Assembly: GCF_000526515.1 (NCBI RefSeq)
Contig: NZ_JAGF01000001.1
Span: forward strand, 2,604,001 to 2,668,000
Source of the DNA: Cellulomonas sp. KRMCY2
GTDB lineage: Bacteria > Actinomycetota > Actinomycetes > Actinomycetales > Cellulomonadaceae
DNA: 64,000 nt
Direction: 5' to 3'
Position 1 is the stretch's first letter. Every line of letters starts with the position of its first letter. Both the position numbers and the translations under genes were made by a program. Under the pieces are notes generated by a model. The model was not told the DNA's origin. It saw only the letters and a list, made by a program, of their open reading frames with translations, and made no database searches. Positions 1-64,000 of the stretch are shown here, piece after piece.

Positions 1-95
1 ACATCCTCCAGGGCTTCGAGGGTGGTCTGGACAGCGACGGGCACCGTGGCCACGAGGGCTGGCGCGCGGCCGGCCTGCCCTGGCGCCAGTCGTGA
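1..95 (+). CDS. C-terminal end of a probable rhodanese-like protein (partial)
   Basis: Only the last 30 residues are in the window, in the frame starting at base 3, ending GLPWRQS before TGA at 93-95. The ending, with a GGFEGGLD-like stretch followed by a G-W-R-A-A-G-L-P-W motif, resembles the C-terminus of the single-domain rhodanese (sulfurtransferase) that sits directly upstream of metZ in mycobacteria (Rv0390-Rv0391 type order). The stop overlaps the GTG start of metZ as GTGA, so the two are probably translationally coupled. The family call rests on a short tail plus context and is moderate at best. Confidence 0.5.
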   Translation, partial: ILQGFEGGLDSDGHRGHEGWRAAGLPWRQS

Positions 96-1390
96 GCGCG
101 CGAGCCGACGGGGGAGCGGGCGCCGCGGCCGGCGAGCCCCGACGCGTGCCCGGACCGGCCGACTGGGACGACCACCGCCTCGACCGGGAGCGCCTGCGCC
201 CGGACACGCTCGCCGTCCGGGGTGGGCTCGTGCGCACCGAGTTCGCCGAGACGTCCGAGGCCTTGTTCCTCACCCAGGGGTTCGTCTATGCGGACGCGGC
301 GGCCGCCGAGTCGGCCTTCGCCGGCGACGTCGACCGGTTCCTCTACTCGCGGTACGGCAACCCGACGGTCTCCATGTTCGAGGAGCGCCTGCGCCTGATC
401 GAGGGCGCCGAGGCCGCCTTCGCCACGGCCACCGGGATGTCAGCGGTCTTCACGTCGCTCGCCGCGCTGCTGAGCTCGGGATCACGCCTGGTGGCGTCAC
501 GTGCCCTGTTCGGCGCGACCGTCGTGATCTTCGACGAGATCTTCCCGCGGTGGGGTGTCCAGGTCGACTACGTCGACGGGCACGTGCTCTCCGACTGGGC
601 GGCCGCCCTGGCCTCGCCCGCGGACGTCGTGTTCTTCGAGACACCCTCCAACCCGATGCAGGACCTGGTCGACATCCGGGCGGTCAGCGCCCTGGCCCAC
701 GCGGCCGGCGCGGTCGTCGTCGTCGACAACGTGTTCGCCACGCCCGTCCTGTCACGGCCGCTCGAGCACGGGGCCGATGTCGTGGTGTACTCCGCGACCA
801 AGCACATCGACGGGCAGGGCAGGGTGCTGGGCGGCGCGATCCTCGGCTCCGGCGAGTACATCCACGGACCGGTGCAGAAGCTGATCCGGGCGACCGGGCC
901 GTCACTGAGCCCGTTCAACGCCTGGGTGCTGCTCAAGGGCCTCGAGACGCTCTCGTTGCGGGTCCGTCACCAGACGGCGTCTGCCCTGCACATCGCGCAG
1001 TGGCTCGAGCAGCACCCCGCGGTCGCCGACGTGCGCTACCCCTATCTGCCCTCCCACCCGCAGCACGACCTGGCGCTGGCCCAGCAGTCGGGGGGCGGGA
1101 CCGTCGTGACCTTCACCCTCGCCGTCGACGACGCGCTTGCGGCAGCGGGAGCCCGGCGTCTGGCGTTCACGGTCCTGGACGCACTGCGGGTCATCGACAT
1201 CTCCAACAACCTCGGCGATGCCAAGTCGATCGTGACCCACCCCGCCACGACCACCCACGCGAAGGTCGGCGCCGCGGCTCGCGCGGCCGTGGGTATCGGC
1301 GAGACGACGATCCGGCTGTCGGTCGGGCTCGAGGACCGCGACGACCTGATCGAGGACCTCGCCCAGGCCCTGCCTCCCGAGCGGGGCTGA
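92..1390 (+). CDS. metZ: O-succinylhomoserine sulfhydrylase (MetZ-type, Cys/Met metabolism PLP enzyme)
   Basis: A 432-residue PLP enzyme of the Cys/Met metabolism family. It is expected to replace the succinyl (or acetyl) group of an activated homoserine with sulfide, making homocysteine for methionine synthesis in the cytosol. Family marks seen are the YSRYGNPT substrate/PLP segment near residue 87, a FFETPSNP stretch, and the Schiff-base lysine in YSATKHIDGQGR near residue 232. The GTG start at 92 overlaps the upstream stop, and about 40 poorly conserved residues precede the fold. Cystathionine gamma-synthase or lyase is an alternative, but the SATKHIDGQGRVLGG form favours MetZ. Confidence 0.88.
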   Translation: MSARADGGAGAAAGEPRRVPGPADWDDHRLDRERLRPDTLAVRGGLVRTEFAETSEALFLTQGFVYADAAAAESAFAGDVDRFLYSRYGNPTVSMFEERLRLIEGAEAAFATATGMSAVFTSLAALLSSGSRLVASRALFGATVVIFDEIFPRWGVQVDYVDGHVLSDWAAALASPADVVFFETPSNPMQDLVDIRAVSALAHAAGAVVVVDNVFATPVLSRPLEHGADVVVYSATKHIDGQGRVLGGAILGSGEYIHGPVQKLIRATGPSLSPFNAWVLLKGLETLSLRVRHQTASALHIAQWLEQHPAVADVRYPYLPSHPQHDLALAQQSGGGTVVTFTLAVDDALAAAGARRLAFTVLDALRVIDISNNLGDAKSIVTHPATTTHAKVGAAARAAVGIGETTIRLSVGLEDRDDLIEDLAQALPPERG

Positions 1391-1498
1391 CAGCGCCAGC
1401 TGAGGATCGCTGGTCACCGGACGGGCGCCCGCCGAACCCTGGTGGGGTCGGCACGCATCCGGCAGGATCGTCCCCACTGCCGAAACCGGGAGGGCACG

Positions 1499-1737
1499 AT
1501 GCGGAAGATCATCTTGTGCCGGGCGGGGACATGCTCCTGGGCGGCGCGGACCTCGCCGAGAACTTCCTGGCGCTCGACCTCGTCGACGAGCTGCGGCTCT
1601 ACATCCACCCGGTCCTGATCGGGCGGGGCACACAGCTGTTCCGACCGTCGGATGCCACCGTCGACCTGCGGCTCGTCGAGACCAGGGTCTTCGGCAACGA
1701 GGTCGTCCTGCTGCGGTACGAGCGTGCTGTGCCCTGA
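1499..1737 (+). pseudogene. Remnant of a DHFR-like (RibD C-terminal domain) reductase with internal deletion
   Basis: ATG at 1499 begins MRKIIL, the typical opening of small DHFR-like RibD-C proteins, but that frame turns to nonsense at once. From about 1516 another frame encodes the conserved end of the family: a GGADL segment, LDLVDELRLYIHPVLIGRG, then a final strand to the stop at 1735-1737. About 100 middle residues, including the NADPH-binding core, are missing and the two ends are out of frame, so this looks like a deletion-made pseudogene. A short functional protein from GTG 1516 cannot be excluded but would hold only the last third of the fold. Confidence 0.65.
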
Positions 1738-1806
1738 CCGGCCCTGACCGGCCCTGACCGGCCCTGACCGGCCCTGACCGGCCCCGACCGGCCCTGACCG
1801 GCCCTG
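1731..1806. repeat. 10-bp tandem repeat, about 7.5 copies
   Basis: Seven consecutive copies of GCCCTGACCG fill 1731-1800, one with a T-to-C change, followed by a partial copy. The first copy contains the stop codon of the DHFR-like remnant. The unit is not a multiple of three and each copy carries TGA, so the array reads as non-coding slippage DNA, not as protein repeats. Confidence 0.9.
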
Positions 1807-1858
1807 TGCGGCCTGGCGCGACCCGGCGGATGTCGGAGCAGCCGTGCACAGTGTCGGG

Positions 1859-2440
1859 ATGGACGAGAAGACGACCCTGCACCGGTACCTGAGGCTTCGA
1901 CGTGCGGACCTCCTCGGCAAGCTCGACGGCCTCGGGGAGTACGACATCCGTCGGCCGTTGGTGCCGACCGGGACGAACCTGCTCGGCCTGGTCAAGCACG
2001 TGGCGAGCGTCGAGCTGGGCTACCTGGGCGACGTCTTCGGTCGGCCGAGCGGTCTGGACCTGCCCTGGTTCGCCGCCGACGCCGAGCCGGACGCCGATCT
2101 GTGGGTGACGGCGGACGAGACCAGGGAGCAGGTCGTCGAGCTGCACCGGTTCTCGGCAGCGCACGCCGACGCGACGATCGACGCGCTGGCCCTCGACGCG
2201 CGCGGTGAGGTGCCGTGGTGGCCACCCGAGCGCCGCGCCGTGACCCTGCACCAGATCCTGGTCCACCTGTGCGTCGAGGCCGCCCGCCACGCCGGGCAGG
2301 CCGACATCCTCCGCGAGCTCGTCGACGGCACGGCGGGTGACGGTCCGGACGACCCGAACGTCACCCGGCGCAGCGCCGAGCAGTGGGCCGACCACCGGGC
2401 AAGGATCGAGGCAGCGGCTCGGCAGGCGGCGCGCCGCTGA
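1859..2440 (+). CDS. DinB-superfamily protein (DUF664)
   Basis: A 193-residue protein from ATG 1859 (GTG 1844 would add five residues). It has the four-helix DinB/DUF664 layout: an N-terminal helix with LHRYLRLRRADLL, the LLGLVKHVASVELGYLGDVFG segment carrying the first metal-ligand histidine, a central helix, and HQILVHLCVEAARHAGQADILRE with the two later histidines. The family holds metal-dependent, often mycothiol- or bacillithiol-linked transferases, but the substrate here is unknown. It stands alone between a repeat array and the convergent lycopene cyclase. Confidence 0.78.
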   Translation: MDEKTTLHRYLRLRRADLLGKLDGLGEYDIRRPLVPTGTNLLGLVKHVASVELGYLGDVFGRPSGLDLPWFAADAEPDADLWVTADETREQVVELHRFSAAHADATIDALALDARGEVPWWPPERRAVTLHQILVHLCVEAARHAGQADILRELVDGTAGDGPDDPNVTRRSAEQWADHRARIEAAARQAARR

Positions 2441-2445
2441 GCAGC

Positions 2446-2490
2446 GCGATCTCACCGAGCGCGATCTCACCGAACGCGATCTCACCGAGC
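2446..2490. repeat. Three tandem copies of a 15-bp unit
   Basis: GCGATCTCACCGAGC occurs three times head to tail (2446-2460, 2461-2475 with one change, 2476-2490). It fills the space between the DUF664 stop and the lycopene cyclase stop, and the last copy overlaps the cyclase stop codon at 2482-2484. No terminator-like hairpin is evident. Confidence 0.85.
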
Positions 2491-3705
2491 AGCGTGCGCG
2501 CGACCGATGCGGCGGAGCAGGGTGCGTCCGAAGGGCGCCACCGGCAGGGTGCTGAAGAGCCGGAGCTCCTCGCGCAGGGAGGTGTCCTCGTCGAGGAACG
2601 ACAGCACGCGGTCGGGCGGGTTGGCGCCGAACAGGCTCGTGAAGACGCCGGGCAGGGACTCCGGTTCGTCGCGGACCACAGCCAGGAGCGCCGCGTCGAG
2701 CGAGCGGTGCCATCGGTCGGGCGACCGGACGTCGAACGGGTGCCCGTGGCGCACGAGCGAGCGTGCGAGGGCCGCGCTGTGCCGCTGGATGCGGTCGTAC
2801 CCGTAGCCCGTGCTCGCCTTGACCCTGCCGGCCCGGGTGCCGATCGGGACCACCGCCGACGTCGGAGCAGCCGGCGCCGTGGTGAGCAGAGGGATCGTGC
2901 CCTGCTCGGTGCCGGTGGCCCGCCACGACACCAGGCCGACCTCCTCGCGCAGGTAGCGGCCGATCGCCGCGGTGTGCTCGGGCGGGGCGGCGGTGCATCC
3001 GTCGCCCCGGGGGACGACGAATCGGGTGCGTTCGACGAGTGCGGTGCGCGGGGACGTCGGCAGCACGTACACGAACGACAGGCCGGCCGCCTGGCTGGTC
3101 CGGAAGTCCATCAGGGTCGGCGCGGCCGGCTCGAACGCATCGGTGTCGCACTCGATGCGGTGACCCACGAAGTCCAGGTGCGCCGATGTCGCGCGGTCCT
3201 GGCCCGGTGCGTCCTTCCCCGCACCGTCGAAGACCCACCGGGTCCGAACGGTGACCGACCGGGTCCTGGCACCGTCGATCAGGTCGATCGCCACCTGCGC
3301 GCCGCCGTCGTCCTCGCTGACGGCGACGACCCGGCCACGCAGCCGCCGGATCCCCGGGGCGGTCGCGAGCAGGCCGTCGGTCGCCGCCGAGAGCTGACGG
3401 CCCGTGATCGTCCGGTAGCGGTAGCGGCTCAGCGGCAGCAGGCGCGCCGTGCCGGGCCCGCGGACCCACAGGCGGTCGGCGCCGGGCGAGGCCGCGGCGT
3501 CGAGCAGGCCGTCGCCGCACGACCAGTACGCCCACGCCTGGTGGTCGATGGGCACCGAACCGTCGTCGACGACGACAGCGCGGCCCTGCCAGCCGGCCCC
3601 CGCGAGGTGGGCTGCGAGCGAGAGCCCGCTCGCCCCGGCGCCCACGATGACCGCGTCGAGACCCTCGACGAGGCCGGTCTCCCTCGGGCGAGCTCGCGGG
3701 CGCAC
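2482..3705 (-). CDS. crtY: Lycopene cyclase (CrtY/CrtL-type flavoprotein)
   Basis: A 407-residue FAD/NAD-fold lycopene cyclase, expected to close the beta-rings of lycopene in carotenoid synthesis. Family signs are the N-terminal dinucleotide motif VIVGAGASGLSLA, the DHQAWAYWS segment, WVFDGAG, LMDFRTSQ, FVYVLP and the late IGTRAGRVKASTGYGYDRIQ motif. I place the start at GTG 3705 because GGAGG lies nine bases upstream; an ATG at 3774 extends the frame by 23 uncharged-looking but unconserved residues with no such site. No other crt gene is in the window, so it must work with a pathway encoded elsewhere. CrtY versus plant-like CrtL naming is uncertain. Confidence 0.85.
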   Translation of the reverse strand: MRPRARPRETGLVEGLDAVIVGAGASGLSLAAHLAGAGWQGRAVVVDDGSVPIDHQAWAYWSCGDGLLDAAASPGADRLWVRGPGTARLLPLSRYRYRTITGRQLSAATDGLLATAPGIRRLRGRVVAVSEDDGGAQVAIDLIDGARTRSVTVRTRWVFDGAGKDAPGQDRATSAHLDFVGHRIECDTDAFEPAAPTLMDFRTSQAAGLSFVYVLPTSPRTALVERTRFVVPRGDGCTAAPPEHTAAIGRYLREEVGLVSWRATGTEQGTIPLLTTAPAAPTSAVVPIGTRAGRVKASTGYGYDRIQRHSAALARSLVRHGHPFDVRSPDRWHRSLDAALLAVVRDEPESLPGVFTSLFGANPPDRVLSFLDEDTSLREELRLFSTLPVAPFGRTLLRRIGRAHAAR

Positions 3706-4080
3706 GGCGATCGTCCTCCTGTCGTCGGAGCGGGCGTCCGCCGCTGCGTTCGAGCCGACGTCCTCGCATGCCACGGTCCCGTTCCTCGGGACTCGGGGCC
3801 AGGGTCGATCGTCCCCCGCTGCCCCCGCCGTCCGACGCGACTTCGCGCAGCGATGGCACTCGGCCGTCGACCGCGTCTATCGTTGTGTGAACAACCGTCG
3901 GACTGCCGCTCGCGCCGCATCCCGACCACGACGAATCGGGGCCGGGCCGATGCCCCTGCACACCGGGCGAGCCCGTGGACGCCGATCCGGGACGCCGAGA
4001 ACCGCCGCGTCGCACCTCGGTGCACCCGCGAGCCGGATCGCGATCGCCGGGGCGACGTCGATCGAGGGGACGGTGCGCCG
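3706..4080. promoter_or_regulatory. Divergent intergenic region with a small inverted repeat
   Basis: About 375 bases separate the divergent lycopene cyclase and c-di-GMP genes. No convincing coding pattern was seen. At 3882-3895 lies GTTGT-GTGA-ACAAC, a 5-bp inverted repeat with a 4-bp spacer, just after a TATCGT-like hexamer; it could be a MarR/TetR-type operator or chance. Confidence 0.35.
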
Positions 4081-6390
4081 GTGACCGGCGCAGGAGGTGT
4101 GCAGCGCGGTACAGCGCCGGCTGACGTCACCGGCGAGCTGAGGCGTCGCCAGTTCGCGACCCTGCTCGAGCACTCGCCGGACGCCACAGTGATCCTCGAT
4201 GCCCAGGGGCGGGTCTGCGAGTGGAACCCGGCGGCCGAGGCCCTGCTCGGTCTGCCGCGCGCCGTGGTCATCGACATCCCCGCCCGTCGCCTCGTCCCGC
4301 CCGAGTACCGGGTGCGGTTCGACGCGATGTGGGCGCAGCTCGTCGCCGGCGAGGTCGCGCCGCTGCCGGACACCCTCCGGCTGCTGCGCGATGGGGCCGA
4401 GGTGTCCGTCAGCACCCACATCGCCCCGACCAGGGCCGACGGCCACTTCGTCGGCGCGGTCGCGATCCTGCGGGACGACCAGGTCCCGGACGAGCCCGCT
4501 CAGGCCGACTCCCCGGTGGCGACGGGGGCGGCCGGCGCGGCCCGCACGGTGCCACGGCTCGGCATCCTCGAACGTGACGAGCTGACCGGGCTGCCGGGTC
4601 GCCGTCGTCTCCAGCACCGCCTCGCTGAGCCGGTGGCGTCCGGGGTGACCCGCGGGGTCGCGGTCGTGGACGTCGATGCGTTCGCGCTGGTCAACGAGGC
4701 GTACGGCCCGGACGCGGGGGACGCCGTCCTGAGCGAGCTCGCCAGGCGCCTCGTGGCGGTGGCGGGCATCGCCGACCTGGGGCGCTGGCAGGCCGACACG
4801 TTCGTGCTGATCGTGGACGTCGAGGACTCGGCCGCCGTGCTGGAGGCGCTGAGCGAGCGGGTCACGGCGGTGCTCGACGAGCCCTTCCAGGTGGGCGCCG
4901 AGAGCCTGCGCCTGAGCGTGAGCATGGGCATGGTCACCAGTGAGCTCGCGCCGGACGCCGATCTGCTCGCGGCCGCCACGGACGCGTTGCGGGTCGCGAA
5001 GAGCTCGGGTCGGGATCGAGGAGTCTGGTTCAGCGAGGCGCTGCGGACGACCTCCGCCGGCGGCTTCCGGCTGGCCAACGACCTGCATCGCGGGATCCAG
5101 CAGGGCGAGCTACGGCTGCACTTCCAGCCCATCCTGGAGCTCGCGACCAACCATGTCGTCGGGGTGGAGGCTCTGGTCCGCTGGGAGCGGCCGGGCGTCG
5201 GCCTGCTCAACCCGGTGTCGTTCATCGACGTCGCCGAGCGCACCGGGCAGATCGTGCTGCTGGGAGCCTGGGTGGCGCGGCAGGCGTGCCTCGTCGCAGC
5301 GGAGCTCGTGCGATTCGCGGGCGGACCGCGCAGCGTGAGCGTCAACGTCTCCGCCCGGCAGCTCAGCGACCCCGATCTGGTCGAGATGTTGCGTGCCGCG
5401 CTCCAGGAGAGCGGATGTGCGCCGTCGATGATCATCATCGAGGTCACCGAGAGCGCCCTGACGTACGACCTGGGAGCGGCGACGGCCACCCTGGAGGCCG
5501 TCAAGGCGCTGGGCGTCGGTCTCGACCTCGACGACTTCGGCACCGGGTACTCGTCCCTGCTGTACCTCAAGCACTTCCCGGTGGATCGCATCAAGATCGA
5601 CCAGTCCTTCGTGGCAGGTCTCGGCTCCGACTACGCCGACACCGCGATCGTCGCCTCGACGATCGCGCTGGCGCACAGCATCGGGATCCAGGCGGTGGCC
5701 GAGGGTGTCGAGACCGCCGAGCAGCTCGCCATGCTGCGTCAGATGGGTTGCGACTTCGCCCAGGGCTACTACCTCAGTCGCCCGCTCGGCCTCGAGCCGC
5801 TGCACGAGTGGCTGACGGCGCACGTCCCGTCGGTGGTCGAGCCCGTCGTGCCATCCACCGTCGGCACCGTCGGCACCGTCGGCGCCGACGGCGGACCGTC
5901 GTCGACGAGTGTGCCTGCGGAGCCGGCCGACGGGCGCGACCGGGTGGCCGACCTGCGGGACGCGGTGGCCGACCGTCGAGACGACGTCGGTGACCTGCGC
6001 GACCGGCGTGCGGACGCGCGGGACGCGGTTGCCGACGTGCGCGACGCGATCGCCGACGTCCGCGACGACGTGGCCGGCGAGCGGGACCGGATGGTCGACG
6101 GTCCGGACGATGCGGACGGTGGTCCGGGGACGCCGCACACGATGGGCCGCGCCGCCCGTTCGACGCTCGCGCGGTGGGATGCGCAGTCCGACCGGACGAG
6201 TGCGTCGGAGGACCGGGACGCGGAGGCGAGCGGGCGGGCGCAGGACGAGCGCCATCGCGACGCGGCCCAGCGAGATCGCCGGAGCACGGCGAGCGGCCGG
6301 GCACAGGCGGAGTCCGACCGCGACGCGACGGACGGCGGGCGCGACGCGACAGACAGCGACCGCGACCCGGCGACGGGAGCGGGGGAGTAG
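4081..6390 (+). CDS. PAS-GGDEF-EAL cyclic-di-GMP protein with Asp/Arg-rich repeat tail
   Basis: About 769 residues. A PAS domain (roughly 20-130) is followed by a GGDEF-type domain (from RDELTGLPGRR near 164) in which the catalytic GGDEF motif reads RWQADTF, so diguanylate cyclase activity is probably lost. The EAL domain is intact: GVEALVRW near 361, NVSARQL, EVTESAL, DDFGTGYSS near 484 and AEGVETAEQ, so c-di-GMP phosphodiesterase activity is likely. The last 185 residues are hydrophilic, with heptad-like RDAVADVRD repeats and then RD/SGRAQ repeats, probably coiled-coil or disordered. GTG 4081 is preceded by GAGGGG and lies just before the PAS; the open frame further upstream lacks coding character. 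No membrane segments were seen. Confidence 0.85.
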   Translation: MTGAGGVQRGTAPADVTGELRRRQFATLLEHSPDATVILDAQGRVCEWNPAAEALLGLPRAVVIDIPARRLVPPEYRVRFDAMWAQLVAGEVAPLPDTLRLLRDGAEVSVSTHIAPTRADGHFVGAVAILRDDQVPDEPAQADSPVATGAAGAARTVPRLGILERDELTGLPGRRRLQHRLAEPVASGVTRGVAVVDVDAFALVNEAYGPDAGDAVLSELARRLVAVAGIADLGRWQADTFVLIVDVEDSAAVLEALSERVTAVLDEPFQVGAESLRLSVSMGMVTSELAPDADLLAAATDALRVAKSSGRDRGVWFSEALRTTSAGGFRLANDLHRGIQQGELRLHFQPILELATNHVVGVEALVRWERPGVGLLNPVSFIDVAERTGQIVLLGAWVARQACLVAAELVRFAGGPRSVSVNVSARQLSDPDLVEMLRAALQESGCAPSMIIIEVTESALTYDLGAATATLEAVKALGVGLDLDDFGTGYSSLLYLKHFPVDRIKIDQSFVAGLGSDYADTAIVASTIALAHSIGIQAVAEGVETAEQLAMLRQMGCDFAQGYYLSRPLGLEPLHEWLTAHVPSVVEPVVPSTVGTVGTVGADGGPSSTSVPAEPADGRDRVADLRDAVADRRDDVGDLRDRRADARDAVADVRDAIADVRDDVAGERDRMVDGPDDADGGPGTPHTMGRAARSTLARWDAQSDRTSASEDRDAEASGRAQDERHRDAAQRDRRSTASGRAQAESDRDATDGGRDATDSDRDPATGAGE

Positions 6391-6416
6391 GTGGACGGCG
6401 GCGCGAGGGCCGCGCG

Positions 6417-7010
6417 TCAGGTCGGCCAGCGTCCGCCGATGGCGACCGCGCGAGCACCAGCCGCGAGGTAGTCGCTGCGGGTGTCCAGACGCATCCCGCC
6501 GGTGCACACGACGTTGAGCCCAGGGAACGGGCCGAGCATCGCCGTGACCCAGGCGGGACCGAGCACCGAGGCAGGGAAGGCCTTGACCCAGCGGAGTCCG
6601 AGCTTCCAGGCGAGACCGACCTCGGTCGCGGTGGCGACGCCGGGAAGGTGGAGCAGGCCGAGACGCTCGCAGGCGAGCGAGATCTCGGCATCGATCCCGG
6701 GAGAGACGCAGAACGTCCCGCCGATCTCGGCGACGGTCTCCACCTGTCGGACCGTCAGGACGGTTCCCGCACCGACGAACGTGCCGCGCTCGTGGCCGGC
6801 AGCGACGGCGGCCCGTAGCGACGCGAACGCCGCGGGGCTCTGCACAGGGACCTCGACCAGGCCGGCGCCGCGGTCCCAGGCCACGCCGCAGGCCCGCACC
6901 GTCTCGGCAGGGTCCAGGTCACGGAAGATCCCCATGAGTCCGGAGGTGCCGAGGTGCGTCTCGAAGAACGCGGAGGTCGCTGCGATGTGCTCGAGCGAGA
7001 GCCTCGTCAT
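6417..7010 (-). CDS. dgoA: 2-dehydro-3-deoxy-6-phosphogalactonate/gluconate aldolase (class I)
   Basis: A 197-residue KDPG/KDPGal aldolase. It splits the phosphorylated 2-keto-3-deoxy sugar acid into pyruvate and glyceraldehyde 3-phosphate. The Schiff-base lysine is in WVKAFPAS (K143), the catalytic glutamate in LVEVPVQSP (E53), and the phosphate loop includes CTGGM. The ATG at 7010 overlaps the IclR stop as ATGA, marking it as the last gene of the kinase-regulator-aldolase operon. With dgoD divergent next door, the galactonate substrate (KDPGal) is favoured over KDPG. Confidence 0.85.
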   Translation of the reverse strand: MTRLSLEHIAATSAFFETHLGTSGLMGIFRDLDPAETVRACGVAWDRGAGLVEVPVQSPAAFASLRAAVAAGHERGTFVGAGTVLTVRQVETVAEIGGTFCVSPGIDAEISLACERLGLLHLPGVATATEVGLAWKLGLRWVKAFPASVLGPAWVTAMLGPFPGLNVVCTGGMRLDTRSDYLAAGARAVAIGGRWPT

Positions 7011-7756
7011 GCCGGCGCCTGCCACCCGAGCTCGCGCGAGATGACGTCGGCGACCTCCTTGAACGCGGTCAGGTTGCGTCGCAGCTCGGGGAGCGGGGCG
7101 ACAGCCTTGAGCGCGGTCACCGACATGCCACCGCAGACCTTGCCGCGTGAGTCGAAGATGGGCAGCGCGACACAGTTGATGTAGTCCTCCTTCTCGCCGT
7201 CGTCCTCGGCCCAGCCGCGGGCGCGGGTGAGCGCGAGCTCCTCGTCGAGCCGGGCCGGCGCGATGATCGTCGTCGGCGTGAAGCGGGTGAAGGTGATCTT
7301 CTTCTCGAGGCGCTGACGGGTGCTGTCGTCGAGGTTCGCGAGGATCGCCTTGGCGACGCCCGCGGTGTGCAGGTCCACGGCGAGACCGACCCGCGAGCCC
7401 ATCGACACCGGACCGCCGCCCTCGATCTTGTCGATGTACCGGATCTCGTCACCGTCGAGCTGTGCGAGGTGCACCGTGTGGCCGTACTGGTCGACGAGTG
7501 CCTGCAGGTGGCGGTGCGCCACGGTGCGCAGCTCCAGGTCGTCCAGCGAGGTGCTCGCGAGCGAGATCAGGCCGAAGCCCACCTTGTACCGACCACCGGC
7601 CTCCTGCCGGGCGAAGCCCTCCTCCACGAGGGTCTGGAGGAGGCGCAGCGCGGTGGACTTGTGCACCTCGAGGTGCTCGGTGACCTCGGTCAGCGTGCGC
7701 GGCTTGGCTGCGATGAACCGGATGATCTCGATGGCCCGAGAGACGGTCTGCGACAC
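7007..7756 (-). CDS. IclR-family transcriptional regulator of the sugar-acid locus
   Basis: A 249-residue IclR regulator: an N-terminal winged helix (about 1-65, with TLTEVTEHLEVHKSTALRLLQ as the recognition region) and a C-terminal effector domain with GSRVGLAVDLHTAGVAKAILA and a late GWAEDDGEKEDYINCVALPIF segment. The GTG start at 7756 has a GAGAGGAG site about seven bases upstream. It lies 12 bases after the kinase gene and overlaps the aldolase gene. It most likely represses both divergent operons through the two matching palindromes at 8757-8771 and 8906-8920, with a sugar acid or keto-deoxy intermediate as inducer (inference). Confidence 0.88.
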   Translation of the reverse strand: MSQTVSRAIEIIRFIAAKPRTLTEVTEHLEVHKSTALRLLQTLVEEGFARQEAGGRYKVGFGLISLASTSLDDLELRTVAHRHLQALVDQYGHTVHLAQLDGDEIRYIDKIEGGGPVSMGSRVGLAVDLHTAGVAKAILANLDDSTRQRLEKKITFTRFTPTTIIAPARLDEELALTRARGWAEDDGEKEDYINCVALPIFDSRGKVCGGMSVTALKAVAPLPELRRNLTAFKEVADVISRELGWQAPA

Positions 7757-7768
7757 GATCGGCTCCTC

Positions 7769-8728
7769 TCACTCTGCAGACGGCTGGTGGACACGACCGA
7801 CGGACTGGGGCCCCACCCCGAGCGAGGCGGGCAGATCCGTGTCGTCGAAGGTGGTCTGGAGGACGTGTCCCGCGATCGCATGCCCGAGCACCAGGCGCTG
7901 CCGGGGATCCGCCCCGCGAAGCAGTCCGCTGAGCCATCCGGCGGCGAAGGCGTCGCCCGCACCGACCGGCTCGACGACCGCGACGGTCGCCGGGGTCTCC
8001 TGGAGCACCCCTTCGGGTCCGAAGCTGATGGCACCGTGTGACGAGTTCTTGACCACGAGGACCTTCGGCTCGGGGAGGAGTGCACGGACCTGCGGGGCGC
8101 TCGTGACGTTCCAGAGGGACGTGGCCTCATCGAGCCCCACGAAGACTACGTCCGCCGAGGCCGCAAGCTCACGCATGACATCGCCGGCGTTCGAGTCCCG
8201 CCAGAGGCCGGGACGGTAGTTCACGTCGAAGCTCACGCACGGTGTCGCCACTGCGCGATCGATGAGGAGGCGCCGCATCGCCTCGTGGCAGTCGTCGGAG
8301 AGCGCCGGCGTGATGCCGGAGAGGTGCAGCACCGCGGGCTCGATCCCGCGGAGGGACTCGACGTAGGTGGTGTCCATCTGCGAGGCCGCGCTGCCGGTCC
8401 GGTAGTAGTACACCCGGGTCCCGTCGGGCGATGCGTCCTTGAAGTAGACGCCCGTGGGTGCGCCCGGGACCGTGCGGACGTGCTCGACGCCGACGCCGAC
8501 GTCCTCGAGGTAGGAGAGCACGAGGGACCCGAACGGATCGGCACCGAGAAGCCCGGCCCACTCGACGCAGTGCCCCAGGCGTGCGAGGTGAACAGCGACG
8601 TTGGCCTCTGCCCCGCCCGGACGGAGCATGAAGCTCGTCTCGGCACTGATCGCCCCCGGCGTCGGTGAAGCGACCATGACCATCGTCTCGCCGACAGTCA
8701 GGGCCTCAGGACCCTTCTTCCGCTGCAT
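7769..8728 (-). CDS. kdgK: PfkB-family kinase, probable 2-keto-3-deoxy-galactonate/gluconate kinase
   Basis: A 319-residue ribokinase/PfkB kinase. The N-terminal signature region reads GGAEANVAVHLARLG and the C-terminal ATP/anion-hole signature VGAGDAFAAGW carries the catalytic aspartate. Other KDG-kinase-like features are the YYYRTGSAAS and SFDVNYRPGLW stretches. It would phosphorylate the product of DgoD before cleavage by the aldolase. Start ATG 8728 is preceded by CCGGAG five bases away; the frame is open up to 8920 but reads as promoter DNA. Substrate assignment rests on the neighbours. Confidence 0.85.
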   Translation of the reverse strand: MQRKKGPEALTVGETMVMVASPTPGAISAETSFMLRPGGAEANVAVHLARLGHCVEWAGLLGADPFGSLVLSYLEDVGVGVEHVRTVPGAPTGVYFKDASPDGTRVYYYRTGSAASQMDTTYVESLRGIEPAVLHLSGITPALSDDCHEAMRRLLIDRAVATPCVSFDVNYRPGLWRDSNAGDVMRELAASADVVFVGLDEATSLWNVTSAPQVRALLPEPKVLVVKNSSHGAISFGPEGVLQETPATVAVVEPVGAGDAFAAGWLSGLLRGADPRQRLVLGHAIAGHVLQTTFDDTDLPASLGVGPQSVGRVHQPSAE

Positions 8729-8752
8729 GTGCACTCCGGAGCTCGCGTACCG

Positions 8753-8773
8753 AGTGTTGCGGAGGTCGCAACG
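8753..8773. promoter_or_regulatory. Probable IclR operator, kinase side
   Basis: GTTGCG-GAGGT-CGCAAC is a perfect 6-bp inverted repeat with a 5-bp spacer (8756-8772). It lies about 30 bases before the kinase start and shares the AGTGTTGC-N5-6-GCAA layout with the second site at 8902-8921. Confidence 0.65.
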
Positions 8774-8853
8774 GGCCGAGCGTATACTACAACGACGCCG
8801 ACGGATGACGGGCGATGCGGCGAGCGTCAGAGCAGATCGGCACCCAAGCCGTC

Positions 8854-8883
8854 TTGACAGATGTCTCCGGCAGCACCTAGCGT
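8854..8883 (+). promoter_or_regulatory. Probable sigma-70-type promoter for dgoD
   Basis: TTGACA (8854-8859) and TAGCGT (8878-8883) are separated by 18 bases. A transcript would start near 8890, immediately before the downstream palindrome, which suits repression by a bound IclR protein. Confidence 0.5.
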
Positions 8884-8901
8884 CGAGGCAACATACGCAA
8901 G

Positions 8902-8922
8902 AGTGTTGCAAATAGTGCAATC
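8902..8922. promoter_or_regulatory. Probable IclR operator, dgoD side
   Basis: TTGCA-AATAG-TGCAA (8906-8920) is a perfect inverted repeat with a 5-bp spacer, preceded by AGTG exactly as in the site at 8753-8773. It lies just downstream of the predicted dgoD -10 element. Confidence 0.65.
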
Positions 8923-8929
8923 GGAGGCG

Positions 8930-9022
8930 GTGACGACGACGATGCCGAACAAGCGATCGACCTGTGGCGTCGCCCGGTCCGCGCGAGCTCAGGTCGCAGT
9001 CGAGGGAGTGCTGGCCCGATGA
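8930..9022 (+). CDS. Possible 30-residue leader ORF coupled to dgoD
   Basis: GTG 8930 follows TCGGAGGCG and opens a 30-codon frame whose TGA (9020-9022) overlaps the dgoD ATG as ATGA. It is Arg/Ala-rich and matches no family I know. The spacing from GGAGG to GTG is short, and ATG 8942 in the same frame is an alternative start. It could be a coupling leader or simply untranslated 5' sequence. Confidence 0.25.
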   Translation: MTTTMPNKRSTCGVARSARAQVAVEGVLAR

Positions 9023-10152
9023 AGATCACCCGACTCGAGACGTTCCACGTCGCGCCCCGATGGCTCTTCCTGCAGATCAGCACGGATGCGGGCATCGTCG
9101 GCTACGGCGAGCCGATCGTCGAGGGATTCGCCCGGTCGACGGAGTCGGTCGTGCACGAGCTCGGCGAGTTCCTCGTCGGGCAGGACCCGCGGCGCATCGA
9201 GTACCTGTGGCAGGCGATGTACCGGGGCAACTTCTACCGCGGCGGGCCGCTGCTCATGAGCGCGATCAGCGGGATCGAGCAGGCCCTGTGGGACATCAAG
9301 GGCAAGAGCCTCGGGGCGCCCGTCTACGAGCTGCTCGGCGGCGTCTACCGCGAGAGCGTGCGCATGTACGCGCACTGCATGTCGACCGACGTCGACGAGG
9401 CGGTGGCCACCGCGCAGGATCTGGTGGCCCACGGTCTGACGGCGATCAAGGTCGGCGTCTCGGCGCCCGCGCCGCCGCTGCCCACCCCCGGCTACATCGA
9501 GGCTGAGGCGCGCCGGTTCCAGGCTGTCCGAGAGGCCGTGGGCGACGAGATCGACGTCGCGATCGACTTCCACGGCCGACTCTCGCCGGATGCGGCCATC
9601 AGCCTCATCGACGCCATCGCGCCGTATCGGCCGATGTTCGTCGAAGAGCCCTGCCTGCCGGAGAACACGGCCGCGCTGGTGCACATCGCGGAGCGGACGA
9701 ACGTGCCGCTGGCCACCGGCGAGCGGCTGTTCACCCGGTGGCAGTTCCGGGAGATCCTCGAGCGACGGGCCGTCGCGGTGGTCCAGCCCGACCTGTGCCA
9801 CGCGGGCGGGATCTTCGAGGCGCGCAAGATCGCCGCGGCGGCCGAGGTCGGCTTCGCGACGATCGCCCCGCACAACCCCCTCGGGCCGATCTCGCTCGCG
9901 GCGTGCCTCCAGCTCGACGTGTGCACGCCGAACTTCCTCGTCCAGGAGTACCCGAGCGTCGAGGACCACGCCGATCTCGGCGTCGGGCTCCTCGTCGAGC
10001 CGTTCGACGTCGTCGACGGCAGCATCGCCAGGCCTCGCGGCCCGGGGTTGGGCATCGAGCTCGACCTGGAAGCCGTGCGCGAGCGCCGGTACGACGGCGC
10101 CTGGAAGACCCCGCAGCTGCGGCACGCCGACGGCGGAGTCGCTGATTGGTGA
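9019..10152 (+). CDS. dgoD: D-galactonate dehydratase (enolase superfamily)
   Basis: A 377-residue enolase-superfamily acid-sugar dehydratase that closely follows the E. coli DgoD pattern: MKIT start, QDPRRIEYLWQ, FYRGGP, SGIEQALWDIKGK. The metal ligands are an Asp in AIDFHGR (near 182), a Glu in VEEPC (near 210) and a Glu in TGER (near 234); the histidines of DFHGR and PHNPLGP (near 285) fit the acid/base pair. It converts galactonate to 2-keto-3-deoxy-galactonate. It leads the plus-strand operon with a sugar transporter, facing the kinase/aldolase operon. A related acid sugar or an anhydrogalactonate is possible as substrate. Confidence 0.88.
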   Translation: MKITRLETFHVAPRWLFLQISTDAGIVGYGEPIVEGFARSTESVVHELGEFLVGQDPRRIEYLWQAMYRGNFYRGGPLLMSAISGIEQALWDIKGKSLGAPVYELLGGVYRESVRMYAHCMSTDVDEAVATAQDLVAHGLTAIKVGVSAPAPPLPTPGYIEAEARRFQAVREAVGDEIDVAIDFHGRLSPDAAISLIDAIAPYRPMFVEEPCLPENTAALVHIAERTNVPLATGERLFTRWQFREILERRAVAVVQPDLCHAGGIFEARKIAAAAEVGFATIAPHNPLGPISLAACLQLDVCTPNFLVQEYPSVEDHADLGVGLLVEPFDVVDGSIARPRGPGLGIELDLEAVRERRYDGAWKTPQLRHADGGVADW

Positions 10153-10222
10153 GCTCGCACGGAGAGCACCGCGCGTGAGAAGCACTGACTCTGCAAGGCC
10201 CCCTGAGAGAGAAGAGAGAACT

Positions 10223-11569
10223 GTGAACACGAGGACAACGGGCATCGTCGCCTCCCTCGCGCTGCTGGGATCGTTGGCGCTCACCTCCTGCGCGAACGGT
10301 GACGACGGCGCGACCGAGGAAGCACCGACCGACGACGCCGGCGCCGCGACCGCCGAGTCGACCGAGCCCATCACGCTGCGGGTCATGTCGACGACTGTCG
10401 TCGGCGCACCCGAGGGACCGCTCGAGGAGCGGATCGCCGACGACTTCATGGCGGAGAACCCGAACATCACCATCGAGTTCGTCGGCGTCGCGTACAACGA
10501 GTACGCGACGAAGCTCACGACGATCGCCACCGGCGGCGACGTGCCCGACGTCTTCGCCAACGGACCCGAGCTCTACACGCGGGTCAACGACCTCGGGATC
10601 GCCGCGGACCTCGGCCCGCTCCTCGGGCAGGACTTCCTCGACGGCTTCGCGGCGAACATCCTCGACGAGAGCTACATCGATGACGTGCTCCAGTACGCGC
10701 CGTACTACTCGATCCCGCAGGCGCTGATCTACCGGCAGGACCTCTTCGACGCTGCCGGCCTCGAGGCGCCCACGACGTGGGACGAGTTCGTCGACGCGGC
10801 GAAGACCCTGACCGTCGACGCCGACGCCGACGGCACCACCGACCAGTGGGGCTTCGCGATGGTGGGAACGGCGAACGGGTCGGGTGGCTCGCGCTTCGTT
10901 CCGGTGCTGCGGACCTTCGGCGCCCAGGAGATGGTGCAGGCCTCGGACGGCACGTGGGCCAGCGGTATCGACAGCGAGGGTGGCATCGCCGCACTCCAGC
11001 TCTACGGTGACCTCGTCAACACCCACGGCGTGGTACCCCCCGGCGTCCTGCAGACGGGCTACCCGGAGGCCGTCAACCTGATGTCGAGCGGTCAGACCGC
11101 CATGATGGTCAGCGGCTCGAACGCCATCGGTGCGATCCTCGCTCAGGCTCCCGACCTCGAGGGCAAGCTCGCGAGCGCGCCGCTCCCGGCCGGTCCCGAC
11201 GGCGAGACGGTCACCGTGCTGGGCCAGCTCGGTTGGTCCATCGCAGAGACCAGCGAGCACAAGGAAGCCGCTGCCGAGTACATCAAGTTCTTCCTGTCGA
11301 AGCAGAACCAGATCGACTGGGCCCTGACCACCGGTCGCCTTCCGGTGCGCTCGGACGCCACCGGCGATGCTGCCTTCGAGACGCCCCAGTACGCGGGCTT
11401 CATCGCCGCGATGGAGAACAGCATCCAGCTGCCTCCGGTGCCGTACTACCCGAACGTGCAGCTCATGGCCGCTGAGGCCTACCAGGCTGTGATCTCGGGG
11501 ACCCCGGCGGAGCAGGCCGCCGCCGACGCCGCGACGAAGATCGACCAAGAGATCGCGAACAATGGCTGA
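10223..11569 (+). CDS. Sugar ABC transporter substrate-binding lipoprotein
   Basis: A 448-residue family-1 extracellular solute-binding protein. The signal peptide ends in a lipobox (LALTSC, Cys23), followed by an acidic Ala/Thr/Glu linker to about residue 48. The body shows typical features: ITIEFVGVAYNEYATKLTTIATGGDVPDV, a TWDEFVDAAKTL segment and a late KEAAAEYIKFFLS helix. GTG 10223 is preceded by GAGAGAAGAGAGAA. It supplies the substrate to the two permeases that follow; the ATPase is not encoded here and is probably a shared MsiK-type protein. Substrate likely a galactose-containing or galactonate-yielding sugar (inference). Confidence 0.85.
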   Translation: MNTRTTGIVASLALLGSLALTSCANGDDGATEEAPTDDAGAATAESTEPITLRVMSTTVVGAPEGPLEERIADDFMAENPNITIEFVGVAYNEYATKLTTIATGGDVPDVFANGPELYTRVNDLGIAADLGPLLGQDFLDGFAANILDESYIDDVLQYAPYYSIPQALIYRQDLFDAAGLEAPTTWDEFVDAAKTLTVDADADGTTDQWGFAMVGTANGSGGSRFVPVLRTFGAQEMVQASDGTWASGIDSEGGIAALQLYGDLVNTHGVVPPGVLQTGYPEAVNLMSSGQTAMMVSGSNAIGAILAQAPDLEGKLASAPLPAGPDGETVTVLGQLGWSIAETSEHKEAAAEYIKFFLSKQNQIDWALTTGRLPVRSDATGDAAFETPQYAGFIAAMENSIQLPPVPYYPNVQLMAAEAYQAVISGTPAEQAAADAATKIDQEIANNG

Positions 11570-11583
11570 CGCAGCCCTGGTGA

Positions 11584-11615
11584 CCGTCCGGGCCCCCTCG
11601 GGGGGGCCCGGACGG
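11584..11615 (+). terminator. Strong GC hairpin between binding-protein and permease genes
   Basis: CCGTCCGGGCCCCC and its reverse complement pair over 14 bp around a TCGG loop, 15 bases after the binding-protein stop. There is no T-run, so it is more likely an attenuating or mRNA-stabilising hairpin that keeps the binding protein more abundant than the permeases than a complete terminator. Confidence 0.7.
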
Positions 11616-11697
11616 GCGCGTCTCCGCGGCGAAGAAGGGCGGCTACCGGCCCAACCAGGACAAGGCCGCCTACTGGTTCATCCTCCCGGCGCTCGTC

Positions 11698-12516
11698 GTG
11701 ATGCTCGTGCTGATCGTCTATCCCCTGGTGAACGGCTTCGTGCTGAGCACCATGGACACGAACCTCGTGAACCGGTGGGAGTTCGTCGGAGGCAAGTACT
11801 TCGTCGAGACACTCACCCAACGTGCCTTCTGGCAGCGGATCGGCACGACCTTCCTCTATGCCGGCGCCGTCGTGGCGGGCAACCTCGTCGTCGGGACGAG
11901 CCTCGCGCTCCTGCTCAACAAAGCCTTCCGGGGGCGCACGGTGGTTCGGGCGATCCTGATCCTGCCGTGGCTCTTCCCTGAGGTGGTGGTGGCGCTCGTC
12001 TGGAAGTGGATCTTCAACCCGCTCTACGGGCCGCTCAACCACGTGCTCGCGATCGTGGGCTACAGCGGCGAACCCATCCAGTGGCTGGAGACCCCGTCCG
12101 GAGCGTTGGCCGGCGTCATCTTCGCCTCGATCTGGAAGGGCTACCCGCTCGTCATGATCATGGTGCTCGCAGGCCTCCAGTCGATCCCCAAGGAGCGCTA
12201 CGAGGCTGCCGAGCTCGACGGGGCAGGGAAGGTGGCCTCGTTCATCCACATGACCCTTCCCGGGCTGCGTCCGGTGCTCCTGATCGTCGTGATCCTCGAG
12301 ACGGTCTGGTACTTCAAGCAGTTCACCATCCCGTGGGTGATGACCGCCGGTGGCCCGATGAACGCAACACGGCTGATCAGCATCGACATCTACCGCGCGG
12401 CCTTCGAGAGCTTCCAGTTCGGCCGGGCGGCGGCGATCGCGGTGCTCGTGTTCGTGATCGTCCTCGCCATCACCGTCGTCTACCGGAAGGCCATCAGCGA
12501 TGATGACGACGCCTGA
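11698..12516 (+). CDS. Sugar ABC permease, MalF-like; N-terminus unresolved
   Basis: A binding-protein-dependent permease of at least 272 residues with six hydrophobic segments and the EAA loop (RYEAAELDGAGKVASFIHMTLPGL). The listed GTG 11698 cuts the first membrane helix in half. The natural N-terminus seems to be upstream, where the same frame reads SAAKKGGYRPNQDKAAYWF, but no ATG, GTG or TTG exists in that frame between the stop at 11581-11583 and 11698. Either a start codon is lost (GTC near 11620) or a one-base change in the G-run joins it to ATG 11562. Partner of the next permease. Confidence 0.8.
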   Translation: MMLVLIVYPLVNGFVLSTMDTNLVNRWEFVGGKYFVETLTQRAFWQRIGTTFLYAGAVVAGNLVVGTSLALLLNKAFRGRTVVRAILILPWLFPEVVVALVWKWIFNPLYGPLNHVLAIVGYSGEPIQWLETPSGALAGVIFASIWKGYPLVMIMVLAGLQSIPKERYEAAELDGAGKVASFIHMTLPGLRPVLLIVVILETVWYFKQFTIPWVMTAGGPMNATRLISIDIYRAAFESFQFGRAAAIAVLVFVIVLAITVVYRKAISDDDDA

Positions 12517-13342
12517 CATCCGTCGCCGCGCGTTCACCGGCGGCAAGTTCACCCTGCTGGCGGCCTTCTGCGCCGCGGCGCTGTTCCCGGTCTTCTGGAT
12601 GCTCACGACGGCGCTCCGGCACCAGCCCGAGCTCTTCTCGGTGCCGCCGAAGTGGATCCCGGACGAGGTCACGCTCGACTCCTTCCGGTACGTCTGGACC
12701 GAGACCGCCCTTCCGCAGTACGTCCTGAACTCGCTCATCGTGGTCTCGGCAGCGACCCTCGTCTCGATCCTCTTCTCGTCGCTGGCGGCCTACGGCATGT
12801 CGCGCTACGAGTTCCGGGGCAAGGGGACCTTCCTGACGTTCCTGCTCGTGACCCAGATGTTCCCGTCGATCATGCTGCTCATCCCGTACTTCCAGATCAT
12901 CCGGACCTTGGGTCTGTACGACACCTACGCAGCACTCGTGATCACGTACGTCTCCTTCACCATCCCCTTCTGCACCTGGATGATGTGGGGCTACATGAAG
13001 AGCATCCCGCGCGAGCTCGACGAGGCGGCGGCGCTGGACGGATGCAGCCCGTTGGGGACGTTCTTCCGGGTCGTGCTGCCGCTGAGCATCCCCGGTGTGA
13101 TGGCCACGGCGATCTTCTCGTTCATCACCGGATGGAACGAGTACATCTATGCGCTGGTCCTCACCCAGTCGGACACGATGAAGACCCTGCCGGTGGGCAT
13201 CGGCCTGCTGGCCGGTCAGGATCGGATCCAGTGGAACGACCTGATGGCCGCGGCCATCATCGCGGTGATACCCCTCGTGATCATCTTCGTGCTCTTCCAG
13301 CGCCACCTGGTCAGCGGTCTGACGGCGGGTGCACTGAAGTGA
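12500..13342 (+). CDS. Sugar ABC permease, MalG-like
   Basis: A 280-residue inner-membrane permease with six predicted helices and the MalG-type EAA motif ELDEAAALDGCSPLGTFFRVV. The opening MTTPDIRRRAFTGGKFTLL leads straight into the first helix, and the TNGWNEYIYALVL-like stretch before the last helix is typical (here ITGWNEYIYALVL). ATG 12500 overlaps the previous gene by 17 bases. It forms the channel with the MalF-like partner. Confidence 0.87.
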   Translation: MMTTPDIRRRAFTGGKFTLLAAFCAAALFPVFWMLTTALRHQPELFSVPPKWIPDEVTLDSFRYVWTETALPQYVLNSLIVVSAATLVSILFSSLAAYGMSRYEFRGKGTFLTFLLVTQMFPSIMLLIPYFQIIRTLGLYDTYAALVITYVSFTIPFCTWMMWGYMKSIPRELDEAAALDGCSPLGTFFRVVLPLSIPGVMATAIFSFITGWNEYIYALVLTQSDTMKTLPVGIGLLAGQDRIQWNDLMAAAIIAVIPLVIIFVLFQRHLVSGLTAGALK

Positions 13343-14289
13343 CCGGGATCGACGGTCCCACCTACCGTGACCCGGTGGAGGACGGTGCCGCCGACCCGAC
13401 GCTGGTGTGGAACCCGCACGAGTCGGCGTGGTGGATGGTCTACACGGCGCGCCGGGTCGGATCGGCCGAGAACGGCGTCGGCTGGGTGCACGGCACCGGG
13501 CTCGGGGTGGCGTCGTCGGCCGACGACGGCACGACCTGGACGTACCGCGGGCAGCTGAGTGGCCTCGAGACGGAGTGGGGCCACAACACCTTCTGGGCAC
13601 CCGAGATCCTCGAGGTCGACGGCGTCTTCCACATGTACGTGACCTACATCCGCGGGGTGCCGACCGTCTGGGCCGGCCACCCGCGCACGATCCGCCACTA
13701 CACGAGCCCCGATCTTGTCCGGTGGACCTTCCGCAGCACCGTGCCGCTGAGCTCCACCCGGGTGATCGACGCATGCGTCTTCCCCCTGCCCGGCGGTGGG
13801 TACCGGCTCTGGTACAAGGACGAGGCGGACGGCAACACCATCTGGGCGGCCGACAGCCCCGACCTGGCGGAGTGGCACGTGATCGGTGCGGTCCTTCGCA
13901 CCGACGTCGCGCACGAGGGTCCCAACGTCTTCCGCCTCGGTGATCGGTACTGGATGGTGGTCGACGCCAAGTGCCAGCTCGTGTACCGCTCCGACGACCT
14001 CGAGCACTGGGAGTACGCGGGGACCGTCCTCGACGCGGCGAGCGGTCGCGCGGGCGGGCGGACGGACGATCTCGGTCCAGGGCTGCACGGCGATGTGGTG
14101 GTCGGTGGTGAGACGGCGTGGATCTACTACTTCACACATCCCGACCGCCACCGGCCCGACTTCGTCTCGGGCAACCCCCGCCGGTCGTCCATCCAGGTCG
14201 CGCAGCTCCGGGTCGAGGGGGACCGTCTCGTGTGCACCCGCGACAGCTCGGTGGCCGTGGACCTGAGCACGGCACGGCCGCCGGCCTGA
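13339..14289 (+). CDS. GH43-like five-bladed beta-propeller glycosidase
   Basis: A 316-residue protein with no signal peptide, so probably cytosolic and acting on imported oligosaccharides. The fold matches the GH43/GH117 type: DGAADPTLVWNP near residue 16 (catalytic base Asp), FWAPEI, VIDACVF near 145 (pKa-modulating Asp), and HEGPNVFR near 193 (catalytic Glu). GTG 13339 overlaps the permease stop as GTGA, so it belongs to the transporter operon. Galactosidase, arabinofuranosidase or a GH117-like activity are all possible; the neighbouring galactonate genes point to a galactose-derived substrate. Confidence 0.72.
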   Translation: MTGIDGPTYRDPVEDGAADPTLVWNPHESAWWMVYTARRVGSAENGVGWVHGTGLGVASSADDGTTWTYRGQLSGLETEWGHNTFWAPEILEVDGVFHMYVTYIRGVPTVWAGHPRTIRHYTSPDLVRWTFRSTVPLSSTRVIDACVFPLPGGGYRLWYKDEADGNTIWAADSPDLAEWHVIGAVLRTDVAHEGPNVFRLGDRYWMVVDAKCQLVYRSDDLEHWEYAGTVLDAASGRAGGRTDDLGPGLHGDVVVGGETAWIYYFTHPDRHRPDFVSGNPRRSSIQVAQLRVEGDRLVCTRDSSVAVDLSTARPPA

Positions 14290-14331
14290 CGTCGGGAGCC
14301 GCGCGCCAGCAGGACGGGGCAGACTGCAGGC

Positions 14332-16890
14332 GTGGCCGACGACCCGATCGCCCGACTGCTCGCCGACCCACCTGACCTCCCGGTCGCCGCGGGCCTCGCC
14401 GAGCTGATCGAGGCCGTGCGCGCCGACGGCGTGGCGGTGCTGCACTCCCCGCCAGGGACCGGCAAGACCACTCTCGTACCGCCCGCGCTCGCGGCGGTCG
14501 TGGCCGGCCGGGTCGTCGTGACCCAGCCCCGGCGACTCGCCGCACGCGCCGCCGCCGGCCGCCTGGCGCACCTCTTCGGTGAGCCGGTCGGCCGGACCGT
14601 CGGCTACTCGGTCCGGGGTGAGAGCCGGACGAGCGCGGACACCCGGATCGAGATGGTGACCACCGGGGTGCTGCTGCGGCGGCTGCAGCGTGACCCCGAG
14701 CTGCCCGGGGTCCATGCCGTGGTCCTCGACGAGTGCCACGAGCGGCACCTCGATGCGGACCTCGCCCTCGCCCTGCTGGTCGACGTCCGGACCCACCTGC
14801 GTGACCTCACGGTCGTCGCGATGTCCGCGACCGTCGAGGCCGAGCGGACCGCCGGCCTGCTGGGCGGCGAACGGGCCGCGCGGGTCGTCGCCGTCGAGGG
14901 GGCGCTGCACCCGGTGGCGACCCTCTGGTGCCCGCCGTCCCGGCACGCCCCACCGGTCGACCAGCGCGGGGTGACACCCGCGTTCCTCGACCATGTGGCG
15001 GCGACGACGCGCCGCGCCCTGACCGAGTGCGCAGGCGACGTCCTCGTCTTCCTCCCCGGAGCGGGCGAGGTCAGCGGCGTGGCGCGGCGGCTCGCCGGGG
15101 TCGACGCCGACGTCCGCCCGCTGCACGGCCGGCTGAGCCATCGCGAGCAGGACCTCGCGCTCACCGAGGGGCCGCGACGGCGGGTCGTCGTCTCGACCGC
15201 CGTGGCGGAGTCGTCGCTCACCGTGCCGGGCGTCAGGGTCGTCGTCGACGCCGGCCTCGCCCGGGAGTCGCGCGCCGACCACCGTCGCGGCCTGGCCGGG
15301 CTGGTGACCGTTCGGGTGAGCCAGGCGGGCGCGACCCAGCGCGCAGGGCGTGCCGGACGCGAGGCCCCCGGGGCGGTGTACCGGTGCTGGTCGGAGTCCG
15401 ACCATGTGCGGCTGCCGCGCCACCCGGAGCCCGAGATCGCGACCGCTGACCTGACCGCGTTCGCTCTCGACCTCGCCTGCTGGGGGAGTCCGACGGGTGA
15501 CGGTCTCGCCCTGATGGACCCGCCTCCCGCGGCGGCGATGGCGGTGGCGCGCGACACGCTCGTCGGGCTCGGCGCAGTCGCGTCGGACGGTCGTGCGACG
15601 GCCCGCGGACGGGCGATCGCCGCGATCGCCGCGGACCCCCGGCTCGCCCGGGCGCTCCTCGACGGGGCACCGGCCGTCGGTACGCGCCGGGCTGCGGAGG
15701 TCGTGGCGCTGCTCTCCGAGGACGTGCGCGCCCCTGGTGGTGACCTCGTGGCGGCGCTGCGGAGCCTGCGCCGCGGCGGGCCGGACGCGACCTCCTGGCT
15801 CGCCCAGGTGCGGCGCCTCCAGGCCTCGCTGCCTGGCGCCGCTGCGCGTCCGGGCCGCAGGGACCCGGGCCCCATCGACCCGAGCCACGGCGACCTCACG
15901 GACGACCTGGCGGTCGGCCTCGTCGTCGCGCTCGCGCACCCCGACCGGATCGCGCGCCGCCGACCCGGCGGCTCGGCCTACGTGATGGCCTCCGGCACCG
16001 GGGCCGTGCTGCCGGTGGAGAACGGTGCCCTGGCCGGGCTGCCGTGGCTCGCCGTCGCGGACGCCGACCGCAGCCCGGGCCGCAGCGACGCCCTGGTGCG
16101 TTCGGCAGCCCCGCTCGACGAGGATCTTGCGGTGCGCGCCGCACCCTCGTTGCTGCGGCTCGAGGAGCGCGTCGAGTGGTCCGCCGGGCAGGTCGTGGCG
16201 CAGCGCACGACGTGGCTGGGGGCGATCGACCTGTCGACGACGACGATCCCCGACCCGCCGGTCGCGCTCGTGACCCGGGCGGTGCGCGACGGCCTGGACC
16301 GCGAGGGTCTCGCGCTGCTGCACTGGTCGACGGCCGCCGAGAGCCTGCGTCACCGGATGGACTTCCTGCACCGGGCGATGGGTCCGCCGTGGCCCGACGT
16401 CTCGGACGACGCGCTGCGCGGGGATCTCGACGGCTGGCTCGGGCCGGACCTGGTGCGGGTCCGCGGGGCGCGCGACCTCGCACGGATCGACGTCCTGACC
16501 GCCGTGCGGCGCCTTCTCCCGTGGCCGGACGCAGGCCGGCTCGACGCCCTCGCCCCGGAACGGGTGACGGTCCCGAGCGGGACGAGCGTGCGGATCGACT
16601 ACGGCAACGACCAGCCCGTGCTCGCCGTCCGCGTCCAGGAGGTGTTCGGGTGGCGTGCCACCCCGCGCCTCGCCGACGGTCGGGTTCCGGTGCTGCTGCA
16701 CCTGCTGTCCCCGGCGCGCCGGCCTGCCGCCGTCACCGCCGACCTGGCCTCGTTCTGGCGCACCGGGTACCCGCAGGTGCGGGCCGAGCTGCGCGGTCGT
16801 TACCCCAAGCACTCGTGGCCCGACGACCCGCTGACCGCCGCGCCGACCCGGGGTACCCGGGACCGGGCAGGTGGGCGGGCCCAGGGCTGA
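14332..16890 (+). CDS. hrpB: ATP-dependent RNA helicase HrpB
   Basis: An 852-residue DEAH-box-type helicase. Motif I is SPPGTGKTT (near 40), motif II DECHERHLD (near 137; DECH is usual in HrpB), motif III SATVEAE, then the SF2 C-terminal helicase motifs including QRAGRAGREAPGAVYR. The HrpB C-terminal domain follows to the end, with the VPSGTSVRIDYGNDQPVLAVRVQEVFG and LLHLLSPARRPAAVTADLASFW segments that mark the family. GTG start at 14332. It is about the usual length for HrpB and is independent of its neighbours. The cellular role of HrpB is poorly known. Confidence 0.93.
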   Translation: MADDPIARLLADPPDLPVAAGLAELIEAVRADGVAVLHSPPGTGKTTLVPPALAAVVAGRVVVTQPRRLAARAAAGRLAHLFGEPVGRTVGYSVRGESRTSADTRIEMVTTGVLLRRLQRDPELPGVHAVVLDECHERHLDADLALALLVDVRTHLRDLTVVAMSATVEAERTAGLLGGERAARVVAVEGALHPVATLWCPPSRHAPPVDQRGVTPAFLDHVAATTRRALTECAGDVLVFLPGAGEVSGVARRLAGVDADVRPLHGRLSHREQDLALTEGPRRRVVVSTAVAESSLTVPGVRVVVDAGLARESRADHRRGLAGLVTVRVSQAGATQRAGRAGREAPGAVYRCWSESDHVRLPRHPEPEIATADLTAFALDLACWGSPTGDGLALMDPPPAAAMAVARDTLVGLGAVASDGRATARGRAIAAIAADPRLARALLDGAPAVGTRRAAEVVALLSEDVRAPGGDLVAALRSLRRGGPDATSWLAQVRRLQASLPGAAARPGRRDPGPIDPSHGDLTDDLAVGLVVALAHPDRIARRRPGGSAYVMASGTGAVLPVENGALAGLPWLAVADADRSPGRSDALVRSAAPLDEDLAVRAAPSLLRLEERVEWSAGQVVAQRTTWLGAIDLSTTTIPDPPVALVTRAVRDGLDREGLALLHWSTAAESLRHRMDFLHRAMGPPWPDVSDDALRGDLDGWLGPDLVRVRGARDLARIDVLTAVRRLLPWPDAGRLDALAPERVTVPSGTSVRIDYGNDQPVLAVRVQEVFGWRATPRLADGRVPVLLHLLSPARRPAAVTADLASFWRTGYPQVRAELRGRYPKHSWPDDPLTAAPTRGTRDRAGGRAQG

Positions 16891-16926
16891 CGTCGGCGGT
16901 CCGTCGGCCGCAACGGACGACCCGGT

Positions 16927-16948
16927 CGTCGTCCCTCGTTCACCTGCG
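16927..16948 (+). promoter_or_regulatory. PHO-box-like motif upstream of the transglycosylase gene
   Basis: GTTCACCTGCG at 16938-16948, preceded by GTCGTCCCTC, resembles an actinobacterial PhoP direct-repeat unit and matches the sites before the pst genes. It lies about 40 bases before the start codon. Confidence 0.45.
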
Positions 16949-16989
16949 GGCCCCGTCGCGGTCGCACGCACCCGCGAGCCTCGGGTGTG

Positions 16990-17808
16990 ATGCCCAGCCC
17001 TCGCAGTCCTCGCGCTCCACAGGCCCCGCTGGCCGCCGCTGCGGCGACGGTCGCGATCGGCGTCGTCGTCCTCACCGGCCTGGCAGCGGTGCGGACGGGC
17101 GAGCCCAGGCCGTGGACGGTCCCCGCCGTGGGACCGGCTGTCCTGGTCCAGCCGTTGCCGCTGATCTCGGACGAGGAGCCCGAGCTCGTGTCGTCCGACG
17201 CAGCCGCCCAGGGGCCGGCTCCCGGCGCACCACGCTCGGCCGCGACGTGGCAGACCGCGACCGCTGAGGCGACCGGCATCCCCGCCGTCGCCGTCCGGGC
17301 GTACGGCGACGCCGTGCTCGCCCTGGAGGTCGAGGCGCCCGGCTGCCGGGTCGGCTGGACGACCCTGGCCGGCCTCGGGGCCGTCGAGTCGGGTCACGGC
17401 AGCCACGACGGATCGGTGCTGCTGGCTGACGGCCGGGCGAGCCCGGGGATCGTCGGGCCGGCACTCGACGGCAACGGTGTCGCGGCGATCCGGGCCACAC
17501 CGGAGTCCACGGCATGGCACGGCGACCCGGTCTGGGACCACGCGGTGGGCCCGATGCAGTTCATCCCGTCGACCTGGCGACGCTGGGGTGCCGACGGCGA
17601 CGGTGACGGCGTCGCCGACCCGCAGGACATCGACGACGCGGCGCTCGCAGCCGCGCGCTACCTCTGTGCGGATGGGCGTGACCTCTCCGCGGCTGCGGGC
17701 TGGCAGGCCGCCGTGTTCTCCTACAACCACTCGGACGCGTACGTCGCCGACGTGCTCGCCCTCGCCGACGGCTACGGGGCGGCCGTCACCCGGGCGGCGG
17801 GGCAGTGA
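16990..17808 (+). CDS. Exported lytic-transglycosylase-like protein (SLT_2 type)
   Basis: About 272 residues with an N-terminal hydrophobic signal/anchor segment (residues about 12-35). The domain matches membrane-bound lytic murein transglycosylase B-like proteins: LAGLGAVESGHG with the probable catalytic Glu near 132, GVAAIRATPES, VGPMQFIPSTWRRWG, DPQDIDDAALAAARYLC and AVFSYNHSDAYV. It would trim peptidoglycan. GTG 16987 directly before ATG 16990 is an alternative start. The stop overlaps the following kinase gene as GTGA, linking wall cleavage and wall sensing. Confidence 0.85.
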   Translation: MPSPRSPRAPQAPLAAAAATVAIGVVVLTGLAAVRTGEPRPWTVPAVGPAVLVQPLPLISDEEPELVSSDAAAQGPAPGAPRSAATWQTATAEATGIPAVAVRAYGDAVLALEVEAPGCRVGWTTLAGLGAVESGHGSHDGSVLLADGRASPGIVGPALDGNGVAAIRATPESTAWHGDPVWDHAVGPMQFIPSTWRRWGADGDGDGVADPQDIDDAALAAARYLCADGRDLSAAAGWQAAVFSYNHSDAYVADVLALADGYGAAVTRAAGQ

Positions 17809-19481
17809 CGGAGGGCCTGGTCGGCGACCGGTACCGGCTGGGTGCGCTGCTCGGCGCCGGCGGGTCCGCGTCGGTGTTCCGGGCCGAGGACACGCTGCTG
17901 TGCCGCCCGGTGGCGGTCAAGCTGCTGCACCCGCACCTCGCGCAGCGGACCGACGCGGTGGACAGGTTCGTGGCGGAGGCGCGCGTCGGGGCGGGCCTGG
18001 ACCACCCGAACCTCGTCCGGGTGCTCGACGCCGGCCAGGACGGTCAGCTCGTGTGGTTGGTCCAGGAGCTCGTCGAGGGCGTGACGCTCGCCGACCTGGT
18101 GGCCGCCTCGGGTCCGATGGCCGAGGCCGACGCGTTCGCTGTGGTCGCGGGCGTGCTCGCCGGGCTGAGCCATGCGCATGTGCGCGGGATCCTCCACCTC
18201 GACCTGTCCGCGAGCAACGTCATGGTGCCGCAGTCCCCGCAGGGCCTCGAGCTCACCCGCGTCCGGGTGCTCGACCTGGGAGGTCGGCCGATCGACCGCT
18301 CGGCGGTCCCTCTGGTGCGGGTCAGCCCGTGCTACGCCTCGCCCGAGGTGGCGACCGCGGCGGCGGTCGGCCCGGAGGCCGATCTGTACTCGGTGGGCGC
18401 ACTGCTGCTCCTGCTGGTCACCGGCCGTCCACCGTTCGACGGACCGGATCCGGGTGAGGTGCTCGAGGCGCAGGTCAACGATCGTCCGCCGACACCGTCG
18501 AGTCGCGTCCCCGGGCTGTCGTCGGAGGTCGACCGGATCGTCGCGCGGTGCCTGGCCAAGCTGCCGGCGGAGCGCTACCCCACGGCGACGGCGATGGCCG
18601 TCGACGTCGCGCGGGCACGAGGTGCCCTTGTCGCGCGACGGGGCGCACCGGGCTCGACGCGCGAGCTGACCCCGGCGGCACCGGCCGGACCCGGAGGGCG
18701 TGCGTTGATGCCCAGGCACGACGCATCGACGGGCCCGGGCAGCCGGGCGCCCGGCCGCATCGGTGCGTCGATGGTCCTGCTGGTCACCGGTGCCCTGGTC
18801 GCCGTCGCGGTGGCCGTCGCCCAGCCCGGGTCGGCCCAGGGCGCCGCTCCGGCGGCGTGGAGCGATGCCACGACGTCGAGCCCGTCGCCGTCGCCGTCGG
18901 CGTCGCCGACGGCGATCCCGGCAGCGTCCCCTACCGGCGCACCGGAGCCGACGTCGGCACCGATCCCCGCACTGCTCGTCGACGTCCCCATGCCGGATCT
19001 GGCGGGGCTCACCCTGGCCGCCGCGCAGGAGGTGCTCCAGGCTGCCGGCCTCGCCGTCGGGCCGACGACGTACCAGGACGGTCCGTCGGTCGCCGGCGTC
19101 GTGCTCGCGAGCACGCCGGTCCCGGGTGGTGCGGTGGTGACCGGGGCACCTGTGGCCCTGGTGGTCGCCTCCGGCGCGAGCACGGTCCCCGGGGTGACCG
19201 GGCTGACCCCGACGCAGGCGCGGTCGGCGCTGGAGTCGGCCGGCCTCGTCGTCGCGCCGCTCGAGGCAGGCGGCGAGGACGTCCGGATCGTCTCCACCGT
19301 GCCGGCCGCCGGGCGCCGCGTGCTGGTCGGCGAGACGGTCGTGCTGATCGCCGGATCGCCGGAGCCGACGCCTGCTCCGACCGAACCCGCCCCGCCGGCG
19401 TCCCCCGAGCCCACCCCGAGCCGCGCGCCCGAGCCCACCCCGAGCCGCGCGCCCGTGCCCACGACTGACCCGAACGGGTGA
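17805..19481 (+). CDS. PASTA-domain Ser/Thr protein kinase-like receptor with atypical catalytic loop
   Basis: A 558-residue single-pass membrane kinase. The kinase domain (about 10-275) keeps the Gly-loop, VAVKLL lysine (K39) and the loop Asp and Asn, but HRDLKPxN is changed to HLDLSASNV near 131 and DFG reads DLGG, so activity may be weak or absent. A Pro/Ser/Thr linker and a membrane helix (about 316-340) follow, then two PASTA domains (about 391-455 and 456-516) that bind wall muropeptides outside the cell. The tail has three PTPSRAP-type repeats. GTG 17805 overlaps the transglycosylase stop. PknB-like by layout, with only two PASTA repeats. Confidence 0.85.
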   Translation: MTEGLVGDRYRLGALLGAGGSASVFRAEDTLLCRPVAVKLLHPHLAQRTDAVDRFVAEARVGAGLDHPNLVRVLDAGQDGQLVWLVQELVEGVTLADLVAASGPMAEADAFAVVAGVLAGLSHAHVRGILHLDLSASNVMVPQSPQGLELTRVRVLDLGGRPIDRSAVPLVRVSPCYASPEVATAAAVGPEADLYSVGALLLLLVTGRPPFDGPDPGEVLEAQVNDRPPTPSSRVPGLSSEVDRIVARCLAKLPAERYPTATAMAVDVARARGALVARRGAPGSTRELTPAAPAGPGGRALMPRHDASTGPGSRAPGRIGASMVLLVTGALVAVAVAVAQPGSAQGAAPAAWSDATTSSPSPSPSASPTAIPAASPTGAPEPTSAPIPALLVDVPMPDLAGLTLAAAQEVLQAAGLAVGPTTYQDGPSVAGVVLASTPVPGGAVVTGAPVALVVASGASTVPGVTGLTPTQARSALESAGLVVAPLEAGGEDVRIVSTVPAAGRRVLVGETVVLIAGSPEPTPAPTEPAPPASPEPTPSRAPEPTPSRAPVPTTDPNG

Positions 19482-19504
19482 ATGTCATGCCATCGACGTC
19501 ATGC

Positions 19505-19526
19505 GTTCACCTGGCGCTCGTCCCCC
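19505..19526 (+). promoter_or_regulatory. PHO-box-like direct repeat upstream of the pst operon
   Basis: GTTCACCTGGC followed at once by GCTCGTCCCCC gives two 11-base units of the kind bound by actinobacterial PhoP. It lies 90-110 bases before the first gene of the pst operon. Confidence 0.55.
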
Positions 19527-19615
19527 GGCTGTCCGTTTCCTCCCGGCGTGTCATCCGGTGTCCCTTGGGTCGTCCCGGGAGCTCCGCCGGGGCACCGAGA
19601 GCGACAGGGACGGGA

Positions 19616-20011
19616 ATGCGCCCGGTTCGGCACGTCTTCCAGCTGTACACGATGGCCGGCGACGACCTCGTGTGGTGGCGGTTCCTCAGCTCCAACGGAC
19701 GCTGCCTCGCACGCTGCCCCGAGCCGCTGGGCTCGGTCGCCGAGGCCAGGGCCGCGATCGCCTCGGCGGTTGCAGCGCTCGACCGGGCGACCGTCGTGGT
19801 ACGACCCGTCTCGGACAACCGCTGGCGATGGACGATGCGGCTCGACGGGACGGTCGTCGCCGTCGGCTCGCCTGACCACGACCGTCGGGTCCGCTGCGAG
19901 CACGCTGCGCACCGCTTCGCCGCCGCTGCCCCGGCTGCGGCGGTCGACCCCATCGTGCACACCTTCCACCGGCGCGCTGCCCCGCGCCGCACCCAGCAGG
20001 CGAGCCGATGA
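19616..20011 (+). CDS. YegP/DUF1508-like small protein leading the pst operon
   Basis: A 131-residue cytosolic protein from ATG 19616 (AGGGACGGGA just upstream). It seems to contain two YegP/DUF1508-type repeats: FQLYTMAGDDLVWWRFLSSNG with LGSVAEARAAI, and RWRWTMRLDGTVVAVGSPDH with a final RCEHAAHRF helix. The family is small and its function unknown. Its stop overlaps pstC as ATGA, so it is made together with the phosphate transporter. The family match is by pattern only. Confidence 0.6.
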   Translation: MRPVRHVFQLYTMAGDDLVWWRFLSSNGRCLARCPEPLGSVAEARAAIASAVAALDRATVVVRPVSDNRWRWTMRLDGTVVAVGSPDHDRRVRCEHAAHRFAAAAPAAAVDPIVHTFHRRAAPRRTQQASR

Positions 20012-21018
20012 CCCTCCTGCGGACGGAGGTGCTCCCGACCGTCCCCGCGGTGCCGCGCAAGCTCGCCACGGCGGCCACCGGCTTCGACCGGGTCTTCGTG
20101 ATCGGTGCCCGTGGCATCGGGGCGACGGTGCTCGCGATCACGGGTGGCATCGGGTTCTTCCTCGCCGTCCAGGCCGTGCCCACCCTGCAGCGGTACGGGT
20201 GGGACTTCTTCACCGAGACCCAGTGGCAGCCCGAGGCCGACGTGCTCGGCATCGCCTCGGTGCTCCTCGGCACCGTGACGGTCGCCCTCGTCGCGATGAC
20301 TGTCGCCTTCCCGCTGGCGCTGGCCACCGCCCTGTACATCAGCGAGTACGCGCCGCTGCGCCTGCGGGGCACGTTCGTCTCGATGGTCGACCTCATGGCG
20401 GCGGTGCCGAGCATCATCTACGGCATCTGGGGCTTCTTCCTCCTTCAGCCGCACGCCAGCGCGATCGCGCGGTGGCTGCACGCGTACCTCGGGTTCCTGC
20501 CCTTCTTCAAGGTGGACACCGACCCGCACGCCGCGGTCTGGGAGCAGACCCGGTACACGGCCTCGGCCTTCGTCGCGGGCCTCGCCGTGGCGATGATGGT
20601 CATGCCGATGGCGTCCGCGGTGATGCGCGAGGTCTTCTCGCAGGCTCCGATGGGCGAACGAGAGGCGGCCCTCGCGCTGGGCTCGACCCGGTGGGGGGTG
20701 ATCCGAGCCGTCGTGCTGCCCTTCGGCAAGGGCGGGGTCATCGGCGGGACGATGCTGGGCCTCGGCCGTGCGCTCGGCGAGACGATCGCCGTCCTCCTGA
20801 TCATCTCGCCGTCCTTCGACCTGAAGCTCCGGCCGCTGGAGATCGGCACCAACACGGTCTCCGCCCTCATCGCCGGCCGGTTCGGCGAGGCGACCGACGC
20901 CCAGCTCTCCGCCCTGCTCACGGCCGGACTCGTCCTGTTCCTGGCCACCTTGGTGGTCAACACGCTCGCCGCGATGGTGGTCGCCCGCAGCCGCTCGGGC
21001 GCCGGGACGGACATCTGA
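20008..21018 (+). CDS. pstC: Phosphate ABC transporter permease PstC
   Basis: A 336-residue inner-membrane permease with six hydrophobic helices after a 30-residue cytosolic start. PstC marks are WDFFTETQWQP, the MVDLMAAVPSIIYGIWGFF loop, the EAA region (MGEREAALALGSTRWGVIRAVVLP) and GLGRALGETIAVLLI. It pairs with PstA to carry phosphate across the membrane. It overlaps genes at both ends by four bases or a shared stop/start, so expression is coupled. Confidence 0.95.
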   Translation: MTLLRTEVLPTVPAVPRKLATAATGFDRVFVIGARGIGATVLAITGGIGFFLAVQAVPTLQRYGWDFFTETQWQPEADVLGIASVLLGTVTVALVAMTVAFPLALATALYISEYAPLRLRGTFVSMVDLMAAVPSIIYGIWGFFLLQPHASAIARWLHAYLGFLPFFKVDTDPHAAVWEQTRYTASAFVAGLAVAMMVMPMASAVMREVFSQAPMGEREAALALGSTRWGVIRAVVLPFGKGGVIGGTMLGLGRALGETIAVLLIISPSFDLKLRPLEIGTNTVSALIAGRFGEATDAQLSALLTAGLVLFLATLVVNTLAAMVVARSRSGAGTDI

Positions 21019-22190
21019 TGCTCGCCACGGATACGCACGCCCCACCGCCGGCCTCGGGAGGCCCTGCACCCGGCCAGGCACTGGCCGCAGGAGGTCGGGC
21101 CCCGGCCACCTGGGTGCGCGATCTCGATGACGCCGGCGGCGGGGGCGCCGCGCCGACCCGGCGTGCCGTGGGTGGTGCGACGGCGCAGGACCGGTTCGTC
21201 GTCGCGGGGTCGCTGGTCGCCGCGGGCGCTCTGGCCTGGGTCGTCTGCTTCCGGCTGCTTCCGTGGGGGACCGTGCCCGCCGTCGTGCTGGTCACCTTCG
21301 TGGTCTTCCTCGCGGTCGTCACGGTGGCCACGTCGGCGACCTCCGACGGGCCGATGGTCGTCGACCGGCTGGCCTCGGCCGTCATCACCGGCGGGGCCGC
21401 CCTGGTCGGGATCGCGCTGGCCTCGACGGTGATCTTCACGTTCCTGCGCGGCGCACCGGCACTGCCCCACCTGAACATGTTCGTCGACGACATGGCCGGC
21501 ATCGGTCCGCGCGACCCGCTCGACACCGGTGGCGTGGCGCACGCGATCGTCGGCTCCCTGATCCAGATCAGCCTCGCGGTCGTGGTCACCGTCCCGCTCG
21601 GCTTCGGCACGGCGGTGTTCATGACCGAGGTCGGCGGACCCTTCGCGCGCGTCGTGCGGACCGTCGTCGAAGCGATGACAGCGCTGCCGTCGATCGTCGC
21701 GGGCCTGTTCGTCTACACCGTGCTCATCGTGACGCTCGGGGTGCCGCGGTCCGGCATCGCGGCGGCCGCAGCGCTCTGCGTGATGATGCTGCCGATCATC
21801 GCCCGGGCGGCCGACGTCGTGCTCCGCGTCGTTCCCAGCGGGCTGCGCGAGGCGAGTCTCGCGCTGGGGGCGTCCCGGTGGCGCACCGTGTGGCACGTCG
21901 TGCTGCCCACCGCCCGGCCGGGGCTCTCGACGGCGCTCATCCTCGGCGTCGCGCGCGGCGTCGGTGAGACGTCACCGGTGCTGCTGACCTCCGGCGCGGC
22001 CTCGTTCTTCGTCGTCGACCCGACCAACGGCGTCATGAACTCCCTGCCCCTGTTCATCTACACGACCGTGCGCAGCGGTGAGCCGCTGTACGTCCAGCGG
22101 GGCTTCGCCGCGGCGACGATCCTGCTCTCCCTCGTCCTGATCCTCTTCGTCACCGCCCGGTGGGTCGCCCGCCCGCGCACCGGTCGATGA
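21018..22190 (+). CDS. pstA: Phosphate ABC transporter permease PstA
   Basis: A 390-residue permease. It has a 50-residue Pro/Gly-rich cytosolic extension, two early helices, then the PstA core: a [15 protein letters not shown] segment, [17 protein letters not shown], the EAA loop ([22 protein letters not shown]) and [18 protein letters not shown] 21018 shares its first base with the last base of the pstC stop. It completes the phosphate channel with PstC. Confidence 0.94.
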
Positions 22191-22219
22191 CCCACCGCCG
22201 ACCAGTCCCTGGAGGACCG

Positions 22220-23929
22220 ATGAACGAGCCGCGCCGGAACCTGCGCCGTGCTGCCGCGATGCTGAGCACAGCCGCGATCCTGCTACTGGTCGGTGTCCAG
22301 GCCCCTGCCTTCGCCGCCTACGGCCAGATCGAGGGCTCCGGCTCGACCTGGAGCCAGGTGATCGTCGACCAGTGGATCGCCGATGTCTCCGCCAACGGGA
22401 TGCAGGTGACCTACAACGGCGGCGGGTCGTCCCAGGGCCGCAAGAACTTCGCCGCGAACGTCACCGACTTCGGCATCTCGGAGATCCCGTACCAGGGCAC
22501 CGACGAGTACGGGAACGCGGACTCGGCGAACGGACGGGAGTTCGCCTACCTGCCGATCGTGGCGGGCGGCACGGCGTTCACCTACCACCTCGAGGCGGCC
22601 GGCGAGCTGGTGCGTGACATCCGGCTCTCCGGCGAGACGATCGCCAAGATCTTCACCAACCAGATCACCACCTGGGCCGACCCGGCGATCAAGGCCGACA
22701 ACAACGGGCGCAGCTTCCCGGACACCCCGATCGTCCCGGTCGTCCGCTCCGACGGGTCGGGCACGACAGCGCAGTTCACGACGTACCTCGACACCCAGTA
22801 CCCGTCGATCTGGCGGGAGTACTTCGGCAAGTCCGGCCTGACGTCCTACTACCCCCAGCCCAGCGGCAGCCGGATGATCGGCGCGGCGGGCTCGGACCAG
22901 GTGATGAACACTGTCGCCTCGGCGGCCGGCAACGGCACGATCGCCTACGTCGAGTACTCCTACCCGGTGAACAAGGGCTACCCGGTGGTCAAGGTGCTCA
23001 ACGCGGCCGGCTACTACGTCGAGCCGACCCAGTACGCGGTCGCGGTGGCCCTGACCACCGCGCAGATCAACACGGATGCGTCGTCACCGGCGTACCTGAC
23101 CCAGATCCTGGACGGGGTCTACGCCAACGCCGATCCGCGGGCCTACCCGTTGTCGTCGTACAGCTACATGCTCCTGCCGACCGGTTCGAGCGACCAGCGC
23201 ATGACGACCAACAAGCGCCAGACCCTGGTGGACTTCATGTTCTACTCGCTGTGCGAGGGGCAGGGGAAGGCCGGGGCGTTCGGCTACTCACCGTTGCCGC
23301 TCAACCTGGTCCAGGCAGGCTTCGAGCAGGTCGCCAAGCTCGGTGCCGCCGACTCGGGGGTCGACATCGCGAACCGGGACGCCACGACGTGCAACAACCC
23401 GACGTTCGTCGCCGGGGACCTCACCCGCAACCGCCTGGCGGAGATCGCTGCGGCCCCGGCGGCCTGCGACCAGCAGGGCGCCGGACCGTGCCTCGGCGCG
23501 GGGCAGGCGGCCGACCCGGGCGGCACGGGGACCGGGACCGGGACGGGGACGGGAACGGGTACCGGGACCGGGACGGGTACCGGAACGGGAACGGGAACGG
23601 GAACGGGTACCGGGACCGGGGCGGGCACGGTCGTCGGGACCGGAGGCACCACCGGGACGGGCGCTGGGGGGTCGGTGACGGGCGGCGGCGCCGCTGCCGC
23701 TGCGGTGATGACCGACCCTGAGACCGGGTTGGTGATCGGCGACCCGTCGACGGGCGCCGGTGGTGAGACAGCGGGTGCGGTGGCCACGGGAGCCGTGGTC
23801 ACCACGATGGCCAGACCCGTCGGCAGCGGTCTCGCCTTTGGCGGCCTGGCCGCAGCCGAGCTGCTGGCGATCATCCTGGTACCCGGCCTGCTCGCTGTGC
23901 GGGCGCGGCGAGCGGCGGTGACGCCGTGA
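22220..23929 (+). CDS. pstS: Membrane-anchored PstS phosphate-binding protein with Gly-Thr repeat linker
   Basis: A 569-residue exported PstS. A Sec signal peptide ends near AFAAYG; no lipobox cysteine is present. The binding domain (about 33-425) has [20 protein letters not shown], the FGISEIPY region, [10 protein letters not shown] and [13 protein letters not shown]. It is followed by a Gly-Thr dipeptide repeat linker of about 16 units (from residue 434) and a C-terminal helix with Arg-rich end ([19 protein letters not shown]). It is thus tethered by its C-terminus, not by lipid as usual. ATG 22220 follows GGAGGACC. Delivers phosphate to PstCA. Confidence 0.9.
23521..23627 (+). repeat. GGGACS-type hexanucleotide repeat coding for Gly-Thr
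   Basis: About 16 imperfect 6-bp units (GGGACC, GGGACG, GGAACG, GGTACC) encode the Gly-Thr linker of the pstS product. A 6-bp unit keeps the frame when copies are gained or lost, so linker length could vary between strains. Confidence 0.85.
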
Positions 23930-26331
23930 ACCTCGCGCGCAGGTTGACCACCCGGCTGCACCGAGCCGCAGCGCTCGGCGGGACGGCGGTGGTCCTGGCG
24001 GTGCTCACCGTCGCCGGTGCGGCGCCCGCGGCGCCGGCCGCCGCTGCGGAGGATGCACCGGAGTACACCGAGACGAAGACGCTCACCCGTGAGCACCTCG
24101 ACGCGGACGGCAGCACCACCGTCGCCGACACCCGGACCGTCACCGTCACCGTCGATCACACCCAGAGCCTGCGGGGGCGCGAGCGCGTCCTGGTGAGCTG
24201 GTCCGGAGCGCGGCCGAGTGCCGCCCGGGCGAACAACCCGTACGGCTACGGGGGGATGAACCAGGAGTACCCCGTCGTGATCCTGCAGTGTCGAGGTCTG
24301 GACGACCCGACGCTGCCCCCGGACGAGCAGCTCCAGCCCGAGACCTGCTGGACGACGACCTACCTGCAGCGCTACTCCGCCGCGGGGAGGTCCGTCGCCG
24401 TCTGGCAGCACGACAGGTATGCCACCGAGGCGGACCGGGGGGCCGTGGACCCGGCCGCCTGGCCCGAGGAGTGCGGCACACAGCTGCCGCCGAGCATCCT
24501 CGCGCAGCACCTCCTGCCGTTCCGGGCAGCCAACGACACCGTCTTCCAGTCGTGCAACGACGCGACCATCGCACCGGAGTCCTCGATCGACGCGGCCCTG
24601 CCACCGGCGGACGTCGCTGCGTTCACGTCCCAGAGCGGCACCGGTGAGGTGCAGTTCGAGGTGCGCACCGAGACCGAGAACGAGTCGCTCGGCTGCTCGG
24701 CGGACGTTCCGTGCTCGATCGTGGTCATCCCGATCATGGGGATCAGCTGCGAGGGCAGCGACGCCCAGTGCCGCAAGGAGAACGCCTTTGCCGCCGGGTC
24801 CACGAACAGCCTGAACGAGACGGTGAATGCGGCGGTCTCGCCGTACTACTGGTGGTCGGAGTCTAACTGGCGCAACCGCTTCAGCGTGCCGCTCACGTTC
24901 TCGCTCCCGCCGGACGCGTGCGACGTGCTGGACGACCGCGCACCGGTCGCGATGTACGGCTCCGAGCTGCTCAACCAGGCCTCGTTGCAGTGGGCGCCCG
25001 CCTACTGCCTGCGCGAGGACCGGTTCAAGTTCCAGCACAACCGCTTCGCCGAGCCCCTCTCGCTGCGACTGCTGGGCACCGGGGAGGCAGTCGCAGCCTT
25101 CGTCTCGGAGCCGGCGGAGTCCACGACCCTTGCCCTCGGCTACGCGCCGGTTGCGGTGAGCGGGTTCGGGGTGGCCTACGTCTCGGACCTCGCGGAGAAC
25201 GCCGGGGAGCTGACGCAGATGCGACTGACCCCGCGGCTGCTCGCCAAGCTGCTCACGCAGTCCTACCCGGCCACGAACCTCGGCCGCGGCCGCGAAGGCC
25301 TCGAGGACAACCCTCTTGTGCTCAGCCGCGATCCGGAGTTCCTCGCGCTCAACCCCACCGTGAAGCAGAACGACCTCGAGGCCATGGCGACGGTGCTGTC
25401 CCTCTCCGAGACCTCCGACGTGATGAGCGCTGTGACGCAGTACATCGCGGCCGACGCCGAGGCGATGGCGTTCATCGGTGGCGAGGCCGACCCGTGGGGC
25501 ATGGTGGTCAATCCCGCCTACCAGGACATCGCGCTGCCTCGCGCGGAGTGGCCCATGCTCGACGGGTACATCCCTGAGATCCCCTCGACCGGGGACGCGT
25601 GCCTGCGGGCGAACCCGGCGCCGTACTTCCAGAAGGTCGCCAGCCCGGTCAACAGCCTGCGCAAGGTCGCGGTGGCGACGCTCGACGCCTGGCCCAACGT
25701 CTCGACGGTGTGCACGGGTGCGGGGACCGCGGCGGTGCCGTTCAAGCTCGGCCGGGTCGCCCGGCAGGACTTCGGCAACCGCAACATGCTCGGCCTGGTC
25801 TCCCTCGGGGACGCCGAGCGGTTCGGCCTGCGGACCGCCGAGCTGCGTACGTCCGGTACCGGCACCGACGCGACCTTCGTCGCGGCGAGCGAGGCGTCGA
25901 TGGCGGCAGCGGTCGAGACCGCCTCCCAGACGGCGGTCGGGGCGCCGTTCACCATCGACCGGGGTGCGCTGCCGGCGACGGCCTACCCGGGCACGATGAT
26001 CGTCCATGCGACCGCACGGCTGACGGACCTGCCCACCGGCGACGCCGGGCACGTCGCGGAGTTCATCCGGATCGCCAGCACGGAGGGGCAGACGCCGGGA
26101 TCGGCCAACGGTGAGCTGCCGGCCGGGTACCTGCCGATCACCGAGTCGGGTGTCACCGCCGAGCTCTTCGCGTCGGCGCAGACGGTCGCCGGGCTGATCG
26201 AGGCGCAGGAGGGGCTACCGCCGGAGCCGACGCCCACGCCGACCCCCACCGCGACGCCCACGGCCACGCCCACGGCCACGCCCACGACGACGCCGTTGCC
26301 GGCCCCCCGCGGACGACGTCCGCTGTGGTGA
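23926..26331 (+). CDS. Large exported PstS-like (periplasmic-binding fold) protein; anchor split off by frame change
   Basis: An 801-residue secreted protein with a Sec signal (cleaved near residue 40) and many cysteines (for example around VILQC, ETCWTT and SCNDA). The middle and end resemble a very diverged phosphate-binding-type domain: [17 protein letters not shown], a LNPTVKQND stretch and a YLPITESG close. The end is a Pro-Thr repeat linker. The frame then ends at RRPLW, but in the next frame the linker goes on into a membrane anchor (see the small ORF at 26328), so a one-base loss in the C-run at 26303-26308 is suspected. GTG 23926 overlaps the pstS stop. Ligand unknown. Confidence 0.75.
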
Positions 26332-26573
26332 CCCCGCGCTCTGCCGCGCCGCTGAGCACCGCGCCCGAGGCGACGGACGGGACGACGACAGCCGAGGGAC
26401 TGCCGGCGCCCTCGCCGGACGAGGTCGCCGCCGCTGCTGCGCCGGGTACCACCCTGGTCCAGAGCTCGACCACCGGACGGCGGATGGTCGCCGGTTCGCT
26501 GGCCGCGGCGCTCGCCGGCATCGTCGGGGCGCCGGCACTGTGGGCCTGGTCGACGCGGCGTCGGGTCCCGTGA
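26328..26573 (+). CDS. Small ORF: Pro/Thr linker plus C-terminal membrane anchor, probably the end of the preceding gene
   Basis: An 81-residue frame beginning GTG 26328 (GTGA overlap). It starts with a low-complexity Thr/Ala/Pro linker and ends with a hydrophobic helix (MVAGSLAAALAGIVGAPALW) and RRR, the same anchor plan as PstS. It has no signal peptide of its own. Read upstream in its frame, it continues smoothly from the C-run at 26303-26308 as a Pro/Thr linker. It is best seen as the displaced C-terminus of the 23926 gene, or a separately translated anchor peptide. Confidence 0.6.
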   Translation: MTPRSAAPLSTAPEATDGTTTAEGLPAPSPDEVAAAAAPGTTLVQSSTTGRRMVAGSLAAALAGIVGAPALWAWSTRRRVP

Positions 26574-27562
26574 GCGTCATCGAGGCGGATCGCGCCGCGC
26601 CTCCGATCAGCCAGTCTGCCGTCGTGGCCGGCCCGGTGCGCGCACCCGAGAGCGGGCGACGCTCCCGACGTCGGGCGGCCCGCCCGGCGCAGCGTCCGCT
26701 CCCGCCTCGTGCGCCCCGACCTGCGATGCCGGAGCGCGTCTCGGTCGTCGTCACCGCGCTCATGCTGGTCGCTGCCCTCGCGTTCTGGTTCCTGCTCCAG
26801 GTCCTCGTGATCGGCGGGCTGGCCCAGTCGCGCGCCCAGAGCGTCCTGCACGCGAACCTGCGTGAGCAGCTGGCCGCCCAGACGGCGCCGACCGGTGGGG
26901 CCATCATCCCCGGCGCCCCGGTGGCCCTGCTCAGCATCCCCACCCTCGGCGTCCGGCAGGTGGTCGTCGAGGGCACCTCCGCCGGAGACCTGATGGGCGG
27001 TCCCGGCCACCGTCGCGACACCGTGCTGCCCGGTCAGGCCGGCATCTCGATCGTCTACGGGCGATCGGCGGCGTACGGCGCACCCTTCCGCACCGTCACC
27101 CAGCTCCGAGCCGGTGACGGCATCACTGTCACCACCGCCCAGGGCGAGCACGTCTACCGGGTGGACCGGGTTCGCCGCGAGGGGGACCCGCTGCCGCCGG
27201 CGCTCGAGATCGGTGCGGGTCGACTCACGCTGGTCACCTCCGAGGGGCAGGGCCCGTTGGCTGCGATCGCTCCTGACCACTCGGTGTATGTCGACGCCAC
27301 CCTCGTCGGCGAGGCCGCGATGGGCCCGGGCGGGCGGCCGGCGGGCGTCCCCGAGGCGGAGAAGGCGTTCGCCGGCGACCCCGGCGTGCTGCCGGTGCTC
27401 GCCCTTGCCCTGCAGGGCCTTCTGATCGCCGTCGCCGGGACCACGCTCGCGCTGCGCCGGCTGCCCGGCCGGGCCGTGTGGGTGATCGCCACCCCCGTGC
27501 TGGTCGCGCTCGCGTGGGTCGCGACGGACGCGGCCGTCCAGCTGCTGCCCAACCTGCTCTGA
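26570..27562 (+). CDS. Sortase-like membrane protein lacking the catalytic residues (pseudo-sortase)
   Basis: A 330-residue protein: Arg/Pro-rich cytosolic start, one membrane helix (about 55-80), a sortase-type barrel (about 105-250), and two further C-terminal helices. The class D/E sortase frame is clear (LSIPTLGVRQVVVEGT, GGPGHRRDTVLPGQ, AAYGAPF, LRAGDGITVTTAQGEHVYRV), but the catalytic His of the VIAGHR motif aligns with Arg (VYGRS), the TLTTC cysteine is Ser (TLVTS), and the late Arg is absent. Transpeptidase activity is therefore unlikely. GTG 26570 overlaps the anchor ORF as GTGA. A scaffold or chaperone role for the anchored proteins is an inference. Confidence 0.75.
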   Translation: MSVIEADRAAPPISQSAVVAGPVRAPESGRRSRRRAARPAQRPLPPRAPRPAMPERVSVVVTALMLVAALAFWFLLQVLVIGGLAQSRAQSVLHANLREQLAAQTAPTGGAIIPGAPVALLSIPTLGVRQVVVEGTSAGDLMGGPGHRRDTVLPGQAGISIVYGRSAAYGAPFRTVTQLRAGDGITVTTAQGEHVYRVDRVRREGDPLPPALEIGAGRLTLVTSEGQGPLAAIAPDHSVYVDATLVGEAAMGPGGRPAGVPEAEKAFAGDPGVLPVLALALQGLLIAVAGTTLALRRLPGRAVWVIATPVLVALAWVATDAAVQLLPNLL

Positions 27563-27604
27563 CCAAGACCTGTGGTCGACCGGGACGTCCTGCGGACCGT
27601 CCGG

Positions 27605-27626
27605 CGCTGTCCCCCGTTCACCCGAA
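27605..27626 (+). promoter_or_regulatory. PHO-box-like motif before the second PstS gene
   Basis: CGCTGTCCCCC followed by GTTCACCCGAA gives two 11-base units like those before pstC's operon. It lies about 90 bases before ATG 27714 in the 151-base gap that starts a new transcription unit. Confidence 0.55.
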
Positions 27627-27713
27627 GAGCGTGGTGGGTTTGCCCGGGCTCGGGATGGTTCCGGCAGATCGGGACACCGGTCTGCAGCCCATGACCACGA
27701 AGGGTTCTCCCCC

Positions 27714-28709
27714 ATGAAGCGATCGAAGGTCTCAGCCCTCCTCACCACTGCCCTCATCGGTGCCCTCGCCGTGTCGCTCGCAGGTCCCGCCGCGGCGGAC
27801 CCGACGCCCCAGCCGAAGGACATCGTCGGAGTCGGCTCTGACACCTCGCAGTTCGCCCTGAACTACCTCGCCGACGGCGTTGTGGCCGGCTCGTTCAACG
27901 CCGGCTACAACGCCGGTGCCAGCGCTCGCCTGGTCTCGTTCGACGCGCTCAAGGCGGACGGCCCGGCCACCATCGTCCTGAAGGCCGGCACGGCCGCCAT
28001 CACCCGGCCGAACGGCTCGGGCTCCGGCAAGGCGCTGCTCTACGGGGCGACCAACAACGTCAACGTCAACTACGCCCGCTCCTCCTCCGGTCCGTCCCCT
28101 GCGGAGAACAGCGCCAACCTGTGGCACGTGCCGTTCGCCGTCGACGGGCTCAAGCTCGCCACGGCGACGACCTCCAACGCTCCGGCGAGCATCACCCCGG
28201 CCCAGATGGTCGACATCTACAAGGGCACCGTCACCAACTGGAACCAGATCGGTGGCGGCAACGGCGTCATCGTCCCGATGATCCCGCAGGCGGGCTCGGG
28301 CACCCGGACCTTCTTCGAGGCCCAGCTCAAGGCCGCCAACGGGAACGTCACGGTCGTGCTGGGCGCATCCGTCGTCGTGACCCAGGAGCACGACGCCGCT
28401 CCGGTCGCCGCTGACCCGAACGCCGTCTCGCCGTTCTCCACCGGCCGTTTCGCTACGGCCACCGGCATCAAGCTCGTCAACGGCGCCGGCAGCTTCACCG
28501 CCCAGCGTGCGCTGTACAACGTGGTCCGCGCCGCGGACCTGACCAAGCCGTGGTTCACCGAGATCTTCGGCGAGAACGGCTTCGTCTGTTCGGGTGGCGC
28601 CGGCACGCTGATCGCCGCCTCCGGCTTCACGCAGCTCGCGACCGGCCTCGACGGTGGCGTGTGCGGCGTCCCGACGCAGGCCGCCACGACCAACTTCACC
28701 ACCCTCTGA
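27714..28709 (+). CDS. Secreted PstS-family phosphate-binding protein, short form
   Basis: A 331-residue PstS-like protein with a Sec signal (cleavage near GPAAADP) and neither lipobox nor C-terminal anchor, so it is free or held by partners. Binding-protein features are IVGVGSDTSQFALN, SFDALKADG, a ITPAQMVDIYKGTVTNWNQIGG hinge segment, the phosphate-loop-like QAGSGTRTFFE and a TQEHDAAPVA stretch. ATG 27714 follows GGGTTCTCCCCC, a weak site. It starts the unit that includes the Ig/WxL-like protein 30 bases downstream. Confidence 0.82.
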   Translation: MKRSKVSALLTTALIGALAVSLAGPAAADPTPQPKDIVGVGSDTSQFALNYLADGVVAGSFNAGYNAGASARLVSFDALKADGPATIVLKAGTAAITRPNGSGSGKALLYGATNNVNVNYARSSSGPSPAENSANLWHVPFAVDGLKLATATTSNAPASITPAQMVDIYKGTVTNWNQIGGGNGVIVPMIPQAGSGTRTFFEAQLKAANGNVTVVLGASVVVTQEHDAAPVAADPNAVSPFSTGRFATATGIKLVNGAGSFTAQRALYNVVRAADLTKPWFTEIFGENGFVCSGGAGTLIAASGFTQLATGLDGGVCGVPTQAATTNFTTL

Positions 28710-28739
28710 CCTGATCTCCGAGACCCGAAAGGTACGTTG

Positions 28740-30428
28740 ATGACTCTCAAGAAGACGCTTGCCGGCTTGCTGGCGACCTCGGTCGTGATGGGTGCGGCGC
28801 TCGTTGCCGTGGCCGGGCCGGCCGCCGCCAACGACGAGGGCACCGAGCTGCCCGGTGCGATCTACTGGTTCGACAACTTCAACCCGCTCGCCCTGCAGTC
28901 GGCCGCGACCCAGATCAGCTCCGGTGCGAACGCACAGACCGGTGGCCCGCTGGCGAACGGACGGCCGTGGGCGACGCTGACCACCGAGAACGCGTGCCCG
29001 GCCGGCACGACCAACATGCAGTCCATCATCCGGATCCCGCAGGTCGGTGTGGCGGAGAACAACTGGGTCCAGGTCCCGGTCGGCGCCACGGCCGTGGCCC
29101 AGGACGCTGACGGTCGCTTCTACACCACGACGGCGAACCAGGCCGACCGTCTGAGCAAGTCCGAGGTCACCAGCTACAACCTGGCCAACGGTGGCACCGG
29201 CACGTACCCGTTCATCTCGGTCTGCCGTGACATCGCGGGGGCATCGCTCGGGTACTTCCGCACGGCCATCACGATCTCCGGCACCACCGCAGCCGACCTC
29301 ACCTGGTCGATCCCGCTGTCGGCGCTGCCCCAGGAGGCCAGCACGACGACCCTCGCGGCCTCGGCCCCGACGATCGAGTTCGGCTCCTCGGTCGACCTCA
29401 CGGCGACGGTGACCCCGTCCGCCGCGACCGGTTCGGTCGAGTTCTTCGCCGGCGCCACCTCGCTCGGCACCGCGGTCGTCGCCTCGGGCGTGGCCACGCT
29501 GTCGACCTCGGCCCTGCCGGTGGGCACCAGCTCGGTGACTGCCCAGTACCTCGGTGGCAGCAACGCGGCCTCGACCTCGGCCGCTGTCTCGATCGAGGTC
29601 ACCCCGGTCGCCGCGCGCTCGACCGTCACGACCCTCGCGGTCACGCCGCTCACCGGTGACGCCAACTCGACGGTCACCTTCACCTCCACGGTGACGGCCT
29701 CGATCGGTGCCCCCAACGGCACGGTCACCTTCAAGGACGGCGCAGCCGTCCTCGGCTCGGTGATCGTCGCCGGTGGCGTCGTCCCGAGCTTCAGCACCAA
29801 CGTCCTCGGGGCCGGCGTCCACTCGCTGGTTGCCGAGTTCGTCGGGACCGGCCCGTACTCGGCCTCGTCCTCTGCTGCGGTCGAGGCGACCTACACCCAG
29901 GCCGGCGCTGTCCCGGATGAGCAGACGGTCACCGTCGACATCCCGGTCGGCACCATCACCATCACCACGCCGTACACCCCGGCCGCGCCGCTCGCCCTGG
30001 GCATCGCCACGCTCGACCCGGCCGACTCGACGTTCTCCGCGTCGAAGCCGTTCAACGAGATCGTCATCACCGACAGCCGCGCCGGGAACCTGGGCTTCAC
30101 CGCCTCGGTGATCTCGGGCGACTTCAAGAAGTCCCCGACCGCCGCGGTCGAGGGCGTCGACAAGTTCGGTGGCCTCTACGCCGGTCTGACCGGCCTGACC
30201 GCCGTCCAGCTGCCGGGCAACGCCCTGCTGGCGACGAACGTCTCGGTCTCCGACCACGTACCGTTCGTCGACGGCCTGGGCACCAAGAAGCCGTTCGCGA
30301 GCTACCCGGCCGGTGCGGCCTACCCGAACGGCTCGGTCCGTCTGGACGGCACCTTCGGTGTCGACCAGATCCCGTCCTCGGTGCAGCCCGGCCTCTACAC
30401 CGCGACGGTGACCTTCACCGCCGTCTGA
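28740..30428 (+). CDS. Secreted Ig-like repeat protein with WxL-like C-terminal domain (copy 1)
   Basis: A 562-residue exported protein. The signal peptide ends near GPAAAND. Residues to about 195 form a domain of unknown family that is repeated without change in the 31915 gene. Two bacterial Ig-like domains (group 3/Big_5 type: SVDLTATVTPSAATGSVEFF and SSTVTFTSTVTASIGAP-like strands) follow to about 395. The end resembles a WxL domain: DIPVGTITIT, IVITDSRAGNLGFTASV and the closing GLYTATVTFTAV strand, with the tryptophans replaced. In Firmicutes WxL domains bind the wall non-covalently and pair with DUF916 proteins; such a gene follows here. Confidence 0.72.
   Translation: MTLKKTLAGLLATSVVMGAALVAVAGPAAANDEGTELPGAIYWFDNFNPLALQSAATQISSGANAQTGGPLANGRPWATLTTENACPAGTTNMQSIIRIPQVGVAENNWVQVPVGATAVAQDADGRFYTTTANQADRLSKSEVTSYNLANGGTGTYPFISVCRDIAGASLGYFRTAITISGTTAADLTWSIPLSALPQEASTTTLAASAPTIEFGSSVDLTATVTPSAATGSVEFFAGATSLGTAVVASGVATLSTSALPVGTSSVTAQYLGGSNAASTSAAVSIEVTPVAARSTVTTLAVTPLTGDANSTVTFTSTVTASIGAPNGTVTFKDGAAVLGSVIVAGGVVPSFSTNVLGAGVHSLVAEFVGTGPYSASSSAAVEATYTQAGAVPDEQTVTVDIPVGTITITTPYTPAAPLALGIATLDPADSTFSASKPFNEIVITDSRAGNLGFTASVISGDFKKSPTAAVEGVDKFGGLYAGLTGLTAVQLPGNALLATNVSVSDHVPFVDGLGTKKPFASYPAGAAYPNGSVRLDGTFGVDQIPSSVQPGLYTATVTFTAV
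28747..29323 (+). repeat. 577-bp direct duplication, copy A
   Basis: Codons 3-195 of the 28740 gene match 31922-32498 base for base in my line-by-line reading. The match starts within codon 3 and stops sharply after CTGTCGGC, where the two genes part into unrelated Ig-type sequence. Confidence 0.93.
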
Positions 30429-30463
30429 CGGTGACCCGACCGGCCGCGGCCGGCAGGTGACCA

Positions 30464-30496
30464 GGGGAGGTGGGGCGCCCAGCGCCCCACCTCCCC
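30464..30496 (+). terminator. Perfect 15-bp hairpin terminator
   Basis: GGGGAGGTGGGGCGC and its exact complement flank a CCA loop, 36 bases after the WxL-like gene stop. No T-run follows, as is common in high-GC actinobacteria. It should end or weaken the transcript from the second PstS unit. Confidence 0.8.
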
Positions 30497-30553
30497 GAAC
30501 CCGTGTCCACCATCCGTCGCCTCGATCCCCGCACCCCAGAGGAAGCCGTCACC

Positions 30554-31738
30554 ATGCCCGACCTCCTGCGCACCGCTGTGGCCGCTGCCGCCCTGACGGC
30601 CACCTTGCTGCTGGCCGCGCCCGCGTCCGCGACGTCGACGCCCGAGCCGAGCGACGGCAGCGCCGACGAGGCCACGGTCACGCCGCAGGACCTCGTCTCC
30701 TTCGGCATCAGTCCCGCGGGGGTGGATCGACCGGACAACCGGCCGTACCTGAGCATGGCGGTCCCGACCGGCGCCGTCGTCTACGAGCACGCGGCGCTCA
30801 TCAACCAGGACGACGCGCCCGTCTCGCTCGACGTCTACGGCACCGACGTCATCATGGCCGACGGGGGCGGCCTGTCCGCCCGGGCCGCTGCCGAGGTCAG
30901 CTCCGACGCCGGGTCGTGGATCTCGATCGTCGGGCCCACCACCCTCGAGGTGCCGGCCCAGACCCCCGACACCGGATTCGGGTACGTGGTCGTCCCGTTC
31001 ACGGTGACCATCCCCGCCGACGCCGAGCCCGGCGACCACATCGGCGGCGTCGTCGCCTCGCTCGTCGGCGTCGGTGCCGGCGGCGAGAACGCACCCAGCA
31101 TCCAGCTCGAGCAGCGGGTCGTGGCCCGGGTCTACATCCGGGTCCAGGGGGAGCTGGACCCGCGGCTCGAGGTCAGCGACGTCGTGGCGACCTGGCTGCC
31201 TGGCGCCGCGTTCGGTGCCGGCTCGATGAGCGTCGACTACACGCTGCGCAACACCGGCAACGTCCGGATGGCCGTGGAGCCCCAGGTCGAGGTCACCGGC
31301 CCGTTCGGCCTGCTGTCGAGCAGCGCCGACGGCGCTCGGGTCGACGAGCTCATGCCCGGCGGCGAGACCCGGATCACCACGGTGGTGCAGGACGTCTGGC
31401 CGCTGCTCCGGGAGACCGTCACCGTCCATGCCACCGCTGTGGCAGGGACGGGCGGCGAGGACCCTGGTGTCGGCACCGTCTCGGCAGCCGTCCAGACCTG
31501 GGCCCTGCCGTGGGTGATCCTCGGGGTCCTTCTCCTCGTCCTCGCCGCACTGGTCCGCCGAGTGCTGCGGGCCCGACGTCGCCAGGCACGCCGCAACCAG
31601 GCGCCCCAGGGTGGGCGCCGCTCGCGGCGCGGCTCCGGAAGGTCGGACGCTCCGGCGCCGGTCGGCGTCGGGTCGGCGGTCGAGGCCGAGCCGCCCGTCC
31701 ACGCGTCGCCGGTCGGCGCCCGGGCCGCACGGCACTGA
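30554..31738 (+). CDS. DUF916 (WxL-interacting-type) single-pass membrane protein 1
   Basis: A 394-residue exported protein with a Sec signal (ending near ASATSTP). The ectodomain follows the DUF916/WxLIP plan: a first domain up to VTIPADAEPGDHIGGVVAS near 170, a QRVVARVYIRVQGEL link, then a second beta-domain with YTLRNTGNVRMAVEPQVEVTGPFG. A membrane helix (ALPWVILGVLLLVLAALV, about 318-335) and an Arg-rich cytosolic tail end the protein. ATG 30554 follows AGAGGAAG. Pairs with the WxL-like product just upstream; in known systems such partners bind WxL domains and peptidoglycan. Confidence 0.75.
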   Translation: MPDLLRTAVAAAALTATLLLAAPASATSTPEPSDGSADEATVTPQDLVSFGISPAGVDRPDNRPYLSMAVPTGAVVYEHAALINQDDAPVSLDVYGTDVIMADGGGLSARAAAEVSSDAGSWISIVGPTTLEVPAQTPDTGFGYVVVPFTVTIPADAEPGDHIGGVVASLVGVGAGGENAPSIQLEQRVVARVYIRVQGELDPRLEVSDVVATWLPGAAFGAGSMSVDYTLRNTGNVRMAVEPQVEVTGPFGLLSSSADGARVDELMPGGETRITTVVQDVWPLLRETVTVHATAVAGTGGEDPGVGTVSAAVQTWALPWVILGVLLLVLAALVRRVLRARRRQARRNQAPQGGRRSRRGSGRSDAPAPVGVGSAVEAEPPVHASPVGARAARH

Positions 31739-31820
31739 CCGGCGGCCGCAGCCGACGGGATCCCCCGCTCGGGCCCGCAGCGCGGCCGGGTGGCCCGCCG
31801 TCATCCCCCGGACGCCCGCC

Positions 31821-31842
31821 GGGTGACAGTCGTTCACCTGAC
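31821..31842 (+). promoter_or_regulatory. PHO-box-like motif before the second WxL-like gene
   Basis: GTTCACCTGAC at 31832-31842 lies about 75 bases before ATG 31915 in a 176-base gap that otherwise shows no coding pattern. The core is the same GTTCACC seen at 16938, 19505 and 27616. Confidence 0.5.
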
Positions 31843-31914
31843 CCGACCATCCTCGAGTCGACGCGATTCCGCCCATCTCGCCACAGATCTCCGTTCCGCG
31901 AAGGGAACAGTTCC

Positions 31915-33312
31915 ATGAGAGTCAAGAAGACGCTTGCCGGCTTGCTGGCGACCTCGGTCGTGATGGGTGCGGCGCTCGTTGCCGTGGCCGGGCCGGCCGC
32001 CGCCAACGACGAGGGCACCGAGCTGCCCGGTGCGATCTACTGGTTCGACAACTTCAACCCGCTCGCCCTGCAGTCGGCCGCGACCCAGATCAGCTCCGGT
32101 GCGAACGCACAGACCGGTGGCCCGCTGGCGAACGGACGGCCGTGGGCGACGCTGACCACCGAGAACGCGTGCCCGGCCGGCACGACCAACATGCAGTCCA
32201 TCATCCGGATCCCGCAGGTCGGTGTGGCGGAGAACAACTGGGTCCAGGTCCCGGTCGGCGCCACGGCCGTGGCCCAGGACGCTGACGGTCGCTTCTACAC
32301 CACGACGGCGAACCAGGCCGACCGTCTGAGCAAGTCCGAGGTCACCAGCTACAACCTGGCCAACGGTGGCACCGGCACGTACCCGTTCATCTCGGTCTGC
32401 CGTGACATCGCGGGGGCATCGCTCGGGTACTTCCGCACGGCCATCACGATCTCCGGCACCACCGCAGCCGACCTCACCTGGTCGATCCCGCTGTCGGCCT
32501 TCGTCGGCGGTGGCGGGGCCGAGGCGGTCGCGACGACCACCACCCTGACCGCCACCACCGCTGGTGCGGACCTCGCCCTGACGGCAACAGTGAGCCCGGC
32601 GGCCGCAGCGGGCCAGGTCACCTTCAAGGAGGGCGCGACAGTGGTCGGGACGGCCACCGTGGCCGGCGGCACGGCGAGCGCGACAGTCACGGCCCCCACC
32701 CAGGGTGACCACACCTACACGGCTGACTTCGTGCCGACCGACCCTGCTGCCTATGGCGCGTCGCAGGGCACCCTCACCGTGACGCTCTCGCTGGACGGCA
32801 CGAGCGGGCAGCTCCTGCTGGACGTGCCGGCCGTACCGGTGGCCGATGGCGCGCTGACCTTCTCGGTGCCGTTCGACACGCCGGTCGCCCTGGCCGGTAC
32901 CCGCGACTCCGCCAACACTCGGGTCGTCGCGAGCGGCGCCTTCCCGACCGTCACCGTGACCGACACCCGTCGCGACGGTCTGCTCTCCGGCTGGGAGGTC
33001 AACGCCCAGGCGTCCGACTTCACCGGCACGGCGGGCACCGTCGGTGCCAAGTACCTCGGCTGGACACCGGCCACGCCGGTCATGACCAAGGACGCCGGCA
33101 GCCCGCTGGTCGCCCAGGCGGGTCCCGCCGTGGCGTCGTTCCTCGACGACGCGGCGAGCGCCGGTCTCGGGGCCAGCTCACTGCTCGGCAAGGCCGCCAC
33201 CGCCGGGCGCGGCGTCAGCGTCCTGGACGCCGGGCTCGCGCTGGCCATCCCGGGCACCACGGCCGAGGGTTCCTACACCTCCGTCGTGACCGTGACGCTG
33301 ATCGGCGGCTGA
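31915..33312 (+). CDS. Secreted Ig-like protein with WxL-like C-terminal domain (copy 2)
   Basis: A 465-residue exported paralogue of the 28740 product. Signal peptide and N-terminal domain (to about 195) are the same at DNA level, but the rest differs: one Ig-like domain (about 203-290), then a WxL-like domain with VTVTDTRRDGLLSGWEVNAQASDF, YLGWTP and the closing GSYTSVVTVTL strand. Here the W-x-V form of the first WxL motif is kept, unlike copy 1. ATG 31915 follows AAGGGAACAG. Followed by its own DUF916 partner gene. Confidence 0.73.
   Translation: MRVKKTLAGLLATSVVMGAALVAVAGPAAANDEGTELPGAIYWFDNFNPLALQSAATQISSGANAQTGGPLANGRPWATLTTENACPAGTTNMQSIIRIPQVGVAENNWVQVPVGATAVAQDADGRFYTTTANQADRLSKSEVTSYNLANGGTGTYPFISVCRDIAGASLGYFRTAITISGTTAADLTWSIPLSAFVGGGGAEAVATTTTLTATTAGADLALTATVSPAAAAGQVTFKEGATVVGTATVAGGTASATVTAPTQGDHTYTADFVPTDPAAYGASQGTLTVTLSLDGTSGQLLLDVPAVPVADGALTFSVPFDTPVALAGTRDSANTRVVASGAFPTVTVTDTRRDGLLSGWEVNAQASDFTGTAGTVGAKYLGWTPATPVMTKDAGSPLVAQAGPAVASFLDDAASAGLGASSLLGKAATAGRGVSVLDAGLALAIPGTTAEGSYTSVVTVTLIGG
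31922..32498 (+). repeat. 577-bp direct duplication, copy B
   Basis: Same sequence as 28747-29323, offset by 3175 bases in the same orientation. Silent sites also agree, which means a very recent duplication or ongoing gene conversion limited to this module. Confidence 0.93.
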
Positions 33313-33390
33313 CGGGTAGCCCGACGGCCGCCCCCGCACCGCACTCGTCGATCACCGCCCTACCGAGAGCCAGGACCGGAGCAACCCCAC

Positions 33391-34932
33391 ATGACCCGTC
33401 AGTTGCAGCGTGCCCTGGGAGCCTCCGTCCTGGCTCTCGGTCTGGCGTGGGGCGCCGTCGTCGGACTACCGACGACGGCGGCCTACGCCGACGACAGCAC
33501 GGCGTCCTGGTCGGCGACGCCGGCCGACGCGAATGGCCTACCCGACGGCCAGACGCGGTACGAGCTCGAGCTGGACGCCGGGCAGTCCGTCGAGCAGCAC
33601 GTCCTGATCACCAACTCCTCGACCGTCGAACGCGAGTTCGCCGTGTACGCCGCGGACGCCTTCAGCACCCCGTCCGGCGGGTACGACGTCTCCCCGGCCG
33701 CCACGCCGCCCACCGAGGTGGGTGCCTGGGTCACACCGGCCGGCCCCACCGTCACGATCGGTCCGCTGGCCACCGCGACGGTCGCCTTCACCGTCGCCGT
33801 TCCCGCCGACGCGACGCCGGGCGACCACCCCGGCGGGATCGTCGTCTCCCCGGTCCGCGCCCAGGTCACCGAGACCGGCGTGGTGGTCGACACCCGGGTG
33901 GCCGTGCGGCTCAACGTGCGGGTTCCCGGCGAGATCATCCCGGCCCTCGAGGTGCGGCGGGTCGGCGGCGACTACGCGCTCGCCGGTGTGCCCTTCGCGT
34001 CCGCGGCCACGACAGTGACCTACGAGGTCGTCAACACCGGCAACGTCAAGGTCAACGGTGTCCCGCGGGTGCGGGTCACCGGCCCGTTCGGCATCGAGCT
34101 GGCGGAGGTCGAGGCCGACGAGACGCGCGAGGTGCTCCCGGGTGACTCGTTCATGGTCACGACGGTGCTCGACAGGGTCGCGCCGGTCGGTGTGGCCACC
34201 GTGGTCGTCGACGTCGCGATGGCTGCGGCGCCGGGCCCGGCCACCGAGATCCCGCTCGTGTCGAGCACGGCGCGGACCACGATGCTGGCGATCTCGTGGA
34301 CCGGGCTGGCGATCGTCCTGCTCGTGGCTGCCGCCGCGTGGCTGCTCGTCCGGCGGATCCGGACCCGTCGTGCGCGCGCCGGGCACTGGGCGACGATGCT
34401 CGACGAGGCCCGGCGGGAAGCGGAGGCCGGTGCCGAGGGTGCGCGCGCTGCGGCGGGCTCGACCGGCTCGGGGCCGGCGGCCCGGGCGCTGGGGGCCGCA
34501 CTGACCCTCGGGGTGACGCTCGCCCTGGGCGTCGGCGGCCTCGTCCTCGGCGCACCGCCCGCACACGCGGACGAGAGCGACGAGGGTGCCCTGTCGCTCA
34601 CCGTTCCCGGGGCGCCGTCGAAGGGCACCACCACCACGACGGGGTCCGGTACCGGCACGACGCCGCGGAGCCGAGGCGCCGCCGGCCCGGCCGGGGTGCC
34701 GACCGAGCCGGGCGCCACGTCGGACGAGCCGGGCGCCGTCCCCGGCGCGGGCGAGGTGACGGCGACCGCGGACGGGCTGCTGCCCGACCTGCTCTGGGCT
34801 CTGCAGTCGCGTCGGTGGTCTCCGGTCCAGTGGACCCTGGTCGGCCTCGGTGGCGCAGGCGCGCTCGCCGGGCTGGGCCTCGTCGGACGCGGCTTCCTGA
34901 TCGGTCGCCGTGGGATGGGAGCAGCATCGTGA
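33391..34932 (+). CDS. DUF916 (WxL-interacting-type) membrane protein 2 with extended C-terminus
   Basis: A 513-residue protein. After a Sec signal (ending near AYADD), the two-part DUF916-type ectodomain includes [19 protein letters not shown] and [25 protein letters not shown] membrane helix (about 300-320) leads to an Arg/Ala-rich cytosolic stretch. Unlike protein 1 it goes on: a second signal-peptide-like hydrophobic segment ending APPAHADE (about 366-393), a Gly/Thr/Pro linker, and a third helix near the C-terminus. The stop overlaps pstB as GTGA. It looks like a DUF916 protein fused to a small anchored exoprotein. Confidence 0.72.
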
Positions 34933-35861
34933 GCGAGTTCACCGCCGGCCCGGCCGGCTACGGGTCCGGTGGTGTGACAGTCGTGCTGCCCCCGGTCGCC
35001 CCGGCCGCCGCAACCTCGAGCGGGTACCTGTCGCACGCCGCCACGACCGCACAGGTCCAGGGACCCCCCGTCATCGCGCCGACCGGTCTGGCCGAGCTGC
35101 AGGCGCGCTCGATCTCGGCGTGGTTCGGCAGCCATCAGGTGCTCGACCGGGTCTCGTTGACGATGCCCGCCGGGCAGGTCACCGCCCTCATCGGACCGTC
35201 CGGCTGCGGCAAGTCGACGTTCCTGCGCATCCTCAACCGGATGCACGAGCTCGTGCCGTCGGCCGCCATGGCCGGCGAGGTGATGCTCGAGGGGCACGAC
35301 ATCTACGAAGCCTCCCGTCGGGTGACCGAGGCGCGTCGGGACATCGGTATGGTCTTCCAGAAGCCCAACCCGTTCCCTGCGATGAGCATCCGTGAGAACG
35401 TGCTGGCCGGCCTCCGGCTCACCGGGGTCAAGGCGTCGAAGGCGACCAAGGACGACCTGGTCGAGGAGTCGCTGATCAAGGCCGGGCTGTGGCGCGAGGT
35501 CAAGGACCGCCTGAGCGCACCCGGTGGCGGCCTGTCCGGGGGGCAGCAGCAGCGGCTGTGCATCGCGCGGTCGCTGGCGGTGCGGCCGAGGGTGCTCCTC
35601 ATGGACGAGCCCTGCTCGGCCCTGGACCCGACGTCGACGCGGGTCATCGAGGACACCATGGCCGAGCTCATGCACGAGGTGACGATCGTCATCGTCACGC
35701 ACAACATGCAGCAGGCCGCCCGGGTCTCCCAGCGGTGCGCGTTCTTCCTCGCCGAGCAGGGCGCACCCGGAGTGATCGTCGAGCACGGCGAGACCGGCTC
35801 GATGTTCACCGCGCCGCGTGACGAGCGGACCGCCGCCTATGTGGCCGGTCGCTTCGGCTGA
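34929..35861 (+). CDS. pstB: Phosphate ABC transporter ATP-binding protein PstB
   Basis: A 310-residue ABC ATPase that powers PstCA. Walker [10 protein letters not shown] (near 88), the PstB-type [13 protein letters not shown]-loop, signature LSGGQQQR, Walker [13 protein letters not shown] and the switch histidine VTHNMQQA are intact. A 55-residue Ala/Pro-rich N-terminal extension precedes the usual fold. It is separated from pstCAS by 12-13 kb of surface-protein genes, yet its GTG overlaps the DUF916 gene stop, so it is expressed with them. No phoU follows. Confidence 0.94.
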
Positions 35862-35995
35862 CCGGCCGGTGGCGTCGATGCGCTCGGCGTTCACAGCGGT
35901 GTGAGAGCATCCCGCTGACCAGCATCGCCCGGCGACGGTCGCAGCCGCCCGGCGACGCCCGTGGCTGACCCGCTCGAGCAGGAGACCCGCCGCAC

Positions 35996-38900
35996 GTGAG
36001 CAGCGCTGCCGTCACACCGCGCGATCCCTTGCGGGCTGCCGACCGGGCGGCCCCGCCGCGCACGCTGGTCGACATCTTCGCGGCGACCGTCGCCGCGCAC
36101 CCTGATGCGGTCGCCATCGACGACGGCGACGAGGTGCTCACCTATACGGCGCTGGCCGAGGCGGTGCGCATCCGGGCGGACCGCCTGGCTGCGGCCGGCG
36201 TGCAGCGCGGCGACCGGGTGGGCGTGCGCGCCACGTCCGGGACGGTCGGCCTGTACGTGTCGATCCTCGCGGTGCTGCGCGCGGGTGCCGCGTACGTCCC
36301 GGTCGACGCCGACGACCCCGACGAGCGGGCCCGGCACGCGTTCGCCGAGGCCGGCGTCGTGGTCGTCATGGGCGACGGGCTGGACCTGCTGCGCCCCGAC
36401 GGGACGTCACCCGCCGCCACCGACGGCGGCCACGTGGTCGACCCGCCGCATCCGGACGACGACGCGTGGATCATCTTCACCTCCGGCTCCACCGGCAGGC
36501 CCAAGGGTGTCGCAGTCACCCACCGCAGCGCGGCGGCGCTCGTCGACGCCGAGGCCGTCCTCTTCCTCCGGGACGCCCCGATCAGCGCCGGCGACCGCGT
36601 GCTCGCCGGGCTGTCCGTCGCCTTCGACGCGTCCTGCGAGGAGATGTGGCTCGCCTGGCGGCACGGCGCGACCCTCGTCCCCGCGCCCCGAGCGCTCGTT
36701 CGGGCCGGCACGGAGCTGGGTCCCTGGCTCGTCGAGCGCGAGGTCACCGTCGTCTCGACCGTCCCGACCCTGGCGGGGATGTGGCCCGTCGACTCCCTCG
36801 ACGCCGTCCGCCTGCTCATCTTCGGCGGCGAGGCGGTGTCGCCCGAGCTCGCCCAGCGACTGTGGCGTCCGGGCCGTGAGCTCTGGAACACCTACGGCCC
36901 GACCGAGACGACAGTCGTCGCGTGCGCAGCCCTCCTCGAGCCGGACGAGCCCGTCCGGATCGGGCTCCCGCTGGACGGCTGGGACCTCGCCGTCGTCCAC
37001 CCGGACGGCGAGCAGGTGCCCGAGGGCGGGACCGGGGAGCTGGTCATCGGGGGAGTGGGCCTGGCGCGGTATCTCGACGCCGAGCTCGACGCCGTGCGGT
37101 TCGGCCCGATGCCCGGTCTCGGCTGGGGGCGCGCCTATCGCACCGGGGACATGGTCGTCCGGCAGCGCGCGGGCCTGGCCTTCGTCGGCCGGGTCGACGA
37201 CCAGGTGAAGGTCAACGGCCACCGGATCGAGCTCGGCGAGGTCGACGCCGCGCTCCAGGCCCTGCCCGGCGTGGTTGCGGCGGCCGCAGCCGTCCGGCGC
37301 TCGCCGCTCGGGGCCGGCCTGCTGGTCGGCTACCTCGTGCCCGCCGCCGGCGGCCTCGACACGGCGCCGCTGCTCGCCCGGCTCCGCGGCGAGCTGCCGG
37401 GCTCGATGGTCCCGCTGCTCGCCGTCGTCGACGCGATCCCGACCCGCACCTCGGGGAAGGTCGACCGCGACGCCCTGCCCTGGCCACTGGCCGGTGACGG
37501 CGGATCGCGTCCCGGCCCGACCCTCCAGGGCACGGCCGCCTGGGTCGGGCAGCAGTGGGCCGCGGTCATCGGTGTCCACCCGACCGACGACGACGACGAC
37601 TTCTTCGCCCGCGGCGGGAGCTCACTGACAGCCGCGCAGCTGGTGTCCGCACTCCGCACGCGTTACCCGGAGGTCACGGTCGCGGAGGTCTACGACCACC
37701 CTGCGGTCGGTGACCTCGCGGCGCACCTGCACACCCGCTGGCCGGATGGCTCCGACGACGTCCCGACCGGCGCCGGCGAGGTCCCGGCCCGGCCGGTACC
37801 CGTCGGCAGCCAGGTCGCGCAGCTCCTTGCCCTGGTCCCGCTGCGCGGCCTGGTCGCACTCCGCTGGCTCACCGCGCTCGCCGCGATCAACGCCCTGCTC
37901 GACACCGTCTGGCAGGTGCCGTGGGCGGTGCCGGTCACGTGGTGGTGGGTGCTCGCTGGCTGGGTGCTCACGGTGAGTCCGCTGGGTCGGATGGGCGTGA
38001 CGGCGCTCGGCGCGCGACTCCTGCTGGCCGGGGTCGGCCCCGGGACCTACCCGCGCGGTGGCTCGGTCCACCTCCGGCTGTGGGCCGCGGAGCGGCTGGC
38101 CGAGGGGTTCGGTGCCGTGACACCTGCGACCGCACCGTGGGTGGGCCTCTACGCGCGTGCCCTGGGCGTGACGATGGGCCGGGACGTCGACCTGCACACC
38201 GTGCCGCCGGTCACCGGCATGCTCACCCTCGGCCGGGGGTGTGCGGTCGAGCCCGAGGTCGTCCTGTCCGGGCACTGGGTCGACGGAGACGTCGTGCACC
38301 TCGGCCGGATCACGATCGGCGCTCGCGCCACCGTCGGGGCGCGCAGCGTCCTGTACCCGGGGGCCCACGTCGGGCAGGGCACGGACATCGCCGCCGGGTC
38401 GGCCGTGCACGGAGCGACCGGCGACGGCGAGTACTGGGCCGGGTCACCGGCGAACCGGGTGCACGAGGCCCGCCACCCCTGGCCGACCGACCGGCCGGCG
38501 CAGTCGGCGGCCTCGGGCTGGTGGGTGGTCGGCTACGGGGTGGCCGGCACGGTCATCGCTGCTCTGCCCACGCTCGCCGTCGGGGGCGCGCTGCTCCTGG
38601 TGGGCTCGGCGATCCGCCGGACGACGACGGTGGCGGGCGCGGTCGCGCCGGCGCTCGCGGCGGGGCTCGTTGCGACGGTCGTCGCGTTCGCCGTCTACGC
38701 CGGGCTGGTGGTCCTGTGCGTTCGCGTCCTCGGTCGAGGGCTGACGGAGGGCTACCACCCGGTGCGGTCGCGCGCCGGCCTGCAGGCCTGGTCGGTCGAG
38801 CGCCTGATGGACGCCGCTCGCACGTCACTGTTCCCGCTGTACTCGTCAGTGGTCACCTCGACCTGGCTGCGGCTGCTCGGTGCCGACGTGGGCCACGGGA

Positions 38901-39916
38901 CGGAGATCTCCACGGTGATCGGGCTGCCGACGATGATGCGGCTGAAGAACGGTGCTTTCCTGGCCGACGACACGATGGTCGCGCCCTACGAGCTCGGCGG
39001 CGGCTGGGTCCGCGTCGCGTCCGCCAAGGTCGGGCGTCGGGCGTTCGTCGGCAACTCCGGGATGACGGCTCCCGGCCGGACCGTGCCCAAGAACGGCCTT
39101 GTCGCCGTGCTCTCAGCCACCCCGAAGCGAACCCACTCCGGGTCCAGCTACCTCGGGAGCCCGCCGGTGCTCCTGCCGCGCGCGGCCACCCTGGACGACC
39201 CCGGACGCACCTACGACCCGCCGGCACGGCTCCGCTGGGCGCGCGGGATGGTCGAGCTGTGCCGGGTCGTCCCGGTCATGGCCGCCGGCGCGCTCGCGCT
39301 GGGGACCCTGCTCACGCTCCAGGCCGTGGTGCTCGCCGGCGGCTGGGGATGGGCCGCTGCTACGGGTGGCGTCGTGCTCCTTGCCGCGGGGGTCGTCGCA
39401 GCAGCACTCACCGTCGTGGCGAAGTGGCTGCTGGTGGGCCGGTTCCGGACGGGTGACCACCCGCTGTGGAGCGTGGCGGTCTGGCGCGGCGAGCTCGCGG
39501 ACACGTTCACCGAGGTGGTCGCGGCGCCGTTCCTCGCCGATGCGGTGACGGGTACTCTCGCGCTGGTGTGGTGGCTGCGAGGGATGGGTGCGCGGATCGG
39601 TCGGGGTGTGTGGTGCCAGTCCTACTGGCTGCCCGAGGCCGACCTCGTCCGGCTGGGTGACGGTGCCACCGTCGGTCCCGGATGTGTCGTGCAGACCCAC
39701 CTGTTCCACGACCGTGTGATGAGCCTCGACACCGTGACCCTCGACGACGGCGCGACGCTCGGCCCGCACAGCGTGATCCTGCCGGCCGCACGGCTGGGCG
39801 TGGGGACGACTGTCGGCCCGGCGTCACTGGTGCTGCGGGGCGAGCGGGTTCCCGCGGGGTCTCGGTGGGTCGGCAACCCGATCGCTCCCTGGCACCCGGA
39901 CGAGGTCCCGGCGTGA
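35996..39916 (+). CDS. Pls/PosA-family membrane non-ribosomal peptide synthetase
   Basis: A 1306-residue protein with the epsilon-poly-lysine-synthetase layout. The adenylation domain (about 20-500) has TSGSTGRPKGV, YGPTETT and the TSGKVDRDALPW lysine; a carrier domain (about 515-585) has GGSSLTAAQL with the phosphopantetheine serine near 541. The remaining 700 residues hold about six membrane helices and three left-handed beta-helix/acetyltransferase-like tandem regions instead of condensation and thioesterase domains. Such enzymes link one amino acid into short homopolymers and export them. GTG 35996 follows GCAGGAGACC. Substrate cannot be read here. The PPTase at 41301-42140 is a likely activator. 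Confidence 0.88.
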   Translation: MSSAAVTPRDPLRAADRAAPPRTLVDIFAATVAAHPDAVAIDDGDEVLTYTALAEAVRIRADRLAAAGVQRGDRVGVRATSGTVGLYVSILAVLRAGAAYVPVDADDPDERARHAFAEAGVVVVMGDGLDLLRPDGTSPAATDGGHVVDPPHPDDDAWIIFTSGSTGRPKGVAVTHRSAAALVDAEAVLFLRDAPISAGDRVLAGLSVAFDASCEEMWLAWRHGATLVPAPRALVRAGTELGPWLVEREVTVVSTVPTLAGMWPVDSLDAVRLLIFGGEAVSPELAQRLWRPGRELWNTYGPTETTVVACAALLEPDEPVRIGLPLDGWDLAVVHPDGEQVPEGGTGELVIGGVGLARYLDAELDAVRFGPMPGLGWGRAYRTGDMVVRQRAGLAFVGRVDDQVKVNGHRIELGEVDAALQALPGVVAAAAAVRRSPLGAGLLVGYLVPAAGGLDTAPLLARLRGELPGSMVPLLAVVDAIPTRTSGKVDRDALPWPLAGDGGSRPGPTLQGTAAWVGQQWAAVIGVHPTDDDDDFFARGGSSLTAAQLVSALRTRYPEVTVAEVYDHPAVGDLAAHLHTRWPDGSDDVPTGAGEVPARPVPVGSQVAQLLALVPLRGLVALRWLTALAAINALLDTVWQVPWAVPVTWWWVLAGWVLTVSPLGRMGVTALGARLLLAGVGPGTYPRGGSVHLRLWAAERLAEGFGAVTPATAPWVGLYARALGVTMGRDVDLHTVPPVTGMLTLGRGCAVEPEVVLSGHWVDGDVVHLGRITIGARATVGARSVLYPGAHVGQGTDIAAGSAVHGATGDGEYWAGSPANRVHEARHPWPTDRPAQSAASGWWVVGYGVAGTVIAALPTLAVGGALLLVGSAIRRTTTVAGAVAPALAAGLVATVVAFAVYAGLVVLCVRVLGRGLTEGYHPVRSRAGLQAWSVERLMDAARTSLFPLYSSVVTSTWLRLLGADVGHGTEISTVIGLPTMMRLKNGAFLADDTMVAPYELGGGWVRVASAKVGRRAFVGNSGMTAPGRTVPKNGLVAVLSATPKRTHSGSSYLGSPPVLLPRAATLDDPGRTYDPPARLRWARGMVELCRVVPVMAAGALALGTLLTLQAVVLAGGWGWAAATGGVVLLAAGVVAAALTVVAKWLLVGRFRTGDHPLWSVAVWRGELADTFTEVVAAPFLADAVTGTLALVWWLRGMGARIGRGVWCQSYWLPEADLVRLGDGATVGPGCVVQTHLFHDRVMSLDTVTLDDGATLGPHSVILPAARLGVGTTVGPASLVLRGERVPAGSRWVGNPIAPWHPDEVPA

Positions 39917-41271
39917 AGGCGCGGAGCGACGAGGGCTCGCGCGACCCGTACGGGGCCTGGCGTGGGACCACCTCCGTCCACGTCGAGCACTACGACCTCG
40001 ACCTGACCTACCGGGTCCACGCCAACCGGCTCAGGGGTACTGCGACGCTGCACATCCTGACCTGCGAGACGGTCGACGAGATCTGCCTCGACCTCGTGGG
40101 TCTGGCGGTCGCGAAGGTGACGGTCACCGGTGCCACCCTCGCCAGGTACGTGCACCGCGCCGGGCGACTGGTCCTGCGCCTCGCGGAGGAGGTCCCCGCA
40201 TCGACCCCTCTGACGGTCGTCGTCCGCTACGGCGGCAACCCGACCCCGGTCGCCACCCCGTGGGGACTGGTGGGTTGGGAGGAGCTTGCCGACGGCGTCG
40301 TCGTCGCGAGTCAGCCCACCGGCGCCCCGACCTGGTTCCCGTGCAACGACCGCCCGGCGGACAAGGCCACCTACCGGACCAGCCTGACGGTGGACAACCC
40401 GTACCGGGTCGTCGCGCACGGCGTGCTGGTCAGCACCCGGGTGCGGGCCGGCACGACCACCTGGGTCCATGAGGAACGGCACCCGACGTCGTCCTACCTT
40501 GCGACGGTCCAGATCGGGCAGTACGACGAGATCGCCCTGACGACCGACCCGGTTCCCCAGCGGGCTGTGGTGCCCGCGGCGCTCACGCAGGTGGCGCGCG
40601 AGCGGCTCGCGCGCCACGGAGAGCTCATGGCTCTGTTCACCGGGCTCTTCGGGCCGTACCCCTTCGACACCTACACCCTGGTCGTCACGGCGGACGAGCT
40701 CGAGATCCCGCTCGAGGCGCAGGGGTTGTCGATCTTCGGGGCGAACCACCTGGTGTCCCTGGACGGTGACGAGCGCCTCATCCCGCACGAGCTGGCCCAC
40801 CAGTGGTTCGGCAACTCGGTCTCGGTGGCGAGCTGGCAGCACATCTGGCTCAGCGAGGGCTTCGCGTGCTACGCCGAGTGGCTCTGGTCGGAGGCCGCCG
40901 GCGGACCGAGCGCCGAGGCGATGGCGCGCCAGTGGCACGGTCGCCTGACGGTGCTCCCGCAGAACCTCGTGCTGGCGGATCCGGGGCTCGCCAACATCTT
41001 CGACGACCGCGTCTACAAGCGCGGGGCGCTGACGCTGCACGCGCTGCGTGGCGCCCTCGGCGACGAGGTGTTCTTCGGTCTCGTCCGTGCGTGGACCGCG
41101 CGGTACGCGGACGGATCGGTCTCGACCGCCGACTTCCGCTCCCATGCCGCCGAGCACGCGGCCGCTGCCGGGGGTCATCGGCTCGCCGGCACCGTCGCAG
41201 CCCTGCTCGCCACCTGGCTCGACGGACCACAGCTGCCGAAGCTCGCACAGCCCTCGCAGCGCCGACCGTGA
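39913..41271 (+). CDS. Short M1-family metallopeptidase
   Basis: A 452-residue zinc aminopeptidase-like protein, about half of full PepN length. It has the N-terminal saddle domain, an EIPLEAQGLSIFG segment in place of the GAMEN motif, and the full zinc site HELAH (near 293) followed by WLSEGFACYAEW. The C-terminal superhelical domain of large M1 enzymes is missing, as in other short actinobacterial members. GTG 39913 overlaps the NRPS stop as GTGA, so it may act on the same peptide or simply share the transcript. No signal peptide was seen. Confidence 0.85.
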   Translation: MKARSDEGSRDPYGAWRGTTSVHVEHYDLDLTYRVHANRLRGTATLHILTCETVDEICLDLVGLAVAKVTVTGATLARYVHRAGRLVLRLAEEVPASTPLTVVVRYGGNPTPVATPWGLVGWEELADGVVVASQPTGAPTWFPCNDRPADKATYRTSLTVDNPYRVVAHGVLVSTRVRAGTTTWVHEERHPTSSYLATVQIGQYDEIALTTDPVPQRAVVPAALTQVARERLARHGELMALFTGLFGPYPFDTYTLVVTADELEIPLEAQGLSIFGANHLVSLDGDERLIPHELAHQWFGNSVSVASWQHIWLSEGFACYAEWLWSEAAGGPSAEAMARQWHGRLTVLPQNLVLADPGLANIFDDRVYKRGALTLHALRGALGDEVFFGLVRAWTARYADGSVSTADFRSHAAEHAAAAGGHRLAGTVAALLATWLDGPQLPKLAQPSQRRP

Positions 41272-41300
41272 ACGGATGGTGGTCCAGGCGGTTCGGCCGG

Positions 41301-42140
41301 TCAGCGGTCCACGAGGCCAGCGAGGCCTGACGCGCCGTCGTGCACCTGCACGTCCAGCCGCGGTCGCCCGGCCCGCGTGCCGAGCCCTCGCTGCCCTGAG
41401 CCGTCCCAGGCCACGGCAACGGCCCCCGAGACTCCCGGACCGAGCCCGAGGGTCGCGACGACGAGGCGGGTGTCCCCGAGCACCCCGAGCACGGCGTGGC
41501 GGTCGCCGGGCCCGCCGGCCGGACCGCCGAGCTCGAGCCGACCCGGATCGGTCCGCAACCCGGTCCCGAGCGCCTTGAGCGCCGCCTCCTTGCGCACCCA
41601 GGCGCGGGCCAGCGCTGCCGTCCGACCGCCCGGTCGGAGCCGGCGGTAGGCAGCGAGCTCGCCACGCGAGAGGGCGACGTCGGCGAAGGGCCCGGCGGCC
41701 ACGGCGGCGTGGGACTCGACGTCGACCCCCACCGGCCCCGCGCCCGTGACCGCGACCGCGATCAGGGGACCGGCCCTCGTGACGCTCACGTGCGGCGGCG
41801 ACGGTTCGAGGTCACCGCGCGGCGACGGGACGAGGTCACCGCGTGGCGACGCGTCGAGGTCGCCGGGCCGAGCGACCTCGATCCGCCCGTGCGGGCCGCC
41901 GCAGACAGGGCATCGGACCCGCAGGAGCACGGCTTGCGCCGGGCAGCCGAGGCGTTCGCCCAGGACCTCGCGCAGCAACGCCCGTGCCAGGACGAATCGC
42001 GCCGCCTGCTCGGCCGGCAGGCTCGCGGCACGGGCCCGCTCAGCAGGGTCGAGAAGGGCGAGCAACGGACCGGGGTCGGATCGGAGTGGCTCGGCCACCC
42101 ACACGTCGACCCTCGCCCGACGGACCCCGTCTCGGCTCAC
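41301..42140 (-). CDS. Sfp-type 4'-phosphopantetheinyl transferase
   Basis: A 279-residue PPTase. It has the Sfp/HetI magnesium motif VGVDVES and the later WVRKEAALKALGTG motif, with FVLARALLREVLGERL in the N-terminal half. It attaches phosphopantetheine from CoA to carrier-protein serines, and the Pls/PosA synthetase two genes away is the evident client. I choose GTG 42140 because GGAAGGA lies seven to eight bases upstream; the frame is open further. A 12-residue-unit insertion of repeated RGDL/SPRGDL sequence lies mid-protein. Convergent with the peptidase gene. Confidence 0.85.
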   Translation of the reverse strand: MSRDGVRRARVDVWVAEPLRSDPGPLLALLDPAERARAASLPAEQAARFVLARALLREVLGERLGCPAQAVLLRVRCPVCGGPHGRIEVARPGDLDASPRGDLVPSPRGDLEPSPPHVSVTRAGPLIAVAVTGAGPVGVDVESHAAVAAGPFADVALSRGELAAYRRLRPGGRTAALARAWVRKEAALKALGTGLRTDPGRLELGGPAGGPGDRHAVLGVLGDTRLVVATLGLGPGVSGAVAVAWDGSGQRGLGTRAGRPRLDVQVHDGASGLAGLVDR

Positions 42141-42213
42141 GGGCCCATCCTTCCAGGGCGGGCGCGATCCCCCGGGCGGACGCGACATCCCGGGGCGGCC
42201 GCGACGGGAAGGC

Positions 42214-42459
42214 TCAGGCAGCCGTCGACGGCCCGACGCGGTCGGTCCTCGGTTCCGGGTGCAGTGCCGAGTGACGGAGGCGTCCCGGTCGGCACTGGTC
42301 CGGGCCCGACTCGACGTAGTAGTCGAACCGGGGGATCTGGTCCGGGTGCTGGTCCATGTCGACCACCTCGATGGCCAGGACCTCACCCTCGGTGTGCGGT
42401 TCGCTCGACGCGAGGGTCTGACCTGCGAGCGGACCGTCGATGAAGTGGTACTCGGGCAC
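42214..42459 (-). CDS. Small protein of unknown function
   Basis: An 81-residue acidic cytosolic protein starting at GTG 42459, supported by AGGAGG seven bases upstream. It begins VPEYHFIDGPLAGQTL and has a EVLAIEVVDMDQHPD stretch and a basic tail. I do not recognise a family. It is divergent from the CYTH-CHAD gene, with about 160 bases between. Confidence 0.6.
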   Translation of the reverse strand: MPEYHFIDGPLAGQTLASSEPHTEGEVLAIEVVDMDQHPDQIPRFDYYVESGPDQCRPGRLRHSALHPEPRTDRVGPSTAA

Positions 42460-42622
42460 TGGGGCCTCCTGGGGGTGTGGCGGCACATGCTCGTGGGGGT
42501 ACGGGTCTGCTGGGGGTACGGGTGCAGGGTAGGCAACGCGTCTGAACGGCCGGCGTCCAGCACGTGACCAGGACACCGCACACGCACCACGGCGGTTCAT
42601 ACGACCTCGATACCCTGCGACC

Positions 42623-44194
42623 GTGTCCCCTTCCGACCTGCCCGGCGCAGGCTCGGGCTCCCGGCTCACGACGTACCGGGAGCTCGAGCGCAAGGTGCGT
42701 GTGCCCGAGGTGCTCGCGCTCCCGCAGCTGGCAGGCGTCGCGCCCGGGGTGGTCGACGTCGTCGCGGGCGACGAGATCACGATGGTCGCGGCCTACCACG
42801 ACACCCCCGACCTCCGCCTCATCCGCTGGGGGGCGACGCTCCGCCGCCGGGAGGGCGGCCCCGACGAGGGCTGGCACCTGAAGCTCCCGGTGGCGAGCGA
42901 CGGGGTCCTGGTGCGGGACGAGCTCACCTTGCCGCTCGAGGCCGGCGAGACGGGTCGGGTGCCGGCCGAGATCGAGGACGTCGTGCGTGCCCTGGTCAGG
43001 GCGGAGCCGCTGGTCCACGTCGTGACCGTCCGCACCCGCCGGACGCCCTACGCCCTGCTCGACGACGCCGGGACCGAGGTCGCCGAGCTGGTCGACGACC
43101 GGGTGGAGACCGTCGAGGGCGGGGTCGTCGTCCACCGCTTCCGGGAGCTCGAGGTCGAGGCGCGACGCGAGCCGAGCGAGCACGTCATGGCCGTGCTCGA
43201 CGCCGTCGTGACGGTGCTCGTCGCGCACGGCGGCACGCCGACGACCCGGAGCAAGGCAGCGGAGGCCTTCGGGCCACGCGGGGGCGGTGCACCCGACGTC
43301 GTCGTCCCGCCCTGGCCCGGGGTCGACGACCCGGCGAGCGAGACGATCCGCGGCGTCCTGGCGACGAGCGTCCGCGCCCTCCTCCTGGCCGACGTCGGAG
43401 TCCGGCGGGACCTGCCGGACTCCGTCCACCAGATGCGGGTCGCCGCACGGACCCTGCGGAGCGCGCTGCGCACCTTCGCGCCGTTGGTCGACGCCGAGTG
43501 GTCGGCGGGACTGCGCGCGGACCTGCGACGGGTCGCTGACGCCTTGGCGACCATCCGCGACACCGAGGTGCACCTCGCCCGCCTCGAGACGGACGCCGCC
43601 CTCCTGCCGCCCGAGGACCGGGCGCGCGCGGTCGAGGTCGTCGGTGGGTGGCTGCGCGAGCGTCTCGAGGGTTCCCGGGCCGCCGCGCTCAGCGAGCTCC
43701 GCAGCGAGCGACATCTGCGTCTGCTGACCGGTCTCGTCGACGCCGCTCGAGATCCGCACGTCACCGGTGCCGCGGACGAACCTGCCGGCGTGGTCCTGCC
43801 CCCGCTCGTCAGGGCCGCGTCACGCAGGCTGACCGCGTTCGTCGACCGGCTCGAGCCGGACAGCCCGGCAGCCCAGTGGCACCGGGCGCGCATCCTGGCC
43901 AAGCGCGCGCGCTACGCCGCCGACGCCGTCGCACCGATCCTCGGCACCCGCGCCCGACGGTGGGGGGAGGGCCTCGCCCGCGTGACCGACGTGCTCGGGG
44001 ACCTCCACGACGCCTCCGTGGCCCAGCAGATGATGCGCGAGCTCGCCTCCCGTCGCCAGATCGACGGCCTCACGGGCTACGCGCTCGGCCTGCTCGACGG
44101 GATCGAGGCCGACCGCGCGGAAGGGGACAAGGAGACCTTCGACCGGCTCTGGCCACAGGTGCGCAGGACGCTCTCCCGACGCCTCGTGCACTGA
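42623..44194 (+). CDS. CYTH-CHAD domain protein (triphosphate/polyphosphate-related)
   Basis: A 523-residue cytosolic protein. The N-terminal CYTH domain (about 15-215) has the EXEXK-type motif ELERK and paired acidic/basic strands used to bind triphosphate with metal. The CHAD domain (about 235-520) carries the conserved histidine helix VHQMRVAARTLRSALRTF and several Arg/Lys-rich helices that bind polyphosphate in studied proteins. A role in inorganic triphosphate or polyphosphate metabolism is expected, which fits a window rich in phosphate-uptake genes. GTG 42623. Confidence 0.88.
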   Translation: MSPSDLPGAGSGSRLTTYRELERKVRVPEVLALPQLAGVAPGVVDVVAGDEITMVAAYHDTPDLRLIRWGATLRRREGGPDEGWHLKLPVASDGVLVRDELTLPLEAGETGRVPAEIEDVVRALVRAEPLVHVVTVRTRRTPYALLDDAGTEVAELVDDRVETVEGGVVVHRFRELEVEARREPSEHVMAVLDAVVTVLVAHGGTPTTRSKAAEAFGPRGGGAPDVVVPPWPGVDDPASETIRGVLATSVRALLLADVGVRRDLPDSVHQMRVAARTLRSALRTFAPLVDAEWSAGLRADLRRVADALATIRDTEVHLARLETDAALLPPEDRARAVEVVGGWLRERLEGSRAAALSELRSERHLRLLTGLVDAARDPHVTGAADEPAGVVLPPLVRAASRRLTAFVDRLEPDSPAAQWHRARILAKRARYAADAVAPILGTRARRWGEGLARVTDVLGDLHDASVAQQMMRELASRRQIDGLTGYALGLLDGIEADRAEGDKETFDRLWPQVRRTLSRRLVH

Positions 44195-44409
44195 GCCGCA
44201 CCGAGCCGCACGGGGTCGCACCGGGCGGCTTCCTGTGATGTCGCCATGACGTCGTCCGTTTCGTGGACGGCGGCGCTGTCGGGGTCCTAGCGTGGTCACC
44301 ACTCCACGAGTGCGGGCGAGGCGCCGACCTCGGCACACGAGGGCCGGCTCAGCGGTGCCGGTGCACGATCGGGGAGCCGCCGTGCGATCGCGCCGAGGGG
44401 ATGAGGCCT
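44195..44409. other. Intergenic region, no gene seen
   Basis: These 215 bases have no convincing ORF. A TAGCGT hexamer near 44288 could be part of a promoter for the small protein gene, but no good -35 partner is clear. Confidence 0.3.
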
Positions 44410-44652
44410 GTGAGGCAGGAAGACGAGCTCAAGCAGATCGCCTCGGTCAGCGACCGCCTCGCGGTGCGGCATCCTGACCTCGACCGTCGGACGATCGAGG
44501 CTGCGGTCCAGGAGGCCCACGGGGTCTACGCCGGCAGCCGGGTCCGCGACTTCGTGCCGCTCCTGGTCGAGCGCGACGCGCGTGACCTCCTGGCCGGCCG
44601 GGGCCGAACGCCCTCGGGCCTCGCGCTAGCCGCCCGCGCCCGGCCTCGGTGA
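44410..44652 (+). CDS. Small three-helix protein (DUF3562-like)
   Basis: An 80-residue protein from GTG 44410; GAGGGG lies nine bases upstream, which decides against ATG 44401. Predicted helices LKQIASVSDRLAVRH, RRTIEAAVQEAHGVYAG and DFVPLLVERDARDLLAG match the small three-helix-bundle dimerisation proteins common in actinobacteria. Function unknown. It lies 50 bases before the ParA-like gene and may share its transcript. Confidence 0.6.
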   Translation: MRQEDELKQIASVSDRLAVRHPDLDRRTIEAAVQEAHGVYAGSRVRDFVPLLVERDARDLLAGRGRTPSGLALAARARPR

Positions 44653-44702
44653 GGCGCGTCGCGCCGATACACTCGGCGGGACCCACGGCACGGGGGAGAC
44701 AC

Positions 44703-45446
44703 GTGAAGATCGTCGCTTCGTACAGCGTCAAGGGCGGGGTCGGGAAGACCACCGCCGCCGTCAATCTCGCGTGGAGCGCGTCGCGGGAGCACCGGACGCT
44801 GCTGTGGGACCTCGACCCCCAGGGTGGCGCGACCTACCTGCTCCAGGTCAAGCCCAGGGTCAGGGGCGACGCGCACGACCTGGTCCGCGGCACGGCGGAC
44901 CTCGCCGACGTCGTGCGGAGCACCGCCGACAAGCGGCTCGACGTCATCCCGGCGCACGACTCCTACCGGGTCCTCGACCTCGAGCTCGACGCCACGAAGC
45001 GGCCCGAGCGGCAGCTGGCGAAGATGCTCGCGTCGCTGGCCAAGCGCTACGACGTCGTGATCCTCGACTGCCCACCGGGCATGTCCCTGCTCTCCGAGAG
45101 CATCCTGACGGCGGCGGACGTCGTGGTCGTGCCGCTGCTGCCGTCGCCGCTCTCGATGCGGTCGCTCGATCAGGTGACCGCCATGGTCGCCGCCATGAAG
45201 CGCCGGCGGCCGACGATCGTCGGCTTCCTGTCCATGGTCGATCGCCGCAAGACGATCCACCGCGACCTCGCGGAGCGGCTGCCCAGGGAGTCCGCGAACG
45301 TGCTGCCCGTGGTCGTCCCGGCCTCCGCGATGGTCGAGCGGATGGGCGTCGAACGGGCTCCCATCGCCACGTTCGCCCCGCGCAGCGTGCCGGCCCTGGC
45401 CTACGGCGCCCTGTGGGCGGGAGTCTCGGCGGCTCTCTCCCGCTGA
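44703..45446 (+). CDS. Orphan ParA/MinD-family ATPase
   Basis: A 247-residue ATPase of the ParA type. The deviant Walker A is VKGGVGKTT, followed by LLWDLDPQGGATYLL (switch I) and VVILDCPPGMSLLSES (Walker B). No ParB, centromere-like repeats or helicase lies nearby, so it is not an evident plasmid or chromosome partition pair; orphan ParAs often position protein assemblies. GTG 44703 follows GGGGGAGAC. Ends with an Ala-rich helix after a HRDLAERLPRESANVLP segment typical of the family. Confidence 0.83.
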   Translation: MKIVASYSVKGGVGKTTAAVNLAWSASREHRTLLWDLDPQGGATYLLQVKPRVRGDAHDLVRGTADLADVVRSTADKRLDVIPAHDSYRVLDLELDATKRPERQLAKMLASLAKRYDVVILDCPPGMSLLSESILTAADVVVVPLLPSPLSMRSLDQVTAMVAAMKRRRPTIVGFLSMVDRRKTIHRDLAERLPRESANVLPVVVPASAMVERMGVERAPIATFAPRSVPALAYGALWAGVSAALSR

Positions 45447-45593
45447 GCGGCCGCGCTCCGCGTCTGACCGGCGATCGGAACTGCGATCGGAACGGCGATC
45501 GGGACGGCGCGAGCCTCATCGCGGGACCGTGCAGGCCGATGGGAGACGTGTCGGGCCGGTGTGGCGCCGGCCACCCGACCTGAGGACGACGGC

Positions 45594-46439
45594 ATGCTGG
45601 GTTCGAGCGTCGCGGCAGCCGCCCTGGTCCTGCTCGTCTCCGTGGGAGCAGGGCCGATGCCCACGGGCGGGCACGGCGCTCCCACGACCACCGTCGTCGC
45701 GGTGGCAACCACCACCGGCGGCGGCACGATGGTGACCGTCACGGTGGCAGCGACCGACGGCACTGCCTCGGGAACGGTCACGCCCTCGGGAACGGTCACA
45801 CCCTCAGGAACGGTCACGGTGCGTGACGGCACCGCGACCGTCGCCGTGCTGCCGGTCGACCACGGCACGGCCCGGCTCACCACCACGTCGCTCGCCCCGG
45901 ACGTCGCCCACACACTGACGGCGCAGTTCGCCGGGGACGGCGCACATGCCGGCTCGACGTCGACGCCGGTGACGGTCGGGGCCTCCGCCGGGCGCCCCGG
46001 GCCCGACCCGACCGTCGTCACCGTCGTGATCCCCGTCGGTTCGTTGACGATCACCTCTGGAGCCGTCGACCGTGTCGAGCTGTCCGGTGCGGCCGGACCT
46101 CGCCGTGCGTCCGCCACCGGTGCCACGCACGTCGTCGTGACCGACACCCGAGCCGGGAACCTGGGGTTCACGGTGTCGGTGTCCTCAGGCACGGGTGGCG
46201 GCACGGGGCAGCTCACCCTGACCGACGTGCGGGCGACTCAGGTCGAGGGGAACGGACTTGACGCTGCCGACGTGGTGACTCTCCGCGGGGGTCAGCCCCT
46301 CGTGCGCGGGCGGTGGGTCGGGGTCGCGACCTACCCCGGCGGGATCGGTACCGGCTCGGTCGGGGTGCGCGGGACGATCGCCGCCCCCGGACTGCCGCAC
46401 CGCAGCCGCGTGGTGCGCGTCGTCTGGACGGTGGTCTGA
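45594..46439 (+). CDS. Secreted protein with WxL-like C-terminal domain (third paralogue)
   Basis: A 281-residue exported protein: signal peptide to about residue 25, one Ig-like region with three SGTVTP-type repeats (45775-45825), then a C-terminal part that matches the WxL-like domain of the 28740 product. Shared marks are VVIPVGSLTIT, VVVTDTRAGNLGFTVSVSSG and a closing beta-strand with WTVV. It lies 11-17 kb from the main cluster with no DUF916 gene beside it. The ATG at 45594 has only GAGGACGACGGC before it. Confidence 0.65.
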   Translation: MLGSSVAAAALVLLVSVGAGPMPTGGHGAPTTTVVAVATTTGGGTMVTVTVAATDGTASGTVTPSGTVTPSGTVTVRDGTATVAVLPVDHGTARLTTTSLAPDVAHTLTAQFAGDGAHAGSTSTPVTVGASAGRPGPDPTVVTVVIPVGSLTITSGAVDRVELSGAAGPRRASATGATHVVVTDTRAGNLGFTVSVSSGTGGGTGQLTLTDVRATQVEGNGLDAADVVTLRGGQPLVRGRWVGVATYPGGIGTGSVGVRGTIAAPGLPHRSRVVRVVWTVV

Positions 46440-46483
46440 ACGGCCGGTCCCGGCGGACGCCGCGGCCGCCGAGCTCTGCGGGC

Positions 46484-47158
46484 TCAGCCCTCGAACCGGT
46501 AGCCGAGCCCCGGTTCGGTGATGAGGTACCGGGGACGCGACGGCTCCGGCTCGAGCTTGCGCCTCAGCTGGGCCAGGTAGACCCGCAGGTAGTTGGTCTC
46601 CCGCTCGTAGTGCGGTCCCCAGACGTCCCGCAGGAGCTGCTGCTGGGTGATCAGCTTGCCGGGGTTGCGCACCAGGATCTCCAGCAGGTGCCACTCGGTG
46701 GGGGTCAGGCGCACGGGTGAGCCGGCGCGCTCGACCCGACGGGCCGCGAGGTCGACGGTGAAGTCGGCGGTGCGGACGACGGGCGCGGTGAGGTCGGGTG
46801 CGGCCCGGCGCAGACCCGCTCGGATCCGGGCGAGCAGCTCGTCCATGCCGAACGGCTTGGTCATGTAGTCGTCCGCGCCGGCATCCAGGGCATCGACCTT
46901 CGCCGACTGGGTGTCCCGCGCGGACAGGACGATGATCGGGACGTTGGTCCACCCCCGCAGGCCCTGGACGACCTCGACACCGTCGATGTCGGGTAGGCCG
47001 AGATCCAGGACCACCGTGTCCGGAAGGAAGGTGCTCGCCTGCCGGAGCGCTTCGCGCCCGTCGGAAGCCGTCCGGACGTCGAAGTGCCGGGCGCGAAGGT
47101 TGATCGACAGGGCCCGGAGAAGGCTCGGGTCGTCGTCGACGACGAGGATCTTGGTCAT
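46484..47158 (-). CDS. kdpE: OmpR-type response regulator KdpE
   Basis: A 224-residue response regulator. The receiver domain (about 1-120) has the acidic pocket VVDDDP, the phospho-acceptor in DLGLPDIDG and the switch lysine in KPFGMDE. The winged-helix domain (about 130-222) has LTPTEWHLLEILVRNPGKLITQ, YLRVYLAQLRRKLE and GYRFEG. It overlaps the KdpD stop as ATGA. It should control potassium-uptake genes; no kdpFABC is in the window, but a KimA-like importer heads the operon. Confidence 0.9.
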   Translation of the reverse strand: MTKILVVDDDPSLLRALSINLRARHFDVRTASDGREALRQASTFLPDTVVLDLGLPDIDGVEVVQGLRGWTNVPIIVLSARDTQSAKVDALDAGADDYMTKPFGMDELLARIRAGLRRAAPDLTAPVVRTADFTVDLAARRVERAGSPVRLTPTEWHLLEILVRNPGKLITQQQLLRDVWGPHYERETNYLRVYLAQLRRKLEPEPSRPRYLITEPGLGYRFEG

Positions 47159-48579
47159 GGTGCGACCTGGATGGTGAGCGTCATCGTCAGGCCGCCGCCG
47201 GGCGTGTGCGACGGTGCCACGTCGACGTCCATCGCCTCGCAGAAGCCCTTGACGATGGCCAGGCCCAGGCCGGTCCCCGACCCCCTGCTGCGATCGCCCA
47301 ACCGCTGGAAGGGCTCGAACATCGTCGGCCAGGTGTCCTGCGGCACGCCGGACCCGTGGTCGGCGACGGCGAGGACGACCTGCGGACCGACGAGCCGCGC
47401 GGTCACGGCCACCGGACGATCGGACGTGCTGTGCCGGCGGGCGTTGTCCACCAGGTTGGCCACGACGCGTTCCAGGAGCCCCGGGTCGGCGCACACCAGG
47501 GGCAGGTCGTCGGGGATGTCCATGTGGACGAGCTCACCGGGTGCGTCCAGCAACGCCCTCGAGACCACCTCGTCGATCGCGACCGGGACGGGCTGCGCCG
47601 TGATGCCGCCGGCCTGCAGGCGACTCATGTCCAGCAGGTTCGCGACCAGGTCGGTCAGGCGGTCGGCGGAGTCCTCGATGGTCGCCAGGAGCTGGTCGTG
47701 CTCGGTCTCCGACCAGGAGACGTCGTCCTGCCGCAGCCCGCTGACAGCCGCCTTGATGCCGGCGAGCGGGGTGCGCAGGTCGTGGCCGACGGCAGCGAGC
47801 AGCGCGGACCGCACCCGGTCGGTCTCGGCCAGCTCCGTGGCCTGGGCAGTCAGCGCCTGGCTCTCCCACGCCCGGGCTGCCGCCGCGGCCAGGCGCTCGA
47901 GCACGCGACGGTCCTCGGCGAACAGGCTGGGGCCCTGGGCAACGAGCTCCAGCTCGGGGCCGGCGGCGATCCGCAGGGCCGTGGGGACCTCGTCGGCATC
48001 CCCGACGCGCGCCAGGACGGTACCTCCACCAGGGGCAGCGGGGTGCTGGACCAGGGCAGCCGACGTCATGCCGAACGTCGTGCGGACGTGCTCCAGGACC
48101 TGCATCAGGCTGACCTGTGAGGCCGGCTGCCTGGCGAACCGGGACAGCAGGTCGGCCTCGAGCTCGAGCCGCCCGGCCCGCGCCCGGACCCGCGCCGCGA
48201 GCTCGACCGTCAGGCTCACGATGAGGGCCACGACGGCGAAGACCACCAGCTCCACGACGCTGTCCCGGCTCTCGACGGCCAGGGTGTGGAAGGGCGGCGT
48301 GAAGAACCAGTTGGCGGCGAACAGCGATCCCACCACGGCCAGTGCGCTCGGCCAGAGCCCACCGACCGCGGCCACGACGACGTCGGCCAACAGGTAGAGC
48401 AGCAGGATGCTGCCCAGTCCGAGGTCGTCGCCGACGATCGTGAGCAGCACCGTCATGGCCGGCACGCCGACGATGGCGATCGCCAGGCCGGTGGATCGTC
48501 GAGCCCGGGAGAGCCCGCTGGCGAGGTGCGTCAGCGCAGGCCGCTCCGGGCTGCTCGTGCTCACCTCGACGTCGGCCAC
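47155..48579 (-). CDS. kdpD: Short KdpD-type sensor histidine kinase (DUF4118)
   Basis: About 474 residues from GTG 48579, four bases after the KimA-like stop; ATG 48636 would overlap that gene by 53 bases. It starts directly with the four-helix DUF4118 membrane domain (LGSILLLYLLADVVVAAVGGLWPS, NWFFTPPFHTL), followed by a GAF-like region, the phospho-histidine box AAVGHDLRTPLAGIK and ATP-binding N/G boxes (LVDNARRHS, GTGLGLAIVKG). The large N-terminal KdpD and USP domains of E. coli KdpD are absent. Potassium or turgor sensing through the membrane part is likely. Confidence 0.85.
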   Translation of the reverse strand: MADVEVSTSSPERPALTHLASGLSRARRSTGLAIAIVGVPAMTVLLTIVGDDLGLGSILLLYLLADVVVAAVGGLWPSALAVVGSLFAANWFFTPPFHTLAVESRDSVVELVVFAVVALIVSLTVELAARVRARAGRLELEADLLSRFARQPASQVSLMQVLEHVRTTFGMTSAALVQHPAAPGGGTVLARVGDADEVPTALRIAAGPELELVAQGPSLFAEDRRVLERLAAAAARAWESQALTAQATELAETDRVRSALLAAVGHDLRTPLAGIKAAVSGLRQDDVSWSETEHDQLLATIEDSADRLTDLVANLLDMSRLQAGGITAQPVPVAIDEVVSRALLDAPGELVHMDIPDDLPLVCADPGLLERVVANLVDNARRHSTSDRPVAVTARLVGPQVVLAVADHGSGVPQDTWPTMFEPFQRLGDRSRGSGTGLGLAIVKGFCEAMDVDVAPSHTPGGGLTMTLTIQVAP

Positions 48580-48583
48580 GGGC

Positions 48584-50596
48584 TCAGAGTGGCACGTCCG
48601 ACCGTTCTGCAGCGGCCTCGACGGGAACGGGTGCATCCGGGTGGTGCGGGGCGTCCAGCCCGAAGCGCCACGGGACGCTCGTGACCATGACGCCGGTCTG
48701 GAACAGCAGGCGCGCCTTGAGCCGCAGCGCGCTCTGGTTGTGCAGCAGGTGCTCCCACCAGTGCTCGACCACGTACTCGGGGATGAACACGGCGACCACG
48801 TCGCGCGGACCGTGGGTCCGGATGTCGGCGATGAAGTCGAGTGCGGGTCGGGTGATGTCGCGGTACGGCGAGTCGAGGACGGTCAGGGCGACCGGGACGT
48901 CCCGGGCCTCCCACTCGGCCATCAGGTGCTCGGTCTCCTCGACGTTCGTCCGCACGGTCAGGGCCACGAGCGTGGCCGGCCGGGTCGCACGGGCGAACGC
49001 CAGGGCGCGCAGGGCCGGGGCGTTGAGGCGCGAGATCAGGACGACGGCGTGGATCCGGCTGGGCAGCGGCACGCCCTCCGCCCGCGGGACCAGCTCGCGG
49101 TCGACCCGGTCGTAGTGGCGGTGGATGCCCTGCATGAGCAGGTACAGCAGCGGCATGGCCACGACGACCAGGTAGGCGCCGTGGGTGAACTTGGTGGCCA
49201 GGACGATGACCAGCACGGCGGCCGTGATCGCAGCGCCCAGACCGTTGACCAGACGAGCTCGGCGCAGCCGCCCCAGGTGCCTGGACTCGGCCCGCCGCAG
49301 CACGTCCGTCCAGTGCCGCACCATGCCCGCCTGGCTGAGGGTGAACGAGACGAAGACGCCGAGGATGTACAGCTGGATCAGGCGGGTCGGGCTCGCGTCG
49401 AAGGCGATCAGGAGCATCGCGGCGAACGCGGCCAGGATCACGATGCCGTTGCTGAACACCAGGCGGTCCCCCCGGCGGGCCATCTGGCGCGGCATGAAGC
49501 CGTCCTTGCCCAGGATCGAGGCCAGGATGGGGAAGCCGTTGAATGCCGTGTTTGCCGCCAGGACGAGGATCAACGTGGTGAACCCCTGGACCGCGTAGAA
49601 GCCGAGGCTCTGCGAGCCGAAGACGGATCCGGCGATCTGGGCGATCACCGTCCGCTGGGCGTACCCGTCGGGTGCGCCGACCAGGTTCGCGGGGTCCTCC
49701 GCGACGTGCACCTGCGAGATGAGCGCCAGGGCGGTCAGACCCGCGAACATGGCAACCGTCAGCACCGCCATGATCGACAGGGTGGAGGCGGCGTTCCGGC
49801 TCTTGGGCGGCCGGAAGTTGGGCACGCCGTTGCTCACGGCCTCGACACCGGTCAGCGCGGTGCATCCTGAAGCGAACGCGCGCAGGACGACGGCGACCAG
49901 CAGCAGGCCGCCCAGGGGCGCGCCGGTGGTGGCGATCGACAGGTCCGCGGACTCCGCCACCGGTGGCGCGCCGGCCGCCGTGCGCCACAGGCCGATGCCA
50001 AGCATGAGGAACACCGCGACGACGAACCCGTACGTCGGCACCGCGAAGGCCCTGCCCGACTCCCGCAGACCGCGCAGGTTCGCCACGGCGAGCACGCCGA
50101 CCAGGCCGACCGACACCGGGACGGTGTGCGGTGCCAGCGCGGGGACTGCCGAGACGAGGTTCGACACCCCGGCTGCCACGGAGACCGCCACGGTCAGCAC
50201 GTAGTCGATGAGCAGCGCTGCGGCCGCGATGAGGGCGGCGTTCTGCCCGAGGTTCGCCCGGCTGACCGCATACGCCCCGCCGCCGCCGGGGTACGCGTGA
50301 CAGGTCTGCCGGTACGAGATGACCACGACGAGGAGCAGGACGATCACCGCAGCGGCCACCCAGGGCGCCAGGTGCAGCAGCGAGAGCCCGCCGACGGACA
50401 GGACGAGCAGGATCTCCTCGGTGGCGTAGGCGTTGGAGGACAGCGGGTCCGAGCAGAACACCGGCAGGGCGAGGAACTTGGGCAGCAGGGTGTCACCGAG
50501 CCGCTCCGAGCTCAGTGGACGTCCCACGAGCAGGCGTTTCGGCAGACTGACGGCGTGGGTCACACCGCCATCGAAGTCCCGGTGCGACGTGGCCAC
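48584..50596 (-). CDS. KimA-like potassium importer (KUP/APC superfamily)
   Basis: A 670-residue membrane protein with about 12 helices and a cytosolic C-terminal domain of about 190 residues. Its first third follows the Bacillus KimA pattern closely: RLLVGRPLSSERLGD, FCSDPLSSNAYATEEI, ISYRQTCHAYPGGGGAY, LIDYVLTVAVSVAAG and ANLRGLRESG. Many such genes are labelled APC amino-acid permease, but location in front of kdpD-kdpE supports potassium. GTG 50596 is the listed start; a later GTG gives a shorter N-terminus. There is no space upstream for a ydaO-type riboswitch. Confidence 0.82.
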   Translation of the reverse strand: MATSHRDFDGGVTHAVSLPKRLLVGRPLSSERLGDTLLPKFLALPVFCSDPLSSNAYATEEILLVLSVGGLSLLHLAPWVAAAVIVLLLVVVISYRQTCHAYPGGGGAYAVSRANLGQNAALIAAAALLIDYVLTVAVSVAAGVSNLVSAVPALAPHTVPVSVGLVGVLAVANLRGLRESGRAFAVPTYGFVVAVFLMLGIGLWRTAAGAPPVAESADLSIATTGAPLGGLLLVAVVLRAFASGCTALTGVEAVSNGVPNFRPPKSRNAASTLSIMAVLTVAMFAGLTALALISQVHVAEDPANLVGAPDGYAQRTVIAQIAGSVFGSQSLGFYAVQGFTTLILVLAANTAFNGFPILASILGKDGFMPRQMARRGDRLVFSNGIVILAAFAAMLLIAFDASPTRLIQLYILGVFVSFTLSQAGMVRHWTDVLRRAESRHLGRLRRARLVNGLGAAITAAVLVIVLATKFTHGAYLVVVAMPLLYLLMQGIHRHYDRVDRELVPRAEGVPLPSRIHAVVLISRLNAPALRALAFARATRPATLVALTVRTNVEETEHLMAEWEARDVPVALTVLDSPYRDITRPALDFIADIRTHGPRDVVAVFIPEYVVEHWWEHLLHNQSALRLKARLLFQTGVMVTSVPWRFGLDAPHHPDAPVPVEAAAERSDVPL

Positions 50597-50657
50597 CGAC
50601 CGTCTTGACGCGTCCTTGACGCCGACGCCACCGATCTTGACGCGGATCCCCGCCGGG

Positions 50658-51656
50658 TCAGTCGCGGTGCGTGGGTGCGTCCTCCGGGAGCTCGGCGAGG
50701 TCGAGCGCGTCGACCGCCAGGTCGCGGCCGAGCCGGATCATGTCGGCGGCCAGATGGAAGTCCAGCGTGCCGCACGCGTCGACCGGCGCGGTGATCAGCA
50801 CGTCGGGCGGGTTGCTGGCGAGCCGGTACCTCGTCAGGAGGTTCTGCATGGCTTCGATCGAGAGGTTCACGACGTCGATCGTCCGCAACCCGGGCGGGAG
50901 GGCCTCGGCCACGTCCACGGTCTCCAGCTGCAACGAGGCCTCGGGTGACGCGCTGTGCCCGGGGATCCGATGGCTCGCCGTGAACCGCGGCAGGTCGATC
51001 TCGCGCACCTGGTCGACGGTCCGCCGGAGCCGGTCCAGCAGCTCCTCGGCAGGGCGGAGCACCACGGACTCGTGCGCGGGACGTCGCCCCGGTCCGCCCG
51101 TCCGGTCGCCCCCGAGCGAGACCGCCACGGTGATGTCGGCGCGAGCCGCCGTGATGGCCGCCACCGGGACCGGGTTCATCAGTCCGCCGTCGGCGAGCAG
51201 GTGACCGTCGACCATCACCGGCGTCATGACGCCCGGCAGGGCGATGGACGCCCGGATGGCCGTCTCGACGGGCCCTTGCTGGAACCACACCTCCTTGCTC
51301 GCGTGGAGGTCGGTGGCCACCGCGGTGAACGGGATGCGCAGGTCCTCGATCAACGCGCCGCCCAGCAGCTCGCTGACGCGGGCCAGGATCTTCTCGCCGC
51401 GGAAGGCACCCGGTGCCTTGAGCGACGGGTCCAGCAGGCGCAGGACGTCCCGCTGGGTCAGGGTGCGCGACCAGTCGGCGAACGCGCCGAGCCGACCGGC
51501 CGCGTGGAGACCACCCACGAGGGCGCCCATCGACGAGCCGGCCAGACACACGATCTCGTAGCCGCGCTCTTCGAGGACCTCGATGACGCCGATGTGGGCG
51601 TAGCCGCGGGCTCCTCCGCTGCCGAGCGCGAGCGCGACGCGGGTCGGGCGTGTCAT
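50658..51656 (-). CDS. Patatin-like phospholipase (RssA/YchK type)
   Basis: A 332-residue cytosolic patatin. The oxyanion loop ALGSGGARGYAHIG, the nucleophile elbow AGSSMG and the dyad aspartate in ADGGLMNPVP are all intact, so lipase or esterase activity is likely. The C-terminal 90 residues form an extra helical region, DVLITAPVDACGTLDFH. I start at ATG 51656, directly before TRPTRVALALGSGG; the open frame to 51713 reads as leader. It lies 61 bases upstream of the importer gene and may share its transcript. Confidence 0.87.
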   Translation of the reverse strand: MTRPTRVALALGSGGARGYAHIGVIEVLEERGYEIVCLAGSSMGALVGGLHAAGRLGAFADWSRTLTQRDVLRLLDPSLKAPGAFRGEKILARVSELLGGALIEDLRIPFTAVATDLHASKEVWFQQGPVETAIRASIALPGVMTPVMVDGHLLADGGLMNPVPVAAITAARADITVAVSLGGDRTGGPGRRPAHESVVLRPAEELLDRLRRTVDQVREIDLPRFTASHRIPGHSASPEASLQLETVDVAEALPPGLRTIDVVNLSIEAMQNLLTRYRLASNPPDVLITAPVDACGTLDFHLAADMIRLGRDLAVDALDLAELPEDAPTHRD

Positions 51657-51774
51657 GCCGTCGATCCTAGGTCGCCACCGGTGCAGATCGTGGGGGCTTG
51701 GCCCCTGCCGCACGGAGGGTCCTCCGCGCTAGCCTCAGCACGACTCGATCATCCGACACTCTGGGCGGTGTGTG

Positions 51775-53082
51775 ATGGGCGTCAACCGAGGATCCCGCAG
51801 GCGCGAGGCAGTAGGGCCGGCGCAGCCGGCAGCTGTCGACGGCTCACCACCTCCCGAATCGGCGGTCCTTGCGGCTGCGCCGGTTCCTGACGCCGTGGTG
51901 GTTCCTGGGGCTGCGCCGGTACCCGGGCCTCCGGCGGTCCCCGGCGCTGCCGTGGCGCCGGCCCCGGACTCCGGCGGCCCGGCTCCCGCCGGCACCGCCC
52001 CGGTCGCGAGCACCGACACCCCGACCCAGGCCAGCGCAGCCGTCACCCAGGGCAGTCGGTACGTCGTCGGCTTCTTCGTGCTCATCGCCGTGGTCGGGCT
52101 GATCTCTGCGCTCCTGGCCGCCGCACGGGGCCAGAACGCCGGCCGGGAGTGGGCCCTGTTCTTCGCGTTCGCCGTCGTCGCCGCGGGGCTCGGTCTGACC
52201 CATGTGCTCGGTGGCGCCGAGAGGTACGGGATCTTCCGCCCGCTGATCGGCGCCGACAACCGCTTCTCCACGTCCAAGACGCAGGCCGGCCTGTGGACGG
52301 TCCTCGTCGTGACCGGCTTCGCGTGGCTGCTGGGCGTGGCGACCTTCGCCGGGGCGGACCTCGCGATGCTGATGCCCGAGGACCGGTGGGACGCCTACCT
52401 GATCCTGCTCGGCGGCCCGTTCGCGGCCGCAGTCCTGGCCAAGGGCATCGTCGAGTGGAAGGTCGAGAACGGCACCCTGCAGAAGACCAGCCCGGCCCAG
52501 ACCACCGTGTCCCAGATCGCCACCGACGACAAGGGCAGCGCCGACCTCGTCGACTCCCAGTACCTGCTGTTCAACGTCGTCGCGATGGGCTACTTCGTGG
52601 TCCGGCTGACCGTCGACGGCGTCCTGCCCGAGATGCCCTCGTCCCTGCTCGCCCTGACTGGGCTGACGGCGGCGACGTTCGTCGCGAACAAGGCGGCGCA
52701 ACGCAACCGGCCGACGATCACGTCCGTCTCGCCGAAGACGCCGGCTCGAGGGGAGACCGTCACCATCTTCGGGACGAACTTCGACCCGACCGGCCCGGCG
52801 ACCCGACCCGACCCGAACACCCCGCCTCCCCAGGCCGACTCGACCGACGTCCGATGGGTCACGGTGACCCTCGACGGCTACACTCGTGCGATCGACGTCC
52901 CCCCGGCCGACTACTCCGACACGCAGGTCTCGTTCCTGGTGCCGTCGTCGGCGGAGCTGGGGAAGCGGGCCGTCTTCGTCACGTCGACCGCCGGTGTCCA
53001 GACGCAGCAGGCCACGATCGAGATCAAGGAGGCGAAGTCCGCGTCGGACCCGGCAGTGGACGGCTCGGCGCTCGCCCGCTGA
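51775..53082 (+). CDS. Membrane protein with C-terminal IPT/TIG domain
   Basis: A 435-residue protein. The first 90 residues are Pro/Ala/Gly-rich low complexity. Four or five hydrophobic helices follow (VVGFFVLIAVVGLISALLAA, a FFAFAVVAAGLGLTHVL pair, LWTVLVVTGFAWLLGVATF and another near 260-300). The last 120 residues form an IPT/TIG Ig-like domain: PTITSVSPKTPARGETVTIFG, GTNFD, VPSSAELGKRAVFVTS. The GTG at 51772 just before the ATG is an alternative start. I know no function. Confidence 0.7.
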   Translation: MGVNRGSRRREAVGPAQPAAVDGSPPPESAVLAAAPVPDAVVVPGAAPVPGPPAVPGAAVAPAPDSGGPAPAGTAPVASTDTPTQASAAVTQGSRYVVGFFVLIAVVGLISALLAAARGQNAGREWALFFAFAVVAAGLGLTHVLGGAERYGIFRPLIGADNRFSTSKTQAGLWTVLVVTGFAWLLGVATFAGADLAMLMPEDRWDAYLILLGGPFAAAVLAKGIVEWKVENGTLQKTSPAQTTVSQIATDDKGSADLVDSQYLLFNVVAMGYFVVRLTVDGVLPEMPSSLLALTGLTAATFVANKAAQRNRPTITSVSPKTPARGETVTIFGTNFDPTGPATRPDPNTPPPQADSTDVRWVTVTLDGYTRAIDVPPADYSDTQVSFLVPSSAELGKRAVFVTSTAGVQTQQATIEIKEAKSASDPAVDGSALAR

Positions 53083-53182
53083 GGACGCGCGGAGACCGTC
53101 GACGCGGGGACCTTCGACCGATGGCGGTGCGCGGCCGCCCGGGTGGAAGATGCGGTGCACGGTTCCTCTCGGAGGTACCGAT

Positions 53183-53695
53183 ATGTCGACGCCGAGCATC
53201 GACCCGAAGCCGCGTTACGACCCCGGGTGTCCCTCGCCGCGTGCTTCGTCCGGTCGGCGACGCAGCGGAGCCACCGGCACCGCCGGTGCAGCCGGTGCGG
53301 GCAGCACGCCGGGCCGACCGATCGCGATCGGGGTCGACGTCGTCGACGTCCCCCGCTTCGCCCGGATGGTGGCCCTGCGCGGGCCGACGCTCGGTGGCAT
53401 GGTCTTCACGCCGCGCGAGCTCGAGACCTGCCGGGGGAGCCTGCCGCGGCTGGCCGTGCGGTTCGCCGCCAAGGAGGCCACGGCGAAGGCGCTCGGTCTC
53501 GGCATCGGACCGGTCGCCTGGCGGGAGGTCGAGACCCGGACACGTACCCGGGGGTGAGCCGGAGCTGGCCCTCGAGGGTGCGGCGCTCGCCGCGGCCCGG
53601 GTCCAGGGGCTCGACCGCTGGGCCGTGAGCCTGTCCCACGACGCCGCGCGCGCCGTCGCGGTCGTCGTCACACGGGAGAGGGGACGCTGTCGTGA
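53183..53695 (+). pseudogene. acpS: Frameshifted holo-ACP synthase (acpS)
   Basis: ATG 53183 follows GGAGG by seven bases. The first frame gives AcpS features: IGVDVVDVPRFARM with the metal Asp, VFTPRELETCRGSLPRLAVRFAAKEATAKALG with the catalytic Glu, then WREVE, and stops early at 53555-53557. The missing end, [31 protein letters not shown] and AVAVVV, continues one frame over right after a run of five G (53550-53554). One fewer G restores most of the protein. The original frame meets TGA at 53693-53695, overlapping the next gene as GTGA. Real mutation or sequencing error cannot be told apart here. Confidence 0.7.
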
Positions 53696-55278
53696 CCTAC
53701 CCGACGATCCACAAGGGGCCGCAGGACTGGCGCGTGCCACCCAACCTCGACGCGGGCGGCGACGCCCGGGCCGGGTTCTCGTGGGACCTGGCTCGGTCCT
53801 GGCTCGACGGGCTGCCGGACGGTGCCGGCCTGAACATCGCCCACGAGGCGGTGGACCGGCACGCCGACGGTCCGCTGGCCGCGCACGTCGCGATCCGATG
53901 GCTGGGCAAGCGGGGTGAGCGGGAGGAGATCACCTACGCCGACCTCCGGCTGCGGACCAACCGCTTCGCCCGGGTGCTCGAGGGCCTCGGCCTGCGACCG
54001 GGGGACGCGGTCTTCGCCCTGGCGGGGCGGGTCCCTGCGCTCTACGTCGCCGCGCTCGGGACCGTCAAGGCCGGGTGTGTCTTCTGCCCGCTGTTCTCCG
54101 CCTTCGGCCCCGATCCGGTCCGTCAGCGGCTGGAGATCGGCGAGGGCAAGGTCCTGATCACGACGCGGACCGCGTACGAGCGCAAGATCGCCGGCCTGCG
54201 TGACGGGCTGCCGAACCTCCGCCACGTCCTGCTGATGGACGTGCCCGCCGACGAGCCGCTGCCGGACGGCACGCTCTCCCTCGACGCCCTCATGGCACAG
54301 GCCGCGGACGACTACACGATCGTGCCGACCGAACCCGAGACGCCGGCGCTGCTGCACTTCACCAGCGGCACGACCGGCACGCCCAAGGGCGCCGTGCACG
54401 TGCACGGGGCCGTCGTCATGCACTACGCGACCGGGCGTTTCGCACTCGACCTCCACCCCGACGACATCTACTGGTGCACCGCCGACCCGGGTTGGGTCAC
54501 GGGCACGTCCTACGGCATCGTCGCGCCCCTGACGCACGGCGTGACGAGCATCGTCGACGAGGCGGACTTCGACGCCGAGCGCTGGTACGCGATCCTGCGC
54601 GACGAGCGGGTGAGCGTCTGGTACACCGCACCGACGGCCGTCCGCCGCCTCATGCGGCTCGGCGACGAGCTCGCCCGGCAGACCGACCTGAGCACGCTGC
54701 GCTTCGTCGCGAGCGTCGGTGAGCCCCTCAACCCCGAGGTCGTGGTGTGGGGCGTCGACGTGCTCGGACTGCCCATCCACGACAACTGGTGGCAGACGGA
54801 GACCGGCGGCATCATGATCGCCAACACCGTCGCCGCGGGCATCAAGCCCGGGTCGATGGGCCTGCCGCTGCCGGGCGTCGAGGCCACGGTGCTACGGCGT
54901 CTGCCGCAGGGGGACGACGGCGACGTCGCGGTCGAGGTCGTGACCGAACCAGGCGTCGAGGGTGAGCTCGCCCTGCGGCCCGGGTGGCCGTCGATGTTCC
55001 GGGGATACCTGCACGACGACGACCGCTACCACCGCTGCTTCGTCGGCGGCTGGTACCTCACCGGCGACCTCGTCACGCGCGACGCCGAAGGCTACTTCTG
55101 GTTCCTCGGGCGGTCCGACGACGTCATCAAGTCCTCCGGCCACCTCATCGGGCCGTTCGAGGTCGAGAGCGCCCTGCTGGAGCACCCCGCCGTCGCCGAG
55201 GCCGGTGTCATCGGCAAGCCCGACCCGCTCGCGGGCGAGATCGTCAAGGCGTTCGTCATCCTCAAGCCGGCACCTTGA
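53692..55278 (+). CDS. acsA: Acetyl-CoA synthetase (AcsA type), C-terminally truncated
   Basis: A 528-residue AMP-forming acyl-CoA ligase. Motifs seen are the P-loop [67 protein letters not shown] and [22 protein letters not shown]. It ends at AFVILKPAP, about 45 residues short of normal AcsA, so the C-terminal subdomain with the catalytic, acetylatable SGKIMRR lysine is missing and adenylation should fail. The sequence after the stop changes to lower GC, suggesting a deletion or insertion junction. GTG 53692 overlaps the acpS remnant. Confidence 0.85.
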
Positions 55279-55799
55279 CGAAGTTCATGCGAATGGACGT
55301 TATCACCGACCCAGATGAGTGGTGACCTCATCGCAATTGAGATCAACGGACAACGATGATCGGTCACAGGTGCCTGAATAGGCAGCTGATCTCGACCTGG
55401 TGACGATCAGTGCTTTGCTTGGCAGATATCTCGGGTTTCCCACGAAAGTCCCGAATGAGTGCCGCGGGATTCCGTGGGAAAGATGTCGAGGTCGCGAACA
55501 GCGACGACATCGAGTCCATCGCGCAAGCCCGGTTCGCTCCGCGGCGTCACACACCGACGAACCCCCTGGACCCATGGGTCATCCCGTCCCGCATCCAGTG
55601 GTCGGGGATCTGACTGCCGCGGAAACCGGAGATCGGGGCAGACCCTGGACCTCCGGGGGGAGTGTCCGGTAGACACGGTGGGCACCGGGACAATCCGGAC
55701 GCCCCGCCCTGGCGGGGCGAGCGTCCGACCGACAGCACAGGCCTCGCGAGCCACCCGTACCGAGCCCACCCGTACCGAGCCACCCGAGGGGAACCCACC
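55279..55799. other. Lower-GC junction region with an inverted repeat, no supported gene
   Basis: These 521 bases have clearly more A/T than their neighbours up to about 55560 and begin exactly where acsA is cut. A 67-codon frame at 55410-55613 shows no recognisable family. At 55436-55481 a near-perfect inverted repeat (TTTCCCACG...CGTGGGAAA) forms a 17-bp stem. Near 55755-55790 CACCCGTACCGAGCC occurs twice. It may be the scar of a lost mobile element, but I found no transposase. Confidence 0.5.
55436..55481. repeat. Inverted repeat in the junction region
   Basis: The arms at 55436-55453 and 55465-55481 pair over about 16 of 18 positions with an 11-base loop. It lies outside any gene. It could be a terminator-type hairpin or an element end. 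Confidence 0.7.
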
Positions 55800-57188
55800 A
55801 TGCCGTTCGACACAGCACGCCCGACGCTCGACGTCGCAGGCCTCCGGCAGCTCGTCACGGGACCTGTCCTCACCCCGGGCGACCCCGGGTACGACGCCGC
55901 CCGGCTCGTCCGCTACGGCGACCCCGACCGGCGACCGGCCGCCGTCGTCCAGGCGCAGGACACCCAGGACGTACGGCACGCCGTCGCCGCCGCCCGGGGT
56001 GCGGGGCTCGAGCTGGCCGTCCGGTCCGGCGGCCACAGCGCCGTGGGCCACGGGACGACGGACGGCGGGCTCGTCGTGGACCTCCGAGGGCTCACGGAGC
56101 TGTCGATCGACCCGGGCGACCGCACCGCGTGGGTCGGCGCCGGTGTCACAGCCGGGGCGTTCACCCTCGCGGCGGGCGAGCACGGCCTCGCGACCGGCTT
56201 CGGCGACACGGGCTCGGTCGGCATCACCGGCATCGTCCTGGGTGGCGGCGTCGGACTCCTCTCCCGCAGGCACGGTCTGACGATCGACTCGCTGCTCGCC
56301 GCCGAGGTCGTGACCGCCTCGGGCGACCTGGTGCTGGCCGATGCGGACTCCGACGCCGACCTCTTCTGGGCCCTGCGCGGCGGGGGTGGGAACCTCGGGG
56401 TGGTGACGCGGCTCAAGCTCCGGCTGCACGACGTCCGGGACTTCGTCGGTGGGATCCTCGTGCTGCCGGCCACGCCCGACGTGCTCGAAGGCTTCGTCGA
56501 CCTCGCCGGGCGCGCACCCCGTGAGCTGACCACCATCGTCAACGTGATGCTCTGCCCCCCGATGCCGTTCGTCCCTGCGGAGGCGCACGGGCGGCCCGTC
56601 GTGCTGGCGATGATCGCGTGGGCCGGTGACGTCGACGAGGGCCAGCGGGTCATCGGGGAGCTGCGCGCCCTCGCCGAGCCGTTGGCGGACCTCGTGGGCC
56701 CCTCGCCGTACGCGGCGATGTTCGCCGACGAGGGCCACGGTGCCGACGGGCCGGCGCCCACCGCCGTCTCGCAGACGATGTTCGTCGACTCGATCGACGC
56801 GGCGACCGCCGAGCAGGCCGTGAGCTGGGTGGCCGGCTCGTCCGGTCCGAGCCGGGTCGTGCAGGTCAGAGTGCTCGGCGGCGCGGTCGGAGACGTGCCG
56901 TCCGATGCGACCGCGTACGCGCACCGCGACGCACCGATCATGGTCAATGTCGCGACGCTGTACGGCGCGGCGGCGCAGCGCGAGCCGGCGTGGCTCGAGA
57001 TCACGCGGATGCGTGGGGTCCTGGACCAGGGACGCCCAGGCGTGTACGTGAACTTCCTCGGCGACGAGGGTCCGGACCGCGTCCGGGAGGCCTACCCGGG
57101 ACGTACCTGGGACCGGCTCGTCGAGATCAAGCGGCGGTACGACCCGGAGAACGTCTTCCGGCTCAACCAGAACATCCCGCCGACGTGA
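55800..57188 (+). CDS. FAD-linked oxidase of the BBE (berberine bridge-like) family
   Basis: A 462-residue flavoprotein. The FAD_binding_4 domain (about 40-200) has VRSGGHSAVGHG with the histidine that usually bonds covalently to FAD, VGAGVTAGAF, GGGVGLLSRRHGLTIDSLL and RGGGGNLGVVT. The C-terminal BBE motif is YDPENVFRLNQNI. The second attachment cysteine of bicovalent members is not seen. No signal peptide. Family members oxidise sugars, alkaloids or natural products, and the substrate here is unknown. ATG 55800 follows CCGAGGGG. Confidence 0.87.
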   Translation: MPFDTARPTLDVAGLRQLVTGPVLTPGDPGYDAARLVRYGDPDRRPAAVVQAQDTQDVRHAVAAARGAGLELAVRSGGHSAVGHGTTDGGLVVDLRGLTELSIDPGDRTAWVGAGVTAGAFTLAAGEHGLATGFGDTGSVGITGIVLGGGVGLLSRRHGLTIDSLLAAEVVTASGDLVLADADSDADLFWALRGGGGNLGVVTRLKLRLHDVRDFVGGILVLPATPDVLEGFVDLAGRAPRELTTIVNVMLCPPMPFVPAEAHGRPVVLAMIAWAGDVDEGQRVIGELRALAEPLADLVGPSPYAAMFADEGHGADGPAPTAVSQTMFVDSIDAATAEQAVSWVAGSSGPSRVVQVRVLGGAVGDVPSDATAYAHRDAPIMVNVATLYGAAAQREPAWLEITRMRGVLDQGRPGVYVNFLGDEGPDRVREAYPGRTWDRLVEIKRRYDPENVFRLNQNIPPT

Positions 57189-57400
57189 GCAGGCCCGCTG
57201 AGAGCGGTTGCGGCTCGCGGGCGCCGCGGTAGGGCACCCGGGCGCCGGGCCAGCCGCCGGGACGGCTCGGCGGTAGGGTCCGAGACAGGCGGCCAGAGCT
57301 CCGGTCGACCTCGGGACCTTCGACTCCGCGCGTCGCCCGTCCGGGCGGACCGTGGGACCGGGGGCGACGCCACGGGACACGTCCCGGAGGAGGCGGCGGC
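57189..57400. other. Intergenic region before the P-type ATPase gene
   Basis: These 212 bases hold no convincing gene. Two similar GCGGTAGGG stretches (near 57226 and 57270) and a TAGGGT hexamer might belong to a promoter; support is weak. Confidence 0.25.
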
Positions 57401-60070
57401 ATGACGGTCGATGGGGACCAGGGGCGACCTCGGCCCTCCGGTGCGCTCGACGCGCGGACCGTGGACCACACCGCTCGCGCCGGCCTGAGCACCGACGAGG
57501 CGCGGGCGCGTCTGGTCGCGGTCGGTCCCAACGAGCTGCCTCGCCCGTACCGGCCGTCAGCGGCGCGCCGGTTCGCCGCCCAGCTCGTGCACGCCTTCGC
57601 GCTGCTGCTCTGGGCCGCGGCCGCCCTGGGGTGGCTCGCCGGCCTGCCGCAGCTGTCGGTCGCGGTCGTCGCCGTGATCCTGGCCAACGCGGCGTTCTCG
57701 TTCGCCCAGGGCCGGCGGGCCGACCGTGCCGCGGAGCTGCTGAACTTCCTGCTGCCCACCTGGGTGTCCGTCCGCCGCGACGGCGTGCCTCGCCGGCTCG
57801 ACGCGGTCGAGGTCGTCGTCGGGGACGTGCTCGTCCTCGAGGCGGGCGACCGGGTACCGGCGGACGCCCGGATCGTCGTCGCGGGCGCGTTGCTGGTCGA
57901 CACCTCGACCCTCACCGGGGAGAGCCTGCCCACGTCGGTCGAGGCCGGCGGGATCGTGTTCGCCGGCACGTTCGTCGTCGAGGGGACGGCGGACGCCGTG
58001 GTGACCGCGACCGGGTCGCGCACCCGGCTGGCCGGTATCGCCCGCTCGACCAGCCTGGTCACCGACCATCCGACGCCGCTGACCCGTGAGCTGCATCGCG
58101 TCGTCCGCGGGATCGGCCTGATCGCGGTGGCCGTCGGGATCGCGTTCTTCGTCCTGTCCGCCGCCCTCGGGCAGCCGGTCGCCCGGGGGTTCGAGCTCGC
58201 ACTCGGCGTCACCGTCGCCCTGGTCCCCGAGGCCCTGCTGCCCACCGTCACCCTCGCGCTGGCGTGGGGCGCGGAGCAGATGGCGCACCGCAACGTCCTG
58301 GTCCGCTCGCTCGATGCGGTCGAGACCCTCGGCAGCACGACGTTCGTCTGCACCGACAAGACGGGCACGCTGACCCGCAACGAGATGACGGTGGTCGAGG
58401 CCTGGACACCGGTGGGTTCCGCGCACATCAGCACCCCGGGCTACGACCCGCGGGCTGACCTGGTGCTGCCCCAGGTCGCCCGCGCCGCGCTCGAGCGGCT
58501 GGCCCAGTCCGGTGCGCGGTGCTCGCGGGGATACGCCGAGCTGCACGAGGGCTCCTGGCGCGCCCACGGCGACCCGATGGAGGCCGCGATCGACACGTTC
58601 GCGCGTCGGCTCGACCTGGACACCGACGGCCCACGGGCGCGCGCGTTCGCCGACGTCGCCTTCGCCTTCGATCCGCACCGGAGACGGATGTCGGTCGTCG
58701 CCGACGGAGAGGTCATCGCCAAGGGTGCCCCCGACACGGTGCTGCCGCTGTGCACCGGGGGTGCGGCCGAGCGCGCGGCGGTCGCGGCGGCAGCGGCCGA
58801 GCTCAGCGCCCGTGGACTGCGGGTGCTCGCCGTCGCGGGCCGGTCGGCCGGAGGAGTGCCGCCGACGGTCGCCGCCCAGGCCGAGCAGGGGCTCACCGTC
58901 TACGGGCTCCTGGGACTGCAGGACCCGCCACGCGAGGACGTCGCCGCCGCGCTCGACGCGTGCCGCCGGGCGGGGGTCGCCGTGGCGATGATCACCGGGG
59001 ACCACCCCGCCACCGCAGCGGCCGTCGCGACCCAGGTCGGCCTCCGGCAGGCGGACGACCCGGTGCTCGTCGGTGCCGACCTGCCGGCCGACGACGCGGC
59101 GCTCGGCGCACTGCTCGACCACGACGGCGTCGTCGTGGCCCGGGTGTCACCGGAGGACAAGCTGCGGATCGCCCGCGCGCTGCGCGCCAGGGGGCACGTC
59201 GTGGCGATGACCGGTGACGGGGTCAACGACGGGCCGGCGCTGCGGGAGGCGGACATCGGGATCGCGATGGGCGCCTCGGGGACGGACGTCGCACGCGAGG
59301 CGGCCGACCTCGTGCTGCTCGACGACCACTTCGCCTCGGTCGTCGCCGGGATCGAGCTGGGCCGGGCGACCTTCGTCAACATCCGGCGGTTCCTCACCTA
59401 CCACCTCAGCGACAACGTCGCCGAGCTCGCCCCGTTCGCCGTCTGGGGGCTCTCGGGCGGCAACATCCCGCTGGCCCTCGGCGTGCTGCAGATCCTCGCG
59501 CTCGACCTCGGCACGGACACGCTGTCCGCCGTCGCGCTGGGGGCCGAGCCCCCGGCGAAGCACCTGCTCGAACGACCGCCGGTCAGCGGTCGGCTGCTCG
59601 ACCGCGGCGTCCTGCGTCGCGCCTTCGGGCTGCTCGGACCGACCGAGGCGATCGTCTCGATGCTGGCCTTCTTCGCGACGTTCCTCGCCGCGGGCTGGCG
59701 ACCCGGCGAGGCATTTCCCGGTGGCGTGACCCTGGCGACCGCCTCCGGGTCGGCATTCATCGCCGTGGTCATCGGGCAGGCGGCGAACGGCTTCGCATGC
59801 CGCAGCGCCACCCAGGTGCCGGCCGCACTGGGTTGGACGACGAACCGGCTGCTCATCCCTGCGTCGGCGGCGGGGTTCACGTTCTCGCTCGTCGTGCTGC
59901 TCGTCCCGGCGTTCGCCGCGGTCCTCGGCCAGCGCCCGCCGGGGGTGGTGGGCTGGCTCGTCGCCGGGTTCGCCGGGGTCGCGGTGCTCGGCGTCGACGC
60001 AGCCGACAAGGCCTGGCGTCGGCGCCGCAGGTCACGAGGGCCGGTTCGGCCCGCACCCGGACGCGCCTGA
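57401..60070 (+). CDS. P2-type cation-transporting ATPase
   Basis: An 889-residue P-type ATPase. It has the N-terminal cation-ATPase domain, TLTGESLP actuator motif, VPEALLPTVTLAL in helix M4 (PEALLP in place of the usual PEGLLP), the phosphorylation site CTDKTGTLTRNEM (Asp near 319), KGAPDTVLP in the nucleotide domain and TGDGVNDGPALREADIG. About ten membrane helices and a basic tail follow. The M4 motif is close to Ca2+/Na+,K+-type pumps, so a hard cation such as Ca2+ or Na+ is more likely than a heavy metal. ATG 57401 follows GGAGGAGGC. Confidence 0.87.
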   Translation: MTVDGDQGRPRPSGALDARTVDHTARAGLSTDEARARLVAVGPNELPRPYRPSAARRFAAQLVHAFALLLWAAAALGWLAGLPQLSVAVVAVILANAAFSFAQGRRADRAAELLNFLLPTWVSVRRDGVPRRLDAVEVVVGDVLVLEAGDRVPADARIVVAGALLVDTSTLTGESLPTSVEAGGIVFAGTFVVEGTADAVVTATGSRTRLAGIARSTSLVTDHPTPLTRELHRVVRGIGLIAVAVGIAFFVLSAALGQPVARGFELALGVTVALVPEALLPTVTLALAWGAEQMAHRNVLVRSLDAVETLGSTTFVCTDKTGTLTRNEMTVVEAWTPVGSAHISTPGYDPRADLVLPQVARAALERLAQSGARCSRGYAELHEGSWRAHGDPMEAAIDTFARRLDLDTDGPRARAFADVAFAFDPHRRRMSVVADGEVIAKGAPDTVLPLCTGGAAERAAVAAAAAELSARGLRVLAVAGRSAGGVPPTVAAQAEQGLTVYGLLGLQDPPREDVAAALDACRRAGVAVAMITGDHPATAAAVATQVGLRQADDPVLVGADLPADDAALGALLDHDGVVVARVSPEDKLRIARALRARGHVVAMTGDGVNDGPALREADIGIAMGASGTDVAREAADLVLLDDHFASVVAGIELGRATFVNIRRFLTYHLSDNVAELAPFAVWGLSGGNIPLALGVLQILALDLGTDTLSAVALGAEPPAKHLLERPPVSGRLLDRGVLRRAFGLLGPTEAIVSMLAFFATFLAAGWRPGEAFPGGVTLATASGSAFIAVVIGQAANGFACRSATQVPAALGWTTNRLLIPASAAGFTFSLVVLLVPAFAAVLGQRPPGVVGWLVAGFAGVAVLGVDAADKAWRRRRRSRGPVRPAPGRA

Positions 60071-60093
60071 CGCGGCGTCGGACGAACTGGCCG

Positions 60094-60151
60094 TTGACAT
60101 CTGAGCGATCTGCGTGCGAAAGTGGAAACAGTCGGTTGGAAACGTTTCCAA
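60094..60151 (+). promoter_or_regulatory. LacI-type operator and possible promoter
   Basis: TTGGAAACGTTTCCAA at 60136-60151 is a perfect 16-bp palindrome with the central CG typical of LacI-family sites; a half-site GGAAAC lies at 60124. TTGACA at 60094-60099 may be the -35 element. The operator is 44 bases before the regulator gene, implying autoregulation of the whole operon. Confidence 0.75.
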
Positions 60152-60194
60152 TCGACCGACAGATCCGCACCTCAACGTCGAGGAAGGAGAGATC

Positions 60195-61232
60195 GTGACC
60201 GCACGTCGAGTGACGCTGCCGCAGGTGGCCGACCGGGCCGGCGTCTCCCTCGGCTCGGCGTCCCGTGCGCTGAACGGCAACGGTGCGAGCCCCGCGATGG
60301 TCGCGCGGGTGCGGGCTGCGGCCGAGGAGCTCGGCTACCAGCCGGACGCGACCGGTCGGTCCCTCCGGCTGCGCCGCACGTTCCAGATCGCCTTCGCGGT
60401 CGCCGACATCGGCAACCCGGTCTACGTCGAGATGCTGACCGCGATCCAGGAGGTCGTCGCCGACCATGGGTACCGGCTGCTCGTCGCCACCACCGGCAGC
60501 ACGACGGACTCGACGATCGCCCTGGTCAAGGGGCTGTCGACCGGCCTCGTCGATGGTCTGGTGATCAGCCCGCTCCGCGTGAACGACGCGCTGGTCGACG
60601 CGCTCCGGAACGCCGCGATGCCGGTGGTGGTGATCGGGCGCTCCCTGGACGGCGAGAGCTTCGACTCGGTCTCGACCGACTCGGCCCGCGGCATCGGTCA
60701 GGCTGTCGCGCATGTGCTGCAGCTGGGCCGCCGCCGCATCGGGTTCCTCAACGGCCCGCTCGACACGACTCCCGGTGACGCCCGCCAGCGCGGGTTCGAC
60801 ACCGCGGTCCGCCGTGAGGACTTCGCGGCGGACGTCGTCGACGCCCATGTGGCGCAGGACTTCACGGTCGCTGCAGGCCTGGCCGGCGCTCGCGAGCTGC
60901 TGGGCCGCCATCTGACGGACGGCACGCCGCTCGACGCGATCGTCGCGGCCAACGACCTGCTTGCCATCGGTGCGATCAAGGCCGCCCGTGAGCTCGGCCT
61001 GCGCGTCCCGCAGGACGTGGCGATCACCGGGATGGACGACACCGAGATCGGTCGGGTGTTCCAGCCGAGCCTGAGCAGTGTGTCGCTGCGGTCGAGCGAA
61101 CGCGGCCGTGCGGCGGCCGAGCTGCTCCTCGGTCGCCTCGAGGAGCCCGGTCGCCCGTCGCGCCGGGCGTTCGTCGAACCGACCCTGATGGCCCGGGAGT
61201 CGACCCTCGAACCCGAGGGGGTCACGGCGTGA
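60195..61232 (+). CDS. LacI-family transcriptional regulator
   Basis: A 345-residue LacI regulator. The N-terminal helix-turn-helix is VTLPQVADRAGVSLGSASRALNG, followed by the hinge ATGRSLRLRRT and a periplasmic-binding-type core with FAVADIGNPVYVEML, GLVISPL, a AIVAANDLLAIGAIKAARELG segment and a MDDTEIGRVFQPSLSSV close. GTG 60195 is preceded by AGGAAGGAGA. It heads the operon for the sugar importer that follows, overlapping it as GTGA, and should repress it through the palindrome at 60136-60151 until a sugar binds. Confidence 0.92.
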   Translation: MTARRVTLPQVADRAGVSLGSASRALNGNGASPAMVARVRAAAEELGYQPDATGRSLRLRRTFQIAFAVADIGNPVYVEMLTAIQEVVADHGYRLLVATTGSTTDSTIALVKGLSTGLVDGLVISPLRVNDALVDALRNAAMPVVVIGRSLDGESFDSVSTDSARGIGQAVAHVLQLGRRRIGFLNGPLDTTPGDARQRGFDTAVRREDFAADVVDAHVAQDFTVAAGLAGARELLGRHLTDGTPLDAIVAANDLLAIGAIKAARELGLRVPQDVAITGMDDTEIGRVFQPSLSSVSLRSSERGRAAAELLLGRLEEPGRPSRRAFVEPTLMARESTLEPEGVTA

Positions 61233-62203
61233 CGGCGTCCGGTCGCACCACCCGCGCGCCGGGTCGGACCTCCCCGGTGGGGTCCGGGAGCACCCCGAGC
61301 AACCCCGGGCGGCGGATCGGCGGGATCGGTCGCGCCAAGCGCCGTGAGGCGATCGGCCTCGTGGTCCCCTCGCTCCTGCCGGTGCTCATGCTCAGTGTCG
61401 CGCCGCTGCTCGTCGGCGTGCTGCTGGCGTTCACCGACGCACGTCTGGTCCGGCGACCGGAGTACCAGCTCGTCGGGGTGGACAACTTCACCAGGCTCCT
61501 GGACAACGGGTTCTTCTGGGAGTCCTTCCGCATCGGCATGGTGTGGGCGGTCTCGGTCACAGGTCTGCAGCTCCTCGCCGGCATGGGTCTGGCCCTCCTG
61601 CTCCACTCGGAGCTGCGGTTCCAGGGGCTCACCCGCGTCCTGGCCCTGATCCCGTGGGCGATGCCGCCGGTGGTCGTGGCGATCATGTGGCGGATGATCT
61701 ACTCGCCCAACGCCGGACCCCTGAACGCCGCCCTCGGCGCCGTCGGCCTGCCGGACGACATCAACTGGCTGGCGGACTTCTCCACCGCTCTGCCTGCCGT
61801 CGTCCTCGTCGGCGTCTGGGTCGGCATGCCGCAGACGACGGTCACCCTCCTGGCCGGGCTGCAGCAGATCCCCGGAGAGCTGCACGAGGCGGCGTCGGTG
61901 GACGGCGCCAACGCGGTGCGGCGGTTCACCGCCGTGACGTTGCCCAGCCTGCGGCCGATCATCACGTCGATCACCTCGCTGAACTTCATCTGGAACTTCA
62001 ACTCGTTCAGCCTCGTGTACGTGCTGACCGAGGGCGGGCCCGGGGGCAAGACCATGCTGCCGATGCTCTTCACCTACCTCGAGGCGTTCAAGAACCGGAA
62101 CCTCGGGTACGCGGCCGCGATGGGTGTCGTGCTCGTCGTCGTCGTCGTCCTGCTCCTGTCGGCCTACCTCTGGTCGCAGTTCCGCGCCGAGAAGGAGCGC
62201 TGA
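61229..62203 (+). CDS. Sugar ABC permease, MalF-like (second system)
   Basis: A 324-residue inner-membrane permease: about 40 basic/polar residues, six helices, and the EAA loop ELHEAASVDGANAVRRFTAVTLPSL. The MWRMIYSPNAGPLN segment and FTYLEAFKNRNLGYAAAMG near the end are usual for this family. GTG 61229 overlaps the LacI gene as GTGA. Works with the next permease and the lipoprotein at 63064. The ATPase is not encoded here. Confidence 0.9.
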   Translation: MTASGRTTRAPGRTSPVGSGSTPSNPGRRIGGIGRAKRREAIGLVVPSLLPVLMLSVAPLLVGVLLAFTDARLVRRPEYQLVGVDNFTRLLDNGFFWESFRIGMVWAVSVTGLQLLAGMGLALLLHSELRFQGLTRVLALIPWAMPPVVVAIMWRMIYSPNAGPLNAALGAVGLPDDINWLADFSTALPAVVLVGVWVGMPQTTVTLLAGLQQIPGELHEAASVDGANAVRRFTAVTLPSLRPIITSITSLNFIWNFNSFSLVYVLTEGGPGGKTMLPMLFTYLEAFKNRNLGYAAAMGVVLVVVVVLLLSAYLWSQFRAEKER

Positions 62204-62204
62204 C

Positions 62205-63032
62205 ATGCGAGCCGTCGTCAAGCCTGCGCAGTACCTCGCACTGTTCGCCTACATCGTCTTCCTGGGGTTCCCGCTGCTGTGGCTCATCTCGGCCTCGGTG
62301 AAGTCCTCGGGAGAGCTGAACTCGCTCACGGTGAACCTCATCCCGCGGAGCTTCCGCTGGGAGAACTTCACCGACGCGCTGGACCGGCAGGGTCTGGTCC
62401 GGTCCGCCGCCAACTCCATCGTCGTGGCGCTCATCTCCACCGGCCTCGTGGTCCTGATCGCCCTGCCGGCGGCCTATGCCCTCGCGCGGTTCCGGGGGTT
62501 GTTCCGCACGGTCGGGACCGGCTGGATCCTGGTCAGCCAGGTGTTCCCGGTGATCCTGATCATCCTGCCGCTGTTCCTGATCCTGCGGACGATCGGCCTG
62601 ACCGACAGCCTCGTCGGCCTGACCCTCGTGCACACCACCTACACGCTGCCGTTCGCGTTGTGGATGCTGCAGGGCTACGTCGCCGCGATCCCCAACGAGC
62701 TCGAGGAGGCCGGCGCGATGGACGGTGCCGGCCGGCTGCGGGTCCTGCGCGACATCGTCTTCCCGCTCCTGATGCCGGGGATCGTCGCGACGGCGATGTT
62801 CGCCTTCGTCTCCTCCTGGAACGAGTTCTTCTTCGCCCTGGTCCTGCTGCAGTCCCCGGACAACTACACGCTCCCCATCACGCTCAAGATGTTCGTCGGC
62901 GGGGAGGGCAAGGTGGCCCTCGGTCCCCTTGCCGCGGGCTCCGTCCTCGCGGCGATCCCCAGCATCGTCTTCTTCTCGATCATGCAGAAGAAGCTCACCG
63001 GTGGCCTGCTCACCGGTGCTGTCAAAGGTTGA
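62205..63032 (+). CDS. Sugar ABC permease, MalG-like (second system)
   Basis: A 275-residue permease with six helices and the EAA loop ELEEAGAMDGAGRLRVLRDIVFPLL, plus FVSSWNEFFFALVLL before the last helices. ATG 62205 is one base beyond the previous stop. Pairs with the MalF-like protein. Confidence 0.9.
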   Translation: MRAVVKPAQYLALFAYIVFLGFPLLWLISASVKSSGELNSLTVNLIPRSFRWENFTDALDRQGLVRSAANSIVVALISTGLVVLIALPAAYALARFRGLFRTVGTGWILVSQVFPVILIILPLFLILRTIGLTDSLVGLTLVHTTYTLPFALWMLQGYVAAIPNELEEAGAMDGAGRLRVLRDIVFPLLMPGIVATAMFAFVSSWNEFFFALVLLQSPDNYTLPITLKMFVGGEGKVALGPLAAGSVLAAIPSIVFFSIMQKKLTGGLLTGAVKG

Positions 63033-63063
63033 CCCCATCCACCAGTCGAAAGGCGGGCGGCTC

Positions 63064-64000
63064 ATGCACAAGCATGGCGCTTCCATCGCGGCAAGCCTCA
63101 CGGTCGGCGTTCTCCTCCTCTCCGCCTGCGGCGGGGCAGGGGACGACGACGGCACCCCGACCGATCAGGAGACCGAGCAGGTCGCGGAGGCGACCGAGCC
63201 GATCACCCTGACCTTCCAGTCCCTCTCCGACCAGCCCGCGGCCATCGAGGCGACCGAGTCCGTCGTCGCGGCCTGGAACGAGGCCAACCCCGCGATCCAG
63301 GTCGAGATCGTGCCCGCCGGCTGGGACGGCATCTACGACAAGCTGATCACGCAGTTCAACGGTGGCGCAGCGCCGGACATCATCCACTACGAGGCCGCGA
63401 GCATCGTGCCGTTCGCCGTGGACGGGTACCTCGCGGACCTCTCGGAGTACATGTCGCCGGACTTCGTCGCCGACGTGCCCGAGGGGATCATGGAGTCGGT
63501 GACCGTCAACGACGAGGTCATCGCCTACCCGACCGAGCTGCAGTCCTACATGGTCTTCGCCAACAAGACCCTGCTCGACCAGGCAGGGGTCGAGATCCCC
63601 AGTGGCGAGACGATGTCCTGGGACGAGCTGCGGGAGATCGCCAAGTCGAGCACCGCCGGCGACGTCTACGGGCTGGGGTGGGGTCTGAAGAGCCCGACCG
63701 CCGCCTTCATGACGATGGCGCCGGCCTTCGGAGGCACGTTCTTCGAGGGCACCGGGGCCGACGCCGAGCTGGCCATCGGCGAGGGTGAGCTCGCGATCCC
63801 CGAGCTGGTCCAGGCGATGAACACCGAGGACGGCTCGATCCTGCCGGTGACCCTGACCCAGTCGGGCTCGGAGGTCCTGGCCTCGTTCTACGCCGGGGCG
63901 ATCGCGATGACGATCCAGGGCTCCTACCAGGCTGCGAACATCGCCACGGACGCACCTGAGGGCTTCGACTGGATCGTGCTGCCCCCGCTCGAGGGCCCCG
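63064..64000 (+). CDS. Sugar ABC substrate-binding lipoprotein (second system), cut by the window end
   Basis: The first 312 residues of a family-1 solute-binding protein. Signal peptide with lipobox LLLSACGG (Cys near 22), an acidic linker to about 48, then QVEIVPAGWDGIYDKLITQF, GGAAPDIIHYEA, a MSWDELREIAKSS segment and AGAIAMTIQGSYQAAN. Start ATG 63064 lies 31 bases after the permease stop with AAAGGCGGG upstream. The C-terminal quarter lies beyond base 64000. Ligand unknown. Confidence 0.88.
   Translation, partial: MHKHGASIAASLTVGVLLLSACGGAGDDDGTPTDQETEQVAEATEPITLTFQSLSDQPAAIEATESVVAAWNEANPAIQVEIVPAGWDGIYDKLITQFNGGAAPDIIHYEAASIVPFAVDGYLADLSEYMSPDFVADVPEGIMESVTVNDEVIAYPTELQSYMVFANKTLLDQAGVEIPSGETMSWDELREIAKSSTAGDVYGLGWGLKSPTAAFMTMAPAFGGTFFEGTGADAELAIGEGELAIPELVQAMNTEDGSILPVTLTQSGSEVLASFYAGAIAMTIQGSYQAANIATDAPEGFDWIVLPPLEGP

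Follow-up and report, generated by a model that had tools for sequence, protein, structure and literature searches.

Why would an actinobacterium that has a canonical phosphate transport operon carry a second pst locus, with sortase-like and WxL-type proteins in it? The question arises in Cellulomonas sp. KRMCY2, where our window (the whole stretch of DNA that was analysed, 64,000 nucleotides) has a second, divergent pst operon at 20008-35861. The canonical operon of the same genome (pstSCAB with a two-component system and phoU) is at about 692 kb of G000:C1, and the PstC proteins of the two operons match only at 4e-29. The original prediction covered the genes from pstS to pstB; the operon starts upstream of that span, with pstC at 20008 and then pstA at about 21114. 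The gene order is pstC-pstA-S1-S2-pseudosortase-S3-W1-D1-W2-D2-pstB, where S, W and D denote PstS-like, WxL-type and DUF916-type proteins. The features, including two upstream genes, are:

16990-17808, + strand: SLT lytic transglycosylase-like protein (u272), a recurrent neighbour of the core (PF13406, E = 3.8e-9)
17805-19481, + strand: Ser/Thr protein kinase with PASTA repeats (PF00069, E = 2e-35; PASTA, E = 1.2e-16)
20008-21018, + strand: pstC-like permease (PF00528, E = 3.3e-11)
21114-22190 (start approximate), + strand: pstA-like permease (gene prediction; homologue in 84/92 loci)
22220-23929, + strand: S1, a PstS that keeps the phosphate loop and whose anchor is a C-terminal membrane helix, not a lipid (PBP_like_2, TIGR00975, PDB matches)
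23926-26331, + strand: S2, predicted PstS fold with an extra N-terminal part, without the phosphate loop (AF2 model, Foldseek)
26325-26573, + strand: continuation of S2 out of frame, with the C-terminal membrane segment (frame reading)
26570-27562, + strand: pseudosortase, polytopic, with a class-E-like domain in which the catalytic Cys and His are replaced (PF04203, NF033747)
27616-27622, + strand: PHO-like GTTCACC upstream of S3 (motif search)
27714-28709, + strand: S3, secreted PstS-like protein that lacks the charged residues of the loop (PBP_like_2)
28740-30428, + strand: W1, with a head domain, two Big_3_5 Ig domains and a C-terminal WxL-type domain of class 1
28747-29323, + strand: 577-bp block, identical to 31922-32498
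30554-31738, + strand: D1, WxLIP/DUF916-type membrane protein (alignment with D2; profile against PDB EfmWxLIP1)
31832-31838, + strand: PHO-like GTTCACC upstream of W2 (motif search)
31915-33312, + strand: W2, with a head domain, one Big_3_5 and a C-terminal WxL-type domain of class 2
33391-34932, + strand: D2, WxLIP/DUF916-type, with an added C-terminal membrane region (PF06030, 30.2 bits)
34929-35861, + strand: pstB-like ATPase (TIGR00972, E = 3.7e-101, 337.6 bits)

All of the genes that had been named from the sequence alone (three PstS-like proteins, a sortase-like protein, two W/D pairs and pstB) were confirmed. Start-stop overlaps had been described as running through to pstB. They occur at S1/S2, at the S2 tail and the sortase, and at D2/pstB, but the other junctions between pstA and pstB are gaps of 29-176 nt, two of which contain a PHO-like GTTCACC. 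The gene order is conserved in relatives, which speaks against a chance assembly, and our literature search found no description of such a locus.

From sequence features, we think it somewhat probable that the locus encodes a phosphate-starvation-induced uptake apparatus that is anchored in the membrane and, in some species, also in the wall. Passages of PMC4415409 give GTTCACC as the core of the PHO box in S. coelicolor. Of 85 regions upstream of pstC, 35 have GTTC-N7-GTTCA[CT] repeats, and the spacing is specific: there were 36 pairs at 11 nt and 0 or 1 at each other spacing from 6 to 18 nt. The 74.4 kb of S2 coding sequence contained no 11-nt pair, and neither did the regions upstream of 664 flanking genes. 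In the window's genome, the canonical pstS shares this repeat, and the canonical phoU has two copies of GTTCACC 22 nt apart. Upstream of S3 the boxes are mostly single (11-nt pairs in 2/93 regions); GTTCACC lies upstream of W2 in 3 of 10 W2 regions, GTTCAYC was in none of the 13 regions upstream of W1, and SLT genes had it in 5/40 cases with no pair. Across loci, these repeats probably link the genes to phosphate starvation; in the window the link is by single repeats only, as each of its four intergenic GTTCACC is a single copy with no perfect second repeat 11 nt away.

The three PstS-like proteins are all present, but only one retains the phosphate loop motif (kept in 88/89 S1, 1/92 S2 and 0/92 S3). 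S1 matches PBP_like_2 (E = 4.7e-46) and TIGR00975 (E = 7.5e-57, 192.8 bits, under the cut-off of 205), and its sequence aligns with phosphate-binding PstS proteins in PDB (8ods, 2z22 and others), so we predict that it has the phosphate-binding site of a PstS. In Gram-positive Pst systems, PstS is typically a lipoprotein. The canonical PstS of this genome has the lipobox LTAC, whereas a lipobox-like motif was found in only 4/89 S1, and 87/89 have a C-terminal hydrophobic segment instead. A PstS fold is predicted for S2 (AF2 model with pLDDT 90 and pTM 0.87; Foldseek matches to 1pc3 with E = 1.9e-10 and to 7dm1 with TMt 0.75). S2 is frame-shifted near 26.3 kb in the window, and 87/92 S2 have a C-terminal hydrophobic segment. 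S3 matches PBP_like_2 at E = 9.9e-16.

These proteins also bear on another explanation, that the transporter imports some other phosphorus compound (a phosphoester, polyphosphate or a wall-polymer fragment) and that the extra PBP-like and Ig/WxL proteins bind the polymer. The position of E. coli Asp56 is Glu in 70/89 S1, so the affinity for the ligand or its identity could differ, and 14/89 have a different trio of residues (Asp, His, Glu). The absence of the loop from S2 and S3, the lysine-rich tails of S3 in some of six loci inspected, and the presence of a canonical pst in the genome would also fit. However, the loop is nearly always kept in S1 and its PDB matches are phosphate-binding proteins, so we consider this reading possible but on the unlikely side.

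The sortase-like protein does have a sortase domain (PF04203, E = 1.5e-12, 47.8 bits, over the cut-off of 26.6), and this domain matches the solved sortases 4d70, 5go6 and 5cuw by sequence; it scores 69 bits against the class E model NF033747 (cut-off 160). The catalytic residues are missing, though: the Cys is kept in 0/90 proteins (A in 63, S in 19, G in 6, V in 1 and a gap in 1) and the His in 3/90 (R in 84, K in 3, H in 3), so the protein is better described as a pseudosortase. It differs from class E sortases in these replacements, in having hydrophobic segments beyond the domain (two in the window's protein), and in its pst-linked gene. The pseudosortase occurs almost only alongside S2: it is found in 38/296 genomes, 37 of which have a strong S2, and 38 of its 45 places are within 12 kb of S2. 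Conversely, a strong pseudosortase is absent from 3 of 40 S2 genomes (G167, G169 and G329).

By sequence criteria, the locus appears to encode the PstB ATPase and the PstC and PstA permeases of a Pst transporter. Like PstSCAB, it has PstC, PstA, PstB, a PstS with the phosphate loop (S1) and PHO boxes upstream. Unlike PstSCAB, its PstS has a C-terminal helix and no lipobox, and it has two extra PstS-fold proteins, a dedicated pseudosortase, and Ig, WxL-type and WxLIP modules; in the window's genome it coexists with a canonical Pst. Two kinds of neighbour recur. A member of the SLT family is near the core in 35 of the 74 loci in which both pstC and pstB were seen, and directly adjoins one of them in 29 of those 74. 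The PASTA kinase precedes pstC in the window, and its relatives, labelled pknB, are beside pstC in L031, L032, L044, L098 and L112. The locus might therefore be a sensor that signals external phosphate, for instance through this kinase, without importing it, and two loop-less PBP-fold proteins with a dead sortase do resemble signalling or scaffold parts. We consider this improbable, as PstB is a full-length PstB-type ATPase (its TIGR00972 score is just under the cut-off of 343.2), homologues of pstC, pstA and pstB accompany the core in 83, 84 and 80 of 92 loci, and the kinase label is found in few loci.

The W and D proteins were predicted to be WxL-like and DUF916 proteins, and profiles bear out both assignments, although the W proteins are below the Pfam cut-off. 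For WxL (PF13731), W2 has E = 0.0041 and 17.6 bits (cut-off 25 bits) and W1 has no match; E ≤ 0.01 was reached by 3/20 W members, 1.8e-4 being the lowest value, and the best of nine that were re-scanned reached 21.6 bits. Comparing 19 W C-terminal domains to other actinobacterial WxL matches with hhalign gave a probability of 99.2 and E = 1.3e-19 (a single comparison, to a set that was mostly over the Pfam cut-off and left out five loci beside S2 or the pseudosortase). These domains are probably degenerate homologues of accepted WxL domains. As judged by eye, both W1 and W2 have Asp-x-Arg; the first WxL motif is WEV in W2, FTA in W1, and WTL or WAL in L041, L042, L113 and L120; and the Trp of the second is missing from all 19 members that carry the domain, so two Trp-x-Leu motifs after Asp-x-Arg were not found. 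We also note a PF13731 match of 26.5 bits between D and S2 in G141:C107.

D2 is above the cut-off for PF06030 (27.3 bits). D1 gives no PF06030 match at E ≤ 1, but its alignment with D2 shows 29% identity. In the A2 alignment, 10/19 members match PF06030 at E ≤ 0.01, and the A2 profile matches EfmWxLIP1 (PDB 9i1y/9i25) at E of about 9e-9, with the match ending at position 182 of 359 and no DUF3324 (the second, HBD domain of a WxLIP) among the Pfam matches listed. Hydrophobic segments at 307-341 of D1 and 293-325 of D2 are predicted C-terminal transmembrane helices. The WxL-type domains of W1 and W2 are distinct paralogues, each of which co-varies with its own D partner (r = 0.85), and yet their head domains share 577 identical bases.

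The link between the W/D pairs and the pst locus is real but accessory. All seven core genes (the operon minus W and D) were found in 69/92 loci, and W with D in 15/92; they were unseen in 77/92, two of which (L098 and L112) end at a contig edge inside a W gene, so the apparatus does not need them. Many actinobacterial families have the seven-gene core, to which the W/D pairs are an optional addition. S2 was in none of the seven other same-genus genomes sampled, so the locus as a whole is dispensable. WxL-DUF916 systems are known mainly from Firmicutes, but DUF916 proteins are also frequent in Actinomycetes away from this locus: DUF916 is found at E < 1e-40 in 49/197 genomes of Actinomycetes, and 62 of 81 strong places are not within 12 kb of S2 or the pseudosortase.

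As far as the cited passages describe them, Csc/WxL clusters of Firmicutes combine DUF916, small WxL, large WxL and LPxTG proteins (PMC1534035, PMC9772566, PMC10599100), as surface complexes that bind peptidoglycan and the host (PMC10599100, PMC9772566). Compared to those descriptions, our locus also has DUF916 membrane proteins beside large WxL-type proteins that bear Ig domains; small LPxTG-like proteins are found only in the relatives L088, L113 and L120 (in L120, Gram_pos_anchor scores 18.5 bits; cut-off 20). Unlike those clusters as described, it has degenerate WxL motifs, a separate WxLIP for every WxL-type protein in the window, a shared head domain, and a link to PHO boxes and a phosphate transporter. 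Two large W and two DUF916 proteins are present in the window, where no separate small WxL was recognised. A sugar ABC transporter-GH43-DUF916 locus on plasmid pCCh of Clavibacter phaseoli also has ABC uptake genes with a WxLIP-type protein nearby (PF06030, 35 bits), but that stretch is annotated for sugars and no PstS-like protein is listed. Given the Csc precedent, the Ig repeats and the LPxTG-like heads, the locus might be an adhesin or a host- or plant-contact structure that is phosphate-responsive by chance, with WxL/WxLIP pairs that work as they do in Csc clusters; we very much doubt this, as most loci lack a visible W/D pair and these, by record title, span many genera and metagenome bins, not a single host niche. 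That the W/D pairs are unrelated passengers inserted in the operon would suit their accessory distribution and the frequency of DUF916 elsewhere in the class, but it is hardly likely given their place (after S3 where it was seen, and before pstB where pstB ends the operon), the GTTCACC directly upstream of W2 in the window, L032 and L044, and the head domain, which scores strongly in 12/197 genomes, nine of which have S2.

Returning to a starvation-induced uptake apparatus, the parts seen by sequence are a divergent PstCAB, S1 with the loop, a membrane-anchored S2, a secreted S3, a polytopic pseudosortase and PHO-box repeats. A minority of loci add wall modules, either cognate WxL-type/WxLIP pairs with a shared head or small LPxTG-like heads. 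We propose that S2, S3 and the pseudosortase would form a scaffold above PstCA, a contact among the three that is suggested by the linkage of their genes. The scaffold would be fixed to peptidoglycan by the W/D pairs or, where a locus has none, by the Ig tail of S3, and the neighbouring lytic transglycosylase may open the wall for it. Phosphate at the surface would be handed to S1 and then to PstCAB. This could be the surface assembly of the original prediction, which would present or feed the binding proteins.

Many actinobacteria have a second phosphate-transport set with an inactive sortase and with binding proteins that are tied to the membrane and, in some species, to the wall; the set resembles a device, induced by starvation, that brings phosphate through the thick wall. 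How nutrients pass through the Gram-positive wall to membrane transporters is poorly explained, and this locus is a regulated, widespread gene set for testing it. It also offers a conserved sortase that is inactive and seems to have a new role, WxL/WxLIP proteins that probably work outside host contact, and a natural experiment on the building of complexes, in which a single head domain is kept alike on two cognate wall anchors. More tentatively, it is possible that these genes encode a widespread, wall-spanning uptake machine that is built during starvation: an ABC transporter under a roof made of a pseudosortase and two loop-less PstS-fold scaffolds, and bolted to peptidoglycan by interchangeable modules (the S3 Ig tail, cognate WxL-WxLIP pairs with a shared, gene-converted head, or LPxTG-anchored heads). 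If so, this machine would be the Gram-positive counterpart of outer-membrane nutrient receptors.

Within a pst operon on its plus strand, the window encodes two pairs of proteins, each made of a W protein (a head, Ig, and a degenerate WxL-type domain) and a D partner of the WxLIP/DUF916 type. These pairs appear to be an accessory module of a conserved core: pstC, pstA, three PstS-like genes (S1, S2, and S3), a sortase-like gene, and pstB. Predicting the genes of the window and scanning them for families showed that the gene inventory in the original prediction was correct.

Genes of the operon (pstC to pstB, from gene prediction and family scans) and two genes upstream of it
16990-17808, +, lytic-transglycosylase-like protein, upstream of the operon
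17805-19481, +, PASTA protein kinase, upstream of the operon
20008-21018, +, pstC
about 21114-22190, +, pstA
22220-23929, +, S1 (PstS)
23926-26331, +, S2
26570-27562, +, sortase-like protein
27714-28709, +, S3 (PstS-like)
28740-30428, +, W1
30554-31738, +, D1
31915-33312, +, W2
33391-34932, +, D2
34929-35861, +, pstB

Start-stop overlaps had been described through to pstB. We see them at S1/S2, between the tail of S2 and the sortase-like gene, and at D2/pstB, but elsewhere between pstA and pstB neighboring genes are separated by 29 to 176 nt. After pstB (36029-41789) lie a large adenylation-carrier-hexapeptide protein, which we take to be Pls-like, an M1 peptidase, and, on the opposite strand, a 4'-phosphopantetheinyl transferase. 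The genome (G000; 4.5 Mb, with the window at C1:2604001-2668000) also carries, at about 692 kb, a canonical pst operon that encodes a PstS with LTAC, PstC, PstA, PstB, a response regulator and kinase, and PhoU.

An alignment search with S2 gave 313 relatives, and we retained the best 80, so our sample leans to close relatives. These 80 include Nocardioides, Aeromicrobium, Cellulomonas, Mumia, Janibacter, and Dactylosporangium, as well as bins titled Frankiales, Nanopelagicales, and Ilumatobacteraceae. We compared 92 loci: the window, 12 loci from its own family (L031-L042), and 79 of the best 80, among which further duplicates of L031-L042 are possible. (L111 was dropped, as it has no predicted S2 gene over 400 residues, and L030, which is the same contig as L088, was left out of later counts.) All seven core genes are present in 69 of the 92 loci. 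By eye, 18 of the other 23 are cut by the end of the contig or of the fetched stretch; L039, L086, L097, L107, and L109 miss a core gene without such a simple explanation. Among the relatives, the neighborhood is conserved for the core, and only in part for the WxL/DUF916 pairs: W and D are both present in 15 of the 92 loci, and in two more (L098 and L112) a contig end falls in a W gene. As W and D were not seen together in 77 of the 92 loci, the pairs do not define the locus. In 35 of 74 loci, a lytic transglycosylase gene lies close to the core. Strong S2 matches (E < 1e-60) occur in 40 of 296 class genomes. In the window's own family the distribution is patchy (17 of 101 genomes, with the matches in G009, G055, and G069 confined to the proline-rich tail), and none of seven other genomes of the same genus has S2.

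Of the three PstS-like proteins, S1 is the predicted PstS: it matches TIGR00975 (E = 7.5e-57, below the curated cut-off) and can be aligned with solved PstS proteins. No family was assigned to S2 by a Pfam scan, and just one of 13 aligned members matched PBP_like_2 (at 0.0024). The AF2 model of S2 (pLDDT 90, pTM 0.87) resembles PstS structures in Foldseek (1pc3, E = 1.9e-10; 7dm1, TM 0.75 by target length) and has a large additional N-terminal part beyond that fold. S3 is PstS-like by family scan. Among predicted proteins of at least 60 bits (89 S1, 92 S2, 92 S3, and 90 sortase-like; some loci give two or none), the phosphate loop [DE]G[SA]G[STAV][TSI] is found in 88/89 S1, 1/92 S2, and 0/92 S3; in 69/92 S3, PQx[GS][SA]G takes its place. 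At the positions of Asp56, Arg135, and Asp137 of E. coli PstS, S1 has Glu-Arg-Asp in 69 of 89 proteins and Asp-His-Glu in 14; four other combinations occur once each, and two proteins have gaps. The Asp-His-Glu lineage is the L100-L123 group, a coordinated change of the phosphate pocket relative to the majority.

A C-terminal hydrophobic segment is present in 87/89 S1, 87/92 S2, and 1/92 S3, and a lipobox-like motif in 4/89 S1. In the window's S1, a long Gly-Thr repeat linker (23528-23640) precedes the membrane helix. The window's S2 is frame-shifted inside a Pro/Thr-rich linker (26200-26580), so that its C-terminal membrane segment is out of frame with the rest of the gene. In most relatives a single frame covers both. 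The shift in the window may be a sequencing error, phase variation, or decay. S3 has 326-402 residues in loci with W and D (14 proteins) and at least 475 residues in 63 of 78 cases elsewhere, and all three long S3 that were tested carry Big_3_5 Ig repeats. The Ig tail of S3 and the W/D module therefore look like alternatives to each other, judging from these lengths and domains. Four loci (L050, L066, L080, and L094) have lysine-rich S3 C-termini; such tails might bind polyphosphate or anionic polymers of the wall.

The sortase-like protein scores above the cut-off for PF04203, and against the class E sortase model it reaches 69 bits (cut-off 160). Across 90 homologs, the site of the catalytic cysteine holds A (63), S (19), G (6), V (1), or a gap (1), and that of the catalytic histidine holds R (84), K (3), or H (3). 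We predict that this pseudosortase is inactive as a sortase; because the catalytic residues are absent, we ruled it out as the enzyme that attaches the proteins of the locus. Three or four hydrophobic segments are found in 83 of the 90. The pseudosortase is a dedicated component of the S2/pst system: of 38 genomes with strong members (E < 1e-58) among 296 Actinomycetes genomes, 37 have strong S2, and 38 of 45 pseudosortase places are within 12 kb of S2. Of the remaining seven, six are on a different contig than S2, and one belongs to G115, a genome that lacks strong S2. Conversely, three S2 genomes (G167, G169, and G329) have no strong pseudosortase member.

The profile searches treated the two halves of the pairs differently: D2 is above the Pfam cut-off for DUF916, but the C-terminus of the window's W protein is below that for WxL (17.6 of 25 bits), and its homology comes from profile comparison. 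That comparison, which left out five loci adjoining S2 or the pseudosortase, linked the W domain to other actinobacterial WxL domains (99.2%, E = 1.3e-19 for that single comparison). At E ≤ 0.01, WxL matched 3 of 20 W members (best score among nine re-scanned members, 21.6 bits) and DUF916 matched 10 of 19 D members. Literal Trp-x-Leu motifs are mostly lost, and in G141 a WxL match over the cut-off sits between D and S2. We regard the W C-terminus as a degenerate WxL-type domain. Structure comparison with the W2 model (mean pLDDT 82, pTM 0.43) gave generic Ig-like or beta-domain matches at low TM-scores (best 3lso, E = 8.4e-7, TM 0.17), and the sole match of our A3 profile to PDB sequences was a fibronectin-like module (0.0027). 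The D profile matched the solved EfmWxLIP1 at about 9e-9; a DUF3324 domain was not detected in the D proteins. By eye, the C-terminal third of D2 resembles a small membrane protein that two other loci encode in a gene of its own following D (L041:17384-18223 and L042:1200-2075), as if it had been fused in the window's lineage.

According to PMC9772566, over 91% of known WxL sequences belong to Firmicutes. DUF916 in an actinobacterium is not surprising by itself: outside this locus, too, the domain is common in the class. E ≤ 1e-3 is reached in 75 of 197 genomes and E < 1e-40 in 49 of 197, and 19 of 81 strong places have S2 or the pseudosortase within 12 kb. D is nearby at 15 of 35 S2 places, if the 197 genomes are those with handles up to G296. 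PF06030 also matches in Thermotoga maritima, a control genome outside Firmicutes and Actinobacteria.

W1 and W2 share 577 identical bp (28747-29323 and 31922-32498) that span the signal and head. This is not an assembly artefact, since L031 has 97.6% identity with a 449-bp exact block and L032 and L044 have 83-84%. In the four loci with two pairs, the two heads of a locus share 99.5, 97.6, 82.7, and 83.7% identity, against 55-66% for heads from different loci. For the WxL-type domains it is the other way round: members of one class share 67-76% identity across loci, and the two classes of one locus share 46-50%. So the head has been repeatedly homogenised, presumably by gene conversion, and the anchors kept distinct. 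Cognate binding of W and D predicts that they co-vary, and in 19 W-D pairs (omitting second W proteins with no D following) the distances among the W anchors correlate with those among the D partners at r = 0.845, a value that none of 5000 permutations reached. Part of the permutation result comes from shared ancestry, which affects the swap test less: whichever of the four loci have their D1 and D2 exchanged, r drops to at most 0.57. The head family has 52 predicted proteins in the compared loci, including two from the duplicate L030; some of them stand alone, and LPxTG-like ones occur in L088, L113, and L120. Among 197 class genomes, 12 have strong head matches, and nine of these 12 have S2.

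The locus is preceded by PHO-box-like repeats. In the direction of transcription, GTTCAYC occurs 46 times in 71 regions upstream of pstC (3.5 expected), 24 times in 91 regions upstream of S3 (2.0 expected), three times in 10 W2 regions, and not at all in 13 W1 regions. The S. coelicolor PHO box has 11-nt repeats with the conserved motif GTTCACC (PMC4415409 and PMC7866108). Pairs at this spacing (GTTC-N7-GTTCA[CT]) number 36 in 35 of 85 pstC regions; at other spacings from 6 to 18 there is one at 7 and one at 13. The 11-nt pair was absent from a 74.4-kb coding control and from 40 regions upstream of the transglycosylase gene, and it was found in 2 of 93 S3 regions. It was also absent from the upstream regions of 664 flanking genes; for 51 of these genes, a lone GTTCAYC stands within 300 nt. 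The window has four intergenic plus-strand GTTCACC, each a single repeat (16938, 19505, 27616, and 31832), versus 0.07 expected; none of 2000 simulations reached four. The canonical pstS of this genome has the paired GTTC-N7-GTTCA[CT] repeat, and its phoU has two GTTCACC 22 nt apart. As PolR of Microlunatus binds GTTCACnnnnnGTTCaC (PMC6754071), the responding regulator at the pst locus is not certain.

From the gene set, the folds and families, the lost catalytic and ligand residues, the predicted anchors, the PHO-box statistics, and the co-variation of W and D, we lean slightly towards a complex that would be built under phosphate starvation, in which S1 would deliver phosphate to PstCAB; S2, S3, and the pseudosortase would form a scaffold; wall modules would hold the complex in peptidoglycan; and the lytic transglycosylase may make room for it. 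Such a system would work like Pst and belongs to that kind, but differs by its anchoring, its extra binding-fold proteins, and its pseudosortase. We found no description of this locus among the literature matches listed (titles and abstract openings, with subscription journals and preprints outside coverage). The W/D part is similar to the Csc clusters of Firmicutes, for which a role as surface complexes in sugar use or in contact with the host has been proposed (PMC1534035 and PMC10599100). On plasmid pCCh of Clavibacter phaseoli (L154, 1-7000), sugar ABC transporter genes, a GH43 gene, a hypothetical gene, and a DUF916 gene follow one another, which may be a counterpart of the pst locus for carbohydrates. 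By analogy, this arrangement fits a general role of W/D-like modules beside uptake systems.
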